Source: Owenia fusiformis | Lineage: Eukaryota; Annelida; Polychaeta; Sabellida; Oweniidae | DNA length: 64,000 nucleotides | Direction: 5' to 3' | Assembly (NCBI GenBank): GCA_903813345.2 | Contig: CAIIXF020000124.1 | Coordinates: 186,001 to 250,000 of the forward strand | Notes under the pieces: model-generated | The model's input: the letters and a program-made list of their open reading frames with translations, nothing else | Databases searched by the model: none | Told to the model about the DNA's origin: nothing | In this document: positions 1 to 64,000 of the stretch, in pieces | Position numbering within the stretch: the stretch's first letter is position 1 | Layout of the letters: the number at the start of each line of letters is the position of its first letter | Translations under genes and position numbers: made by a program

Positions 1-1096
1 CCAGTGCAGTGTGAGACGTTGTATGTAAAGCCTGGGTCACAACTGACCGTACAAGCTCGTATGGGTGGTTTACGGGCAGAAAAATGGGAAAACTTAGAAA
101 AAACGCACGCACTCGTGCGAAATTTCGAGTTTGCAGACAGCACTTTAAAGCCGTAGGCCGAATGGATTTTTATAATGCCTATAGTTTACAGTTGCGGACA
201 TTTTTTAAAGAGACAGTCCAACTGCTGTACACAATGTTCAGATGATACAGCGATGAACAGGATCATACACTATACATTGTATGTTAATTCATAGTCAACT
301 TATTGTATACGATTTTACAAATAAAATGTTTCTTTTGTATGTGTTGTTTTATAGAGTTTACCGAAAGGAAATGAAAGTTCTTAAAACTTTTAATTTTCAC
401 ATAAAACACAAAACGATATATTTTATTAGAAATTTGTTCAGTGCAGAAAACGAAGCCCTTTGAGTATAGTCTGATAGTATATATGTAGTTTGACTACTCC
501 CGAGCTGTAAAATCTGAAAAACTGACGTTGAAGTAGAAAGTGGCAACTAATCTGATTGTTTTATCTACCTTTTATCTTCGTATTTGTTACTTGAAATTGA
601 ACCAAATGAAGAACAAAAAGTAGAGAACTTAGGGACTATAGGACCCAGCGTTCAATATAGGTCTTATATGTCTCAAAAGTATATTAGTATTGAAATAATA
701 CCCTGCTGCCAACCATTTATTTCGTGCCCTTACACTCTTTGTCCATTCTTTCTTTGGCATAGCCGAGTTCCATAACCCCGGGGAAATGTTTCGTTCGGTG
801 CAGATTATTAATTGCCTGTCCAATTTAAAGGTCCTTGTCTGGGTCCTGTTAGTGGGTTTATTTGTGAAACAAATAATACTGAGAATGTGGAAGTAATTGG
901 TGCGTAAAGGTGAAAACTTTCTTCAACGGGCATTTAATATTTCTGTTTGTCTATGTCTATTTTGCATGCATATTTTACACTAAATAATTTAAAATTAGTT
1001 TCAAACTTTTCAAACTTTTCGCGGCTTTTTTCCACTAAAAAGTGACGTCATACAGGGCAACGCCCTCACTTCCCAGAATTCATTTCGAAAAACAAG
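1..1096. other. Non-coding stretch upstream of the piggyBac gene
   Basis: I see no convincing exon, RNA gene or repeat here. Short open frames are scattered on both strands but lack family signatures. The sequence should contain the left flank or 5' untranslated region of the piggyBac gene. No partner of the right-end terminal repeat (which begins CCCTTTAACTGCC when read inward) was found, so the left transposon end is either outside the window or decayed. A TGACGTCA octamer lies about 50 bases before the transposase ATG; a TGACGTCA also lies in the subterminal region of the right end, near 5457. Confidence 0.5.
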
Positions 1097-4000
1097 ATGG
1101 ATCTTATAGAATATTTAGATCTTGGCGAAGATATACGGGATGAAGATGAGGTTGCAGATGACAATGAAAGTGGTATCAGCGATATCGAGGAAGAGCATAG
1201 CATAGATTCTGGATCTGAAAATGGTGATGATGACGATGATGATGTTGATGTTGATGATGATGACGATGATGAAAATGAGGAGGAAGAATGGATGCGTGTG
1301 GAGCATGAACCAGGGCCCCCAGTCAGGCAGGGGCGTTTTCAAGAAAATGTAGGGGTGATTCCACCTGTAGAAGGGTTAAAGGATCCTATAGACTTCTTCA
1401 ACCTGTTTTTCACATTAGAATTCTGGAATCTGTTGGTTACCGAAACAAACAGGTATGCAAAGACCTACACTTAGGCTTAAAGGGTTACAATGAGTTTCCC
1501 GTACAAAATCAATATGGTGGCTCCAGACGAGTTAACTGGATCAGTCCATTTTTAAGAAATAAGGGGAGTTTTTTAAATTTCAGTTTATTATGGAGATAAA
1601 ATAATCCGTTTACAATGATTTTGTCAACATTGACATCGTGAATTATGCAACATAAACAGGCAGAGGCGTTTACACAACGCTCTCAAACCTGACTACTACC
1701 CTTGAGTATTAGTTCGAGATAAGGCTATTTATACTAAACGGTGAGCAACACCAGAAACGAGCGTTCGATTTGCTAAACGATATGCGTTACGCTTTAAGTC
1801 CCCAGTCTTAATCTCAATCTGGATATGACAACTTTGTATTGAGCTAGATCAAATTTGTATTCCCCTCGTATCGATATTAGTGAGGTTAAGCTAGCACATA
1901 AAATCGAAACGCAAACCTAAACGTATGGCCAATCGCCCATACAAATGCATCGCTTAAATAACTTACATTCGCGTTTAGGTTGTGAAAAATAATGCTAGCT
2001 TAACCTCACTAATCTTTTGTACCAAGCACACGTAATTGCAATATAATTTTTGTCTTGATATTTTAGGTACGCTCATCAACTGATTTCAAGGATGGATCAA
2101 ACAGGATCCTTAACACCGTTTTGCCGTATGGGTAAGTGGATAGACCTGACCATATCCGAGATGAAATGTTTCATTGGGATCCACATGAATATGGGAGTAA
2201 CATCGCTACCGGACATGACCTATTATTGGAGCAAAAAATCCTTGATTGGAACATCGTGGTTCGGAAGAATTATGAGCAGAAATAGGTATATGATTTTTAC
2301 TCTTGTAATCTAGTGCAGTTTTAACCATTTCTAATCCTGAAACACACATCGCTTTAATTTATCGAGATACTGTACTCACCTTAAGCCCCGACTTTGATCT
2401 TGTTTTTATGTTAAACCTCAGTCTGTGCTCAAATCATTCAATTCACATTCTATTTCAAAGGAACTTTTAGCAGATGCGATTTCATTTTCAAAAGCTTTTG
2501 ATTGATTTGTTACTATAATTTTGGTCAATAAAGCATGCACTACACATATGAACACTGAAAATGCTTTCAGATTCCAGGCGATCCTTCGCTGCTTCCACGT
2601 TGTAGACAATTCCACTTGGCCTGTCCGACAAAGTCCAGACTACATGCCAGATGCAAGGTTCAGACCATTGGTGCGTCACTTCAACCGTATATCTACCAGT
2701 CTTTACAAACCACACAAGTACCTTAGTGTAGACGAATCTCTTGTTGGCACGAGAGTTAATAGTGCTATCAAGCAGTATATGCCGCAGAAGAGACACAGTC
2801 GTTTTGGAGTCAAGTTCTGGTCTATATGTGATTCCGTGAATTTTTACTGCCTAGCAATACATTGTTACTTAGGAAAGAGATTTGAAGGTAAATATCATCC
2901 CGGGGTGTATGTTTCTATTTTGACACAAATTTGTGCCCTGCTGTTAATCGGAACAAACTAACCCGTAAGAATTTTATGCCCTGGTCACCGACGATACGTA
3001 GACTGCTTGTTATGCTATTTTATATAATTATCGAAATTAAATCGTATAATTCGAGTTAAATGATATTTTTGCCCCTGGACCTTGATATTGTACTGAATGT
3101 CAAATGTTTAAAATTTGTTTCAGGAAACTATGTTCCATTTGGCCTAGGAGGCTGGGTGGTGGACAAGATGCTCCAACTCGCCGGGCTATTCGGAAAATGG
3201 TACCACGTATGTGCGGACAACCTCTTCCCGTCACCTACACTAGCTGACCATCTCTCACGTCGACGCGTATTTTTGACAGGAACCCTTAGGAGGAAAGCAG
3301 ATGTACCTAAAGAGCTGAAAACATGTAAACTTAATGTAAGTCTTGCTTCCTAAATGTAAAAATACTTTGGATGACTAATCGTGCAATATTTACTGTGAAC
3401 CTCAAGTGTCTAATAATTTTTAAAGTTTTATGAAAACTGAAGTGTCAAAATGTAAGTTCCTGATGTAAAATATGTATAGTAGCCTTGAGATAGTTTGTTT
3501 GATAATCATTGAAACATTTGTATCAGGCACTACAGATATAAAAGTCCGGATAAACTGAAGAAAATTTATGTCACAGAAAATGGAAGTCAGAATTTAGCAA
3601 ACTTGTCTAAGGAGAGAACCGCCTTCGTTACAAATCTATGTATATATTACCCCCTTTGTTTTAGAATAATGTTTCTCAATATGCTATGTTTCCTACTTAG
3701 GTGAACGAGGAGATTTATTTTCGTCGTGAAGGAACGTTGCTCCTTGGCTTTAAACCGACAAAATCAAAGAAAAGGCCAGTGCTGATGTTGTCTAACTTTG
3801 CTGTTGCGCGGGACGTGGCGTACAAGGGAGGGCAAAAACAGGAAATGGGAGCAATTTACAATAAGTTAGTAATGAACACATGCTAAATATTACTGATAAA
3901 AGTGCATAACCATAGGGCCTACGCATGCAAAAACGGATAAGAATTCAAACCATTGCCGGTGTAAAAGGGTAGGAGGTCCTATCAAATTATGGTCCTACTC

Positions 4001-4747
4001 TCCATTGATTTATGTGGTGACCTAATTACAACTCTTTCCCTTATTATCTTATACACAATCAGGGCCAGTAAGGGCCGTTAGGAAAGGGGACCATAATCCC
4101 TGAGGGACCATAATTTCTTTCACACCAGTTGTGTCCTTGTCATCAAACGTTCCGTTCAATTACAAGTACAGAATCCATCTTTTCTGAAATAAGTAATGTT
4201 GCACTCCATGTTAGCTAATAAAGACGTGGAAAATCGAGATCAGCGATGGTAGAAATTACTAAAATAACATCTCCAGTTTCACCCCTGATATATTTCCACA
4301 CATTACAAAGGGTGAATATTACCAAGGATATATCAATAGAAACAACATACATGATTCACATTTATGTCTTACAGGTACAAAGGAGGGATCGACGAAAACG
4401 ACGCGATGCTTTATAGATATTTAGATGAACGACGTAACCTGAGGTCGTGGAAGAAGATTGCCTTCAACATCTTGCAACGCATGGTTTTAAATGCCTACGT
4501 GCTGTACAAGGAGAATGCCGATGAAACACCGATGTCAAGATTAGACTTCCATTTGTCCGTCATAGCTTCCTTGACTTCCGAAACACAGGACCGGGATATG
4601 GTATTGAGAAAGCTACCGGGAAGGAGAGAGAAAGATTGCGCTGTCTGTTCAAATAGGGAGGCGGGAAGGAGGCGAAGGTCTAGGACAGTTTGCTCAGTTT
4701 GCCATAAAGGCCTGCATGAGGACTGCAGAAGATATCATAATTGTTGA
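1097..4747 (+). CDS. piggyBac-family transposase (PGBD-like), six exons, apparently intact
   Basis: Exons read at 1097-1452, 2067-2285, 2571-2887, 3124-3335, 3701-3864 and 4375-4747. All have GT-AG borders and joining phases, giving 546 residues. The N-terminus is acidic, with a long Asp/Glu run at about residues 40-65. The DDE/RNase H-like core shows the family aspartates: LSVDE in exon 3 (first Asp), WYHVCADNLF in exon 4 (second Asp), and YKGGIDENDAM in exon 6 (third Asp with the neighbouring Asp). The C-terminus is a Cys/His-rich finger (CAVC, CSVC, then H and C residues), as in piggyBac proteins that bind their own ends. The family cuts and pastes DNA at TTAA. I see no stop or frameshift. 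Five introns are unusual for a mobile piggyBac and more like a domesticated PGBD gene. The gene lies on the same strand as the CEP135-like gene and inside one of its introns. Confidence 0.93.
1876..2013. repeat. Snap-back MITE-like element inside piggyBac intron 1
   Basis: A perfect 21-base inverted repeat occupies 1876-1896 and 1993-2013 (it starts ATTAGTGAGGTTAAGC). Inside it is a second inverted pair, AACCTAAACG at 1914 and CGTTTAGGTT at 1972. The whole 138 bases can fold into one hairpin. No clear target duplication is visible. It is probably a small non-autonomous element that inserted into the intron. Confidence 0.7.
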
Positions 4748-5533
4748 AATAAGAAATCTTAGCAAAACGTAATTGAACTTGTATACGGAGTAACAACGGC
4801 CGCGTTTCCCACGTCGCACTACGTTTCGTCCACGGTAGCCTGAAACGGGACTGTCGTGACTACCTTGAACATAGTGTAAACAGGGTGTATTGTTCCTTAC
4901 ATTTATCTCAGCATGAAAAAATATATAAATTATTTTGCAAACATCCGGGATCAGACATAATAAAATAGTTTCTAGGTAATGATTCTCTGGTTTCTATTCT
5001 TTCTCTTTCTGTTGCGTTGTCTCTGGAAAAGAAGGTGTATAAATGTAAGTGTTTTTGTATTTATACAAACGCATGGCTGAAGGAATGATTCGGTTTTTCA
5101 TGTTGACATATATTTCACTGCATGCTGAGCATAAGTAAAACCCTGAGAATAGTCTGCTGCATAGACACAGCTAATTATTGACAATAATTTCACCGTGCAT
5201 TATTTCACCATACTATACCTTGCATTTGGTGTCCATGAGCAACCCATTTGGCTTTTCAGTAATGATTATGTAATTTGTTTTTATGTGACTGTTCCTTATG
5301 AATGGTTTATCGGATGACTGTTAGATGTTAATAAGGTACTTTCAAAAATATACTAAACAATCCAATTAGACAAACAAAGTGTCTTATGCATTTCTAAGGG
5401 TTAGGTATAGGAGTGTGTATTTATAGCTCGGAAAGTGTAGCATGGTTATATGATAATGACGTCAAGTGGACCAATTGTTCACCCGTGGCAATGTAACGTC
5501 ATAAATTGTCAAAGCCCGATGGCAGTTAAAGGG
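4748..5533 (+). mobile_element. piggyBac 3' subterminal region and right end
   Basis: This covers the sequence from the transposase stop to a candidate right end. Read inward from the right it begins CCCTTTAACTGCCATCGGG, and it is followed outside by TTAA at 5534-5537. A TTAA target next to a CCC-starting terminal repeat is the piggyBac signature. No coding signal is seen here. The matching left end was not found, so element boundaries are inferred from this side only. Confidence 0.55.
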
Positions 5534-5692
5534 TTAAAAGACATTTTAGAAGACATAACTAATGGATTCATATAATCTGTTATTTGTCAGATATTCTTAA
5601 GGCCCTGTCTTGGATCTTCGTATTCATACACTGTTTGAAAAAACTTCTGATAGAGACTAAATTACATGTATTAGCATTGTGGTTAATTACAG

Positions 5693-8600
5693 AATCTAAA
5701 TGCTGACCTAGATGATGTCATTAATGAGCGTGAAGATCTAAAAGCACAGGTCCAAGATTACATGATAGAAGTTAAGCGTGTGGAAGAACTCTTGGCTGCA
5801 AAGGTATGTCATTGTCAGGCACTTTTTCCAAACTCATTTAACAGACACCCTCTTGTCACTGTCAGGCACTTTACAAATCACAAAATTAAGTATTGAGAAA
5901 AATCTAAAACCATCTGATGGCAATGGTCAAAATATAATATATCTTTTTCAAAACAAATTTAACAGACCCACTCCTGTCTTTACTCCTTTGCTATCCTAAT
6001 TCCAAAATTAAGAAATGAGTTTTGTGAAAAAAATTGATATTTGAACCATTCACCTAACATTATCTGGCACATGAGTTTTCAGATTGCCATTTTTGAACAC
6101 ACAGAGATCAGATTTGTTTGAAAACTACACTGTTGTATCAGATTCAGTCTCACTAGTATGGTCACTGTTCCACAACTAGTTACTTTTTGTTTTCTCATTT
6201 TTAAACCTACTCATAAGTCGAGTTGCGATATATCATTTGGCACAAAGTAAGACAATATAGTATAGCTTTTAGAAATGCTCTTTATTTGGAGTTTGATTTT
6301 TAAATAAAGCTGTAATTTATGCCTTTAGACCATCGCTTTTGTTACATTGACGTTAGTCATCAAAGTAACATACATTGGACTTTCGTCAAATGGACTTTCG
6401 TTCCATATAATAAATTCTATATAATGATAAGTTTTGATATTATTTTGATGGTAAACATAGTGTGTACCCATATTCAGTCAGTCTTGTGATAGGGGTTCTT
6501 ACTGCCAATTTTTCAAAGAATCTGAAAACTAATGCCACTTTTTGAAATTGCACATTTCAAGAAAAAAGGTTTATCTACAACTTGCAATCAGTTTTAAAAG
6601 TAAATGGAAGAATGAGTTTTTCGGAAAAAGTCTAATTGGACCAATAGTCTGTTAAATGGACCTGTTCTTTCATTAACAAAACTAATTCCAAATCAAAGAA
6701 ACTTATTGAAGCAAGACTATGTTTTGTTGCTTTGTGCCAAATTATAATCTTCAACTTGACTTATAAGTAGGTTTAAATCGAGAAATTAAAAAATATGTAT
6801 CCAGGAAGTTCATTGATTTTGTTACATTGACGTTCCATCAAAGTAACTAGTTGTGGAACAGTGATGGTGAGACCAGGGATGGCTTCAGGGATGGCTTCAC
6901 TTTTGAATAATGCACTTTTGATGCAATTCAGGAACAAGAGAGATCCGATTTGTTAGAGCAATACAGATTACTGACAAGTGAAGCAGAGACGTATCAAACG
7001 CAGTCCCACCAATTGGAAAGTGAAGGGTCTAATTTGAGGCTAGAGGTGATGACCAGGGAGTCAGAGATTAGGAGACAGAGGGAGAAGATTGACAGTTTAG
7101 AACGTGAGATACAAGAGGTATTGGAAGCATATATTATGAAATACAATTTGTAATTACCCAGATGCCAGTAGGTATAGTTTCCCCACCAGGTGCCAAAATT
7201 CTTAATTATCCCAACGAACGAAGTTCGGTAGGGATATAGTGAAGCCCTCCGTCCGTCCGTCCGTAGATAACTCAAATATTAGTTTACGGATTTTCTTCAT
7301 ATTTGGTGGAAAGATGTATATTGATGAATTTTTTTACGCAAAAATTTTTTTTTATCAAGATGGCCGCCGCTTAAAAAATGACGGGACTTTTTCGCAAAAA
7401 TCATAAATTTTTCATTCTAAACCAAAGTAATTATTATTGTTTGAAATTTTGGTAGTATATTCGCAACATCTATCTATTTCACATATATTCCGTGTTTTTC
7501 ATCCTGACCTCCAGGGGCCATGTATGGGGGGTCAGGAAAACAGAAATTTTCGCTAATTTTTAGATCTTTCTGAAGTATAGCTTTATTATACTCAAATGAA
7601 AGTCAATTAAGAGTAGATTGCAAATATTGTATCTTTTTTCTGATTCGAGCCTAGTAAATTTCAAAATGGCCGTCTAATGTACGATTTCGCAATAATTTTT
7701 CGATCCCTTCAAAGTATGGCTATATAATACTCAAATTAAAGGAATTTTGGAGTAGCTCACAATTATGGTATTATTTTCAGATTTGTACCTGAGAAAATTC
7801 AAAATGGATTTTTTCAAGATGGCCGCCACTTTAAAAATGACGGGACTTTTTCGCAAAAATCATAAATTTTTAATTCTAAACCAAAGTAATTATTATTGTT
7901 TGAAATTTTGGTAGTATATTCGCAACATCTATCTATTTCCCATATGTTCCGTGTTTTTCATCCTGACCCCCAGGGGCCATGTATGGGGGGTCAGGAAAAC
8001 ATAAATTTTCGCTAATTTTAAGATCATTCTGACGTATAGCTTTATTATACTCAAATGAAAAACAATTAGGAGTAGATTGCAAATATTGTATCTTTTTTCT
8101 GATTCGAGCCTCGTAAAATTCAAAATGGCCATCTAATGTACGATTTCGCAATAATTTTTCGATCCCCTCAAATTGAAGGAACTTTGGAGTAGATCACAAT
8201 AAAAGTATTATTTTTCAGATTTGTACCTCAGAAAATTCAAAATGGCTGCTTTGCAGGAATTCGCAATTCTAAAATCTAAATTTTTCAATTATAACCAAAG
8301 AAATGAGTATAATTGATTGGAATTCGGTAATTGATATTTTGTTTGTTGGGATTTGCTACTCCACGGAGTTGCCATTATCTAGTTAATTAATTCTTAATAA
8401 ATTTCCTTATTAATGTTGTGTTACTTGCATAATAGTTAATTTGATAGGTTACAGGAGAAATCATTGCAATAAAGAATTTGAGAACGACAGAAAAATTCAT
8501 GTTTAGATATATTAATTTAACAGCAAATAAACATCACTATGTTGCATGCTATATAGACAGTGCTTTTATTAAGTTTTAAATACATTTAATTATTTACTTT

Positions 8601-11600
8601 TTAAACTAAGTTGCATTGGAATGCAATAAAAAGGTCACATGAGGTACTACATGTATATATTCTCACATGAATGTACACACATTTTCTTTATCAATTCCTG
8701 AAGCACATTATCATGGGGTGCAATCGAATAATTTTGACAATTGGCCAGAGCATGACATTTACTAAGAAATTGCAGTGATCTAGCAGTAGCACAATTTTTT
8801 TTTAACTTGAAATATACTTCAATTTTGATAAATAAAGCAATCCATTCAAGCTGCGGTCAGTTGCCAAGTAATGTTTTAAAATCTATTTTTGATTACACAA
8901 AACAAAGACACATGTTGGAATAGTATTAAGACTATGCCAGATATTTTTTAAAAGCCTTTACTTGTAAAAAGTTATAATAGAAAAATGATCTTTCAGAGTA
9001 AAGGACATCTGCACCATTTTCAAATACTTCATATTTGATCTTGTAGAAGTGGGTTCCAACAGAATTCAGACATAATTATGAATGAAATAGCCATTGCATA
9101 GAATGTTTTATTTTATTTTGTCAAGATTAAAGTAGATTTCAAGTTAACAAATAACAAGTGCTGAATTATTGCTATTTCTTAGTAAAATGTCATGCTCAAC
9201 CCAACTGCCAAAATTAATTGATCGCATACACATGATTATGTTGTATTATGAACATATCACAATGTTGTAATCAAGACACATCTTTCGAAAGAGCTTCTTC
9301 CTTTCAACATGTTTACTTCTTCCTAATCTTAATTAGTAGAAATCAGATTCGTAGATTCAGGTTGTCAAAGATCATATATAGTTTTATCTTCACATGACAT
9401 CACTATTTTAATACAGGATCCCCTTGTCTCACTTGATAGCGTCACCGAGTTGCGATATTAATTAAAATGGATGACTATTTATCATTTGTCATATCCAGTT
9501 CCTGACATCAGACATATACAATGTTTTTATGTTATCTTTCTAATTATAATTGTCACACAACCTTAGATCAATATATCAGTGTTGTCTCCAGCTATTTTTC
9601 AAAATAAATACCTCTTTCCACTCTGTGCGTATGGAATTTTTTCAAATTAAGAGTCCAGAAACCTCTCCTCATAATGGAATTAATTAATTTGTTGATGACA
9701 TGAATACAGTTGATCAACTCCCACAGTCACACAGCATCTAGTCATCACTAAACACCTTGGAGCTGTAGGTTTTTATCACAACATGGAAAGGGTTTCAAAA
9801 GACCATTGAACTAGTTGTGAGAGGCAATCAATGCCACTTTATCCCAAAATATGATATATCCCAAAGAATTTTGAGGGAAATATGATATTTTGCATACTAT
9901 GGAATAATATAATGGTTCATGTATCTAGTCAGTCTATGAGAAATAAATCTTTCTGATCCATATATGCAAGCTTACAGTGTATGATATGTCTTATGAGTTT
10001 CAATTCATAATTAAGCTTCAAATGTCTGTACCTTTGTGTTTTATAATTACAGCATATGCAAGCTAATAGAGCCTATGAGGTGCAAATGTCTGACCCTTTG
10101 TGTTTTATAATTAAAGCATATGCAAGCTAATAGAGCCTATGAGGTGCAAATTCCTAACCCTGTGTTTCATAATTACAGCATATGCAAGCTAATATGAGGT
10201 GCAAATGTCTGACCCTTTGTATTTCATAATTACAGCATATGCAAGTTAATAGAGCCTATGAGGTGCAAATGTCTGACTCTTTGTGTTTCATAATTACAGC
10301 ATATGCAAGTTAATACAACCTATGAGGTGCAAGTGTCTGACACTTTATGTTTTATAATTAAAGCATATGCAAGTTAATAGAGCCTATGAGGTGCAAATGT
10401 CTGACTCTTTGTGTTTCATAATTACAGCATATGCAAGTTAATAGAGCCTATGAGGTGCAAATATCTGGCCCTTTGTGTTTCATAATTACAGCATATGCAA
10501 GCTAATAGAGCCTATGAGGTGCAAATCTCTGACTCTTTGTATTTCATAATTACAGCATATGCAAGCTAATAGAGCCTATGAGGTGCAAATGTCTGACCCT
10601 TTGTGTTTCATAATTACAGCATATGCAAGCTAATAGAGCCTATGAGGTGCAAATGTCTGACCCTTTGTGTTTCATAATTATTACAGCATATGCAAGCTAA
10701 TAGAGCCTATGAGGTGCAAATGTCTGACCCTTTGTGTTTCATAATTACAGCATATGCAAGCTAATAGAGCCTATGAGGTGCAAATGTCTGACCCTTTGTG
10801 TTTCATAATTATTACAGCATATGCAAGCCAATAGAGCCTATGAGGTGCAAATGTCTGACCCTTTGTGTTTCATAATTACAGCATATGCAAGCTAATAGAG
10901 CCTATGAGGTGCAAATCTCTGACCCTTTGTGTTTCATAATTACAGCATATGCAAGCTAATAGAGCCTATGAGGTGCAAGTATCTGATTTGACGCATTCAG
11001 TTGCAAGCCTTGAGGAGAGGGTGAGACAGTTAGATAATGATAAGATATCAACGCAACAAGACTTAGCAGCTGTTAGGGACCTCTGTGCTAAAGTAGAATC
11101 TACAAAGGATAATCTTGCAAGACAATTGTCATCTAAGTCTATGGATAATGAACAGGTAACAGATAGTGTCCAGTTGTCTTCAATTTTGATTTTGAGTTAA
11201 ATAGCATTTAAATGCCCTTTGTATGCATGTACCTTTCAAGCATTACTCAAAGCCACTACAAGTAAATAACAGTATAATGTTTATGTACTTTATGTATTTT
11301 GTAAAATAAATTCTATGAATAAAAAAAAGAAGCATTTCACATTTTCTCATTTCACTTTACCTTTTTCTCAACGTTAAGAAACAAATCAGTTGCTAGGTAT
11401 CTTTTGGAATAAACTAGCTTATACATTATGAATTAATTGTTTGTTTAGATCCAGACTCTGCTTGATGACATGAAACGAGAAGTTGAAATTCTACGCAGCC
11501 AGGTGGGATCTGAACGCACAAATGTCAAAAGTCTAGAACAAATACTGCAAACAAATCGCGAGAAAGAATTCCAAACTTCATTATCCTCTCAGGAGAAAAA

Positions 11601-12925
11601 TGCTGAGATTCAATTATTGAGGGATCGTCTTCAGCTGAATGACAGTAAAATGTAAGTGCATGGAAACAAAATATTTTTAGTTGCAAAGAACTTGTTTTAG
11701 ATGAATTGTCAGCATATTCCAGAGAAACTTTGTGAGTTTACTCAATGAGAGACTGAGTAAACCTCTTGACTAATCAGAGTGATGAGATTTCTCGTCACCA
11801 AAGAAATGACCTTGAAACCCAAGGTGATGGATAATCTGTCACAATTTTTTCCACTAAATTTGCTCTAATTTGAACGATTACGTCCAATTTACACAAAAAT
11901 TGTTTAAAAATGTGTAGAAATGACCTCTGCTGACTAATATCACTAAATTTAGCATCACCTGTTGTATGTGTATGTAGTAATATGTCAAAAGTTCTCTTAT
12001 TTCAACCGATTTTAGAGACTGGGATTCAAGAGGTTAATAAAGACTTTGTAAAACTTTCATTATGCTAATGTTTCACAAAATTTGATGTTTGTTTTTCTAG
12101 GGAAAGTTTAAATCGAGAGATATCTACACTAAGGAGCAGAAACATTGAGCAAGATGCGGAAATCGACAGACTTAGAAGAGACTTGACCAATGAGAGATTT
12201 GAAAGGTAAAAGATTTCAGTCATCCATAATGTATTATTTTATAAATCCTTATTATGCTTAACAGAAGAGAACCCAATTAAAAGTAGTGCTGACATATTGC
12301 TTGTATATATTTTTATCATACATATCTATTCCACTGATCTCGGGTGTCTTTAGACTTAATTAGTGTATACTTGACATTTATGTGCATTTGAGCGTTTGCT
12401 CTCCAAATCGAGGAAATAAAGAATGATATCATATCATATCATAAGCTCATAAATGATTTCTTTTGGTGTCGTGTTTTGCATGAGTGCATGTTAGAACGGC
12501 GTGTAACTTCATTCTGAGCTTTGCCACGTAACGAGACACATTTTATTTTAATAAAATAAATTAGGATTTAGAACATTTACATGTCTTTGATTGATCGCGT
12601 ACCCTTTCCGCATTAATTTGAGGTTTTGAATGGCCGGGATCAATCAATTTCGATCAATGTTAATTTATATTTCTTTGTTAAGTCTTAACGTTCTCATTCA
12701 GAGTGCTCTTTCTATTTTATCATTACTTACATTTCCAGAGAGAGGACGTCTCAACAGCTCCGTCGCCTTGGTAACACCCCTCCCACAGATAGTGGAAGAG
12801 CTAGTAGGTCAACACGCATCAGTGCAACATCGTCAAGGTCTTCCATGAGTCCAACCAGACGCACCAGATCTCCCGACCGCTCATACAGTCGCACCAGTAG
12901 CAGGGCAGAAAATGGACACTTGTAA
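5693..12925 (+). CDS. CEP135: CEP135/TSGA10-family centriolar coiled-coil protein, C-terminal exons (5' part outside window)
   Basis: Six exons read at 5693-5803, 6932-7117, 10946-11155, 11449-11651, 12101-12205 and 12739-12925 join in frame and encode the last 333 residues. Nearly all is heptad-rich coiled coil, rich in Glu, Arg, Leu and Gln. Blocks such as VQDYMIEVKRVEELLAAK, ERSDLLEQYRLL, GSNLRLEVMTRESEIRR, SLEREIQ and EKNAEIQLLRDRL match my memory of the conserved C-terminal half of CEP135 and its paralogue TSGA10. The end is a Ser/Arg/Pro-rich tail with SPTRRTRSPDRS. In the family, CEP135 works at the centriole cartwheel and wall. Upstream exons must lie left of the window, so the piggyBac gene is intronic. 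The acceptor at 10946 is the last of 15 tandem junction copies. TSGA10 is the main alternative name; CEP135 is preferred because invertebrates usually carry the single ancestral gene. Confidence 0.85.
5804..6931. repeat. CEP135-like intron with a long imperfect palindromic element (about 6147-6874)
   Basis: The outer arms are inverted copies: the left arm holds CACTGTTCCACAACTAGTTAC from about 6163, and the right arm holds its complement ending near 6861. The match continues inward through a GTTTAAACCTACTTATAAGT-like block and a TTTGGCACAAAG block. Two internal GTTACATTGACGTT segments (about 6335 and 6819) each face a TCAAAGTAAC. The structure is a foldback or MITE about 730 bases long. No coding content. 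Confidence 0.6.
7205..8385. repeat. Non-autonomous DNA element with internal tandem duplication
   Basis: It starts near ATCCCAACGAACGAAG and ends near GTTTGTTGGGAT, a short inverted terminal match. A CCGT run follows the left end at about 7248-7265. Inside, a block of about 460 bases (from about 7345) is repeated almost exactly (from about 7806), sharing GACGGGACTTTTTCGC, ATTTTGGTAGTATATTCGC and CCAGGGGCCATGTATGG. The repeat carries AAAATGGC motifs like those of the element at 22451-24278. It lies in a CEP135-like intron. Confidence 0.65.
8386..10017. other. AT-rich intron sequence
   Basis: This is the rest of the CEP135-like intron between the exon ending 7117 and the exon starting 10946. 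I see no exon, no clear repeat and no RNA gene. Confidence 0.5.
10018..10978 (+). repeat. Tandem array of about 15 copies of an intron-exon junction (64-67 bp unit)
   Basis: Each unit consists of about 31 bases of intron end (TCTGACCCTTTGTGTTTCAT then AATTACAG) followed by about 33 bases equal to the start of the CEP135-like exon (CATATGCAAGCTAATAGAGC and onward to GAGGTGCAA). Fifteen CATATGCAAG starts occur, near 10053 and then every 62-67 bases, ending with the true exon at 10946. Most copies keep the AG acceptor; copies 2 and 6 have AAAG instead of ACAG. Two copies have three extra bases (ATTATTACAG). With a 64-base step, reading from an upstream acceptor through the next copy runs into TAA (GCA AGC TAA). 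Only the last acceptor therefore opens the full exon. Confidence 0.95.
12320..12443 (+). repeat. Possible retroelement tail ending in an ATATC microsatellite
   Basis: A stretch ending GGAAATAAAGAATGATATC is followed by repeats of ATATC to about 12441. Such short tails often end SINEs or LINEs. No promoter boxes or reverse-transcriptase coding were seen upstream, so this is only a hint. Confidence 0.3.
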
Positions 12926-13041
12926 CTTGTATAATGTAATCATTTGAATTTTATTTTTGATTGTTTTTATTTTTGATGTCAATATTGACTGTTAAATGGA
13001 TATGGAGTTCTTGCATATTTTTTATTTATATGGGTCCAAGT

Positions 13042-13047
13042 AATAAA
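13042..13047 (+). terminator. First AATAAA polyadenylation signal after the CEP135-like stop
   Basis: AATAAA lies 117 bases after the TAA at 12923-12925. A second AATAAA lies at 13568-13573 and more follow near 13784. Any of them could end the transcript. Confidence 0.45.
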
Positions 13048-14191
13048 TATCCAAGTACAAATTAGAGTGAATCACGTTCAACGGTTAAATGTGACAAATG
13101 TAACTAGGTGACATACTTTCTCAGTAATGATGAAATACTGTACTGTTATTAAAGTGTTTATTGCTTGGGGTATTGGAATACATAGCATCTGTGACTGCGA
13201 TTTAGAGAAATATTTGGCTCGAGGGCATGCCCTGAGGGAAAAAGCTCTAAATCTCAGTGCCATTGATGCAATTGAATATACCATTGTTTCATGTATTGAA
13301 ACCTCTACTAAAAGTAGTAGCTACTCAAAAATGGAATGAAATTTCATCAATTTTGTCTCACCCTGTAGATAAAATATGTAGACCAATCCTATAAATTAAA
13401 ACAAAAAAAAGGGTCTGCTTCTTTAAATGTATAACTATTTGAAAATACAGTCGTTACTGTATTTCTTACAGATTTTATTGGTAAATCAATCGATGCATTT
13501 ATGATGGAAATGTTTGTATATTATTGTATAATATTGTATTTTGTTATGAATCCTGCCATTAATTGTAAATAAATTGTAATATGTACGTCTCAGACAACAC
13601 TGCCACACTGCCATTGTTTATGTACAATTTATGTACATGTATATGTATATTGCTCTAGTATTAACAATGTAAATATAAAGTTAAGTAGATAGATTTTAAG
13701 CTTCATCTATATAGATGGAAATTTTACCAACTGATAATTATGAAATGAATTTGTAATATTTTATAGTTTTAACATGAAATAAATCAAATATATTATTGAA
13801 TATACAAATGTTTTTTTATCACAAATGTTTGATTCATATTTAACATTTACTGAAATGCTTGGATAACATTTTGTTGAAATTTTTGCGCTTCTGTGAAGAG
13901 CAAACAAACTATAACGATAATGTACAGCTACTCAGTATAGTATTTACCGATTTAGATTTTTATAGTGTTTGATTTGAAAATAACTACTGTAACTACTGTA
14001 CTGTGTTCGATGAGAAATCTTTTCAACATATAAGACATCTTGAAACAAATGTACCGCCACAATCATTAACGCAGGAACCTTAAAATGATAAGAGGCGTGT
14101 GTTTGTATGTGCACTTAAGTTCATTGTAAATATAGATTCCCTTTAGAAATAATGGTAAAAGAGCATTAAGTTTTTTACAACAATGATATAA
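13048..14191. other. Convergent 3' region between the CEP135-like gene and the GPCR
   Basis: This is AT-rich sequence holding the probable 3' untranslated region of the CEP135-like gene, with several AATAAA hexamers. It separates two genes that point at each other. Open frames at about 13078-13339 are short, lie on both strands and show no family signature. I see nothing else. Confidence 0.5.
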
Positions 14192-14197
14192 TTTATT
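14192..14197 (-). terminator. AATAAA just after the GPCR stop codon
   Basis: On the minus strand AATAAA begins eight bases after the TGA at 14207-14205. If used, the 3' untranslated region would be very short. Confidence 0.4.
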
Positions 14198-14204
14198 TAT
14201 TATT

Positions 14205-17200
14205 TCAAATAAGATCTGTTAGAACACATGTAGATTGTGCGATTGGATTCTGTTTTGTTGGGCTTGGCTCTGAGTCCTCGTCAATACTTTCTAGTCTCAC
14301 CCTAGAGGGCGCTAGAACGGGATCTGCAGAAACACGCCGAGACGTGTGTTTTTTCTCGTGTAATGCTCGCATGGCATGTAAATCTACCAACAAGGAACTC
14401 TCTGCTGTGATAGATTGACTCCTGGCTTTGTCATATGTTAAAGTGTCTAGGTCAACCCCGCCATAATTTAATTTAGGAACTTCTAAGAATTGCCCTGATG
14501 AGTTTGTCATTGAGACTGATCCTCCTCGTTTTGGAAGTGGTGCTAAATCAGCTTCCACTTGCCTGAGGTCGCTTATGTAGGAGTCCTGAGTGATCTCAGA
14601 TGTACAGATACTGTTCCTGTATGCGCTGTCACTGGCTGCACTAAATGCAGATGAAGATCTGGTTGTTTTGGTGGTGATAGTCGCATTGGATGCCATGCTG
14701 TGATGTCGTGTATCTGCTTCACGGAATCGTGTGTTCTTAACACGTTTCCTTTTCTTCTGTCCACGTAGCATCCTCTTCAATGTATGGCGGAATCGTTTAT
14801 TTGTCATTGTGTATATGTATGGATTTATAGCGCTGTTCATCAAAAGAAGCCATGTAGCTATAGCATGTATCTCAGGCGTGGAGGGATCATGGCCAGTATG
14901 GTTATCAATGGTCGTTTTCATACTGACAACGACATAGGGAAACCAGCAGATGAGGTATACGAGGATCAACGCGAACAATCGTAACGTTGCCTTAAGGCTC
15001 TTTTTCGTATTTGACTGACCGACATTTGAAGTTGTGCTTGTTGTGTCATGATCAAAGTCAGCATTGCTTGCGACACTGTTTTCTTCATGATCTACTTGTG
15101 AAAAGTTCTCCCCCGAGTGTGTGCTATTGAACATGGATATCCTTGCGATTGGGTCTAACATGGCTAATGCAAGTGCACCTGAGTTTGTCCCAGTGGTCGG
15201 GCTGTTATGTTGATCCCTGGTTAACTGGATTGAGATATCAGCGATACGCCTAGCATGCTGCCGCGCCACCTTTATAATCTTAACGTAGCAGTATGTGATA
15301 ACCATCAATGGAAATGCGAAACAGGTCACCAACATAAATATGGCGTAACTCAGATGATACGTCCAATCTATGCTACAGATGTACCTGAACTTTCTGTAGT
15401 CTATATTGCCCCAACCTAGCAATGGTAAAGTGCTACATATAACGGCCTGGGTCCATATCCAGATTACGACTTTGGTGATGTATTTGATGCTGGAGCGAGA
15501 GGTGTACTCGAAGCAGTTGATGATGGCCTGGTATCGATCCATTGAGATTGAAGCAAGGCTCAGAGCTGAACCGATGCAGCATACGCTTGTCAGGAAACCA
15601 GCTATCTTGCAACCCGCCTGGAAAACAAAATACACACAGTGAGGTCTAGAAATGTTTAAAAAACCATATAATAACAATTCAGAAATTATGCATTTTCTCG
15701 AGTATAAAATGCATGCTACTGCTGACAGACATTAGACTGAATTAAGCGCAAATTGCTATTTTCATATTTTTCTTGTTGAATATGTATCTTCAGCGTTAAT
15801 CAAATTTTACCCTCGTTCAAAATACGAACTACAACCCCCTCATAAGATTGGTAACCCGGACATTACTGCAACTAACGGCTTCCGGCTACCGGATTAACCA
15901 ATTATTTTATGACCAACTCATTAAAATATGAATAGAATAGTGGCAGGTACTATTCATATTTAAATGAGTTGCCCATAAATAGTAGGTTAATCCGATAGCC
16001 GACAGTCGAAAGTTGCAAGCTAAGATAGTATATTAAACCCTTGCCCGTAGCCAGCTTTTACCAGGGGGGGGGGGCTTTTTGCAAGGGGGGGAGCTTTTTC
16101 ACAATTTTGGCTAAAAATCATGCGAAAAATTCTCAGAATGGTGAAAAACTGCATGATTTTGAAAGAATTTCTGGCCAGGGGGGAGCTTCCGCTCCCCCAG
16201 CTCCCCCTCTGGCTACAACGGGCCTGAAACCCTGTCTTGAAAATTTGCAACAACGCTACCCATTAATAATACAATCATTCTTGAAGATTAATTGATAATT
16301 TGTAAATGTTCATGAGACGAGCACATAATTTCAAAGGGGGTGATGACCTAACTATGATTCGCTCTTCTATTTCTGTTTGCTTCTTTGTGAATTGGAGCGT
16401 GATGACCTTAGTATGATTGATAACACATAATTCAATTTATAAATAACCGGAGATGAAATGAGAAGCTCCTTTCAAGTTGATGTAAAGCATTATCATGCCA
16501 TGATTAAACCTCCTTCCTTCTCAAGTCTCAGATGTCAGATAAAAAGATGTGATGAGTGTCATAACACTTTTTAAATAACCTGTTCCTCTCAACGATGCCA
16601 TTCTGTTGTGGGTGTTAAGGTGATGACTTTAAGTTCATTCGTCCGTTTTATGGGTCTTTAAATGAAAGCATTTATTGAAAATCTTGATTTTTTGTTCTTG
16701 GCCTATATACAGGGTGGGCCAAAAAAAACCACCCCCCTAGCCATTACTCCTGATAAATATTTATTTTTCAACATGTACACCAACAATGATATATCATTTT
16801 AAAGATAATTTAATTTGCAACAAAATGATATATACTAGCACCATTTTCAACAACCCCATATAGAAATATAACCAATTATGTGACATGGGGGTCAAAAAAC
16901 ACCTTTTCAAATTTTCTCGATTTTGCAAACAAAAGCCTATTTCTACCAAATTTTACTGTTCAGTTCAAAATTGCAACATTGTCATGAGTCTTTCATGATT
17001 GGATATTATATATTGTTTTCATTCAGTTTTTGAACCATGCATGCTCAATAAACATGTATATGCTTATAAAACAAATTAATTTCTTCTTCAGTCTGTCCAA
17101 ATATGGCTCAATAGACCCACCCCCGGACCCATCCTCTGATCAGATTATTCGCTTAAGACGCGGAAGCCATTCGTTGATGGCATAATTGATGGATGTATGC

Positions 17201-20200
17201 GGAAGTACCATTCAACTGCTAGTTATTCTTTCTTTTAGTTCCTCTTCATCCCTGATAGGCTGGGTATCTTTAAATACCAAATGTTTTAGATGCCCCCAGG
17301 TATGGTAATCAACATTATTGGCATCTGGACTGTCAGTAAGCCATTTGTCCGGGCTAGAGATGGTGTCATTTCGAATCTCCAAAAACTCCAGGGTAGCATT
17401 GGACCTGTGTGATGAAGCACTTTCCTATCAGAAAATGAATTTTTTTACATGTTTTCTATATCCTTGAGGAGTCCTTTTTAACACATCGTGTCATTTACAT
17501 TCAGAGTATAGTTTTGCTCCTGGTTCAACAAAAAGGGCCTGTACGGTCTCTCCTTTTTGGGAAACACCGAGTGGACACCACTGCCCTTTCAGAAAAATGT
17601 CATCTCGATTTGAGTAGCCTTTTATTGCAAATGTCCCTATTCTTGCTTACTGATATATAGAGTATATCCTGTTGATTACATGTATAGTACTTGGGGCATT
17701 TAGAACAGTTGGTCTATGAAGATCACAAGCCTATCAGGGATGTAGACAGACTGAAAGAATGAATAATTACGAGTTGGATGGTACTTCCGCAGAGATCCAT
17801 CAATTATACCAATGGCTTTTGCGTCTTTAGAGAATAATCTGATCAGAGGATGGGTCCAGGGGGTGGGTCTATTGAGCCATATTTGGACAGACTTAAGAAG
17901 AAATTAATTTGTTTTATAAGCATACACATGTTTATTAAGCACGAATGGTTCAAAAACTGAATGAATATAATATATAATATCCAATTATGAAAGACTCATG
18001 ACAATGTTGCAATTTTTAACTGAACGGTAAAATTTGGTAGAAATAGGCTTTTGTTTGCAAAATCGAGAAAAATTGAAAAGGTGTTTTTTGACCCCCATGT
18101 CACATAATTGGTTATATCTCGAGCCAGGGTTGTTGAAAATTGTTCTATTATATATCATTTTGTTGCAAATTAAATTATCTTTAAAATGATATATCATTGT
18201 TGGTGTACATGTCAGAAAATAAATATTTATCAGGAGTAATGGCTAGGGGGGTGGGTTTTTTTGGCCCACCCTGTAGAGGATTTCACCCCACTTTTGGTCG
18301 GGGGAAGAGCTATACGTGTTTAAGATAGACTTAAAGAGTTCATGGTCTTAAGTAAAGATTAACAAACGCGTTTCGAGCTCACAATTGCAAGATAATGTTA
18401 CGTCGCCTAGCTTAGCATGTTCAGTGTCATAGGCAGCGTCACCATTGCCAACCCAACTCCCAAAACATCGAATGGGAAAGTTATATGCAGTAGATCCAAA
18501 AATGAGATGAAATTAACCAAATAACATTGATGCACATGTGTCAGTTAAGGACAAAACATAAAAACCATCATCAGATCATGCAGGGGCTGAGTGACCCCTC
18601 CTTTCAGGTCATGTACCTCATACATATATCAGATTATACGTCATCAGATAATACGACATACGTCTGAAGCATCTAATCTGATTGACACCTCTATGTTTTA
18701 CAAATGAATCCTTTATTCTCAGACATGGAAACGATTATAACCCAAAGAAGCTAGTTTGACAACTACGGAATTGTGTAATATATGCATCAATTGATCAATA
18801 ATGAATATAAATAAAAAATGAAAATTGAACATGAGTATATGGGTAAAATCTGGTTCACTTATTGCCCAGTTTGTTGAATTAATTCAACATACTCAAAGGG
18901 ACTATCTGACATCGCGAGCAATGAGCTCATATTAGTAGCGGGGCCTTGAAAGATATGATAACATTGAAATAAGACATTTTCCTTGAAACCTTATTTATTA
19001 ATTATAAAGTACGAGTACATACATAAAACACTGCAAATAATACTAAGTGACACCATGAGGAATATATTATTACAAGAGCAAAAAGGATCAATTTAACTAG
19101 TTAAAAAGTGTAATGTATAAGACTCCTAAAATAATACGGTAAATATAATGAGCCAAAAACGACATCATTAACCTTCATAGACAAGGCAAATTGTAACCGA
19201 ATGTAAATCAAATATTAGAAGTTGTAAACACTATTTAATAACGTTAACCACATTCTGTTATAGCAAGGTGAAACAAGTTCTGTCGAGTGGCTATAAATTA
19301 ATTTACCTTTCTAGGTAAGATCCAAGTGCTTCTAATTTAGTGTCTTGAAATTGCTCTTATTCTTGATATGAAATCATATGTCATGAGAGCCGACGCTGAT
19401 ACGGTGATAAGCTCTTTAGTTCTCTGTCGAACATATTTAATCTGTGTTAGGCCATTACAAATTAAATTGTGTTTAGCGACTTGTTCACTCTGGACCATTC
19501 AAAGGTGCACAATACGCCAACTCTGTAAATCATGACATGTTTTGGCTTTGATTTAATTCTTAAAAGTTTCAGAACCGAATTGGGATTAAATAATTAATTT
19601 GTATTTGATTAGGTATCCTTAATGCATTGCTCGAACTCGCACTTCTTGAAATTCAATCTTCTATTAGTGTGCAGGTAGTTAGTTTATGGCATAATATGCC
19701 ATAAACTATGATAAACTTTCTAAGTGTGTCACGCGGTATTCCTCGTGTTCTCAGCAGCCATTCTTCGTCTTTTCAGTTGTGCAATTTGCTATTAAGCAGA
19801 AAAAGTCTTAGAAGTCTTTACGTTCATTTCTCATTAATTGGTTCTCAGGTGTTCTCTAGCATAAGTATGTTATTATTAGACGAATATATAGTGACCATCA
19901 GTGCAAATAATTTCCCCGATGGTTTATATGTCTACTAATATGTACCTGAGGTTGTACATGTATTACGGACTATGACGTCGGCTTTGGGAGCGGCCATTGA
20001 CACTTTGACACTCACTCGGGTCTTTCTATTTAATTTGAGAGTGGATTTGTCAGTTCCACATCGTTCGAGACTTACTGCTAGTTACTGAGCGATAAATTTG
20101 ATAAATTAATTAGCGATACATTTGGTTATTTTGATAAAGGGCACACATGAAATAAGCATTATCAGATAATATAGATTTTGATATTATCGCTAACATCGAT

Positions 20201-23200
20201 AAATCTGAAAATGCTTATTTCACGTGGGCCCTTTTCTCAAAAACGTATGCCCCATACCCTGAAGAATTTATCGCTATCTTTAAACAGGACTGAACTTATT
20301 TCACGTGGGCCCTTTTCTTGGTAACATTTGCTCCAGACCTTTGTTTTTGTCAAAATCATCGCTCTCGCTATCATCGCTACTTGGGCTTTAAGCTAAAATG
20401 ATTTTTCCAATTGAGTTAAGATTATCGAAATTAACAAACATTTATCAATTTTTAATTAATGAAAACTCCCATTGAGATAATACGGGGCCTGGGAAATCAT
20501 GCAAAAAATCAAATATCACATATCCTTATATGGTACTGTAGGAGCCTTGTATGTAAGGGTATAGGTGGAACTCTTATTTAAAGAAACAAAATAAAAGTAT
20601 CTAAATAATAAATATCATAAAGCCAAATAATTGTCATCAACTCAGCCTACTCGTGATGCTAAATAATATCATGTTCGTCAATAAATGAGTATACCGCTCT
20701 AGGACCGTGACAACCTGGCAAGTTGTTTGTATTTTTATCTTGTCAGATGTAAGAAATAAGTCACGGATAAAAGCTAAGTAATAAATTATATCACAAGTTC
20801 TTATCAGGCTAATAATGTTCATCGATCAAATATGTATCAATCATGTATTTCAGTAGCAGAACCGAGCGAATAATGGATGAACTACGATTTTCTACAGCTA
20901 ATATTTGCTCGACTAATTTATAAATGTCGCTGGATGATAAATTATCCATTATTTATTGTAACGCTTTTGTACCTGTTTATTCAATGTTCTCTTGTCGCTG
21001 GCTAGAGAATGTACTACACTGTTACCCATGAATATTCTGATAAGTCTCATAATGTACACTCCCCCGCATAAGTTTGGCAACTGGAAGTACATTTTTGGAT
21101 CACGTGACATATCATGTGGTTGGTGATTAAAAAAAACGTTGTCTTAAATTTCCGAACTATTGTAAGACTGAAAATTTAGATTAAAAGATTGACATTGACA
21201 GGCGGCGATTTGCTATTAAATGAAAACGTCTGATTGCTAAACTTCTGGAGGGGAGTGTATAGTACAACCATTTAAACGAGCGATTTGAATTAACAGTTTC
21301 CGTAACATTCACAAGGAATTTTAAATAAAGCAGAGTGAGGCGCTTCGTTTTTATTATTGCGCTCTCTGTCTCTCAGTCAGAAAATAATTGACTGCGTTAC
21401 TACACATCATTTTGCAATCAAACATTGTTTATCATACAAAATAGATCGTTAATTACATTTCTATATCAAGCTCGTCTTTTCGATGGTATCTAGCTAGGCA
21501 CGCGAGCTCACATTGTATGACGGGTAAGGGTTCCTCCTCTTAACGTTGCATGACGGGTATGTATTCATCCTCTTTATAGACGTACTACCAAGTATACTCG
21601 TTATTTTAACCAAACCACGTTGCGAAAGGATCTGAAATTGATTAATTATCATCTCAGGTTTATATTTTAAGTGGCGAAGGAAGAGCATGATATTATGATT
21701 AATTATTTAATCACTTCATTCGATTAATGACGTTGGGTTTATTTTCGGTTGATATTGTAATCGTTCGTTTTGAACACGGGTGTTAGTTTATTTGGTGAAC
21801 GTGCATTCGATCTACACATCTTTATTGATTTCCACAAAGACAAGATCATCTTCAATGTTGACAATCGAGGGTTATGGTTGAACATGTAATCAATCACGTT
21901 GCGCGTATTTTGAAAGGTTGAAGGTGACGATTTTCGACGTCAAGTGTCGCTCTGCTAAAGTGGTAGCAAAGAAAAGCGATTGTAAATGTTCAATAAATCT
22001 TTTCAAAAGGTAATATTTCAATTTCCGCAGAATTCTAGGATCTTTTGGGAAATAGATATGACAGTCAATAGTGTGATCAAAAATACTGTAAAATTGTTTA
22101 GAAAGCTTACTCCAAACTTGTCTCTCCTCTTTGTTGGCTATTTACCTCAGAGGCGAAGGATGAAATTAAAACCAGATACATTTCAATGAGATTTCTAACA
22201 GGCGAGAGAATATTATTCTCACATTTTATCCAGTTTTCCTGAGTAAAAGGTTCTCGTAAAATGTTTAATGCTCACCGTGATGTTTTATATTGGTACTAAA
22301 ACTGCACAATGCAAAATATGTAAAGGCTTGGTGTAACCCAGGATTTGTCCTAAGGATACTCCCTATCATAGAAATCATGTAAAAGTGTTTTGATTGCCCA
22401 GTATACCAGGTAGATCCTAAAAATTAAAGTTAAGCCTAATGATTTTTACTATGGTGGGCCAAAAATACACAAATTTAAAGATGAATATAATAGGATATGC
22501 GTTAATCATTTCCTAACAATATGACACCATCCGATTGAAAACTGATTGATTTTGTGGTCGCACATGACACCCATGGTGTCAATTTTAGCCTCCAGCTCCA
22601 CAGGAAAACACAAGAACACAAACGTGTACAATATGTCCCCACCTATGGGTAATCCTGTCAAATGATTATCCTAAAAATGAGTAGACAAGACTTTACCGAC
22701 ACAATTTGAGGACGGAGAATCCAAAATGGCCATCTTTAAATTTACCAAGAATGACAAAAAATTAGTCAGTTCTAGATTTTCATACTAAGAACCACCCCTG
22801 AAAATTTGAAATTGATCCCTCACACAGTTAACCAGAAAACATGTAAACAAGACGTTACAGACAAGATTTGAGGACAGAAAATCCAAAATGGCTGCCTTGA
22901 CATTTATCCAGAATGCCAAAAACTAATCTGTTCTAGATTTTCATACTAAGAATCATCCCTGAAAATTTAAAATTGATGTACCAAACAGTTCACCTGGAAA
23001 TGTGTAGACAAGACTTTACGGGCAAGATTTTAGGACGGAAAATCCAAAATGGCTGCCTTGACATTTACCCAGAATGCCCAAAAACTAATCAGTTCTAGAT
23101 TTTCATAATAAGAATCATCCCTGAAAATTTGAAATTGATCTACCAAACGGTTCACCTAAAAACGCGTAGACAAGACTTTACGGGCAAGATTTTAAGACGG

Positions 23201-26200
23201 AAAATCCAAAATGGCTGCCTTGACATTTATCCAGAATGCCGTAAAAATTATCAGATCTAGATTTTCATACTGAGAATCATCCCTGAAAATTTGAAATTGA
23301 TCTACCAAACGGTTCACCTGAAAATGCGTAGACAAGACTTTACAGACACGATTTTAGGACGGAAAATCCAAAATGGCTGCCTTGACATTTACCCAGAATG
23401 CCCAAAAACTAATCAGATCTAGATTCTCATACTAAGAATCATCCCTGAAAATTTGAAATTGATCTACCAAACGGTTCACCTGAAAACGCGTAGACAAGAC
23501 TTTACAGACAAGATTTTAGGACGGAAAAATCCAAAATGGCCGACAATAAAAAAGTGATTATGAGTTTTTGCTGAAATCTTTTTACAAAATTATCACATAT
23601 ACCTACTGTTAACAATAACATAAGCTTTTACAACAAAGTACACCTGAAATTATTTATAAAGCTACTAAAAAGTTAAAGCATGAAAACTGAAAAACACCAT
23701 TCAATATGATACAAAGTATTATCGTGCGCTAACTTTTCTTAAAACATTCAAAATGGCTGACATGACTGAGCTAACAGGTCCAAAACCTAATCAGATCTAG
23801 AATGAAGTGAGCTGAACAAGATGTTAAAGTTTTAAAAGCAACTGTGAAGCCGTTTTTCTTAAAGTTTGCAGACAAGGATTTTAGCATTTGACTTCAAAAT
23901 GGCCGACAGGAAGTAGGTATCGAGTTAATTTTTTTTCATCCACATCTGCATGCACTCATAAATTATCCCTGAAAATTTGAAGGTGATATCTGCAGCGGTT
24001 TTGGAGAAAACTTCCGGACGTACGGACGGACAGACAGACGGACAGACAGACGGACGGACAGACGGACGGACGGACAGACGGACGCGCCTAGGCCGACAAT
24101 ATGGCCCCACACTATGTGGTGGGGACATAAAAAGTTTTTCAATCGGATGGTGTCATATTGTTAGGAGATGCATGATTTATTTTTAAAATAATATATCATA
24201 TACACGGTATATGGCATGGTTTAACATATATCATATGATTCATCTTTATAATTGTGTTTTGTTTTTTGGTCCACCCTGTAAAACCAAACGCTTTCGCCCT
24301 TTTGTCGTATGCCGCATAAACATAAACGCTGACTCACAAAATTGGATCAACCTAGCCAACCCTTTTCCATTTGTATTTTTGTAACAGTTTCATTGGAACG
24401 CAGACAGGGAATACATTAATATAGGTTAGTTTTACATTGACAAATGTCAGCAGCTTTAACAGTTATTAACGAGAGTATGAAAATAAAAGACTAAACTGAA
24501 TACCCATCGGTGAAACTCAATATTTTGACAAGGTAAACAAAAAATTCCAAGGCAAGAGTGACACAAATATGAATATATGGAGCTCGCAGTCCGTTCACGT
24601 CACCAAAATGTTATTGCCAAAATTTCTATTTTTCGATTAATTATTCAGCTTTTTGAGCTCTGTTTAAGTGATTTTGGCAATTTTTGGGCAAAAGTTGTAA
24701 AAAGTGAGCACCCCTTGAATTTTTCAAAAAGTGAACCCCCTCCGCAAATCCTGGCTACGGGCCTGCTATTATTCAATTAATGTTTTTTTAATTGTCCGAG
24801 TACAAAATGAAATGATCGAAGACAATTACTATTTAGGGATAATTTTAGCAATAAACCATGCCGTCGATGGAGTTTACATTGTTGAAAATGGCATCTTAAA
24901 TTCAATAATTATGTTATTTTGTACTATAATTCATGGCCTGCCAATCATCGGTTACCATGGCGATTGTAAGAAAAGAGATGCTATGACTATCCATATTGAG
25001 TAGGGTGGTCCAAAATATGGCGAAAAACCAACTTTCTTTCGGATCATCTTCCTCATTTGACTTACTGTTGTCCATGACCTAAAACACCTGCACACCAAAT
25101 TTTGAGACCCAAATCCCATGGGAAATTTACCCACGCTTCGACTGAAAAATTCGGTTATTTCATGATTTTTTGCTATATTCAATAAATTGCCATCTCCTTT
25201 TTCCTGGTATAAAATGTTTCTATTTTTTCATAATAAACATTTTTGTAGGACTCTTTATTACTTAATAATACTAGGAGCCCAAACACCAAATTTTGAGACC
25301 CAAATCCCATGTGAAATTTACCCATGCTTTGACTGAAAAATTGTGATTTTCACAGTTTTGTCCGATTTTCAATAGATTACTGTCTCCATTTTCCTGGTAT
25401 AATATGTTTCTATTTTTTCAAAATAAATATTTTTGGATGACTCTTTATTACTTCATAATACTAGGAACCCATACACCAAATTTTGAGACCAAAATCCCAT
25501 GGGAAATTTACCCATGGTCTGACTGAAAAATTGTGATTTTCACATTTTTCCGATTTTCAATAAATTGCTGTCTCCATTTTCCTGGTACGATATGTTTTTA
25601 TAATAAACATTTTTGAGGACTCTTTATTACTTCAAATACTAAAAACCCATACACCAAATATCCACCAAATTTGAGACCCAAATCCAATGAGAACGTTACC
25701 CATGCTTTGACTGAAAACTGGTGCTTATGATAGCTTATGATGTCTGTTTAAGGGGCACAATATGTTAATAAACATTATGGTAATTCCTTCTTAATCCAAA
25801 GAAACACCTAAATATCAAGACTTTAAGTCTTATTGAAAGGCGACAAATTTAGTAGTTTGGGGAAAATTTAGGATCTTTTACTTGTACATTTATATACTGT
25901 GGTTAATATTAAGAAGTGATGACTCGACAGCAACTCAAATGCCTTGAAGATTTGGTTTGTTGGTTTCAGTAGGGATACATCACAGGACTTTGTTAGGATT
26001 TGTGTGAGATGTCATATTCTTTCTCACATTTTTGCAGGGTAAGGTCAAATATCAAATCTGATTTTCTTTGGAGAAATGATTTTTTGATTGATCAATGTAT
26101 CAATGGCATGGTCTCTGTTGTAACCAGTAAGCCTGTACCAAATCTTCAAGGGATTCGAGCTTCCACTGAGCTTTGTCATTTCTCTGAAAATGTTCATGCC

Positions 26201-29002
26201 CTGAAAGTACACAATGTAAAAAATAGGAAGAGCAATGAGAAACACTTAAGGTAATTCTGTATGTTCAGAAATTTTAAGTGGACTCCAATGTTATTTCTGG
26301 AACTCATTCCATACTTGGTCAGCTCTTTCAATTTTACACTGAGTTCAAATATGTATTTAGATTATTTGTTGATGGTTAGTAATTTTCTATAATGTACTAT
26401 GTGCTATGTTTATACACTGTTTGTGCATCTGAATGGAATGAGTTCCTGAAAAAAACACGGGGCTCCAATTAGGAAGCCATTAAAACTGAAAATAAGGAAT
26501 TACCTTAAAGTACTATATAACCATCTTTCACGATGTAACGTATGTAAGGCCAAACAGGATAATTAAGACAACGTGTAATACAATTTATTACAAATTGCAC
26601 ATCACACAACAATGATATGGTGCTCTAAACGACAAAAATCAAAAGTATATGATCAAAGCAAACGTGAATTTCCCATGGGGTTCAGGTCTAAACATTTGGA
26701 ACATATTGAATGTATGGGTTCCTAGTATTAAGAACGTATTAATGTCCTCCTAAAATGTTTAAAAACTAAATATAAGATTAATGTTGATCTATTGAAAATA
26801 GGAGAAAATTCGTAGAAAATTTTGGGTTGAAGCATGAATTAATTTCTCATGGGGCCAGGGTCTCAAAATTTGGTGCATATTTGGGGTATGGGTTCCTCGT
26901 ATTATGAAGTAATAAAGAGTCCTCCCAAAATATTTATTATAAAAAATAGAAACATATAATACCAGGAAAATAGAGATGTATTGTATTGTATATGAAATAA
27001 CCCAATTTTTCAGTCGAAGCGTGGGTAAATTTCCCATGGGATTTGGGTCTCAAAATTTGATATATGGGTTCCTAAGTATTATGAAGTAATAAAGAGTCAT
27101 CCAAAAATATTTATTATGAAAAGACATCTACCATTTTATACCAGGAAAATGGAGATGGCAATTTATCGAAAATAGCAAAAAATTATGAAATAAACGAATT
27201 TTTCAGTCGAAGCGTGGGTAAATTTCCCATGGGATTTGGGTCTCAACATTTGGTGTATGGGTTCCTAGTATTATGAAGTAATAAAGAGTCCTACAAAAAT
27301 GTTTATTATGAAAAAATAGAAACATATTATACCAGGAAAAGGGAGATAACAATTTGTCGAAAATAGCAAAAAATCATGAAATCTCCGAATTTTCAGTCGA
27401 AGCGTGGGTAAATTTCCCATGTGATTTGGGTCTTAAAATTTGGTGTGTATGTGTTTTAGGTCATGGACAACAGTAAGTGAAATGAGGAAGATGATCTGAA
27501 ACAAAGTTGGTTTTTCGCCATATTTTGGACCACCCTAATATTGAGTTTGGCTATTATATCAAAATAATAGGGGCATTTTATGAAATATGCGACAATGCAA
27601 AATATGCAAGTAAAGGATTAGCTTTCATGATGAAATTACACCCTTTTCAGGAACCTAGTGATAATAATATGATTTCCTTTATTTATAAAAATCTTGATGA
27701 ACGCTAATAAGTTATCAACAATTAATGGGAAAATCTAATTAGGTATAAAACCTTTTCTTCTCTTAGGCAACCGTGAAATGATATACATGTACTTCGGATA
27801 TGTGACGAATGTTTAATTCTTATTTTTGTTAAGTTTTAACAAGGGCTTTCCAAGAGGGGATTTCTATACTAAAGGGAGGTTAAGTTATATTTTTAAATTG
27901 TACGTGGACGTGTAGAATTATGGTCCGATTGAGTAAAGTATGCTAAGTTATTCAATGATTCGAGTGAAATACAGAAAATATTCTGCCCGAGAAGGTCTGA
28001 ATTTCACGAGGCGCTTGCGCTTGCTTGCGAGACTTTCGAGGGAAGAATATTTTCTGTATTTCACGAGAAATCATTGATTAAGGTTTTTATTCCGTGATCA
28101 TTCAGATGAAACTACTCCCATAATCAAGTCCAATTCCTTGGCCTGGCCGGAGAAAATTCAGACAGATCAACCTTACTCACTCCATAGATATTTTGGTAGA
28201 CGTCTCCAATTCCATCATCTGAAAGTGCAGTGTAGCGAAACATTTTGGAGGAAATGTGCATGCTTCACAGGGGCGTAGCCAGCTTTCAGTCAGGGGGGGG
28301 GGTGTGCGATCGGTTTTCAGTCAGGGGGTGCGATTTTAAAACCCTTTTCTTCTTCTTTATCATGGTTTTATTTTTATTGGTTATGGAGGGGATTGCACCC
28401 ATCGCACCCCTCCCGGGCCCCGGCTACGCCTATGCTTCAAATTGTTTTTTTATATTTACAGATGCGGGGCCTCTGAAAGCCCATGGTCCCTAGAAACCGA
28501 ATTGATAGCGGGAGAGTAATCCCCCCCCCGAAATATTACACGTTCGCGTTCTTAAAACATGCAATTTACCTCCCCGATATTAAACCTTTTCTCCTAGATT
28601 AATTTATTCACCTGATGAATTGAAATTGGATTTTTTGCTTGTGGTTTTTAAAACTCTTCCCCAGGTCTTAATTTTATTAAAGTTGCGGTGTAAATTATTA
28701 TAAAGAAAATAATATATTACCACATCATATGTGTTGCCAAGGAACAAGTTGCTAATGACCAGGGGCATGACAAGGGCCCCAACCATCAGGTCACTGAGTG
28801 CAAGGTTAAGCAGAAACGCCGATGTCGTATCACGAAGTCGTCTGCTACAAAATACCGTCACTATTATCACAACGTTGCCACCTATCGCAAACAGACAGAA
28901 TAACGACATTGTTGTCACTAAAATTATTAGGCCAAGTTTGTTGTCAAAACGGTTGGCATTTGCAACGCTAACTAATGTCCTGTTTTGGTATTCATTGAAC
29001 AT
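14205..29002 (-). CDS. Class A orphan GPCR, GPR161-like, two coding exons
   Basis: Exon 1 is 29002-28721 (94 codons) and exon 2 is 15617-14205. The donor reads GATGTG|GTAATA and the acceptor TTTTCCAG|GCGGGT, phase 0, joining to 564 residues. The ATG at 29002 is chosen because an in-frame stop lies upstream and no earlier ATG exists. The extracellular N-terminus is short with an NRT glycosylation site. TM1 and TM2 (NLALSDLMVGA) are in exon 1. Exon 2 opens with the TM3 cysteine (AGCKIAGF), then SISMDRYQA (DRY), TM4 ending LLGWG, TM5, a long Ser/Thr-rich third loop, TM6 (LICWFPYVV), and TM7 NSAINPYIY (NPxxY). The spacing around TM3-TM5 and the tail (RRVSAD, RLESIDEDSE) recall GPR161, a ciliary receptor acting through cAMP/PKA on Hedgehog signalling. 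The receptor class is certain; the GPR161 identity is inferred. The 13.1-kb intron is full of transposons. Confidence 0.85.
15869..16016. repeat. Palindromic MITE, family member 1
   Basis: Inverted arms begin GCAACTAACGGCTTCCGG and end with a complement (CGAAAGTTGC). Inner arms pair around ATTTAAATGAGTTG. A sister copy lies at 30108-30287, sharing CTATCGGATTA-type arms and the GTGGCAGGTACTA core. It lies in the GPCR intron near exon 2. Confidence 0.7.
16041..16226. repeat. MITE-like element with CCCGTAGCCAG / CTGGCTACAACGGG ends
   Basis: Imperfect inverted ends flank G-rich and C-rich runs (GGGGGGGGGG near 16064 and CTCCCCCAGCTCCCCC near 16192). Decayed relatives occur near 24563-24770, 28268-28430 and 44373-44470, all with a GTAGCCAG or GGCTACG end. 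Confidence 0.5.
17100..17415 (-). pseudogene. Mariner-like transposase C-terminal fragment
   Basis: Reverse-strand translation gives a stop-free run containing WLTDSPDANNVDYHTWG, then PIRDEEELKERI, and after a frame change EWLPRLKRII. This order matches the third-catalytic-residue block and C-terminus of mariner-type DDE transposases. The position expected to carry the last catalytic Asp reads NNVDY. Upstream catalytic parts are absent. Confidence 0.7.
17671..17830 (+). pseudogene. Second mariner-like transposase fragment, opposite orientation
   Basis: Plus-strand reading gives VDY, then a small frame break, then LGHLEQLVYEDHKPIRD and a stop within a few codons. It is homologous to the fragment at 17100-17415 but diverged, and faces the other end of the same foldback element. 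Confidence 0.6.
20137..20233. repeat. Hairpin repeat with AAATAAGCATT / AATGCTTATTT arms
   Basis: Arms AAAGGGCACACATGAAATAA (left) and the near-complement ending CACGTGGGCCCTTTT (right) pair over about 25 bases. The right arm sequence recurs once at about 20297-20321. Confidence 0.5.
21056..21258. repeat. MITE with ACACTCCCC terminal inverted repeats
   Basis: The left end reads ACACTCCCCCGCATAAGTTT. The right end, read in reverse, is ACACTCCCCTCCAGAAGTTT. The terminal match is about 25 bases with a few changes. No coding. Confidence 0.65.
22680..23545. repeat. Six tandem copies of a ~160-bp satellite unit
   Basis: Each unit contains GTAGACAAGACTTTAC, GACGGAAAATCCAAAATGGC and CATCCCTGAAAATTTGAAAT. 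Copies start near 22684, 22844, 23006, 23166, 23326 and 23486. Later copies are more alike than the first. Confidence 0.85.
24016..24084. repeat. GGAC/GGACA microsatellite
   Basis: A run of GGACGGACAGAC-type units near the right side of the mariner-like element. A CCGT run sits beside the element at 7205, which suggests related elements carry this microsatellite. Confidence 0.85.
25001..27537. mobile_element. hAT-like non-autonomous DNA transposon, 2.5 kb, perfect 8-bp target duplication
   Basis: The terminal inverted repeat begins TAGGGTGGTCCAAAATATGG and continues with high similarity through CGAAAAACCAACTTT. The end fits the hAT YARNG pattern. Exact ATATTGAG copies flank it at 24993-25000 and 27538-27545; 8-bp duplications are typical of hAT. 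Each arm holds several copies of a unit of about 180 bases (AAATCCCATGGGAAATTTAC and AATACTAGGA marks), inverted between arms. The unique middle (about 25750-26640) holds a candidate exon. No hAT transposase is seen, so it must have moved with an enzyme from elsewhere. Confidence 0.85.
26038..26250 (+). other. Candidate captured exon inside the hAT-like element
   Basis: A 213-base stretch is open in one frame (71 codons), preceded by TTTTTGCAG and followed by GTAATT, so it has both splice sites. The translation is of mixed composition, including DFLWRNDFLIDQCINGM and RASTELCHFSENVHAL. I do not recognise it. It could be a host exon picked up by the element or a remnant of its own gene. Confidence 0.35.
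27952..28077. repeat. Palindromic MITE with 33-base arms
   Basis: The arms TCAATGATTCGAGTGAAATA and the complement ending CACGAGAAATCATTGA also pair through ACAGAAAATATTCT. A short GC-rich loop (GAGGCGCTTGCGC) separates them. No coding. Confidence 0.65.
28268..28430. repeat. Decayed element with GGGGCGTAGCCAGC / CGGCTACGCC ends
   Basis: Short inverted ends flank G-rich and C-rich runs. It resembles the elements at 16041-16226 and 44373-44470. It lies in the GPCR intron about 290 bases from exon 1. Confidence 0.45.
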
Positions 29003-29095
29003 CTCGTCCAAGTGTGTGGTGTTTTCAAAAAGCACGTCCTTCCACACGTCCTTAAGCACGTCCTTCCACACGTCCTTTTACACGCGTTTGTTTTT
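29003..29095 (-). repeat. Short tandem repeat in the GPCR 5' leader
   Basis: Upstream of the GPCR ATG, CACGTCCTTCCA and CACGTCCTTAAG units alternate at about 29033-29078 (12-bp step). In the transcript direction they read as KDVW/KDVL codons, but an in-frame TAA precedes them and no ATG opens them, so they are probably untranslated. Confidence 0.6.
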
Positions 29096-29737
29096 CAAGG
29101 CTTGATCTTCTGTATCTGTGCCCATGTTGTTGTCTCCCTTATCTGTAAAGTTTTGCCAATCATATCCAAATTCATTATTATGTTGTTGCTCAATCGTACA
29201 CAGTAATCCACAAAATGTAATGAGTGCTGGTTGCTTTAAATTCACTGCAGGCCTACATCATTTTTATAACCACATCTACGTAAGGTACTCCATCACTGAT
29301 CCTGTTTTCTGCAAAAGTCATCCTTTGAAAACACGTGAGTCTAAGAAACGTTTTACTGAAGTAAATACTGGTCTCGATTATTTTTTTCTATTTCTCCTAT
29401 TAGTTAAGTCTAACATAAACAGAGATTACATATTAGTTTTCTATTTTGGTACAAGTCTCATTTTGCACATTCGTCATATTTTCTGGAAACGATCTAAGTG
29501 TCCAATCAATACAGTTTATATGCCTGAAGCGACAGCGGACAAACGTAATTGTAGTATTAATATTTTTATTTTTCGATGAATATTTCGTGTTAAAAAGTGC
29601 TATCTTTACTATGCATCTACAGTACTCTCTTATTTAAATGTCTCTGCCATTCACTGGGCAGAAATTAAAGTAATCTCATAATTCCGTACGACAGAAACGT
29701 TGCACAAGTCTAATCGTGAAACAGCGTATGAGGGATG

Positions 29738-29918
29738 CAGGGGCGGATCTGAAACTAACACGGGGGCCCAAATTTCAAGTCTGAAAAATATTTCCAAAAA
29801 TTAAAAATAAAGGCCCAAAAGGCCCGCTAATGCCCAAAAAGGCCCGCTAATTGGGGCCCTTATTTTGGGCCCAATTATTTTTCCGGGCCCATCTTGAGAA
29901 GCGGGCCCTTAATCCGCC
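29738..29918. repeat. MITE-like element with GGGGCGGATC / AATCCGCC ends
   Basis: Imperfect inverted ends surround several GGGCCC and GGCCCGCTAATG blocks. A relative in the opposite sense is at 31871-31997, which contains TTTGGGCCCAATTATT and ends GGATCCACCACCGCC. Confidence 0.5.
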
Positions 29919-30107
29919 AGTCGGATGGATATGTTGAAATAGGAATTCAGGTATTCTTATCATTTTACCCCCTGGAAAGATAAATGATTTGTTGATACGT
30001 GTTATATAAATCCGCATTATTACTTTTAGGATCACATTTAATTTGTTAAAAGCCTCCATCCCACCACGAGGGGGAGAACATCTGCAATCTACGTTGCAGC
30101 TAAGCGT

Positions 30108-30287
30108 GTATTCGCGAATGCAACTAACGGTTAGTGGCTATCGGATTAGCCTACTATTTTACGGGCAACTCATTTAAATATATACATGACTAGTACCTGC
30201 CACTATTCCACTCATATTTAAATGAACTCGTCATAAAATAGTAGGTTTATCCGATAGCTACTAGCCGTTAGTTGTATTCGCGAATAC
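30108..30287. repeat. Palindromic MITE, family member 2
   Basis: The arms GTATTCGCGAATGCAACTAA and the complement ending GTATTCGCGAATAC pair almost perfectly. The inner arms (CTATCGGATTAGCCTACTAT) also pair. It is the sister of the copy at 15869-16016. Confidence 0.75.
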
Positions 30288-30565
30288 AAACTCCATAAAT
30301 AACTCAGAATTTTATTTGATCGTCGTATCCGTAAATATAACAGTGATGTATAAAATCAATTTTAATTACATCAAAATAGTCAGATCATCAGATTTGAAAA
30401 GTTTGAGTTATAAAAAAGGACATAAATGTGACATACTTTACATAGTGATATATAAAGTTGATATATTTCCCACGGCTAAATGAATCGTTGATGGTTTAAA
30501 TACTAGATATTGTATTAAGACATTGAAAGGAGGCAGGATACAAAACATTCAGTGGATGTCTTGTA

Positions 30566-30960
30566 CAGGGTGGTCTTAAAAAAGGAAACCCTTACACCAT
30601 TTTCCTCATATATTTGTCATTTTAAGAAATAACGCCCTGATATTTTGCACATTTGTACATCATTCAATTTCCTACCAGCTTATTTTTTCATGACCATCAG
30701 ATTGATAGTCACAATAGAGTTTACAGAACAAGCCCCAGTGGCCACTATTGCGCTGTCGGGCCACCTGCCCCTGTCGTCCAAAATGTCCCTAACTTTGGGG
30801 ATATGGCAAGGAAAAAGTGTATGAGAATAAGCTCAAGACAATCACAAACCTCAAAAGTGAGATCATCCGTATCATCCAGGCCATACCTGCTGAGGAATGC
30901 ATTCGGCCCATTGATAACCGTTGTGTAGGTTTGCCCGAAACATGACATGACACTGAAACA
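30566..30960 (+). pseudogene. Mariner-like remnant: one end plus transposase C-terminus
   Basis: A TA-flanked CAGGGTGGTCTTAAAAAAGG at 30566 looks like a mariner-type end. Downstream, one plus-strand frame reads LWGYGKEKVYENKLKTI, KSEIIRIIQAIPAEE and CIRPIDNR, matching the WGxxKxxVY to C-terminal block of mariner transposases. The preceding WPPxSPD-like part is in another frame (GPPAPVVQNVP), so it is frameshifted. Most of the enzyme is deleted and a second end was not found. Confidence 0.65.
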
Positions 30961-31870
30961 TGACACCTGACCCTGCCATAATTCTCACTCATTGAGTAGG
31001 AAGTAGATCCTGTTGATGGTTTATCATGACGATGTACTCTTAAGAATTAGATCTTGTACGTTTTTATAAGCTAGTCTTGAGATCCAAATGAGACAAAGAG
31101 CTCATTTTCATTATATATATGTCAGTTAATATGTGATGAATTTTTAAATAAAGAGTCTTTATCTTCGTTAATATCGAAAAAGTATTTCTAGAATACAGAT
31201 TTCAACCATATAAGTTCCACGATGTTAAGATCATATCCCGTGACAGGGTGAAAACAGCCTATAAATCTAAATGAACCATTTGTGCCAAGATTACATTAAT
31301 ACGAAGCTTCCCAAGATCAAATACAACTGAAGCTGATGAATCCAATAGAATTCTATAATAAAAGCTACTGATAAAGTTATCATAGGTGGAATTACATGGC
31401 AATGTCAATCCATTACTGCTCCTACACTGTATTTGTCAATGCCGATAAGGTGAAATAATTAAAGGTGTAGAATACAGTAATTCCCTTCAAACATATATTG
31501 AAGACCGAATCGGAATCTGAGCGAATTAGAAGATTATACCTAGAATAGTGGGGTCCCTTAATGAATGTCGAACCAAAAGCCTTTTGTCGGCCTAGGACAT
31601 CCCCGGTGATCCGCGGCATAAGTCCGGGCATAAGTCCTTTACTCCATTTGAAAATCCATTAGTATTCCGCTACCGAAACTCAATAAAATGATATTTTCAA
31701 TTTAGTATTTAGTGCAAATAATTAATTTATGACAGTATGTAGATGTCACCTTGAGAAGTCGATTTGCAATTGAACACTAAAGTGCTCTAAAATTAAATCA
31801 CCATGAGAAGGATTATTTTTATTTTTACTTATTTTTCGACACATATGTTTCCGACGTAGCCTAATTAATT
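30961..31870. other. Intergenic sequence, nothing recognised
   Basis: AT-rich DNA between the GPCR and HMMR promoters. I see no exon, repeat or RNA gene that I can support. Confidence 0.4.
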
Positions 31871-31997
31871 ACGGGCCCGGGCGTTTTCATAATTTGGGCC
31901 CAATTATTGGATTTAGAGAGCCCAAGCGCGACATTTTTGACCAGACTTGAAATTTGAACCCCCCCCCCCCCCCCCCTTATCTGGATCCACCACCGCC
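31871..31997. repeat. Relative of the GGGCGGATC element, with an 18-C run
   Basis: It contains TTTGGGCCCAATTATTGG, GACTTGAAATTTGAAC and a run of Cs at about 31960-31977, and ends CCACCACCGCC. It shares these with 29738-29918 in inverted orientation. Confidence 0.45.
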
Positions 31998-32030
31998 AGT
32001 GTTATATTATATTATTATATTATTTATAAT

Positions 32031-32208
32031 ATTCAGGCCTCCTAGACTTCCAACAACGCGAACATCAGTTCTGATACCGCGAACTACGTTCCTTGCACTC
32101 GAACCACGAATCTCATATCGCGAACGTGAAATCTTATGTCGCGCACCACCATTTCCTTGTTTCCGAACATATTTCTTGTACCGCGCACAAAGATCCGTTA
32201 CCGCGAAC
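32031..32208 (-). repeat. 21-bp-periodic GTTCGCG cassette, copy A (inverted)
   Basis: On the minus strand this is about eight degenerate units of 20-22 bases, each starting near GTTCGCG or GTGCGCG and followed by a purine-rich RTAYAAGA-type stretch. One frame is open throughout, giving Arg-rich heptads (VRGIRTD, VRKQGNG, SRYEIRG). It is about 98% identical, by eye, to the copy at 35187-35366 in the opposite orientation. I recognise no family. Confidence 0.75.
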
Positions 32209-35186
32209 CACGCATCTGATCGAAAAAAGTCCGTAATTTCGTTCGTATTATTACGCATAAGTGTAATTCCAAAGAGGTGTTTTCATGTGGAATGCGGAAG
32301 AAATATTTTCCCAGTTTTTCATGCATGTGAATGAATATCCAATCATTGACGATAACAGTATTTTCAAGCTCTAGGAAACACAAGATATTGGGACTACCTT
32401 GCAATCACGCGCATTGACATTTTCAGTGAAAGAAATGAGTTACCCTATGTACAATATTCCTAGCCTGATTTTATAGAATACTTGATGTGCTATGTCTGTC
32501 GCTCCAGCTACTGATAATTTGAAGATGCTACCCTTTGCCTGTCAACGTTTTAGAAATCAAGAAACGCGTATACCGCTACCAGTATAACTATACTACATGT
32601 TAAATCCCTATCTAGGCCCATTAAGCTGTCAACGCAAACATTAATGTGGTTTCATATTCCAGCAAGTTGCAGAAGTTGCTTCTCAAAGCAGAATTAGGAT
32701 TTTGCTAGAGCCCAGATTTGTGTTACTGTAAACAGAGAAATATATTTAATTTCTCATCATTTAGGTTTTTTAGATAATAATGTTATTTATCTTATTTGAT
32801 TTAGTTTGTTGACGAAATATAAATAAATAGACTGTATACTGTTAAAAAATCATCGTTAGATTATTTAAAAGGATGAGATTTCGTTGATTTATTTCTGCAA
32901 GATTACGCTAATATAAAGAGTTTACAGTAATAGACAAACCAAACTGCTTTTAAGAGAATACGTTACCCTTTACATTTTAAATGTAGCAAACTGTATCATT
33001 AATATTATTTGTCGAATCCATCTAAAGTCTTGGATCTATCAATAATTTTCAATAGAGTACTGTGAAAGAATGCTGGTACATGTATCTCAAATATTTTCAA
33101 CGTTTTTTAATCTATTTTGAGTGACAAATATTTCAGTAGATTGATTTCAGTAGAGGTTGATTAGATGATACAAGATAGTTAACTTTGCAAACTCTTTTTG
33201 TGATCTTTATATCCTTTTCGGTTGCAATTTTTTTGTATTTTTGATACTGTACATTGAGTGTGAGCGTACTGTAGGGTCAGTATTATAGTACCCCACACAC
33301 GTTTTTGATAATAACTTTAACCAGTGATTTGAACATTCTACCCTTATCTCTGCCTATACTATTTGTTATTAAAAGCACAGATAATCTGGAGGCAATTTTA
33401 ATTTATCGAGTCATATGTTTTATAATAGTTAAAGGCAGTAATTTCAAAATGCTACACAGTGGCCAATGTTTTACCAAATTGCTATATTGTTTCAATTTAT
33501 ATGATGTTCAAACTGTAGTACATTTATGATTCAACCATGACAACACCTTGACAACTAGATATCAAGCGCAAGTATATTTCCAGAATTACCTCTAGTTTAA
33601 CAGTGTGCTAATTTTATAACAAATAGTTTAGGGTAGAGTGTTCCAATCACGGGTCAAAGTTATTATCAAAAACTTGTGTGGGGTACTAGTGACTAGAACT
33701 GTAGCATTCTACATAGCCTTTACATTTAATTAACATAAGACTATTCTATGTTCTATCCATTAGACATTTTAACAGTTAAGTATTCATGTTTACGCCTTAT
33801 CAATGTTTAGTAGTTACACTCTTCCAAGACTTCTACTGCAGAGGTATCAGATGACAAACAAACTGGCTTAATCACTGATGATATGGGAATTCTATACGGC
33901 TAGTGTAGCGGTATACGCTGCCATAGGAGATTTCTTGATTTACAGTGAAAATTTAACTTAACTGTTGCCCCCTCCCCCATTACGGCTTGTGGGATTAACT
34001 GTTTACATACAGGAAAATAACAATCTATCATCCTGATAAAGATTTTAACACTTGGTTTTTGTTTCAAAACATATATCAAATGACTACTAAATCGTAATTT
34101 TAGGGTAAGGGCTAAGAATACTTTATCTGTCTAATCTTTGACCGTCTGAAATAAATGTGTGTTGACGAGTCCTGTAGTTAATTAATCTTGGTTTTAAAAC
34201 CGAAGCTTTCATTGTGGGCTGTTCTGCCCCACCCATGGGCCATTTTGCCCTACTCTCAACATTATTTTCGAACACTCTGAAAAATTACAGAAAATGTGAA
34301 ATATAATCCCTTCATAAGATGGAACATGAAAGTTCGCGATAATTGACAGATTAGAAAAACCTCTGCACGGATCAAACTATTATGAGGGCCGTTTTGCCCC
34401 ATGTTCCCAAAAAATTCCTGACTTCAGCAACCAGGACGATATCTGACCCGAAGACATGTGGAGCGCTAAAATGTCGGACCCTTTTTTCTGGGCCCATCTC
34501 AGAGGGAGGGGCGAGCCAGTGCATCTACACAGAATACAGCCATAACTGATTACTACAATGTAGGTGTACTGTATAAAAGTAAACCTTGTAGTTAAAGGTC
34601 GCATGATGCAGTGTGGCCAGGATCACACTGACCATGGTCAGAATGACTCTAGACATGATGAAATAACTTTTTCAGTCCTCTGAAAAGGTCACTGTAAATA
34701 GCTTGCAATCACGCATATGTAGGAGCATAGGAAAGGTCAATGAACAGAGTCTTTTGAACTTTTCAGAAATGTGCCCAATATATTGCTCTAAATGATACAA
34801 TCTTTAAAATTTTAGAAACTTGTCTGAAAAAATGGCGGTCATAAAAAGGAAAAAAATATCGCTTTTACAAATGACATCTCCTATTACACCACACCGTGCG
34901 CAGATACTCTCTGATCCCAAAAATGAATGACTGTGGGACACAGTGCTTTCCTTTTACACATCATTTAAAGCCCTGCCAACTCGGGGCATGGATGTAAATC
35001 TTAAGATTACGTTTCAAAATACAGTGACGAATGGGACATCTAACATGCAAGTGCATGCTTTTCATAGGAACGAAAGTCCGGCGAAAGCGGAGGAGAAACT
35101 GAATTTCGTTTCCTTGTTTCACTCCGTTGCATGGTATATACATGTAACTTGGAATCCCAAACACCCGGGTGTATTATGTACAAATT
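32209..35186. other. Sequence between the two inverted GTTCGCG cassettes
   Basis: About 3 kb of AT-rich sequence without a convincing gene. It contains the palindromic element at 33288-33687. If the cassettes are the ends of one foldback element, this would be its interior; no transposase signature is seen. Confidence 0.4.
33288..33687. repeat. Element with AGTACCCCACACA inverted ends
   Basis: The left end AGTACCCCACACACGTTTTT followed by GATAATAACTTTAACC is matched by an inverted right end (GTTATTATCAAAAACTTGTG then TGGGGTACT). A related copy is at about 39100-39508, with its right end well kept and its left end unclear. Confidence 0.7.
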
Positions 35187-35366
35187 GTTCGCGGTAACGG
35201 ATCTCTGTGCGAGGTACAAGAAATATGTTCGGAAACAAGGAAATGGTGGTGCGCGACATAAGATTTCACGTTCGCGATATAAGATTCGTGGTTCGAGTGC
35301 AAGGAACGTAGTTCGCGGTATCAGAACTGATGTTCGCGTTGTTGGAAGTCTAGGAGGCCTGATATT
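35187..35366 (+). repeat. 21-bp-periodic GTTCGCG cassette, copy B, in the HMMR 5' flank
   Basis: The same cassette as 32031-32208, inverted, differing at about three or four positions over 175 bases. It ends 238 bases before the HMMR ATG, so it lies within or next to the promoter. The same Arg-rich open frame is kept. It may be a mobile or satellite unit, a structured regulatory block or a tiny gene; I cannot tell which. Confidence 0.75.
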
Positions 35367-35540
35367 GGCATTTCACTATGAAGATTCTACGGGCATTTCT
35401 TTAAAACAATAGCTTTCAATGTTGTGAGGTTTAATAATTGCGAACAATGCTGTTTCGAAAATCTCGGCGATCGCAAAATCACTGTAGCATAATATCAACT
35501 CTCGTATGTACTCACTGAGAACGAGATTTCGTTTAAATTC

Positions 35541-35563
35541 TTGGCGGTTTGATGTATTTTGAA
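35541..35563 (+). promoter_or_regulatory. Candidate CDE/CHR-like cell-cycle element upstream of HMMR
   Basis: TTGGCGG at 35541-35547 is followed by TTTGAA at 35558-35563, about 40-60 bases before the HMMR ATG. A TTTAAA lies at 35532. TTTGAA (CHR) and GGCGG-type (CDE/E2F) sites recruit DREAM/MuvB at G2/M genes, and HMMR is such a gene in vertebrates. The spacing differs from the classical four bases, so this is only a candidate. Confidence 0.35.
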
Positions 35564-35604
35564 AACATTGCAGCAAATTCAACCAAAGCTGTAATATCTG
35601 CAAT

Positions 35605-38600
35605 ATGTCATTCTCAAAATCAAAACGCTTCGTTCAGGCTGAAGGTAAGTAACATTTGAGAGTGTGTTTGAAGAGGATAGACACACGCATAATTGTGTAA
35701 ATCCATGTCGAAGTTGTTGCTTTTCGTTTTTGTTTTCATCTCAAAAAAAATTCAGTTCAATTCTTTCATCACTTTCATTTCTACATCTACATCAATAATC
35801 CGCAAAAGGCTGATAAGCCCATTTAAAACAGATAAAGATAAAGGACCCATGGAACTGTGCTCACACTGTAGAACCTTCAGAGGATGGTATATTTTGACGT
35901 CAAAATCAGCAATTTCTCGGAAACTGGGCGAACTTGGGAAATGGCGATAGGTCAAATAGGCATTATGGATATGCATAGATCCCGGCCAGATTCGTTTGTA
36001 AGTAGGATCAGTAGCTCAATAAATATTCCTCAAGATGAGACACCTCAGGAAATTTCAAATTTTAAAATGACGATTATGGAGCCATTTCTGAAAAATATGA
36101 GACAAATCATACCTCATTCGAAGCATCTTGTTTAACTTTTTTATTACCAATGACCGTTATTCAAGCAATGCTGCGTTGATAAGAGGCCAAAACAGTGATA
36201 TTTTATCGCCGGACTCTTGTCTGTCCAAATCTGAATGGTGCTCCCGTGGTTCCAGAAATGTGACGTCATCAGTACAATGATATTTGGACACACAAGAGTC
36301 CGGATCTCGTGAAAAATATTTGCCGTATTAAAAGTCAAATAACTGCATCCATAGGTTATTTACTCGAACCAAACAAGTAGAAATAGAAAGATGAAGATCT
36401 CAGCTATAAAATAAGTGCAAAATCTGTTACGAGGAAGCAGGTACCATTTTGTATAAGGAGCATTTTTGAAAGGTGGTCATATTTTTTTGAAATTCTCCAA
36501 TTTAGTGTCGTATCTTGTGAATTATTCTTTGAGCCTATGAGATCCTACTACAAAACGATCTGGCCAATATCTGTGTGGATATGCATTAAAAGGAATGTGA
36601 ATATGACTCAATCCGAATAGCAGTTTTAATTTGTGCGGCCAATGTTGACGGACGGAGCTTAGGCTATTTTTTTATTTTCATTGTTTCGTAAAACACGTCA
36701 CTTATTATTTAGGCATGAAACATAGTAGACTAGTCTATATCCAATAGACTGAATTTCCTGAGAATTCATTCTTCTTCTTCAGTCTGAATATTTTCATTCC
36801 AAATTTCAAAAAAAAATTCAGACTGAGACTAGAGGACTATAGTCCTCAGATCACGTGTATACAAGACATGATAAGACATGCTACTTGAATTTATTATTAT
36901 GACACCAAATTTTCCAATTTTTCATTCTCCAGAGATATAATAATTTCTTACTGGGGTACTGAGTTTATTTTTTTTCGAATACACGAGTTCTTGTGAATTT
37001 GTTCCATCGTAAAGGTATAAAAATCCCCCCTCCATCTGATCCCCCCTCCAATTCAAATTAATTTATTTCGATTATTTTTTGTATAACGCCTGGAAACTAA
37101 CTTTAAAAAGTGAGCAATGTCATAAGTATTGTGATAATAACATCCCTTATACCTATTTATTACAGGTCGTGTAGACCATTGTTGCCCGATTTATAGCAAA
37201 AACATTGACTTTTGCACGTTGGTGATGATGCGCCTTTTTTAATATATCTCATATCTTAGAAGGGTATCAGTTAAAAAAAATACTAGATGACCTGACATAT
37301 TTTGCCATGCACTGCGCCTATTCATTTGGCAGATCAGTTGTAAATTTTCTCTTGAAAAAATAAATCTTCCAAATTTGTTGAGTTTTCTTGCAGAAATCAC
37401 CTAATCCCCCCCCCTCCATCATTTTTGTACGATCACCGGGCGTGAGAATTTAATCAAAAAATCTGAATTTGTACAATCTTGGTTTTAATCTCAGGATAAA
37501 TCTCAATCCATCTCTAAAAGTGGATTACTTTTTAGATAAATTTTATCCAAAGTATAATGTAAATTGGAATTCCCCCTCATAATCCTTGGATCTGACCAAT
37601 TCACCAAATATTTTTCAGATAAGTAATCCAAGATTTATTCCAAAAAGATCAAATTATTATTTCAAACCAATATTCATGGCCCCAGGAGCAAATGTCATCA
37701 ATAGATCTACATGTAGACTTTCCTTAAAGTACAAGTAGAATTGAGCAACCTTAAGTAACCTTTGACAAGATGTCGAAAAAACTAAGTACGGCATGGATGT
37801 ATTTTCTTAACTGTTCCCTTGTGGATCATATGAGGCTTGGGCAAGATCATTTAGTCAATGGGACTGAATCCAATCCATTTTCATACTCAAGTTAATGCCA
37901 CAGCTACCTTCTTTTAAGGTACAGTGAAACCTGTATATCTGAACACCTCTGTTATCCAAACACCTGTTAATCTGAGGACTTTTCTCTGTACCAAATTTTT
38001 GACTGCTCCAAGTAGTGTTCGGATTAGACAGATGTTTTACAGTTGGCAGGAGACTGAAGTATGGCCCATACTTAAAGGCCAATGCACACTCACTGTAATT
38101 ACTAATTAGTGCTCACCACATTTACCATACATTTCACTATATTTACAGCATGTGCTCCTCCCCCAGGTGCTTATGACCCCAAACAAGTGGAAAATCAGGG
38201 TGGACCAAATTTTAGTGTTGATACCATTGATCGTTTCAAATCATCTAAGGGTAAGTTTAATTGGTCATTTTTATTGGCAATGATAAACTGTATTTGTATA
38301 TAATAGTGTAGTGTAGTGTAATGTAGTGTAGTGTAGTAAGCTTTTATTTTTGTACTGACTAATATGTCATACCATGACATTCTAAGAGTCAATAAAAGAT
38401 ATATGATACCTTTGAAATTACCATGGGCCTAAGTGGTCATATGAAACTGACAGCTGGTAATATTTACTAACTTAAAGGCTATCGTACTTTCCACCAATGA
38501 TTCCATCGTGAATGTAAGTTTATTGAAATACAAAATTCCTGTCACTTTTGAGAAAGCACCAATTTTGGGAAAACAAAAGATAAGCCAACCCTTTAAATTT

Positions 38601-41600
38601 ATTCTTTAAATTATTTAATAGATTTTAAATGTTGCATGTAACCCGAATCCACATTCATTAAGCAGAGAAGTGGAAACCATACTGCTCTTTCTAAAGATAT
38701 GGAACCCTTAAAGGTTCTCAATTTCCATATTTAAAAAATGACCCCCAGAGTTCTCTAAAAACGTTAATCTTAGACTGTTTGTCAGTGAATCAAACCTATT
38801 GACTACCAATTAGACTAGATGAAAAAAGAAATGATCTTGATTTTGTCATTTAATATACAAAATTCAATCAATACTATAAGTTATTCAATGATTTGAAATC
38901 TACATACAAAATTACATCTAAACATTTGTTTAAAAGAATGTAAAATAATTATCAACTTTGAACTTTTAGTTTTCTTTAAAAAGTGACCCTTAGTTCAAGT
39001 GTACTCCCATAGAGCCTATTTTATAAAATCATGAAAAGCGAAATATATTTTCTTGTATTTGTCAAATAATATACTCTTTTACTGGACATATTATCAATTG
39101 TATACATGTACTTAACGACCGGATAACTAAATATCTAGGGCAAGTATATTTCCAAAATAAAACTTTGTTGATGGACCTGTCTTATAGACAACCTACCCAT
39201 AGACTCTTCAAAAATACCATAAAGACCCACTTTTGACCGAGTATTACTGTTCAAATAAGTGTTAAGTAAATGAAATTGTTAAAATTCTTAATTTTGATTT
39301 TGTGATGTCAAATTGGTTAAAACGCATTAATAAACCCTTGGTTCAGTTGCTTGTGTTTTTATTGTTATTGAAGTAAAATAAAAATAAAAATTTCCAATGT
39401 TGGACATTGCCTGCATGTGTGCTGAATTTAATAACAAATGGTATAAGGTAAAGTGTTCAAATTGCAGGTAAAAGTTATTAAATCAAAAACTTGTGTGGGG
39501 TACTATACTATTGCTTCAACAATGGTATTTATTATAACTTGTACTTACAGAGAATATTCCTGGACCAGGTGCGTTTGACTTGAGTACTTGTAGTATTGGT
39601 AATGGATGTGCAATTACCCCTAGAGCTACTCCACAAAAGAAACTGTTTGTTGAACCAAGTGCCGTTAGTGGAGCCAAGGTAAGTACAAGGCTATATATTC
39701 AAGGGTTTTATTATCAGTAGATATTGATCTTATAATTCATACTAAAATATTTTTTTTATTTTACTTTTAAATTCTATTGTACAGATTTGTACGATCTTTC
39801 TTGATTATGAAAACTAAGAACTGGGAATTTTCTGGGACGTCCGTGTAAATTTTTAGAAACCCATTTTTGTTACATTATTGTTCGCAACTACTGTATGTTT
39901 ATTCATGAGATTGTTCCTTTTCCTTGAATAACATTCTTAGACGAGGAAATTTTTTTTACTTGTAGAAAAAACTTCCAGGGAAATCTGCACCAGAATTACA
40001 GAAGATAAGAGAACTGGAGAAACAGGTAGATATTCCAACATTTTGAAAAAAAGATATCCTAAAGCGTGCAAATCTCAGCTTCAGAACTGTTTCACTTATG
40101 AAGTCATTGTAATGTTGAAAAGATTGTTGGCAATATCTGTTATCATAGCAACAAATAGTATAGAATTATTGTAATTTGTAATATATAAATAACTTGTTAT
40201 AACTATAATGCAATTGATTAACTCAATTTCATTTGTTTTGCCTGTTTACCAAAATTCTAATGAACCCCTGTTACTAGTAACCATATTAAAATGAGATAAT
40301 AAATGGGTATATCAATTCCTTTAATTAATTTTTCAAGATTAAAAAATTGCTGGCCGAGCGAGTAGAACAGGACAAGATTCTGAATTCACGAGAAGAGGAA
40401 TTAAAAACTCTGGATGGGAAGTTGAAACTGGCTCTGAAAGAGAAAAGTTCTCTTGAGGCTAGCATTGCCCAACATAGAAAGGAGATTCAGCAGTTATCAA
40501 AGAGCAAAGACCTCTTGAAGAACAAGGTAAGGAATCTGAATGTAACATTTTGATTTTTTCTTTTTTTTACATGTTTATATTCCCTCAATTAGAATTCATA
40601 TACAATTCATGTACAGCAGTTATCAAAGAGCAAAGACCTCTTGAAGAACAAGGTAAGAAATCTGAATGTAACAGTTTTATTTTTTCCTATTTTTTAAAAT
40701 GTTTATCTTCCCTCAATTAGAAATCATGTACAATTTTGCCAAAGTTGAATTAAGAAATGTTTGCGCCAAAATGATTAAAAGTAATGATAAACTCCTCTGT
40801 TCGGCAGATAGGGAAGCAAAATATATTTATTATTAATTTGGAATTCTTGCAAATATACATTAACAAAATCCTACATACAATAATTACAATTACAGAGATT
40901 AGGATGTAATATGGGTTTACCATTCATTTGTATTATTATCATGAGATTGCCATTTTGTACACAAGCTCAAAAAAACCTGTAGTAGTATTCATGGTGCCAG
41001 CTGGTCTTGCTATTAACTTCTCATTCGAGAAAGTTCCCTTGGAATGGCATTCTTCTACTTAGGATCAGCCAGCTGGGATTTCATTAGTAGCAGACAAAAG
41101 GAATTTTATCAAAATTGCTTGTTCTTTAGAGGAATTTCAAATATTTTATTGTCTGTTGTTCTCATTCATTTCTCTATTGTTAGGAATTCTAGGGAAAACC
41201 TTAACCAATATTTGTAATTGTCCAATTGTCATTATTATATATTTTGGAATTTCATATACTCTGAAATAACTACAGGTTGAGGCAGTAGATACGAACCAAA
41301 ACAAGAAAGAGGGCAGACTGCAGGATGACCTTAAGCAGCTACAGGGTGAGCTGTACAATAAAGATAGGGAAATATGTGATGTCAGGGACAAGATGGACTA
41401 TACAGTGAAAGTGATGCAGGCTGATCTTGAGGCTTCTAACAGTAATGTCAGAGCATTAGAGGAACGCAACAAAGCATTAGGTGAATTATTATTATGTTAT
41501 TCTTACTGACATCTTTATTTTATGAGTGGCGACGTGTAACAAATTGTATAGTTTCTGTAACCATTTCCAATAATTCACCATTTGGTGGTGTTTTGTCATG

Positions 41601-44600
41601 CTAGGGCCAAATATATTTGTATTTATTTGGATGTGTCACATTTCTTAAGAAATAGGACAAGAGTATAAGCATTTTTTGGCAGAACTTGCTTTTTACTTAG
41701 CAGTCTAGATTTGCCCTTTTGGACTTCCTATTTTCAATGCATTTTTTGGGCAAGTTGTCTCATCGGCAAGTCACAAGGAAAGACCAATTAGGTATTTCAT
41801 CTTCAGAATATGAAGGGTAATAATTCAATATTTCATACCGATTATTAGACTTGGACTTGATGTATTTCTAGAGGAGAGTTACCAACAAGTGGTAAAAGAC
41901 AATGAAGGGTTGGAGGATGAAACCACAAAAATGTATGGTAAGAAGAACAACTTTATAATGTTATATACATTGCGTGATATTATAAGTATATTTGATTTAA
42001 TTTTAGATTTACTTTAAAACATGGGCTTCCTCTCCCTCTTGAAAGCCCATCTTTTAAGCCATCAGAAATTTTGTATAATGTTAATATGTGCTTGGCCTAA
42101 TTTAATTAAATCATTTGATACTGTTATTTTATTTTTGACCCAAAGGTGCCATTATTGAAAAATTCAAATTTTCTTGCCCTAATGGATTACCCCAAATTGA
42201 GACATTGATATAGTCTCCAAATTTTTTGTGGACGTGGTGCGGCAGTTGATGTTTGGCAGACAGCATTAGGTGTCTGTAACAAATGGGAGGTGGTGACATT
42301 TTGCGTTTTAATGCCTTGTTGATTTGTAAACGTTAATTTTCAATTTTTTAGCTATATCTGGGGAATTGAGGATGCAGCTTCAGCAGGCACATCAGGAAAA
42401 TGAGGTATTATTCACAAATTTAATGTTCAAAATATATATTTTTAGACAAAATACTAAGCTCCTCTAAGATGATTCATCGATATGAGGACTCCCGGGTTGA
42501 AAGCTTCAGGCTAACCCGAATAGATTCCTGCCATATTACTTTTTTTAAACACAATCACTTCATTCGCAACCGAATCACTCTCAACCCAAATGGTCATTTC
42601 TCTAACCCAAATTGAACCATCCCAGTGTATTGGATTTTTTCAACCTGTCTCACCCCAAGTTTTACCTATTGATAAATTGATTTACATAAAAACAGAGGCC
42701 AGAATATTGTTATTTATATATATATATGTAGAGCTCTGGTCGAAATGGAATCTGCTGTTGACATGTCGAAGCCCAAGGTCGACGACAGTATCGACTGTCG
42801 GAATTAAATCTCCACAAAAAATCGGCAAAGAAAAAAATCAAAAATAGTTAATTTACATTTTGCTTCCAGTAAAAAATGAGCATACATTGTCTATCCCGAC
42901 CCCTCGCATGTACTGTATATTGATATTATAGATTAATATGCATATATACGTATGTATGTTAGAGATCGAGAAGTAAATAAACAAACTTTGAATACGAACC
43001 TCCATTGTTATTCTTCTGCTACTTACACTTCCGGTGAATCCGGCTCGTCCCGTTGCAGCACTTCGAATAGCCCAGTAGCCATGCAAGCCAAAGCCACACA
43101 CGGATCTCAATTTTCAATACAACAATACATACGTTTACTAACATATCAATTGTAATTCTAGTTAAAACTTTGTAAGAATATCAACGAAATTGAATAAAAT
43201 GACTTACCGTTCCGATCATAGGCCCATACAGACGACTTCTCAAGATCGAAAACGAGACGAGATGTGAAACGAGAAGATAAAAATAAAATGGGGAAAAACA
43301 CAATATTTAAATTCGCTGTAAATTCTGTTAGGAGTGATAAAAGTATGTTGGGAAATTAAGGTATGTTCTTTGTTTATCATCGTATTATTTCTATGTCGAC
43401 CTTGGACGCTTATGTTGATGTCGAAGTGACATTTCGATCGCCAATAGACGATTCCGACAAATGATCAGAGCTCTACATAAGACAGAGCTGTGAATTTGAA
43501 AACCATCATAAGAAAATGTTTGTTTCAGACTCTGAACTCAAAGGTTGAACATATCATAGACTCCACTAATGAAAAGATCAAGAACATTTCGCAGGAGTTT
43601 GAGAAAATATCCGAAAAGAAAGACTGGTATGAACAAGCTCTACATACCATGCAGGAAAATCTAACTGACTCTACAAATTGTCAGAATGCACTAAGGGACT
43701 ATAGGTAAGGCCTGTTTTAAACTTGTTAGCAACTCCTATTAAAATATCAGGTTACATCCACACTTTAACATGGCAGAGAAACTCTGGATTAGTAATTAAT
43801 TAATATGATTAACAACATTGCTTGATACTTGATTTTGACTGACTAAGCTTGTGGGTAATTAAATTTGAAAAATGTTGTTACTGCTTTTAATTGCAACCCA
43901 ACAAAATGATTTTGTGAAAATGTCAAAAATTCTGTTATTTTGGCTGTTCCATCAATCTGCCTCTTATTTATACCCCCAATGTCCCTTTTTAAGGTACAAG
44001 TCTTTCAAGCTTTAATAGAGACGATCTAAGTTATTTGGAATATGTATACGCAAAGTTGTACTTGTACAAGTCAGGTATAACACTGGGGAGGAACTCTGGA
44101 AACAAAGATAGGTTAATTTCATCCTTCAAATCACAACAAAATATTTGGCAAGTATGTAAATCGTGAGTTCCGGTTTCAAAATATGATTGCATCTTAGAAA
44201 TTAATTCTCCTATTGCTGGGATATTCACAAATCAATTCCTTCGTAAATAGGAAACAAGGAAATTTTTTCTAATGAAATGTATTTTCCTGGTTTCTTTGAG
44301 AAACCTCTCTCCCCAGTGGTGTATACGGAAAGGTTTATTTCCAAGTCTATTGATACATCAATATGAGCTACAGGCCCGTAGCCAGGGCCAAAAATTATTT
44401 CAAAATAATGCAGTTTTTCACCATTTTGAGAACTTCTCAAGTGATTTTAGCCATATTTGGGAAATGTAGCATTAAGAACACAACTTGCAATGGCCTTCTA
44501 GTTTAGCTGTATTTCTTTATATTTGTAGGGATGCAATGTCTGTGCAATTAGACGACCTTGAAGACACAGTTAAGATGCTAAAAGAGGAAAAGTTTGACGA

Positions 44601-47600
44601 TGAGGAGACAATTAGGTAAATATGAATTTTTCTAATTAAATGGGACTACCAGGGATTTATTAACAGAAACTTTGTAAAAGTTAAGAATTTGTAAACCCAT
44701 TGTTCCCTTACTTAATTGTCATCATATTCATAGTAACAACAATTGCTATTGTTGTTCCTAAGTTACTTTACGAAGTTTCTGGTTATAAATGAACCCCAGG
44801 TTAATATTTCGATATTGTCTCAAAAAAATATCATATTTCAGATTGCCTTTCAAGAATTGATGTTCATTTGGGTGGATTATTCTACTGCAGCCAAAATGAT
44901 AAATGCAATTATTCAATAAATCAAATATAAAATACCAAATAATAGTCATAGCTTACTTGTTTTAATATTTTATTAAGTCTGATAATGGTCCATTTGCTCA
45001 AATGCCGTACAAATATTTTGCATTTTTATTTTCCAATTGTTATCCAAGACATAAAAAATAAAACTCCAGATTGGGAGATATTGGAGAGACTCCGGGAGAT
45101 AAACCCATCTCTAAGATAAACTGACAAATCAACCTTGTCCAAAGTGGCAAATCACTTTTATGATATCCTTCACTTAAACAGTTACAATTTCATAAACATC
45201 TAAAACTGAGTATACATGATATAATAGATACGATATTGTAATATTGGTAAGCTTTTACTAAAATATGGCATAATGTCGCTTATACCATGGTCAGAACAAT
45301 ATTAGCAAGTGGTGAAAGGTGAGCTGTTGCAACAGGCTTTATTTCCCCTGTTACCTGTAGGAATCCTTTCATATTTTCACATGTTGTAGAGCACCCTATG
45401 TATAGTCTGTCACGTGACCTTATGTATGATGGGTGGGGTCTTTCCACTTCAGGTTTATAATGTAACTTTTAACATGGTTTTAGGCTTTGTATCTCTGTGA
45501 AACTTGTCCCGTATCATCAATGTCTAAAGACGATTTAATTCTCCAAATATCCCTTTCATGCGATTCCTGGTTAAAGAGAAATTCACACTTTTGTGTCTCG
45601 GAAAATGATGTGCTGCTAGCGCATCGTTAAATACAGACCTTCCCAGGCAGAATATTGTCTGTTTTTCACTCATATCATTGAATAATTTCGAGCATCTTGG
45701 TTACCACCATCAGGATGGATTGCATATCAAGCCTAATATCAGTCCCGAGTATATATTATTCACAGGAAAATTCTCCCGAGGCTTCAAATTGTTTTCACAT
45801 TCAGATTACATTCCAGGTGACTCACATTAGCACTGTTTTTAGTAACCAATTTCAACAGTTATATACACAAATACATGAAATACGTTAATATTTCCCAAGA
45901 TTAAGTTATTGTTTTCTCAATTATAACAGAAGATTTTTGAGGTAGACATTTTTGAGGTAGACATTTTTGAGGTACATCTTGACCATGATATATAAAGCTT
46001 GTTATTCACTCAACGAGATGATAACATAGGAATATCCTATGGTTTTTAAAAAATATCATTTATATCCATGAGACCATTAAAAAGTGATATATGATGGTTT
46101 CAAAAGTGATATTCAATGGTTTGGAATTTTTTTGCCAAAATATGATATCTTGACCCACATATCAAATATATCTTCACATGATATTCAATCTGTATCTTTG
46201 CAACCCTATGATAAATAAGGGAGGTTTTGGATATGGGGTTTATCTAGAGGGAGATATGCATATTTACCTGAGGGACCGCAGGGACCGAAGGTAGATGTGC
46301 ATATCTCACGAGGTATAAACTCCATATCCAAACCAACCGTACATAACTGCTTTATCCTATAACCAGTAGTATAGAGTTTTCTCTTTTTTTAATTTTGTCA
46401 ATTTTTTTTTCAAGATTTTTTTTCAAAATTGTTTTTCAAATTTATTTTCAACAATTCTTTTTTCAAATTTTTTTTCAAAATGAAAAGATATGCCCTGGAG
46501 CAGGAGATATGGAGGTTCTGGATATGGAAACCTCAAAATCAGGATATGGGATATATCTTATAAACGTATTTCCCTAAAACTCTACTGGGCAAAGGATAAT
46601 GGTTTTTATCCCATGATATTACTACTTCCCGGTAAATAACACCCAGGAATAATTTTGATATTGAAAAAAATTGTTGTATAGTCCCGCCTAATCTCGCTCA
46701 AGAAAATGGTATTCACCTCCCGGGAATTTTTGATAAACAGAGCTTCCTATTTCGTTCAGTTGAGCGTGCTATAATGATGTCCTAATGTGAGAAACATATT
46801 TTCCAAACAACGTAACCCTACTATCACACCAAACTAGTTCTCACTGCGTTCTCGAAAACGGGCATAAACTGTGCACGAACAGATTTGACGTACTAAGAAC
46901 CCACTAAGAACCGTTTGGAATCTGTTTACAAACTTCATGAAACTACTAGAACGAGTAGGTCCTCCAGCACTTAGAGCATGCTCAAAATTTTCTGGTGATC
47001 GTCAAAACGTTGCCGAATCGGTTTTAAACTGTGTGCGAACTGAATGAACGTTCTACGGTCTGTTTAAGAACTTCATGGAATTTCCCGGACGGGGTATGTG
47101 ATTTAGAATTTTGAATCGATTCAAAATTCGATGCGACCATACTGTTCTGTAATCAGGTCATGATGGCCTTCTAGACTAAGGAACGGTTTATACTACGTTG
47201 CACACCGACGTGGTGCGACCTGAACGAACTGCGAATGAGATGGACGTATTGAAGTCTGTTTATGAACGAAGTAGCTAATTATTTTAGACATATATCCCGA
47301 CCACAGCCAGATTGAGCCCGTTTTACGACATTTTCGTAGGACTGGCAAGAACGGGTAAGAACTAGTTTGGTGTGATAGGGGGGTAAGGAGAATGAAGCTA
47401 TAAAAGCTTATTATACAAATAGAAGGCGAGTTGTACCTTCATCGTCATGCTCTGACACAGTCAGCGTCATAGAAATTTGAGCAATACAAGTGAACGCCCT
47501 GATGAACTTGTACACCATATTGTTGATATTTTGGTTTTGATGTTTTAAGTTAATGTTATACGATAATTTTTTATGTTTTAAAATGTCATTAAGTTAAGTC

Positions 47601-50600
47601 ATATTTTGTAGACTAAATAATATAGCCTGGTTTTGTTTCATATAAAAATCAGATACGGATATTGAACTTATGATTTTATGGAGAGAGTTCTGGATATCAT
47701 GGGATAAAAAGCTTATTTACTGGTTGGTTTCAATATGGGTTCCTTGGAATAAAACCCATATTGAATCCCTCCAAGTAAATAACCTCTATGTATTCCTTGA
47801 AAAATATTGATATTATCCTTGCAGTATTCCCCTTTTAAAATCCGTTCTAGTTGTGATGTAATGTTATACATCAAAAGAACATTTCGACCCTACTTTGACC
47901 TATTTTTCTTTCAGAAATGATCTAGATAAATGTCATTTAGTATCTTTTTGATTTATTGTCCAAATTTTTCTGTTGCAAGTTTCTTCAAGCCATTACGATC
48001 AATCTTTCCATTCATAAGTGTAGGTATCTCATCTAACATGAGGAAATACCTCGGTGCACTGTTCAGACCATCCGCTGTGAAGTCTCCAAACACTTCAGCA
48101 CACCATTCTTTGATTTCTGCCTCAGTTAGCATCTGTCCATCTTTGACCTTGATACATGCGCAGAGTTCCTCAAAAAGTCGAGGGTCAGGAACACCAACTA
48201 CTTGGACTTGATGGATGCTCGGGTGCTCAACGAGTATATTTTCTATCTTACTTGGTCGAACAATAACGGTACCCCGTTTGATGAATTCCTTAAGGCGGCC
48301 CACGATTGTGACATAACCATATTTGGTTAGAGTGCCAATGTCCCCTGTGTGGAGCCAACCATATTGATCGATCACTTCTCTTGTTTTCTCCTCATCGTTA
48401 AAGTAGCCATGGAATATATTTGGTCCCCTGGTGCATATTTCCCCCTGGGTATCAATAGGTACAATCTTGTTATCTTTATCTCTTATGCTGATCTCAACAT
48501 GGGCAACCCCGTATCCAACAGTTAAATGCTGCTTGGTGAAGTCAGCATGGGGAAACATACAGGTAATCCCTCCACCTTCTGTCATACCTAAAAAATACAA
48601 CATTATGAGATACATTGAATAGATATATAGTGTCTGTTACACATGAACGGACTTTGTTCGCTTAAGATAGAGATTTTACTAACAGTGCTTTAACCCATTT
48701 CAAGAACTTTACTATTTGGTTGGAATATCACACACATACATACCATAGCCAATAGTCACTCCAACACCTAATATTGTTTTGACACTCTCAATGAGAACTG
48801 GATCTATTCTCTGGCCTCCTGTGAGTATCACCTTTAATGAGGAAATGCTATATTTCTTGCGCTCTTCAGTTTCCATGTTTATAACATCATACATTAGATA
48901 CGGCATTAAAAGAGCAATGTTTACTTTCTCATCCCGGATAAGCTGTAAGATGGTCTCTGGCCCAGAATTCTTCACTGTTTGTTTCACATCGATTGTTACT
49001 ATTGTGTACTCATTTGCTAAGGCAAATGCAAATGACACTGCACCCCCTGCCCAGGACATTGGACGATCATTGAACATAATGGTGCCTTTGGAATGAGCTG
49101 TCCTGAGACCGAAGCAACGAGCCATGTGAATAATGACTCTATTGGGCATTGGGCAGTACTTAGGCTTTCCCGTGCTTCCTGAAGTAAGGCCAATCCACAC
49201 AGCATCATCCATAGAGATATTGGCATTTCTCAATAGTATTCCTGATTTCTTCTCATCAGATGTCTCCTTCAGTAAATCATTGAAATCGATAGCACCCTTT
49301 AGAACATCATCCGTGATCAGAATTATGTGTTTCAGGGAAGGCATCGCATCATCACATTCATCGTTTAATACTTTCCCGAATAGTTTCAGCACAAGATCTC
49401 TTTGAGCTTCATCCCCAATGTGTAATATGATCACCTTGATTTCAGTGTCCTTGATTTAACCTCTATGTCTTTCCCGCTTTTAAGGTCGTATGTCAGGAAT
49501 ACTGGTAGCGCACCACAATGTATTAACCCTCCAACAGTGATCACGACTTCTTCACAGTTGGGTATGATCACACCAACTTTATCACGAGGGTTCACGCCCA
49601 ATTCTGCCATTGATACAGCGAAGTTCTCCGACATAGCCACCCATCTTTTAAATGTGATGCTGCTCTTGTGAGATGCGTCAGGATTCATGAATACAAATGC
49701 CTCTTGTTCGCTGTCCTTCAAATTGCGCATCAAGTCATACATGGTGTCAGATGTAATTGCATGGTTAGATGCAACGTGGATATAGCTTTTCTCTAATGGT
49801 TCCTTTATAGGCTCCACATCAGCTCCAGTCACCTCTATGTATTCCATGTTTGTATCTAGAAAGAATTATTGCCTATGTAACATTTACCATTAAGTTAAAT
49901 AAAGGGGCAGGTACATTATTGCAACCTTTTTTAGAAAGCTCTTACTTAAGTTCAAATAATTATTTGACCACAAAGACAAATGCGTTTGTTTGGGCAATAT
50001 GTCATCTTCAATAAGGGGCTATAGAATGAAAGTAAAGTCGGACGGATTATCTCTTAAGCTGTCATTAATTGCACAGAAAGTTTATATTATGGATCCCATA
50101 GGTCAGAATTCAAGAAACAATCCATAAAGTATGTATGGATAACCTATCAATTTCAGCATTAAGAAGTTGAAATTCATTTCAAAGCTTCAAAAAGGGGAAA
50201 TCCACTTATATATTTTTAAGATCCACCATGTTTCAAGTAAAGAGATCAGCTGAAATAATGTTTATCGGGGGGGGGGGGGTTTCTTAGTTAATAGATAATA
50301 AAAATAGATGTAAATCTTGATTAAATATCCAAACTTAAATATATTTTGACACTGATCTATGATTGTTGCACTTATTGTTGCACCTTTAACCGCTGCCAAC
50401 AATTTATTTAGTCAATGTTTATCTAATAGAGACATAAGTATCAAAATACTAATACACATTGTTAAAATTATGTCAGTTTAAATAAATAAATAATAAATTA
50501 CCTCGTTGTATGCTCCGTTTTATAAGGTACCTGGTAGTTCACTAGCTGGGTGAATGTATTATAGTATTATCTTAAACATGTCAATAAGAGGTCAAAATGA

Positions 50601-53600
50601 TGAGTTATATTTAAAGAGTAGCTACTTGATCTCTCAACTGTCTGCTTGTTCATGTGGTATATCACTTGTCATGTTCTAAAGTTGATAAGTACTGTAAATC
50701 AATTGTTATCGATTAAATGTCAATACAATTTATGTGCAGTTATTCACATGTAAAAGTATTTGAACTCAAAAATCACTGAGTCACCTTATGTGAAGAGATT
50801 TTCTAACTATGTGAAAACAGTGAAACCTGTGAAGTGTCAACACCTAGGTCCTAGAAGTGGAACACCTCACAAGTGGAAAACTTTTTAGAGGTACCAAAGG
50901 TGTTCCACTTAGACATGTTTTACTGTAAGTTGTGGAGAATTTCATATAAACTTACTTAAACTCACATCCCAGTTTATAGATTGAGTTAAAATGTTATAGG
51001 CTAATGTCTAATGCATAGCTTACCTCAGCTGTGAAGGAATTTCCCAAATAGCCAACTGCTTTCAAAATGAAAAATGCAATTTTTTATCAGTTTTGTCCAG
51101 GTTTTATAATTTAATACATGAGTCTGTAACATTGCTGTAGATTTTCCTGTCTTTCTATTGCTTTTCTTTTGTTTTAGGCATTTGAAAGGAGAATTGTTTG
51201 CCGTCAGTGATCTCCTTAAGCAAAGAGAAGAGGAAATGGAAGAATTACTCAAGTAAGATTTATTTCAAATGATTCATTACAGTGATCCCCCTTGCATTAA
51301 AGCAAGTAAGGGCAGCACCCAGCTGCGATTTGATATTTGACTTGCACCCACCTGAGAATCCATTTGCACTCACTTGAAAATGAGAAAAATCATGAAAAAT
51401 AGGCATATTTTGACCTATTTTGTCTGAATTGTGAAAATGAGAATTATTTACACCCACTTGGGAAAAAATCATTTGGAGATCACCGGATTAGTTTAAAAAA
51501 CTTAATGATTTAAAAACGTAGATACAGTGATCTTGCCAGCATTTGAACAATAGACTATTATGATTACTGTACCTTTATTCTCAAAATGCCTCAATTGAAA
51601 ATGTAAAAGCACCCAGTGTAAACATTTCTGAAAAAAAATGGACAGTTTTGGGTAGAATTAAAGCAGATATGAAATGGTATTTTTGACCTTAAGCAATCAA
51701 TAGAATTTTTTGATAAATGTATTTGGACATGTTTTCTCATAAGTATTGTAAAAATTATTTCACTCTAACGATCATTATAGCTGCTTAATAAGCAATATTC
51801 AAATACATTGTGACGTTATTGGCCCCCACGTGATCTCTCACTGGTCCCCACGTGTCCCGTTTTGGTCCATTAAATCATGTCGTCATAATGCCAAGATGTT
51901 CTGGTATTTGTTTACACAACAATCATATAGTTGCCGTGACGTTGTGATTACCAAGGAACCAATAAACCAAAACTATATATTATGTATGACATTACTAATC
52001 ACGTGGGAGCCAATCGGATTGATCAGTTCATTTTATTACGTTATTTATAACCATGAACAGTTATTCTAACATTTCTTTTATAATGGCTATCGCAAGAACT
52101 CTTTGTTGGGCTTACAATGAAGAAAAACGCATTTTTGTAGATGCAAGTTGAGAAAACCTCTTTCAGCTGAAAAATTGGTTAAAAGAAAGAAACCAGTAAA
52201 AATAAATTTGTGCAACACTTAGCCTACTGTGTACTTGCTTTCTATATATCTCCTTTTATTTTACAATCATCTCGTACTTTGACCTCAGTGACAAGAAATA
52301 GGTAGTCCTTGTTAACATGATGATAAAATGTCAAATAAACGGTGTCACCTTAATTTATCTCAGTTGTTATTTCATTGTTCAAATAACATGTTTACAGGGA
52401 AACCTGTATTATCTGATTTGAATATGTCATTGGGACTCACTGGCTAAAGTTTTTTGATAAACATGTTCACATTTGGAGGTTTTGAAATTGCAGGATTCAG
52501 GTTTTTATCATACCTAAAAAATTTACGATATTGTTATGTCACCACCAAAAGTGGTGACATATTGTTATGGTCTCCGTTTTTTTTGCGACGGCGGTTGGCG
52601 TCCGGCGTCTGGCGTCCGGCGTCTGTAACAATTTCTTACAACTTCCTATAACTTAACAAATACTGTTTAGACGCTGACTTCAATTTTTTTCTAAATCATC
52701 TACATGTTCTCAGAAGTTTAAATCTGACTTTAGATTTGACATTTGACCTTCAATGACCTTCTCAAGGTCAAAAAGGTCTTTTTTCAACTTGCTTCACATT
52801 GACTAATTTTTTTTTCAAAATCATCTACATGTTCTCAGAAATTCAAATCTGACTTTAGATTTGACTTTTGACCTTCAAATCTGACTTTAGATTTGACATT
52901 TGACCTTCAATGACCTTCTCAAGGTCAAAAAGGTCTGTTTTCAACTTGCTTCAAATTGACTAAAAAAAATTTCAAAATCATCTATGTGTTCTCAGAAATT
53001 CAAATCTGACTTAAGATTTGACATTTGACCTTCAATGACCTTCTCAACGTCAAAAAAGGTCAAAAAGGTCTGTTTTCAACTTGCTTCAAATTGACTAAAA
53101 AAATTTTCAAAATCATCTACGTGTTCTCAGAAATTCAAATCTGACTTTAGATTTGACTTGAGATTTGACATTTGACCTTCAATGACCTTCTCAAAGTCAA
53201 AAAAGGTCAAAAAGGTCTTTTTTCAACTTGCTTCAAATTGACTAAATTTTCTTTTCAAAATCATCTACATGTTCTCAGAAATTCAAATCTGACTTTAGAT
53301 TTGACATTTGACCTTCAATGACCTTCTCAATGTCAAAAAAGGTCAAAAAGGTATTTTTTCATCTTGCTTCAAATTGACTAAATTTTTTTTCAAAATCATC
53401 TACATGTTCTCAGAAATTCAAATATGACTTTAGATTTGACTTTAGATTTGACATTTGACCTTCAATGACCTTCTCAAGGTAAAAAAGGTCAAAAAGGTCT
53501 ATTTTCAACTTGCTTCAAATTGACTAATTTTTTTTTCAAAATCATCTACATGTTCTCAGAAATTCAAATCTGACTTTAGATTTGACATTTGACCTTTAAT

Positions 53601-56600
53601 GACCTTCTCAAGGTCAAAAAAGGTCAAAAAGGTCTGTTTTCAACTTGCTTCAAATTGACCAAATTTTTTATTCATTTCAAGATTCGCTACAAATTCTCAG
53701 AAGTTGACTAAGATTAGAACTCATAATACTGTTAACAACGAGGTGGTGACATTTTGTCACGTTAGTGCCTTGTTATCAGTTTGTTAAAGAAATGTGAGCG
53801 CTCTAAATAAATCTTTAAAAGTTTGATTGACCTAAACATTGGCATACCAATAATATGAATGTACAAAACCATCTCATTCAGATTAATTCATTACTAAAGA
53901 AAAAGCCAAATTACGATTAACACCTTTCATGGAAAAATGTTTGATCTTAAAAACTGACATAAAAACAGCATAGTATTGAAGCAATTCTGTATCATATTCT
54001 GAAAAAATGATCACATTGGATAGGCTTTACTTAACATTGAGGTCAAGGTTGGGGAAATGGGACTGAAAAAGTGTTCTCATTGGAAGCTGTTCAGATTTGA
54101 GAGGTGTTCGAATACACAGATTTTATTGTTAGTACCTCAGTGTGAATACTCGCATCTGATTGGTCAATTAGCGGTCAACATTTTTGCCTGTACCCCTCCT
54201 GTGCATCATGGGATATCATATTGTTGACCGCATTTGTTACTGTACTACACTTGTGAATTATGGGAATGTGACGTCATAATGTTTAAAGAAATACATGGCA
54301 GCCTGACGTTTTTATTGATGAATGTGATATTAATATTCAGACTTTACTAGACAATAAGGATAGCCAAAATACAAAGAGAACATAGAATTAACATTAACTA
54401 TACTTAATGAGTATGCAGTGAAGTGCTGAAAATAGAGAATTTAGCTACCCCTTTTTTATTCAGATATTCGATTCGAACCGGAGAAAAAATAGTGAAATGT
54501 ACAAAATAAGACTTTAAATGCTAAAATGGGGCATTGCACGAACAATTCGCAGGTTAAAAAGTAGATAAGGTTACCCCGCGAACACTTGAAATAATCAAAC
54601 AATATTTTCATTGATCGATGATTGTCGTCTACAGGTGTGTTATTAGTTTCTTCTGACTAACAAAACAATTGTACATCTCTTCATTCGGTCAACCGACAAA
54701 ATCATATACCTCGACTGTAAACCTTGAAACTACTGTTGACCTCGACCTTCGGTCTCTGTCAACAGTAGTTTCTCAGTTTACAGTCTCAGTATACAATTTT
54801 GCCGGTTGACCTCTGGAGAGGTCAACAATTGTATACTGTATATTTCATTCAAGGAATGTTGTTGATAGTATCGTTTAACCATAAAGAAGAGCCAGTGTAC
54901 ATGTGAATATGCAAGGATAAAAAACTATTTAAAGATGTAATAAAATGGATCAGAATCTCTTATTAGCTTGAACTTAGCACATATAACTATGACCTCATAT
55001 CCTTTTTACCAGGCACTGCACCAAGTTGGATGTCACTGTGAAATCAGTTCCTAATGCACTGGTCACATTTGCTCCGATTTTCACTACGACGCCCAGCTGA
55101 TTGAGCATTTTGTTCAAAATTGAATACAATATTGAACAAAACACTCAATCAGCCAGGCGCTGGCAGATTGATCGGAGCAAATGTGACCCAGGCATTAGTG
55201 TACTACTCTGTGCATTTCCATACATATGAGTAGCTCGATAAACTTTTGTAGGTTATTTCTTTCATTATATTTTAATTTCATATGCATTTGTTCACAATGG
55301 TAGGGATACCAGTTAAGAGGAAGGGGTCTGAGAAATTGATGTTTTTTACCCAAATCCTTATTAGTATGTATATATTTGCAGACATGAACAAGTGCTCAAT
55401 GAGAATATTGTGAACCTGTCCAACAAGTGCCAGGTGTTTGAAAGCAACCTGAGTGAGTATGCATTTAATTCATTCCTGGCAAGGCTTTAAGAGATTTAGC
55501 TTAACTACACATTTTTAACACATTTTCTACACATGTGGAATTATGGTGTTCATAAACATGTAGAATTATTGTGTTCATAAACATGTAGAATTATTGTGTT
55601 CATGAACATGTAGAATTATTGTGTTCATGAACATGTAGAATTATGGTGTTCATGAACATGTAGAATTATGGTGTTCATAAACATGTAGAATTATTTTGTT
55701 CATGAACATGTAGAATTATGGTGTTCATGAACATGTGAAATTATGGTGTTCATGAACATGTAGAATTATGGTGTTCATGAACATGTAGAATTATGGTGTT
55801 CATAAACATGTAGAATTATTGTGTTCATGAACATGTAGAATAATGGTGTTCATGAACATGTGAAATTATGGTGTTCATGAATATGTAGGATTATGGTGTT
55901 CATGAACATGTAGAATTATGGTGTTCATGAACATGTAGAATTATGGTGTTCATGAACATGTAAAATTACGTCTGTGTAACTAGGTGGGTAGCAGTGTTAA
56001 TGTCACTATTGACTGCATCATCTAACAGCAGTCACATTTCATTAGTAAATCTCCAATCAAAGTGAGAAAGCGTTACAAATAGATCATCTTGTTTTAGATG
56101 TAGCAGAACAAGAACTGAAACAGCAAGAGAAAACACTTAAAAGTGAAATAGAAGCAATCAAACAAAGCCACATTGAGACTAAACAAGAGAGATCTGAATT
56201 ACAGAGTTCCAATCTAGAACTTCTGAAAATGCTGGAAATTGAAAAGGTATGTGCAAACCAGAATATCAAATCGGTAAATATTTTTTAAATGTGTGGAAGT
56301 TGAAATTTAGAACTTAGGGGCCATATATTTGTCTGATAAAGTCTGACAAAGTAGATAGTTTTATATTAAAACTCAACTCAAAATTTGATTGAACATTTAT
56401 CATTTTTCCAAGTAAAAGTCACTTCCTACTTTAGTTAATTATGTGAAACCTTTAAGTCTTGTAATCAGTCATTTGATGTCTATGAGCAAGGAACTATGGT
56501 CTTGAATATTCCCTCTGTAACTGAACTCAGAGTTGATTCAATTGTATTTCAGGCTGAGATTGAAGATCTACATGCCAATGTGAAAAAGCTTGAAGCCAAT

Positions 56601-59600
56601 GTAGAACAACTAACCAGTGAAGTTGACCAACAGAAGGAAACACTTGTAAGAAACTATTTTATTATGCACTGGCCTGTCAGAACATAAATGCAGTGGGTTC
56701 CCCTTGGCATTAAAGCAAGCACTGATGATGTATACATTAGAGATTTTGAAAATAGACTTACTTCTGTATTAATTTGTAAACCCTCGCCAACACTGTACTT
56801 GTGATGTACCCAATTGGGAACTTTGGGTGTACACTTGTAAACGATTTTCAGCACTGTAAAATGAAAACCTGCACTCACCTTTTGTGAAAAACTTATGTAT
56901 TCCAGATCTAACTTCAATTGAATTTTTATTACATTGTTGAGGTAGTTTTGATTCGAACAGAAACAATGAATAATTCCTCCTTTATGCTTAATTGTTTCAG
57001 AGCGAGATGGAAACGGTTAAAGCAAATCTCTTGGAGGCAGAAGACACGATTTTGAACCTAACATTTGAGAACAGTAAACTGAAAACAGAAATAGATGAAC
57101 TAATGACTGAACAAGAGAACAACATAGACTTGGATGAAGCTGATGTAAGAGTTACTCAAGAGGAACTAGAAACTGTCAAAACTGAGTGCCAATCAATGAA
57201 GGAAACACTCATCCAATACGAAGCTCAACTTGAGGATCTAGAAACTGCTAAATCTGAGTCTGAATCCTCCAATAAGAATCTAGATGCCCTGGTTGAAAAG
57301 CTTACCCTTGAACTCGATGAAGAGCATGAAAAATTTGTCAGCCTTATGATGGAGAAACTTAAAATTGACAACGAAGAGGAAAATTTACGGAAAAATCTAT
57401 CGCAGTCAAATCAACGTATCGAGGAACTAGAAAAGGAAAATCGGGATTTGGATTCTCAAGTGGAAAGACTGACTATAGAACATGAGCAGGATACATCAAG
57501 GTTTGGCCATTTGGAAGATGAGAACTCGGAGGAGCTCCACAATCTAAAAACAGAACTTGAATCTAAGTTTATAGAGTTTGAACAATTAGAAGCAAGGCTG
57601 AAAAGTGAGATTGCAGAACTTAAAACTGACATTGAAAGGTATGATATTTCATATTTTCATTGCGGAACTTAGAATTGTCATTGAAAGGTATGATATTTCA
57701 TACTTTCATTGCAGAACTTAATACTGACATTGAAAGGTATGATATTTCATATTTTCATTTCAGAACTTAAAATTGTCATTGAAAGGTATTGATATTTCAT
57801 ATTTTCATTGCAGAACTTAAAGCTGACAAAAAGTGGTTCATTTTTGGGACACCAGATAGACTCATTAAGAGACTCATTCTTTTATAGCTGCACCCAGGAA
57901 ACAACATAAACACAAATTAAACCACTTTTTCTCTTTTAGGCATGAATCAAGAGTAACTACACTGAGTGAAGAACTTGAAAAGAAGACTAAGAGTGAGGAG
58001 AAAGTTAATGATGAACTGATCACACTTAAAGCCAAGCATGAGGAGTAAGATTACCTTTAAAATATTTAGGAAAAAGTTGCTTCTAATGTAATAATTAAAA
58101 ACCATCCTGAACTTAATCATGTTGATTTTAACCATTTGGCATGAATCTTTGTGGGTGAGCACCACAAAAATCATATCATTAAAATACCAGGAAAACTGTG
58201 TACATGTTCAACATGAAATTTTAACAAATGCAAAAGAAGACCAAAATGCCAAGTTTTTAGGCATACTGGGTTATTAGTTACATGGCAGCTATTTTGAATT
58301 GTGAAAGTGCAATATTATACAAATATTGAATTCTGCGGAGTTGAATATATCCAGATATTAAACATCACAGAATTCAATATTTGTTTTATTATTTCCTCAT
58401 TAAAGTAGCACAAAATATTAAATTTAGAAGCACACAATATTGTTATGATATGACGTTTAGTTTCAACGTATTTTCAAACGTTTGCCAATATTTTGTTATA
58501 AATCACGATCTCTGTCACACCATAAATATATAAAAATTAGATTCGGATCTTCCATGTTAAAGTCCATAGTCTTCGTGCTTTCATTAGTTGACATTTTGAA
58601 TACCTTTGTAAAATCTTTATCCCTCATTTGTTATACAGTATTGAACCTTTTCTTGGGAGGACTTCCTGATACAACTTCACCGTCTGTCATATCGGTTGAA
58701 AATACTTTTTACTAAATTCCCGGGAATTAAGTGATGTGACGTCATTTTTAATGAATACCACTATTTATTCAATTAAAATGAATACACACTTCACACGTTT
58801 TCTAAGCAGGAAGACCAGGAATACCTCTATATATTTTTAGTCACATGGTATCTAATTGACCAATGAGAGAACGAGTATCACGGCATGGAAATAATAATTG
58901 TAAATGTCACTGTGTGTCTTGTTAAGGTTGAAGATTGAGTCCAGCAGTAAATTGAAGACTATGGAAGAGAAGATCTCTAGTTGCCGCCAAGAGACAGTTG
59001 AGGCCAACAAGAGATCAATGGACATCTCAGAGGAGCTCAACCAACAGCTGCAACAGCAGGAGACATCTTTTAATAAAGTGAGGGAGGACTATAGCAAGTA
59101 AGGAGCAATATTATTCTGGTTTGTGCCTTTTGGTTTGTGGTCTATTGAGTTGACCTTGATATTTTGGATTTTATTATTACATTACTAATACAAAAGCAAG
59201 TATGGAGCAGTATTATGCCTGGGTCACATTTGCTCCGATCCATCGGCCCGCGCCCACCCGATTGAGTGTTCTGTTCATTATTGTATTTAATTTTGAACAA
59301 AATACTCAATCGGCAGGGCGCCGTTGTGAAAATCGGAGCAAATGTGACCAAGGCATTAAATATAATGACATACTTTTTGTTGGTTTGCATTTTAAATATG
59401 CCCCATGCCCTGATTCACCCTGTGACTTTTGGCTTCCATCAAATATCACTTACATTTTTATCAAGCATAGCCATTTTTGAAAATTAAACACAGTTAATTA
59501 TGCTTTAATATGAAGATTTTCCTGTTTGTTTTGCAATCTTGAACATGTGGTTGAACTTGTAGTTCATATATTTACAGAAGGCTTGTTGAGAGTCAACTGA

Positions 59601-62600
59601 AGCTGTCTCAAGCTGAGGTCCAGTTTGAAGGGTAGGTTATCCCAAAGGCTCCCTTGCAAAATCATTATCTCTCTCAAATTAAATGATTTTTGTTGAAAAT
59701 GACACATCAGTATGTATCAAAATTTATTTATTTTCATGTCACTGCCAGAAGTGGTGAAATATTTCTCCAACTTTTTTTGTGGATTTTGTTTGGCATTCAG
59801 AGGTCTGTGTGTTTGGTGTCTGTAACAAATGGCATGTGGTGGTATTTTGCATGTTAATGCCTTGTTTCTTTTTATAATGCCAATGATATACTATATGCTA
59901 ACAGACAGGAACATTAAATAAAACACTTCAAATAAATTACATTTAGAAACATTTATATAAGTGAAAGGTCAGGTCTTGTGGAAAATAAACTAAGATATAA
60001 ATACACTATAATTGATGTAGTAGAACAAGCATTATACAGCAGTCTGGTTTCATCAATTAATTCATGAACAATGTATAAAAGTAATTTCCTATTTCCAGGT
60101 ACAAACAAAGGTCCGAGCAAGCATTGGCAGACAAAAGCAAGACATGCGAGCAGCTTCAAGAACAGATAACAATAGAAAAATCAAACATGGAAGATAAAAT
60201 CAAACACATGGAGGAAACCATGGCAACACAACAGAAAATGGCAGAATCCAGAGAAAGTGAATTGAAAACCAATTTGTGTAAAATTCAAGAACAAACTGAA
60301 GTTATACAAGTAAAATATGATACAAAGCTCAAGGAAATCGAAACTTTGAAGGAAGGTAATATGGAAATAGTGGCCAAATTGAAAGAACAAATAAAAAACA
60401 ATGAAAAGGAACTGTCCTCACTTAATGAGCAAAAAACTCTTTTGACTGCAGAAAAAGACACTTTGAGTAAATCAAATGATGAAAAACTTGAAAACATGAC
60501 CAAAAATCAAATTCAAATGGAACAGAAATACAAAACTAAATTAAGTGAAATCCAGAATGAACTGAAAAACCAGAAAACAGACCATGAACAGGTTACTAAA
60601 GAACTTCATGCGAAATATGGAGCCAAACTTACGAAAATTGTTCAAGATAAAACTAAAGAAATAGAGGAGCTGCAGAAAATGTCAGAAGATCAGATAGTTC
60701 AGATGGAGACAGTGACTCAGACTGTTGAACAGAAGCTACTTGCTACAACCACTGAGCTACAAACCACAAGGTTCACATGTGAGAATAAGGTAAGTATTGA
60801 AACCCTGCCAAATTTGCGACATGAAAAAAACTTGAATGTATAAGACAGGTTTCTATCATGTTATGAGTTGCAGGTTGTTCTGTTCACCAAAAATACACTG
60901 TACAAAGAAGATTTTCAAAGTATTAGCAACTTCAAACTGTATTCACCTTTTAATATTGTTCACTAAACTGCTTTCTATTGTATGCTAAAGTGCCTTCTAT
61001 TGTGCACTAAAGGTTCTTCTATTGTATACTAAACTGCCTTTTAATATTGTACACTAAACTGCCTTTTATTGTACCTAACTGCCTTCTAGTGAATTCCATT
61101 TTCTATTATATTAATGTGCCTTTTATTTTAGGTGAAAGACTCAGAGAAGAAGGTCCAAGAACTACAGATGAAGGTGACATACTACGAGGACCAGATACGC
61201 CAACTCCTTGATGAGCAGAACCAAGGATTGTCAGAGGATGAGAGAGAACAACTCTTGGAAGAGGTGGAAAAGTAAGTCTTTGATTTCAGATTTTTGTTTA
61301 AGATTTCATGAATATTCATGTCTTTTAAGAATCTCAGATACATATTAATACATGTAGTCTTTGTAGTAAAATGTAGTAAAATTCATGAATGGTTTTAGGA
61401 TTAATGTCTAGATTCTTGAGAGACAGTTTTCTCTATATGTATATATTGAATAATTTACAAACTACAAATGCAATATTTCTTAATTTTTTCAGGTGGAAGA
61501 ACTTCTACGAACAGTTGCAAGAGAAAGTTGCTCCATTCCAGGTTAGATCCATTTACTTATATTAACTTTTGGGGTACAAGATTTATTATCTGAGTTGGTC
61601 CAAAATATTGTCATTTTTGAGTTCCAGCCAGAGTCTTGCATCTTATATGTTTGAAAGTATTTACTGTCATAACTTTATTCCTTGCTAATTCCTCTGTTGT
61701 ATGTCTGTAATGTACATAAAAGAACACAAGGCTCCTCAGAGCGAATTCTGGCTCGTCTCCAAGTGTAAATATGTAAAGTATGGAATATAACAATTAGATA
61801 TTATGAATATGGTGGTAAACAAAATACAATACAGATACGAGGAATTGATCAAAGTAGCCTACTTTTTATGTCACCACTTAACACAAATGGTGACATTCTT
61901 TACATAAATGGTGACATATTATTGTGGTTTCCAACTTCTTTTTGGACCTTGTTCAGTGGTTGGTGTTCTGCAGTCGGCATTCAGTGTCTGTAACACATGT
62001 TAGGTGGTGACATTTGAATGCTAATGCCTTATTATTTTCCATTTACACAACTGAGTGCAAAGTGTTATGTTGTTTGTCTTTTTTAGGAACAATTGGATTC
62101 CTTTGAGGCTGAGCGACTATCACTCTTGGGTCAGAGTCAGAATGCCCAGAAAGAAATCTCAAAATTGAGCTCAGATTATGCACGTATCTTGGGCCATCAG
62201 AACCAGAAACAAAAAATCCACCATGTGCTAAAGATAAAAGAAGAAAATAACAACCTCAAACATGTGAGTTTGGTGAACAATAATACAATAAAACCTGTAA
62301 AGTGGAACCCATCTATAGTAGATCATTTTTCATTCATTAACTTTACAGAGGAGACCACATTCACAGGTTTTACTTATCCCAATGAGCATAATCTGGTAGG
62401 GATAAAGTGAAACACTTAGTCTGTCCTTCTGTCTGTCAGTCCATCAGTCCAACCTTTTGTCCTTTCAAAGAAACAATATTTCAGATACCTGAAAACTGCT
62501 TGTTCATATCTTAGAAGGTGCATTATTTAGATTCCTCATACATACAAAAGAATGTGTTAATTTTAAGATGCCTGGAAATATCATCTTTCATAGCTGTGCA

Positions 62601-63368
62601 GTTTCTGACATGAAATACTCAAAATGATGCCTGCCATTTTTGTTTGATATTGTTTGTTGAGATTTGCCTCTCCTTGACTTGCTGTTAAATTATATTTGTA
62701 TATTTAAAAAAGTATTTTTCGTAAAATATTTGATTTTACTAGTGTCATCATTTACCATTTGCTTATAAGCAAAGTGAAATCTGAATATACAAATGTTAAG
62801 ATCTCTAATACTATTTCCACCCTATTCTTAATAGGAGATGCAGAAATTGCGAGATAATGAGACAAAGTTAAAACGTCAGATCAGAAATATGGAAGCTGAG
62901 AAAACACCAGCTAACAATCAACCACGACTTAAGTTTGATCCATCAAAGGCATTCCGGCACTCAGGGAAAGAGAATGATACACCAGCCTCCCCCAGGGCCC
63001 CACTAAAAGATGGTAAGTTCTTAAACACGCCCTTGATACTACTTTCATCTAGCTTCATTCAATCAGATAGTCATCAGAATTCAGCTACTAAGTGTGCAAA
63101 TTGCAACCAGGCTCAGAGTGACTGTGGGTCTTATTGGTTACAATTTGTAGTCAAGTTGGCAAAGCATCAATTTCAATCTGTAGAGCCAAATTGTCAACTT
63201 AACAACCATAGAAAGATGCAGTGATTGGTTATATGATATATACACTGCAGTTATATGAAATACTGTGTTTGGATTGGTTGATTGAATCCTAGTCTAAGGG
63301 TTATGTATCTGATAACTTGATTTAAACTTTTTAACTTTTGATCTTTTTCAGGAAACAGAGTGAAATAA
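35605..63368 (+). CDS. HMMR: Hyaluronan-mediated motility receptor (HMMR/RHAMM), 24 coding exons
   Basis: Exons: 35605-35644, 38149-38250, 39551-39678, 39966-40025, 40338-40526, 41276-41480, 41872-41937, 42352-42404, 43529-43704, 44529-44615, 51178-51252, 55382-55452, 56098-56246, 56553-56645, 57001-57638, 57940-58044, 58927-59097, 59578-59631, 60099-60789, 61132-61271, 61493-61541, 62087-62263, 62835-63012, 63352-63368. All phases join, giving 1,237 residues against about 725 in human. The N-terminus MSFSKSKRF and CAPPPGAYDPK match HMMR MSFPKAPLKRF and CAPSPGAYD. The middle is almost continuous coiled coil. The C-terminus has KWKNFYEQL, RILGHQNQKQKIHHVLKIK (the basic zipper region that binds centrosomes and microtubules) and FDPSKAF with KEN and PLKDGN. 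The family acts in spindle assembly with TPX2. Intron 10 holds an opposite-strand acyl-CoA synthetase gene. Junction duplications lie beside exons 5 and 15. Confidence 0.93.
36209..36303. repeat. Short hairpin MITE with CCGGACTCTTGT arms
   Basis: CCGGACTCTTGTCTGTCCAA at the left pairs with the inverted CCGGACTCTTGTGTGTCCAA at the right over 22 bases with one mismatch. The loop is about 50 bases. Confidence 0.7.
37922..38042. repeat. pogo/Tigger-like MITE, copy 1
   Basis: It starts CAGTGAAACCTGT after TA and ends with an ACAGATGTTTTACAG-type inverted end. A second copy with the same ends lies at 50818-50935. CAGTGAAACCT-type ends are typical of pogo/Tigger elements. Confidence 0.55.
38306..38338 (+). 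repeat. GTGTA microsatellite
   Basis: Repeats of GTGTA/ATGTA just after HMMR exon 2, in intron 2. Confidence 0.7.
39100..39508. repeat. Second copy of the AGTACCCCACACA element
   Basis: The right end AAAAACTTGTGTGGGGTACT and the internal GGGCAAGTATATTTCCA match the element at 33288-33687. The left end is diverged or missing. It lies in HMMR intron 2, directly before exon 3. Confidence 0.5.
40486..40735 (+). repeat. Two-copy 126-bp duplication over the HMMR exon 5 / intron 5 junction
   Basis: The last 36 bases of exon 5 plus its donor and about 85 bases of intron are repeated once directly downstream. Copy 2 has CAGTTATCAAAGAGCAAAGA and the rest of the exon end at 40617-40652, preceded by ATGTACAG and followed by GTAAGAA. 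The copies differ at several intron positions but not in the exon part. Confidence 0.9.
42230..42328 (+). repeat. GTGGTGACAT-family repeat, copy 1 (truncated)
   Basis: Contains TGTCTGTAACAAATGGG, AGGTGGTGACATTTTGC and AATGCCTTGTT. The same order of blocks recurs at 52530-53775, about 59740-59870 and 61865-62035, all on the plus strand within HMMR introns. Confidence 0.6.
42728..43476. mobile_element. Non-autonomous DNA element with GTAGAGCTCTG ends
   Basis: The left end GTAGAGCTCTGGTCGAAATG is matched by the right end, which read in reverse is GTAGAGCTCTGATCATTTG. Inside the ends are further inverted blocks around CGACAGT and AAGGTCGAC. An AT run precedes the left end. No transposase was recognised. 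It lies in HMMR intron 8, just upstream of exon 9. Confidence 0.6.
44373..44470. repeat. Decayed CCCGTAGCCAG-type element
   Basis: Starts CAGGCCCGTAGCCAGG and carries TTTTCACCATTTTGAGAA, similar to the interior of 16041-16226 (inverted) and the stretch before 24770. One end only. Confidence 0.4.
44616..47951. other. HMMR intron 10, left part
   Basis: Contains a palindromic stretch at 46223-46333 (GGTTTTGGATATGGGGTTTA against its inverted copy), T-rich TTTTTTTTCAA runs near 46407-46480, and the PIF/Harbinger-like MITE at 46816-47383. No exon is seen before the acyl-CoA synthetase stop. Confidence 0.5.
46816..47383. mobile_element. PIF/Harbinger-like MITE with TAA target duplication
   Basis: The left end CCCTACTATCACACCAAACT and the inverted right end (CCCCCCTATCACACCAAACT read in reverse) pair over about 30 bases, continuing through AGTTCT. 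TAA flanks both ends (46813-46815 and 47384-47386), the three-base target of PIF/Harbinger elements. The 568-bp interior has no transposase and repeats AACGAAC-type words. Confidence 0.65.
47952..47957 (-). terminator. AATAAA overlapping the acyl-CoA synthetase stop codon
   Basis: On the minus strand the end reads CAATAAATC, so the TAA stop lies within an AATAAA hexamer. If used, the 3' untranslated region would be only about 15-25 bases. No other AATAAA was noticed close downstream. Confidence 0.4.
47953..49847 (-). CDS. Acyl-CoA synthetase (AMP-binding family), two exons, nested in HMMR intron 10, one frameshift
   Basis: Coding exons 49847-48744 and 48587-47953 join at TAT G|GT ATG to restore the YGMTE motif. 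The product would be about 578 residues, normal for the family. The start is the ATG at 49847, with an acceptor-like TTTCTAG just upstream suggesting a 5' untranslated exon. Visible motifs: the AMP-binding P-loop GLTSGSTGKPK, YGMTEGGG, GWLHTGDIG (Asp binding the ribose), and near the end NGKIDRNGLKK with the catalytic lysine. The enzyme activates a fatty or aryl acid as acyl-AMP and then CoA thioester. The N-terminal frame breaks near 49455-49457, where two extra A's (minus strand GTTAAATCAAGG) shift the frame; all else is intact. It is either a young pseudogene or a sequence error. Medium-chain ACSF2-like or 4-coumarate-CoA ligase-like enzymes are the closest guesses. Confidence 0.88.
49848..51177. 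other. HMMR intron 10, right part
   Basis: Probable 5' flank of the nested acyl-CoA synthetase gene. Contains a G run at about 50268-50279 and a pogo/Tigger-like MITE at 50818-50935. No further exon seen. Confidence 0.45.
50818..50935. repeat. pogo/Tigger-like MITE, copy 2
   Basis: Starts CAGTGAAACCTGTGAAGTG and ends with inverted ACATGTTTTACTG. The interior has facing blocks GTGGAACACC and GGTGTTCCAC. Confidence 0.6.
52530..53775 (+). repeat. GTGGTGACAT-family element carrying an eight-copy satellite
   Basis: It opens TTGTTATGTCACCACCAAAA with an immediate inverted GTGGTGACAT, then CGTCCGGCGTCTGGCGTCC, and closes with GAGGTGGTGACATTTTGTC and GTGCCTTGTTATC. Between about 52680 and 53690 are about eight tandem units of 125-165 bases, each with CATCTACATGTTCTCAGAAA, AAATCTGACTTTAGATTTGA and CAATGACCTTCTCAAGGTCA. 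Long T runs separate units. No coding. It lies in HMMR intron 11. Confidence 0.8.
54687..54811. repeat. Palindromic repeat with GGTCAACCGACAAAAT arms
   Basis: Outer arms pair (GGTCAACCGACAAAAT with ATTTTGCCGGTTGACC, one bulge), as do inner arms (GACTGTAAAC with GTTTACAGTC; AAACTACTGTTGAC with GTCAACAGTAGTTT). It lies in HMMR intron 11. Confidence 0.7.
55053..55197. repeat. TAATGCC...GGTCACATTTGCTCCGAT MITE, copy 1
   Basis: The terminal inverted repeats contain GGTCACATTTGCTCCGAT at the left and ATCGGAGCAAATGTGACC at the right; the outer TAATGC faces GGCATTA. Inner arms around CAATCAGC and GTTCAAAATTGAATACAA also pair. A second copy is at 59214-59357. Confidence 0.85.
55530..55972 (+). repeat. 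25-bp tandem array, about 17 copies, in HMMR intron 12
   Basis: The unit is GTAGAATTATGGTGTTCATG followed by AACAT. Most copies contain the perfect palindrome GTTCATGAAC; some have GTTCATAAAC. The array ends about 125 bases before exon 13. No open frame of note. Confidence 0.9.
57609..57835 (+). repeat. 49-bp tandem array over the HMMR exon 15 / intron 15 junction
   Basis: Four units each hold GAACTTAAAACTGACATTGA, AAG, the donor GTATGAT and an intron stretch TTTCATATTTTCATTGCAG. Donor positions follow exon ends 57638, 57687, 57736 and 57785, exactly 49 apart. Because each copy also has a polypyrimidine-AG, 22-nt pieces at 57715-57736 and 57764-57785 look like microexons. Including one gives AGA ACT TAA, a stop. 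The first donor gives the normal join to exon 16. Confidence 0.9.
58319..58384. repeat. Hairpin with ACAAATATTGAATTCTG arms
   Basis: A perfect 17-base inverted repeat (58319-58335 and 58368-58384) with a loop of about 32 bases, in HMMR intron 16. Confidence 0.75.
59214..59357. repeat. TAATGCC...GGTCACATTTGCTCCGAT MITE, copy 2
   Basis: Left TATGCCTGGGTCACATTTGC, right ATCGGAGCAAATGTGACCAA then GGCATTA. Inner arms are CGATTGAGTGTTCTGTTC and its complement. The same family as 55053-55197. Confidence 0.85.
59728..59872 (+). repeat. GTGGTGACAT-family repeat, copy 3
   Basis: Contains ATGTCACTGCCAGAAGTGG, a T run, TGTTTGGTGTCTGTAACAAA, GGCATGTGGTGGTATTTTGC and AATGCCTTGTT. It lacks the internal satellite of the copy at 52530. 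Confidence 0.6.
61132..63368 (+). CDS. HMMR: HMMR C-terminal conserved block (exons 20-24)
   Basis: These exons are the part of the HMMR gene that matches the vertebrate protein best, and they fix the identification. Exon 20 ends LLEEVEK; exon 21 is WKNFYEQLQEKVAPFQ; exon 22 carries LDSFEAERLSLLGQ and the GHQNQKQKIHHV zipper-basic segment; exon 23 has RLKFDPSKAFRHSGKEN and RAPLKD; exon 24 adds only NRVK and the TAA. The KEN motif is an APC/C degron in cell-cycle proteins and may time its destruction. No AATAAA was seen between the stop and the window end, so the 3' untranslated region may continue outside. Confidence 0.92.
61865..62036 (+). repeat. GTGGTGACAT-family repeat, copy 4
   Basis: Contains TTATGTCACCACTTAAC, two AAATGGTGACAT blocks, GTGTCTGTAACACATG, TAGGTGGTGACATTTGAATG and AATGCCTTATT. 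It ends about 50 bases before HMMR exon 22. Confidence 0.6.
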
Positions 63369-64000
63369 TGATGTCACAATGGGGTAGCATCCAGTGTGTA
63401 GACTTTCATTTTGAATTGGCTGTTTCCCAACATAACACATTCGCATGCTTTATGGAATATCTCTTACCATCCATGATGCATGACATTATTAGACAGTATG
63501 TTTCAATGCAAAATGTGCCAGTATTTCAATACAAGCTGTCTCACATCCATATACTCCCGACAATACAGAACAATGTACAACAAACACTGATTAAGGATGA
63601 GTCTTGACAATAGGATGGATATCTGGAACTTTGGAACTTTTATCTAAATATTTAGGTCAGTCAAAAAGTTTTGAACTGACTTCATGGGAACACAATTGAA
63701 ACATCCAGCAAGCATCAAGAATAATCATGGAATAACCTCTATTATGAATCCAACGATTTTGATTATGAATGGACAAAAAGTATTATATAATCCACATATT
63801 GTAGATAAATATCTAATCTTGTATTTTTTCTTCATTTGACAGACTATTTAACTGGGGTGATTTGAGAAAATTACCATTGAATTTAAAAAGGTGCCAGGGA
63901 ATGAAGTGTAAGATAATACAGTATTTGTTTTTAATTTGGCTATTTTGGAATATCAGATTTATTGGTGTCTTGGTGGTTTTCCAATAGGATAAATCTCATA
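63369..64000 (+). other. Probable HMMR 3' untranslated region and flank
   Basis: Follows the TAA at 63366-63368. The open frame that spans 63338-63607 is out of phase with the gene and shows no signature. No AATAAA hexamer noticed. Confidence 0.4.

Follow-up and report, generated by a model that had tools for sequence, protein, structure and literature searches.

How does the splicing machinery select one acceptor when the start of a coding exon is preceded by many copies of itself, and how does the gene keep its reading frame? This question arises in a 64-kb stretch of Owenia fusiformis DNA (the window), an AT-rich region with 35% G+C whose intron-rich genes are of an animal type, where one exon is fused to a tandem array that repeats its own splice acceptor. 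The choice among identical acceptors is usually studied in engineered minigenes, and in 1986 Reed and Maniatis reportedly examined the cis-competition of duplicated 3' splice sites in such minigenes. As in those constructs, identical acceptors would compete in one transcript here; the minigenes were man-made, whereas the fifteen acceptors of this locus are natural. The array is probably a tolerated tandem expansion that provides a natural experiment on site choice.

Results

Host gene and anatomy of the array

The array lies on the + strand in what appears to be a coiled-coil gene of an animal. Six exons of this gene can be placed from position 5693 onward (5693-5803, phase 0; 6932-7117, with the donor GAG/GTATTG; 10946-11155; 11449-11651; 12101-12205; and the last coding exon at 12739-12925), and together they form a 333-codon open frame ending in the TAA at 12923-12925. 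The exon fused to the array (10946-11155) is 210 nt in length, is open throughout with phase 0 at both ends, and its frame continues that of the exon ending at 7117 and runs on into the exon that starts at 11449. It is preceded by a 3,828-nt intron (7118-10945) that ends in the array and is followed by an intron of 293 nt. A Pfam search of the gene product gave nine matches of generic coiled-coil type, all under the cut-off, and a PDB search gave seven weak generic coiled coils (best E 0.003). The name CEP135, after the centriole protein that the C-terminus may resemble, is tentative, and neither search confirms it.

Tandem Repeats Finder places the array at 10019-10986 with a period of 64, 15.2 copies, 91% matches and a score of 1602, and the head-to-tail tandem units are within the range of approximately 10-100 bp that defines a minisatellite. 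Each 64-base unit consists of 31 bases of the intron end and 33 bases (11 codons) of the exon start, so that an intron 3' end with its AG and an exon 5' end are present together, as in the duplication of the potato RdRp type. The first exonic bases of copies 1-15 are at 10053, 10117, 10179, 10236, 10300, 10364, 10428, 10492, 10556, 10620, 10687, 10751, 10818, 10882 and 10946, and the spacing between successive acceptors (n = 14) is 64 throughout save for values of 62, 57, 67 and 67. The fifteenth copy is the start of the actual exon. The remaining copies provide 14 decoy acceptors with pseudo-exon starts at 10053-10908, the last of these positions being the end of the 27-nt exon part of copy 14. 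An earlier note on this DNA had described tandem copies of an intron end plus exon start with the last copy as the exon, and Tandem Repeats Finder, anchoring on the AGs and the in-frame joins all bear this out. It was right that decoys exist, although it put them at up to about 13 where 14 are counted, and its statement that most copies keep a usable AG was too cautious, as the AG is retained in 15/15 copies (12 CAG and 2 AAG among the decoys).

Local strength of the decoy acceptors

Splice sites were scored with matrices built from 17 donors and 19 acceptors chosen by eye, without RNA support, in the coiled-coil genes of the window. The real acceptor at 10946, omitted from its own matrix, scores 5.50, compared with 1.67 to 13.75 for the 19 hand-picked native acceptors, and 5.5% of the AGs in the window equal or exceed it; the array acceptors are middling sites. 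Scores of the 14 decoys range from 3.35 to 6.89, nine of them equal or exceed the real acceptor, and six (copies 5, 7, 8, 10, 12 and 14) are identical to it across 21 bases, in agreement with the earlier claim that the decoys look usable. Every unit has a T-rich tract, an AG and the first exon codons, and a branch-like CTGAC or CTAAC is located 22-27 nt 5' of the exon start in 13 of the 15 copies, including the real one (the exceptions are copies 1 and 8). Judged by these elements, most units appear to be near-complete acceptor modules. Since nine decoys score at least as well as the real site and six are identical to it, the right site must be distinguished by its context and not by the local sequence, and in a transcript with fifteen acceptors, six of the decoys being identical, any preference in the RNA must reflect position or exon context.

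Consequences of decoy use

The length of the exon would range from 210 nt with the real acceptor up to 1,103 nt with that of copy 1. All 14 decoys lead to an early stop on read-through, located at the 17th to 28th codon (after 16-27 codons); these include the decoys of copies 6, 9 and 12, which lie a multiple of three bases upstream of the real acceptor and yet are also stopped. A TAA shared by the copies and met in the next copy ends 11 of these read-throughs, with a peptide end of ...AYAS, and other stops end the remaining three. The expectation that any decoy read-through would hit the TAA of the next copy thus holds for the early stop in every case and for that particular codon in 11 of 14. 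The exon has phase 0 on both sides, so its skipping would lose 70 codons with the frame kept.

A tandem duplication of this kind would leave one complete exon with its own acceptor downstream, and the extra copies would thus formally be intronic. Across the 210-nt exon, the spliceosome would then mostly recognise the exon-proximal acceptor and the donor at 11156 as a pair, and exon definition beside the 3.8-kb intron would favour the last acceptor. Use of a decoy would give a longer exon with an early stop and would be expected to lead to nonsense-mediated decay. We infer that the array is tolerated because the complete exon is intact, the long intron favours cross-exon pairing, and leakage yields stop-carrying or exon-skipped RNA. 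In one study of human splicing, alternative sites beside long introns shift toward those nearest across the exon (PMC9225289). The same study reports an overall preference for upstream 3' splice sites that is only lessened by exon definition (PMC9225289), which together with the short downstream intron means that exon definition is not assured at this locus and that decoy use could be substantial. Some leakage to the decoys is therefore likely on our analysis, and decay of the stop-carrying products would be expected; new or young Drosophila introns are argued in another report to be shielded by decay (PMC2809761).

Origin, growth and constraint

We consider it moderately probable that the array is a minisatellite which arose from one boundary-crossing tandem duplication, expanded and was tolerated, with the last acceptor being used. 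Within the intron the array starts at CAAATGTCTG, and it is at CAAGTATCTGA that the real exon departs from it. Seeding may have occurred by tandem duplication with break points in CAAATGTCTGA (intron) and CAAGTATCTGA (exon); these 11-base stretches match at 9/11 bases, and copying between them would yield exactly the 64-base unit. Later expansion would have proceeded by slippage or unequal exchange, most recently beside the exon. Relative to copy 15, there are 1-2 substitutions in each of copies 10-14 and 2-7 in each of copies 1-9, and position is correlated with difference from copy 15 across copies 1-14 (Spearman rho -0.80, p = 0.0006). Singleton substitutions taken by themselves show no significant gradient (rho -0.41, p = 0.14), and the similarity of adjacent copies is marginal (permutation p = 0.063). 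The spacings of 67, 64, 67 and 64 from copy 10 to copy 14 fit a recent two-unit step. These patterns among the copies suggest growth of the array beside the exon.

Variation is unevenly distributed within the unit: the 37 intron columns hold 15 substitution types and the 27 exon columns hold 4 (one-sided p = 0.048). The lower variation of the exon part gives a hint of constraint, contrary to what is expected of a fully neutral array. There is no sign of coding constraint on the copies, as three of the four exon-part substitution types change the amino acid and copy 3 has lost 7 bases. The preserved AGs were considered as a sign of selection and rejected as evidence for it: given 0.0198 substitution types per site and copy, the probability that chance alone leaves 15/15 AGs intact is P = 0.55, so that the earlier claim of selection, insofar as it concerned the keeping of the array or its AGs, is not upheld. 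The chance of finding no change in the four bases of AG and GT in 14 copies is similarly appreciable (P = 0.33).

Other boundary-crossing repeats in the window

Two further repeats on the + strand cross exon boundaries at the donor side. The first, at 57610-57828, is a 49-bp tandem array of an exon end with the donor AAG/GTATGA (AAG/GTATTG in the fourth copy) and is a mirror image of the acceptor array; only the first, exon-proximal donor of the four keeps the frame, and the other three run into a stop. The second, at 40488-40735, comprises two tandem copies of an approximately 127-bp block (spacing 126-128 bp) in which an exon end carries the strong donors AAG/GTAAGG and GTAAGA. Reading beyond the first of these donors meets a stop (frame ending at 40550), and the second copy contains a CAGCAG acceptor, scoring only 0.76, behind which a phase-0 mini-exon of 36 or 33 nt is possible. 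We counted the frame behaviour of both repeats in favour of an exon-proximal-site explanation of the acceptor array.

Tandem repeats in the window are not enriched at splice junctions, since 3 of 15 arrays cross one of the 36 hand-made junctions with 1.79 expected (P = 0.26). The 15 arrays were chosen by hand from 31 Tandem Repeats Finder rows, with overlaps merged and rows dropped where they held only units below 20 bp; the 20-bp pair at 16054-16091 was left out by oversight, and the pair at 40488, which is absent from the Tandem Repeats Finder output, was added after its junction crossing had been seen. All of these choices, like the inclusion of the main array, bias the count upward, yet the result shows no excess.

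Searches around the array gave no indication of a special RNA structure (-258.6 vs -249.6 kcal/mol for shuffles, z -1.35, with 4 of 20 shuffles as good). None of the six inverted-repeat pairs in 9000-11500 is wholly inside the array, and one 12-nt pair has one arm inside. No Rfam family reached its gathering score in the 64-kb window, and no convincing dispersed copy of the unit was found there, the two blastn matches outside the array both having E 0.39. An exact 28-base piece of the unit had 0 matches in IMG/VR, which says little since this is not a eukaryote collection.

The window also contains a transposase piece at 2506-2958 on the + strand (Pfam DDE_Tnp_1_7, E 2.9e-17), and the surrounding frames from about 2059 to 4744 appear by eye to be parts of the same element. 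Very similar frames at 16829-16984 (+) and 17999-18154 (-), approximately 1 kb apart, are by eye perhaps the arms of a mobile element. Arrays of approximately 190-bp units occupy 25092-25659 and 26991-27442, their consensus sequences appearing by eye to be reverse complements of each other, and a 25-bp minisatellite (17.5 copies, 92% matches) is located at 55531-55968 close to coiled-coil exons. Frames of Rhodopsin-family receptors (Pfam 7tm_1) are present at 14208-15731 (-) and 28607-29077 (-).

Discussion

Alternative explanations of the array

A different function for the array would be that of a splicing rheostat, in which a real share of splicing goes to the decoys, the stop-carrying products decay, copy number sets the amount of productive mRNA and length variants alter expression. 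The length-variable regulator suggested in the earlier note is a possible role of this kind. The scores of the nine decoys that match or exceed the real acceptor, the stops in all 14 read-throughs and the overall preference for upstream 3' sites in the human data (PMC9225289) speak for such a role; retention of the AGs is no better than chance, and selection would be expected to remove 14 decoys if their load were strong. On balance we regard a rheostat as unlikely. Slightly more doubtful still is a natural rheostat in which most of the fifteen modules capture splicing, the products of all but the last are bound for decay, and heritable length sets output, as it would for an array that grows next to the exon. 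Such a rheostat also allows, rarely, a 9-codon in-frame mini-exon through copy skipping.

Mini-exons would be possible because every unit (15/15) contains GAG/GTGCAA, a weak donor-like sequence that the earlier note had missed (10080-10974, + strand; first GT at 10080, last at 10973). With this site the unit can be parsed into a phase-0 mini-exon of 27 nt and a gap of 37 nt (range 35-40 nt), and joining of non-neighbouring copies in a cassette of HMQANRAYE-like units would add nine residues each. The exon part is 27 nt in 14 of 15 copies, and skipping of one copy would give introns of 92-104 nt with 68-80 nt from donor to branch (12 of the 13 listed pairs, those with a branch-like motif). The productive minimum for this distance in human introns is approximately 45-47 nt, with more than 60 nt being low-risk, according to PMC11291888, and a cryptic exonic donor was used likewise in the potato RdRp gene (PMC4974935). 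Against these points, the donor-like site scores 1.65 in 15/15 copies, below all 17 native donors (the lowest at 2.32), and 31% of the + strand GTs in the window (1,068 of 3,454) score at least as well. Splicing between neighbouring copies would have a donor-to-branch distance of 13 nt in 12 of the 13 listed pairs, well short of the human minimum, the other pair having no motif. The real exon carries the same GAG/GTGCAA, use of which would end it after codon 9, three of the four exon-part substitution types alter the amino acid, and the exon part of copy 3 is 20 nt. A mini-exon reading of the units is thus unlikely, and we give the cassette very little credence.

An assembly artefact, by which the true genome would have few copies, is least credible of all: copies 10, 12 and 14 are identical across the unit and could be mis-counted, and the 67/64 spacing pattern recurs, but private substitutions in six of the 15 copies (1, 3, 5, 6, 8 and 13) and indels of three kinds argue against a pure artefact, and the array is shorter than 1 kb.

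Comparison with known systems

Boundary-crossing tandem duplication is a published route to new introns, as in the potato RdRp gene (PMC4974935). There too an intron 3' end and an exon 5' end were duplicated, and the copy inherits a branch site, pyrimidine tract and AG with a cryptic exonic GT downstream. Potato has two copies vs the fifteen described here, and its donor is GTAAG with a new intron backed by RNA-Seq reads (PMC4974935), whereas the donor-like site of the array is weak. In human segmental-duplication genes, minisatellites at exon-intron boundaries can lead to novel introns and alternative splicing; that work describes expansion at such a boundary, in general likeness to our array, and bases it on transcripts and paralogue comparison (PMC2812944).

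The fission yeast genes SPOG_01682 and SOCG_00815 resemble the array in having several tandem copies with splice-like sites, and differences among copies of their 24-nt repeats were used as an argument against assembly error (PMC3629103). Those repeats consist of exon-like sequence with a proto-splice site and, unlike the array, inherit no whole acceptor; they have EST support, once for a segment longer than annotated (PMC3629103). Novel introns in Drosophila likewise show tandem duplication yielding competing splice sites, and premature stops suggest decay as a safety net (PMC2891723). That report concerns purely exonic coding duplications with a proto-splice site and one new intron each, in contrast to our array (PMC2891723). 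With respect to the Rogers AGGT model, GAGGTG is present in every unit and the copies supply both GT and AG; the usable-looking AG of the unit is the inherited intron AG, not the AG within AGGT.

The kind of event is already known; what stands out is how many near-complete acceptors are gathered at a single site, fifteen being an unusual extreme. No array of many near-complete acceptors was found among the literature matches listed, which comprised titles and abstract beginnings mostly from outside subscription journals.

Conclusions

Taken as a tolerated minisatellite whose last acceptor is used, the array shows that a minisatellite can occupy the edge of a coding exon while the reading frame stays whole, and it shows how raw material for new introns can accumulate.
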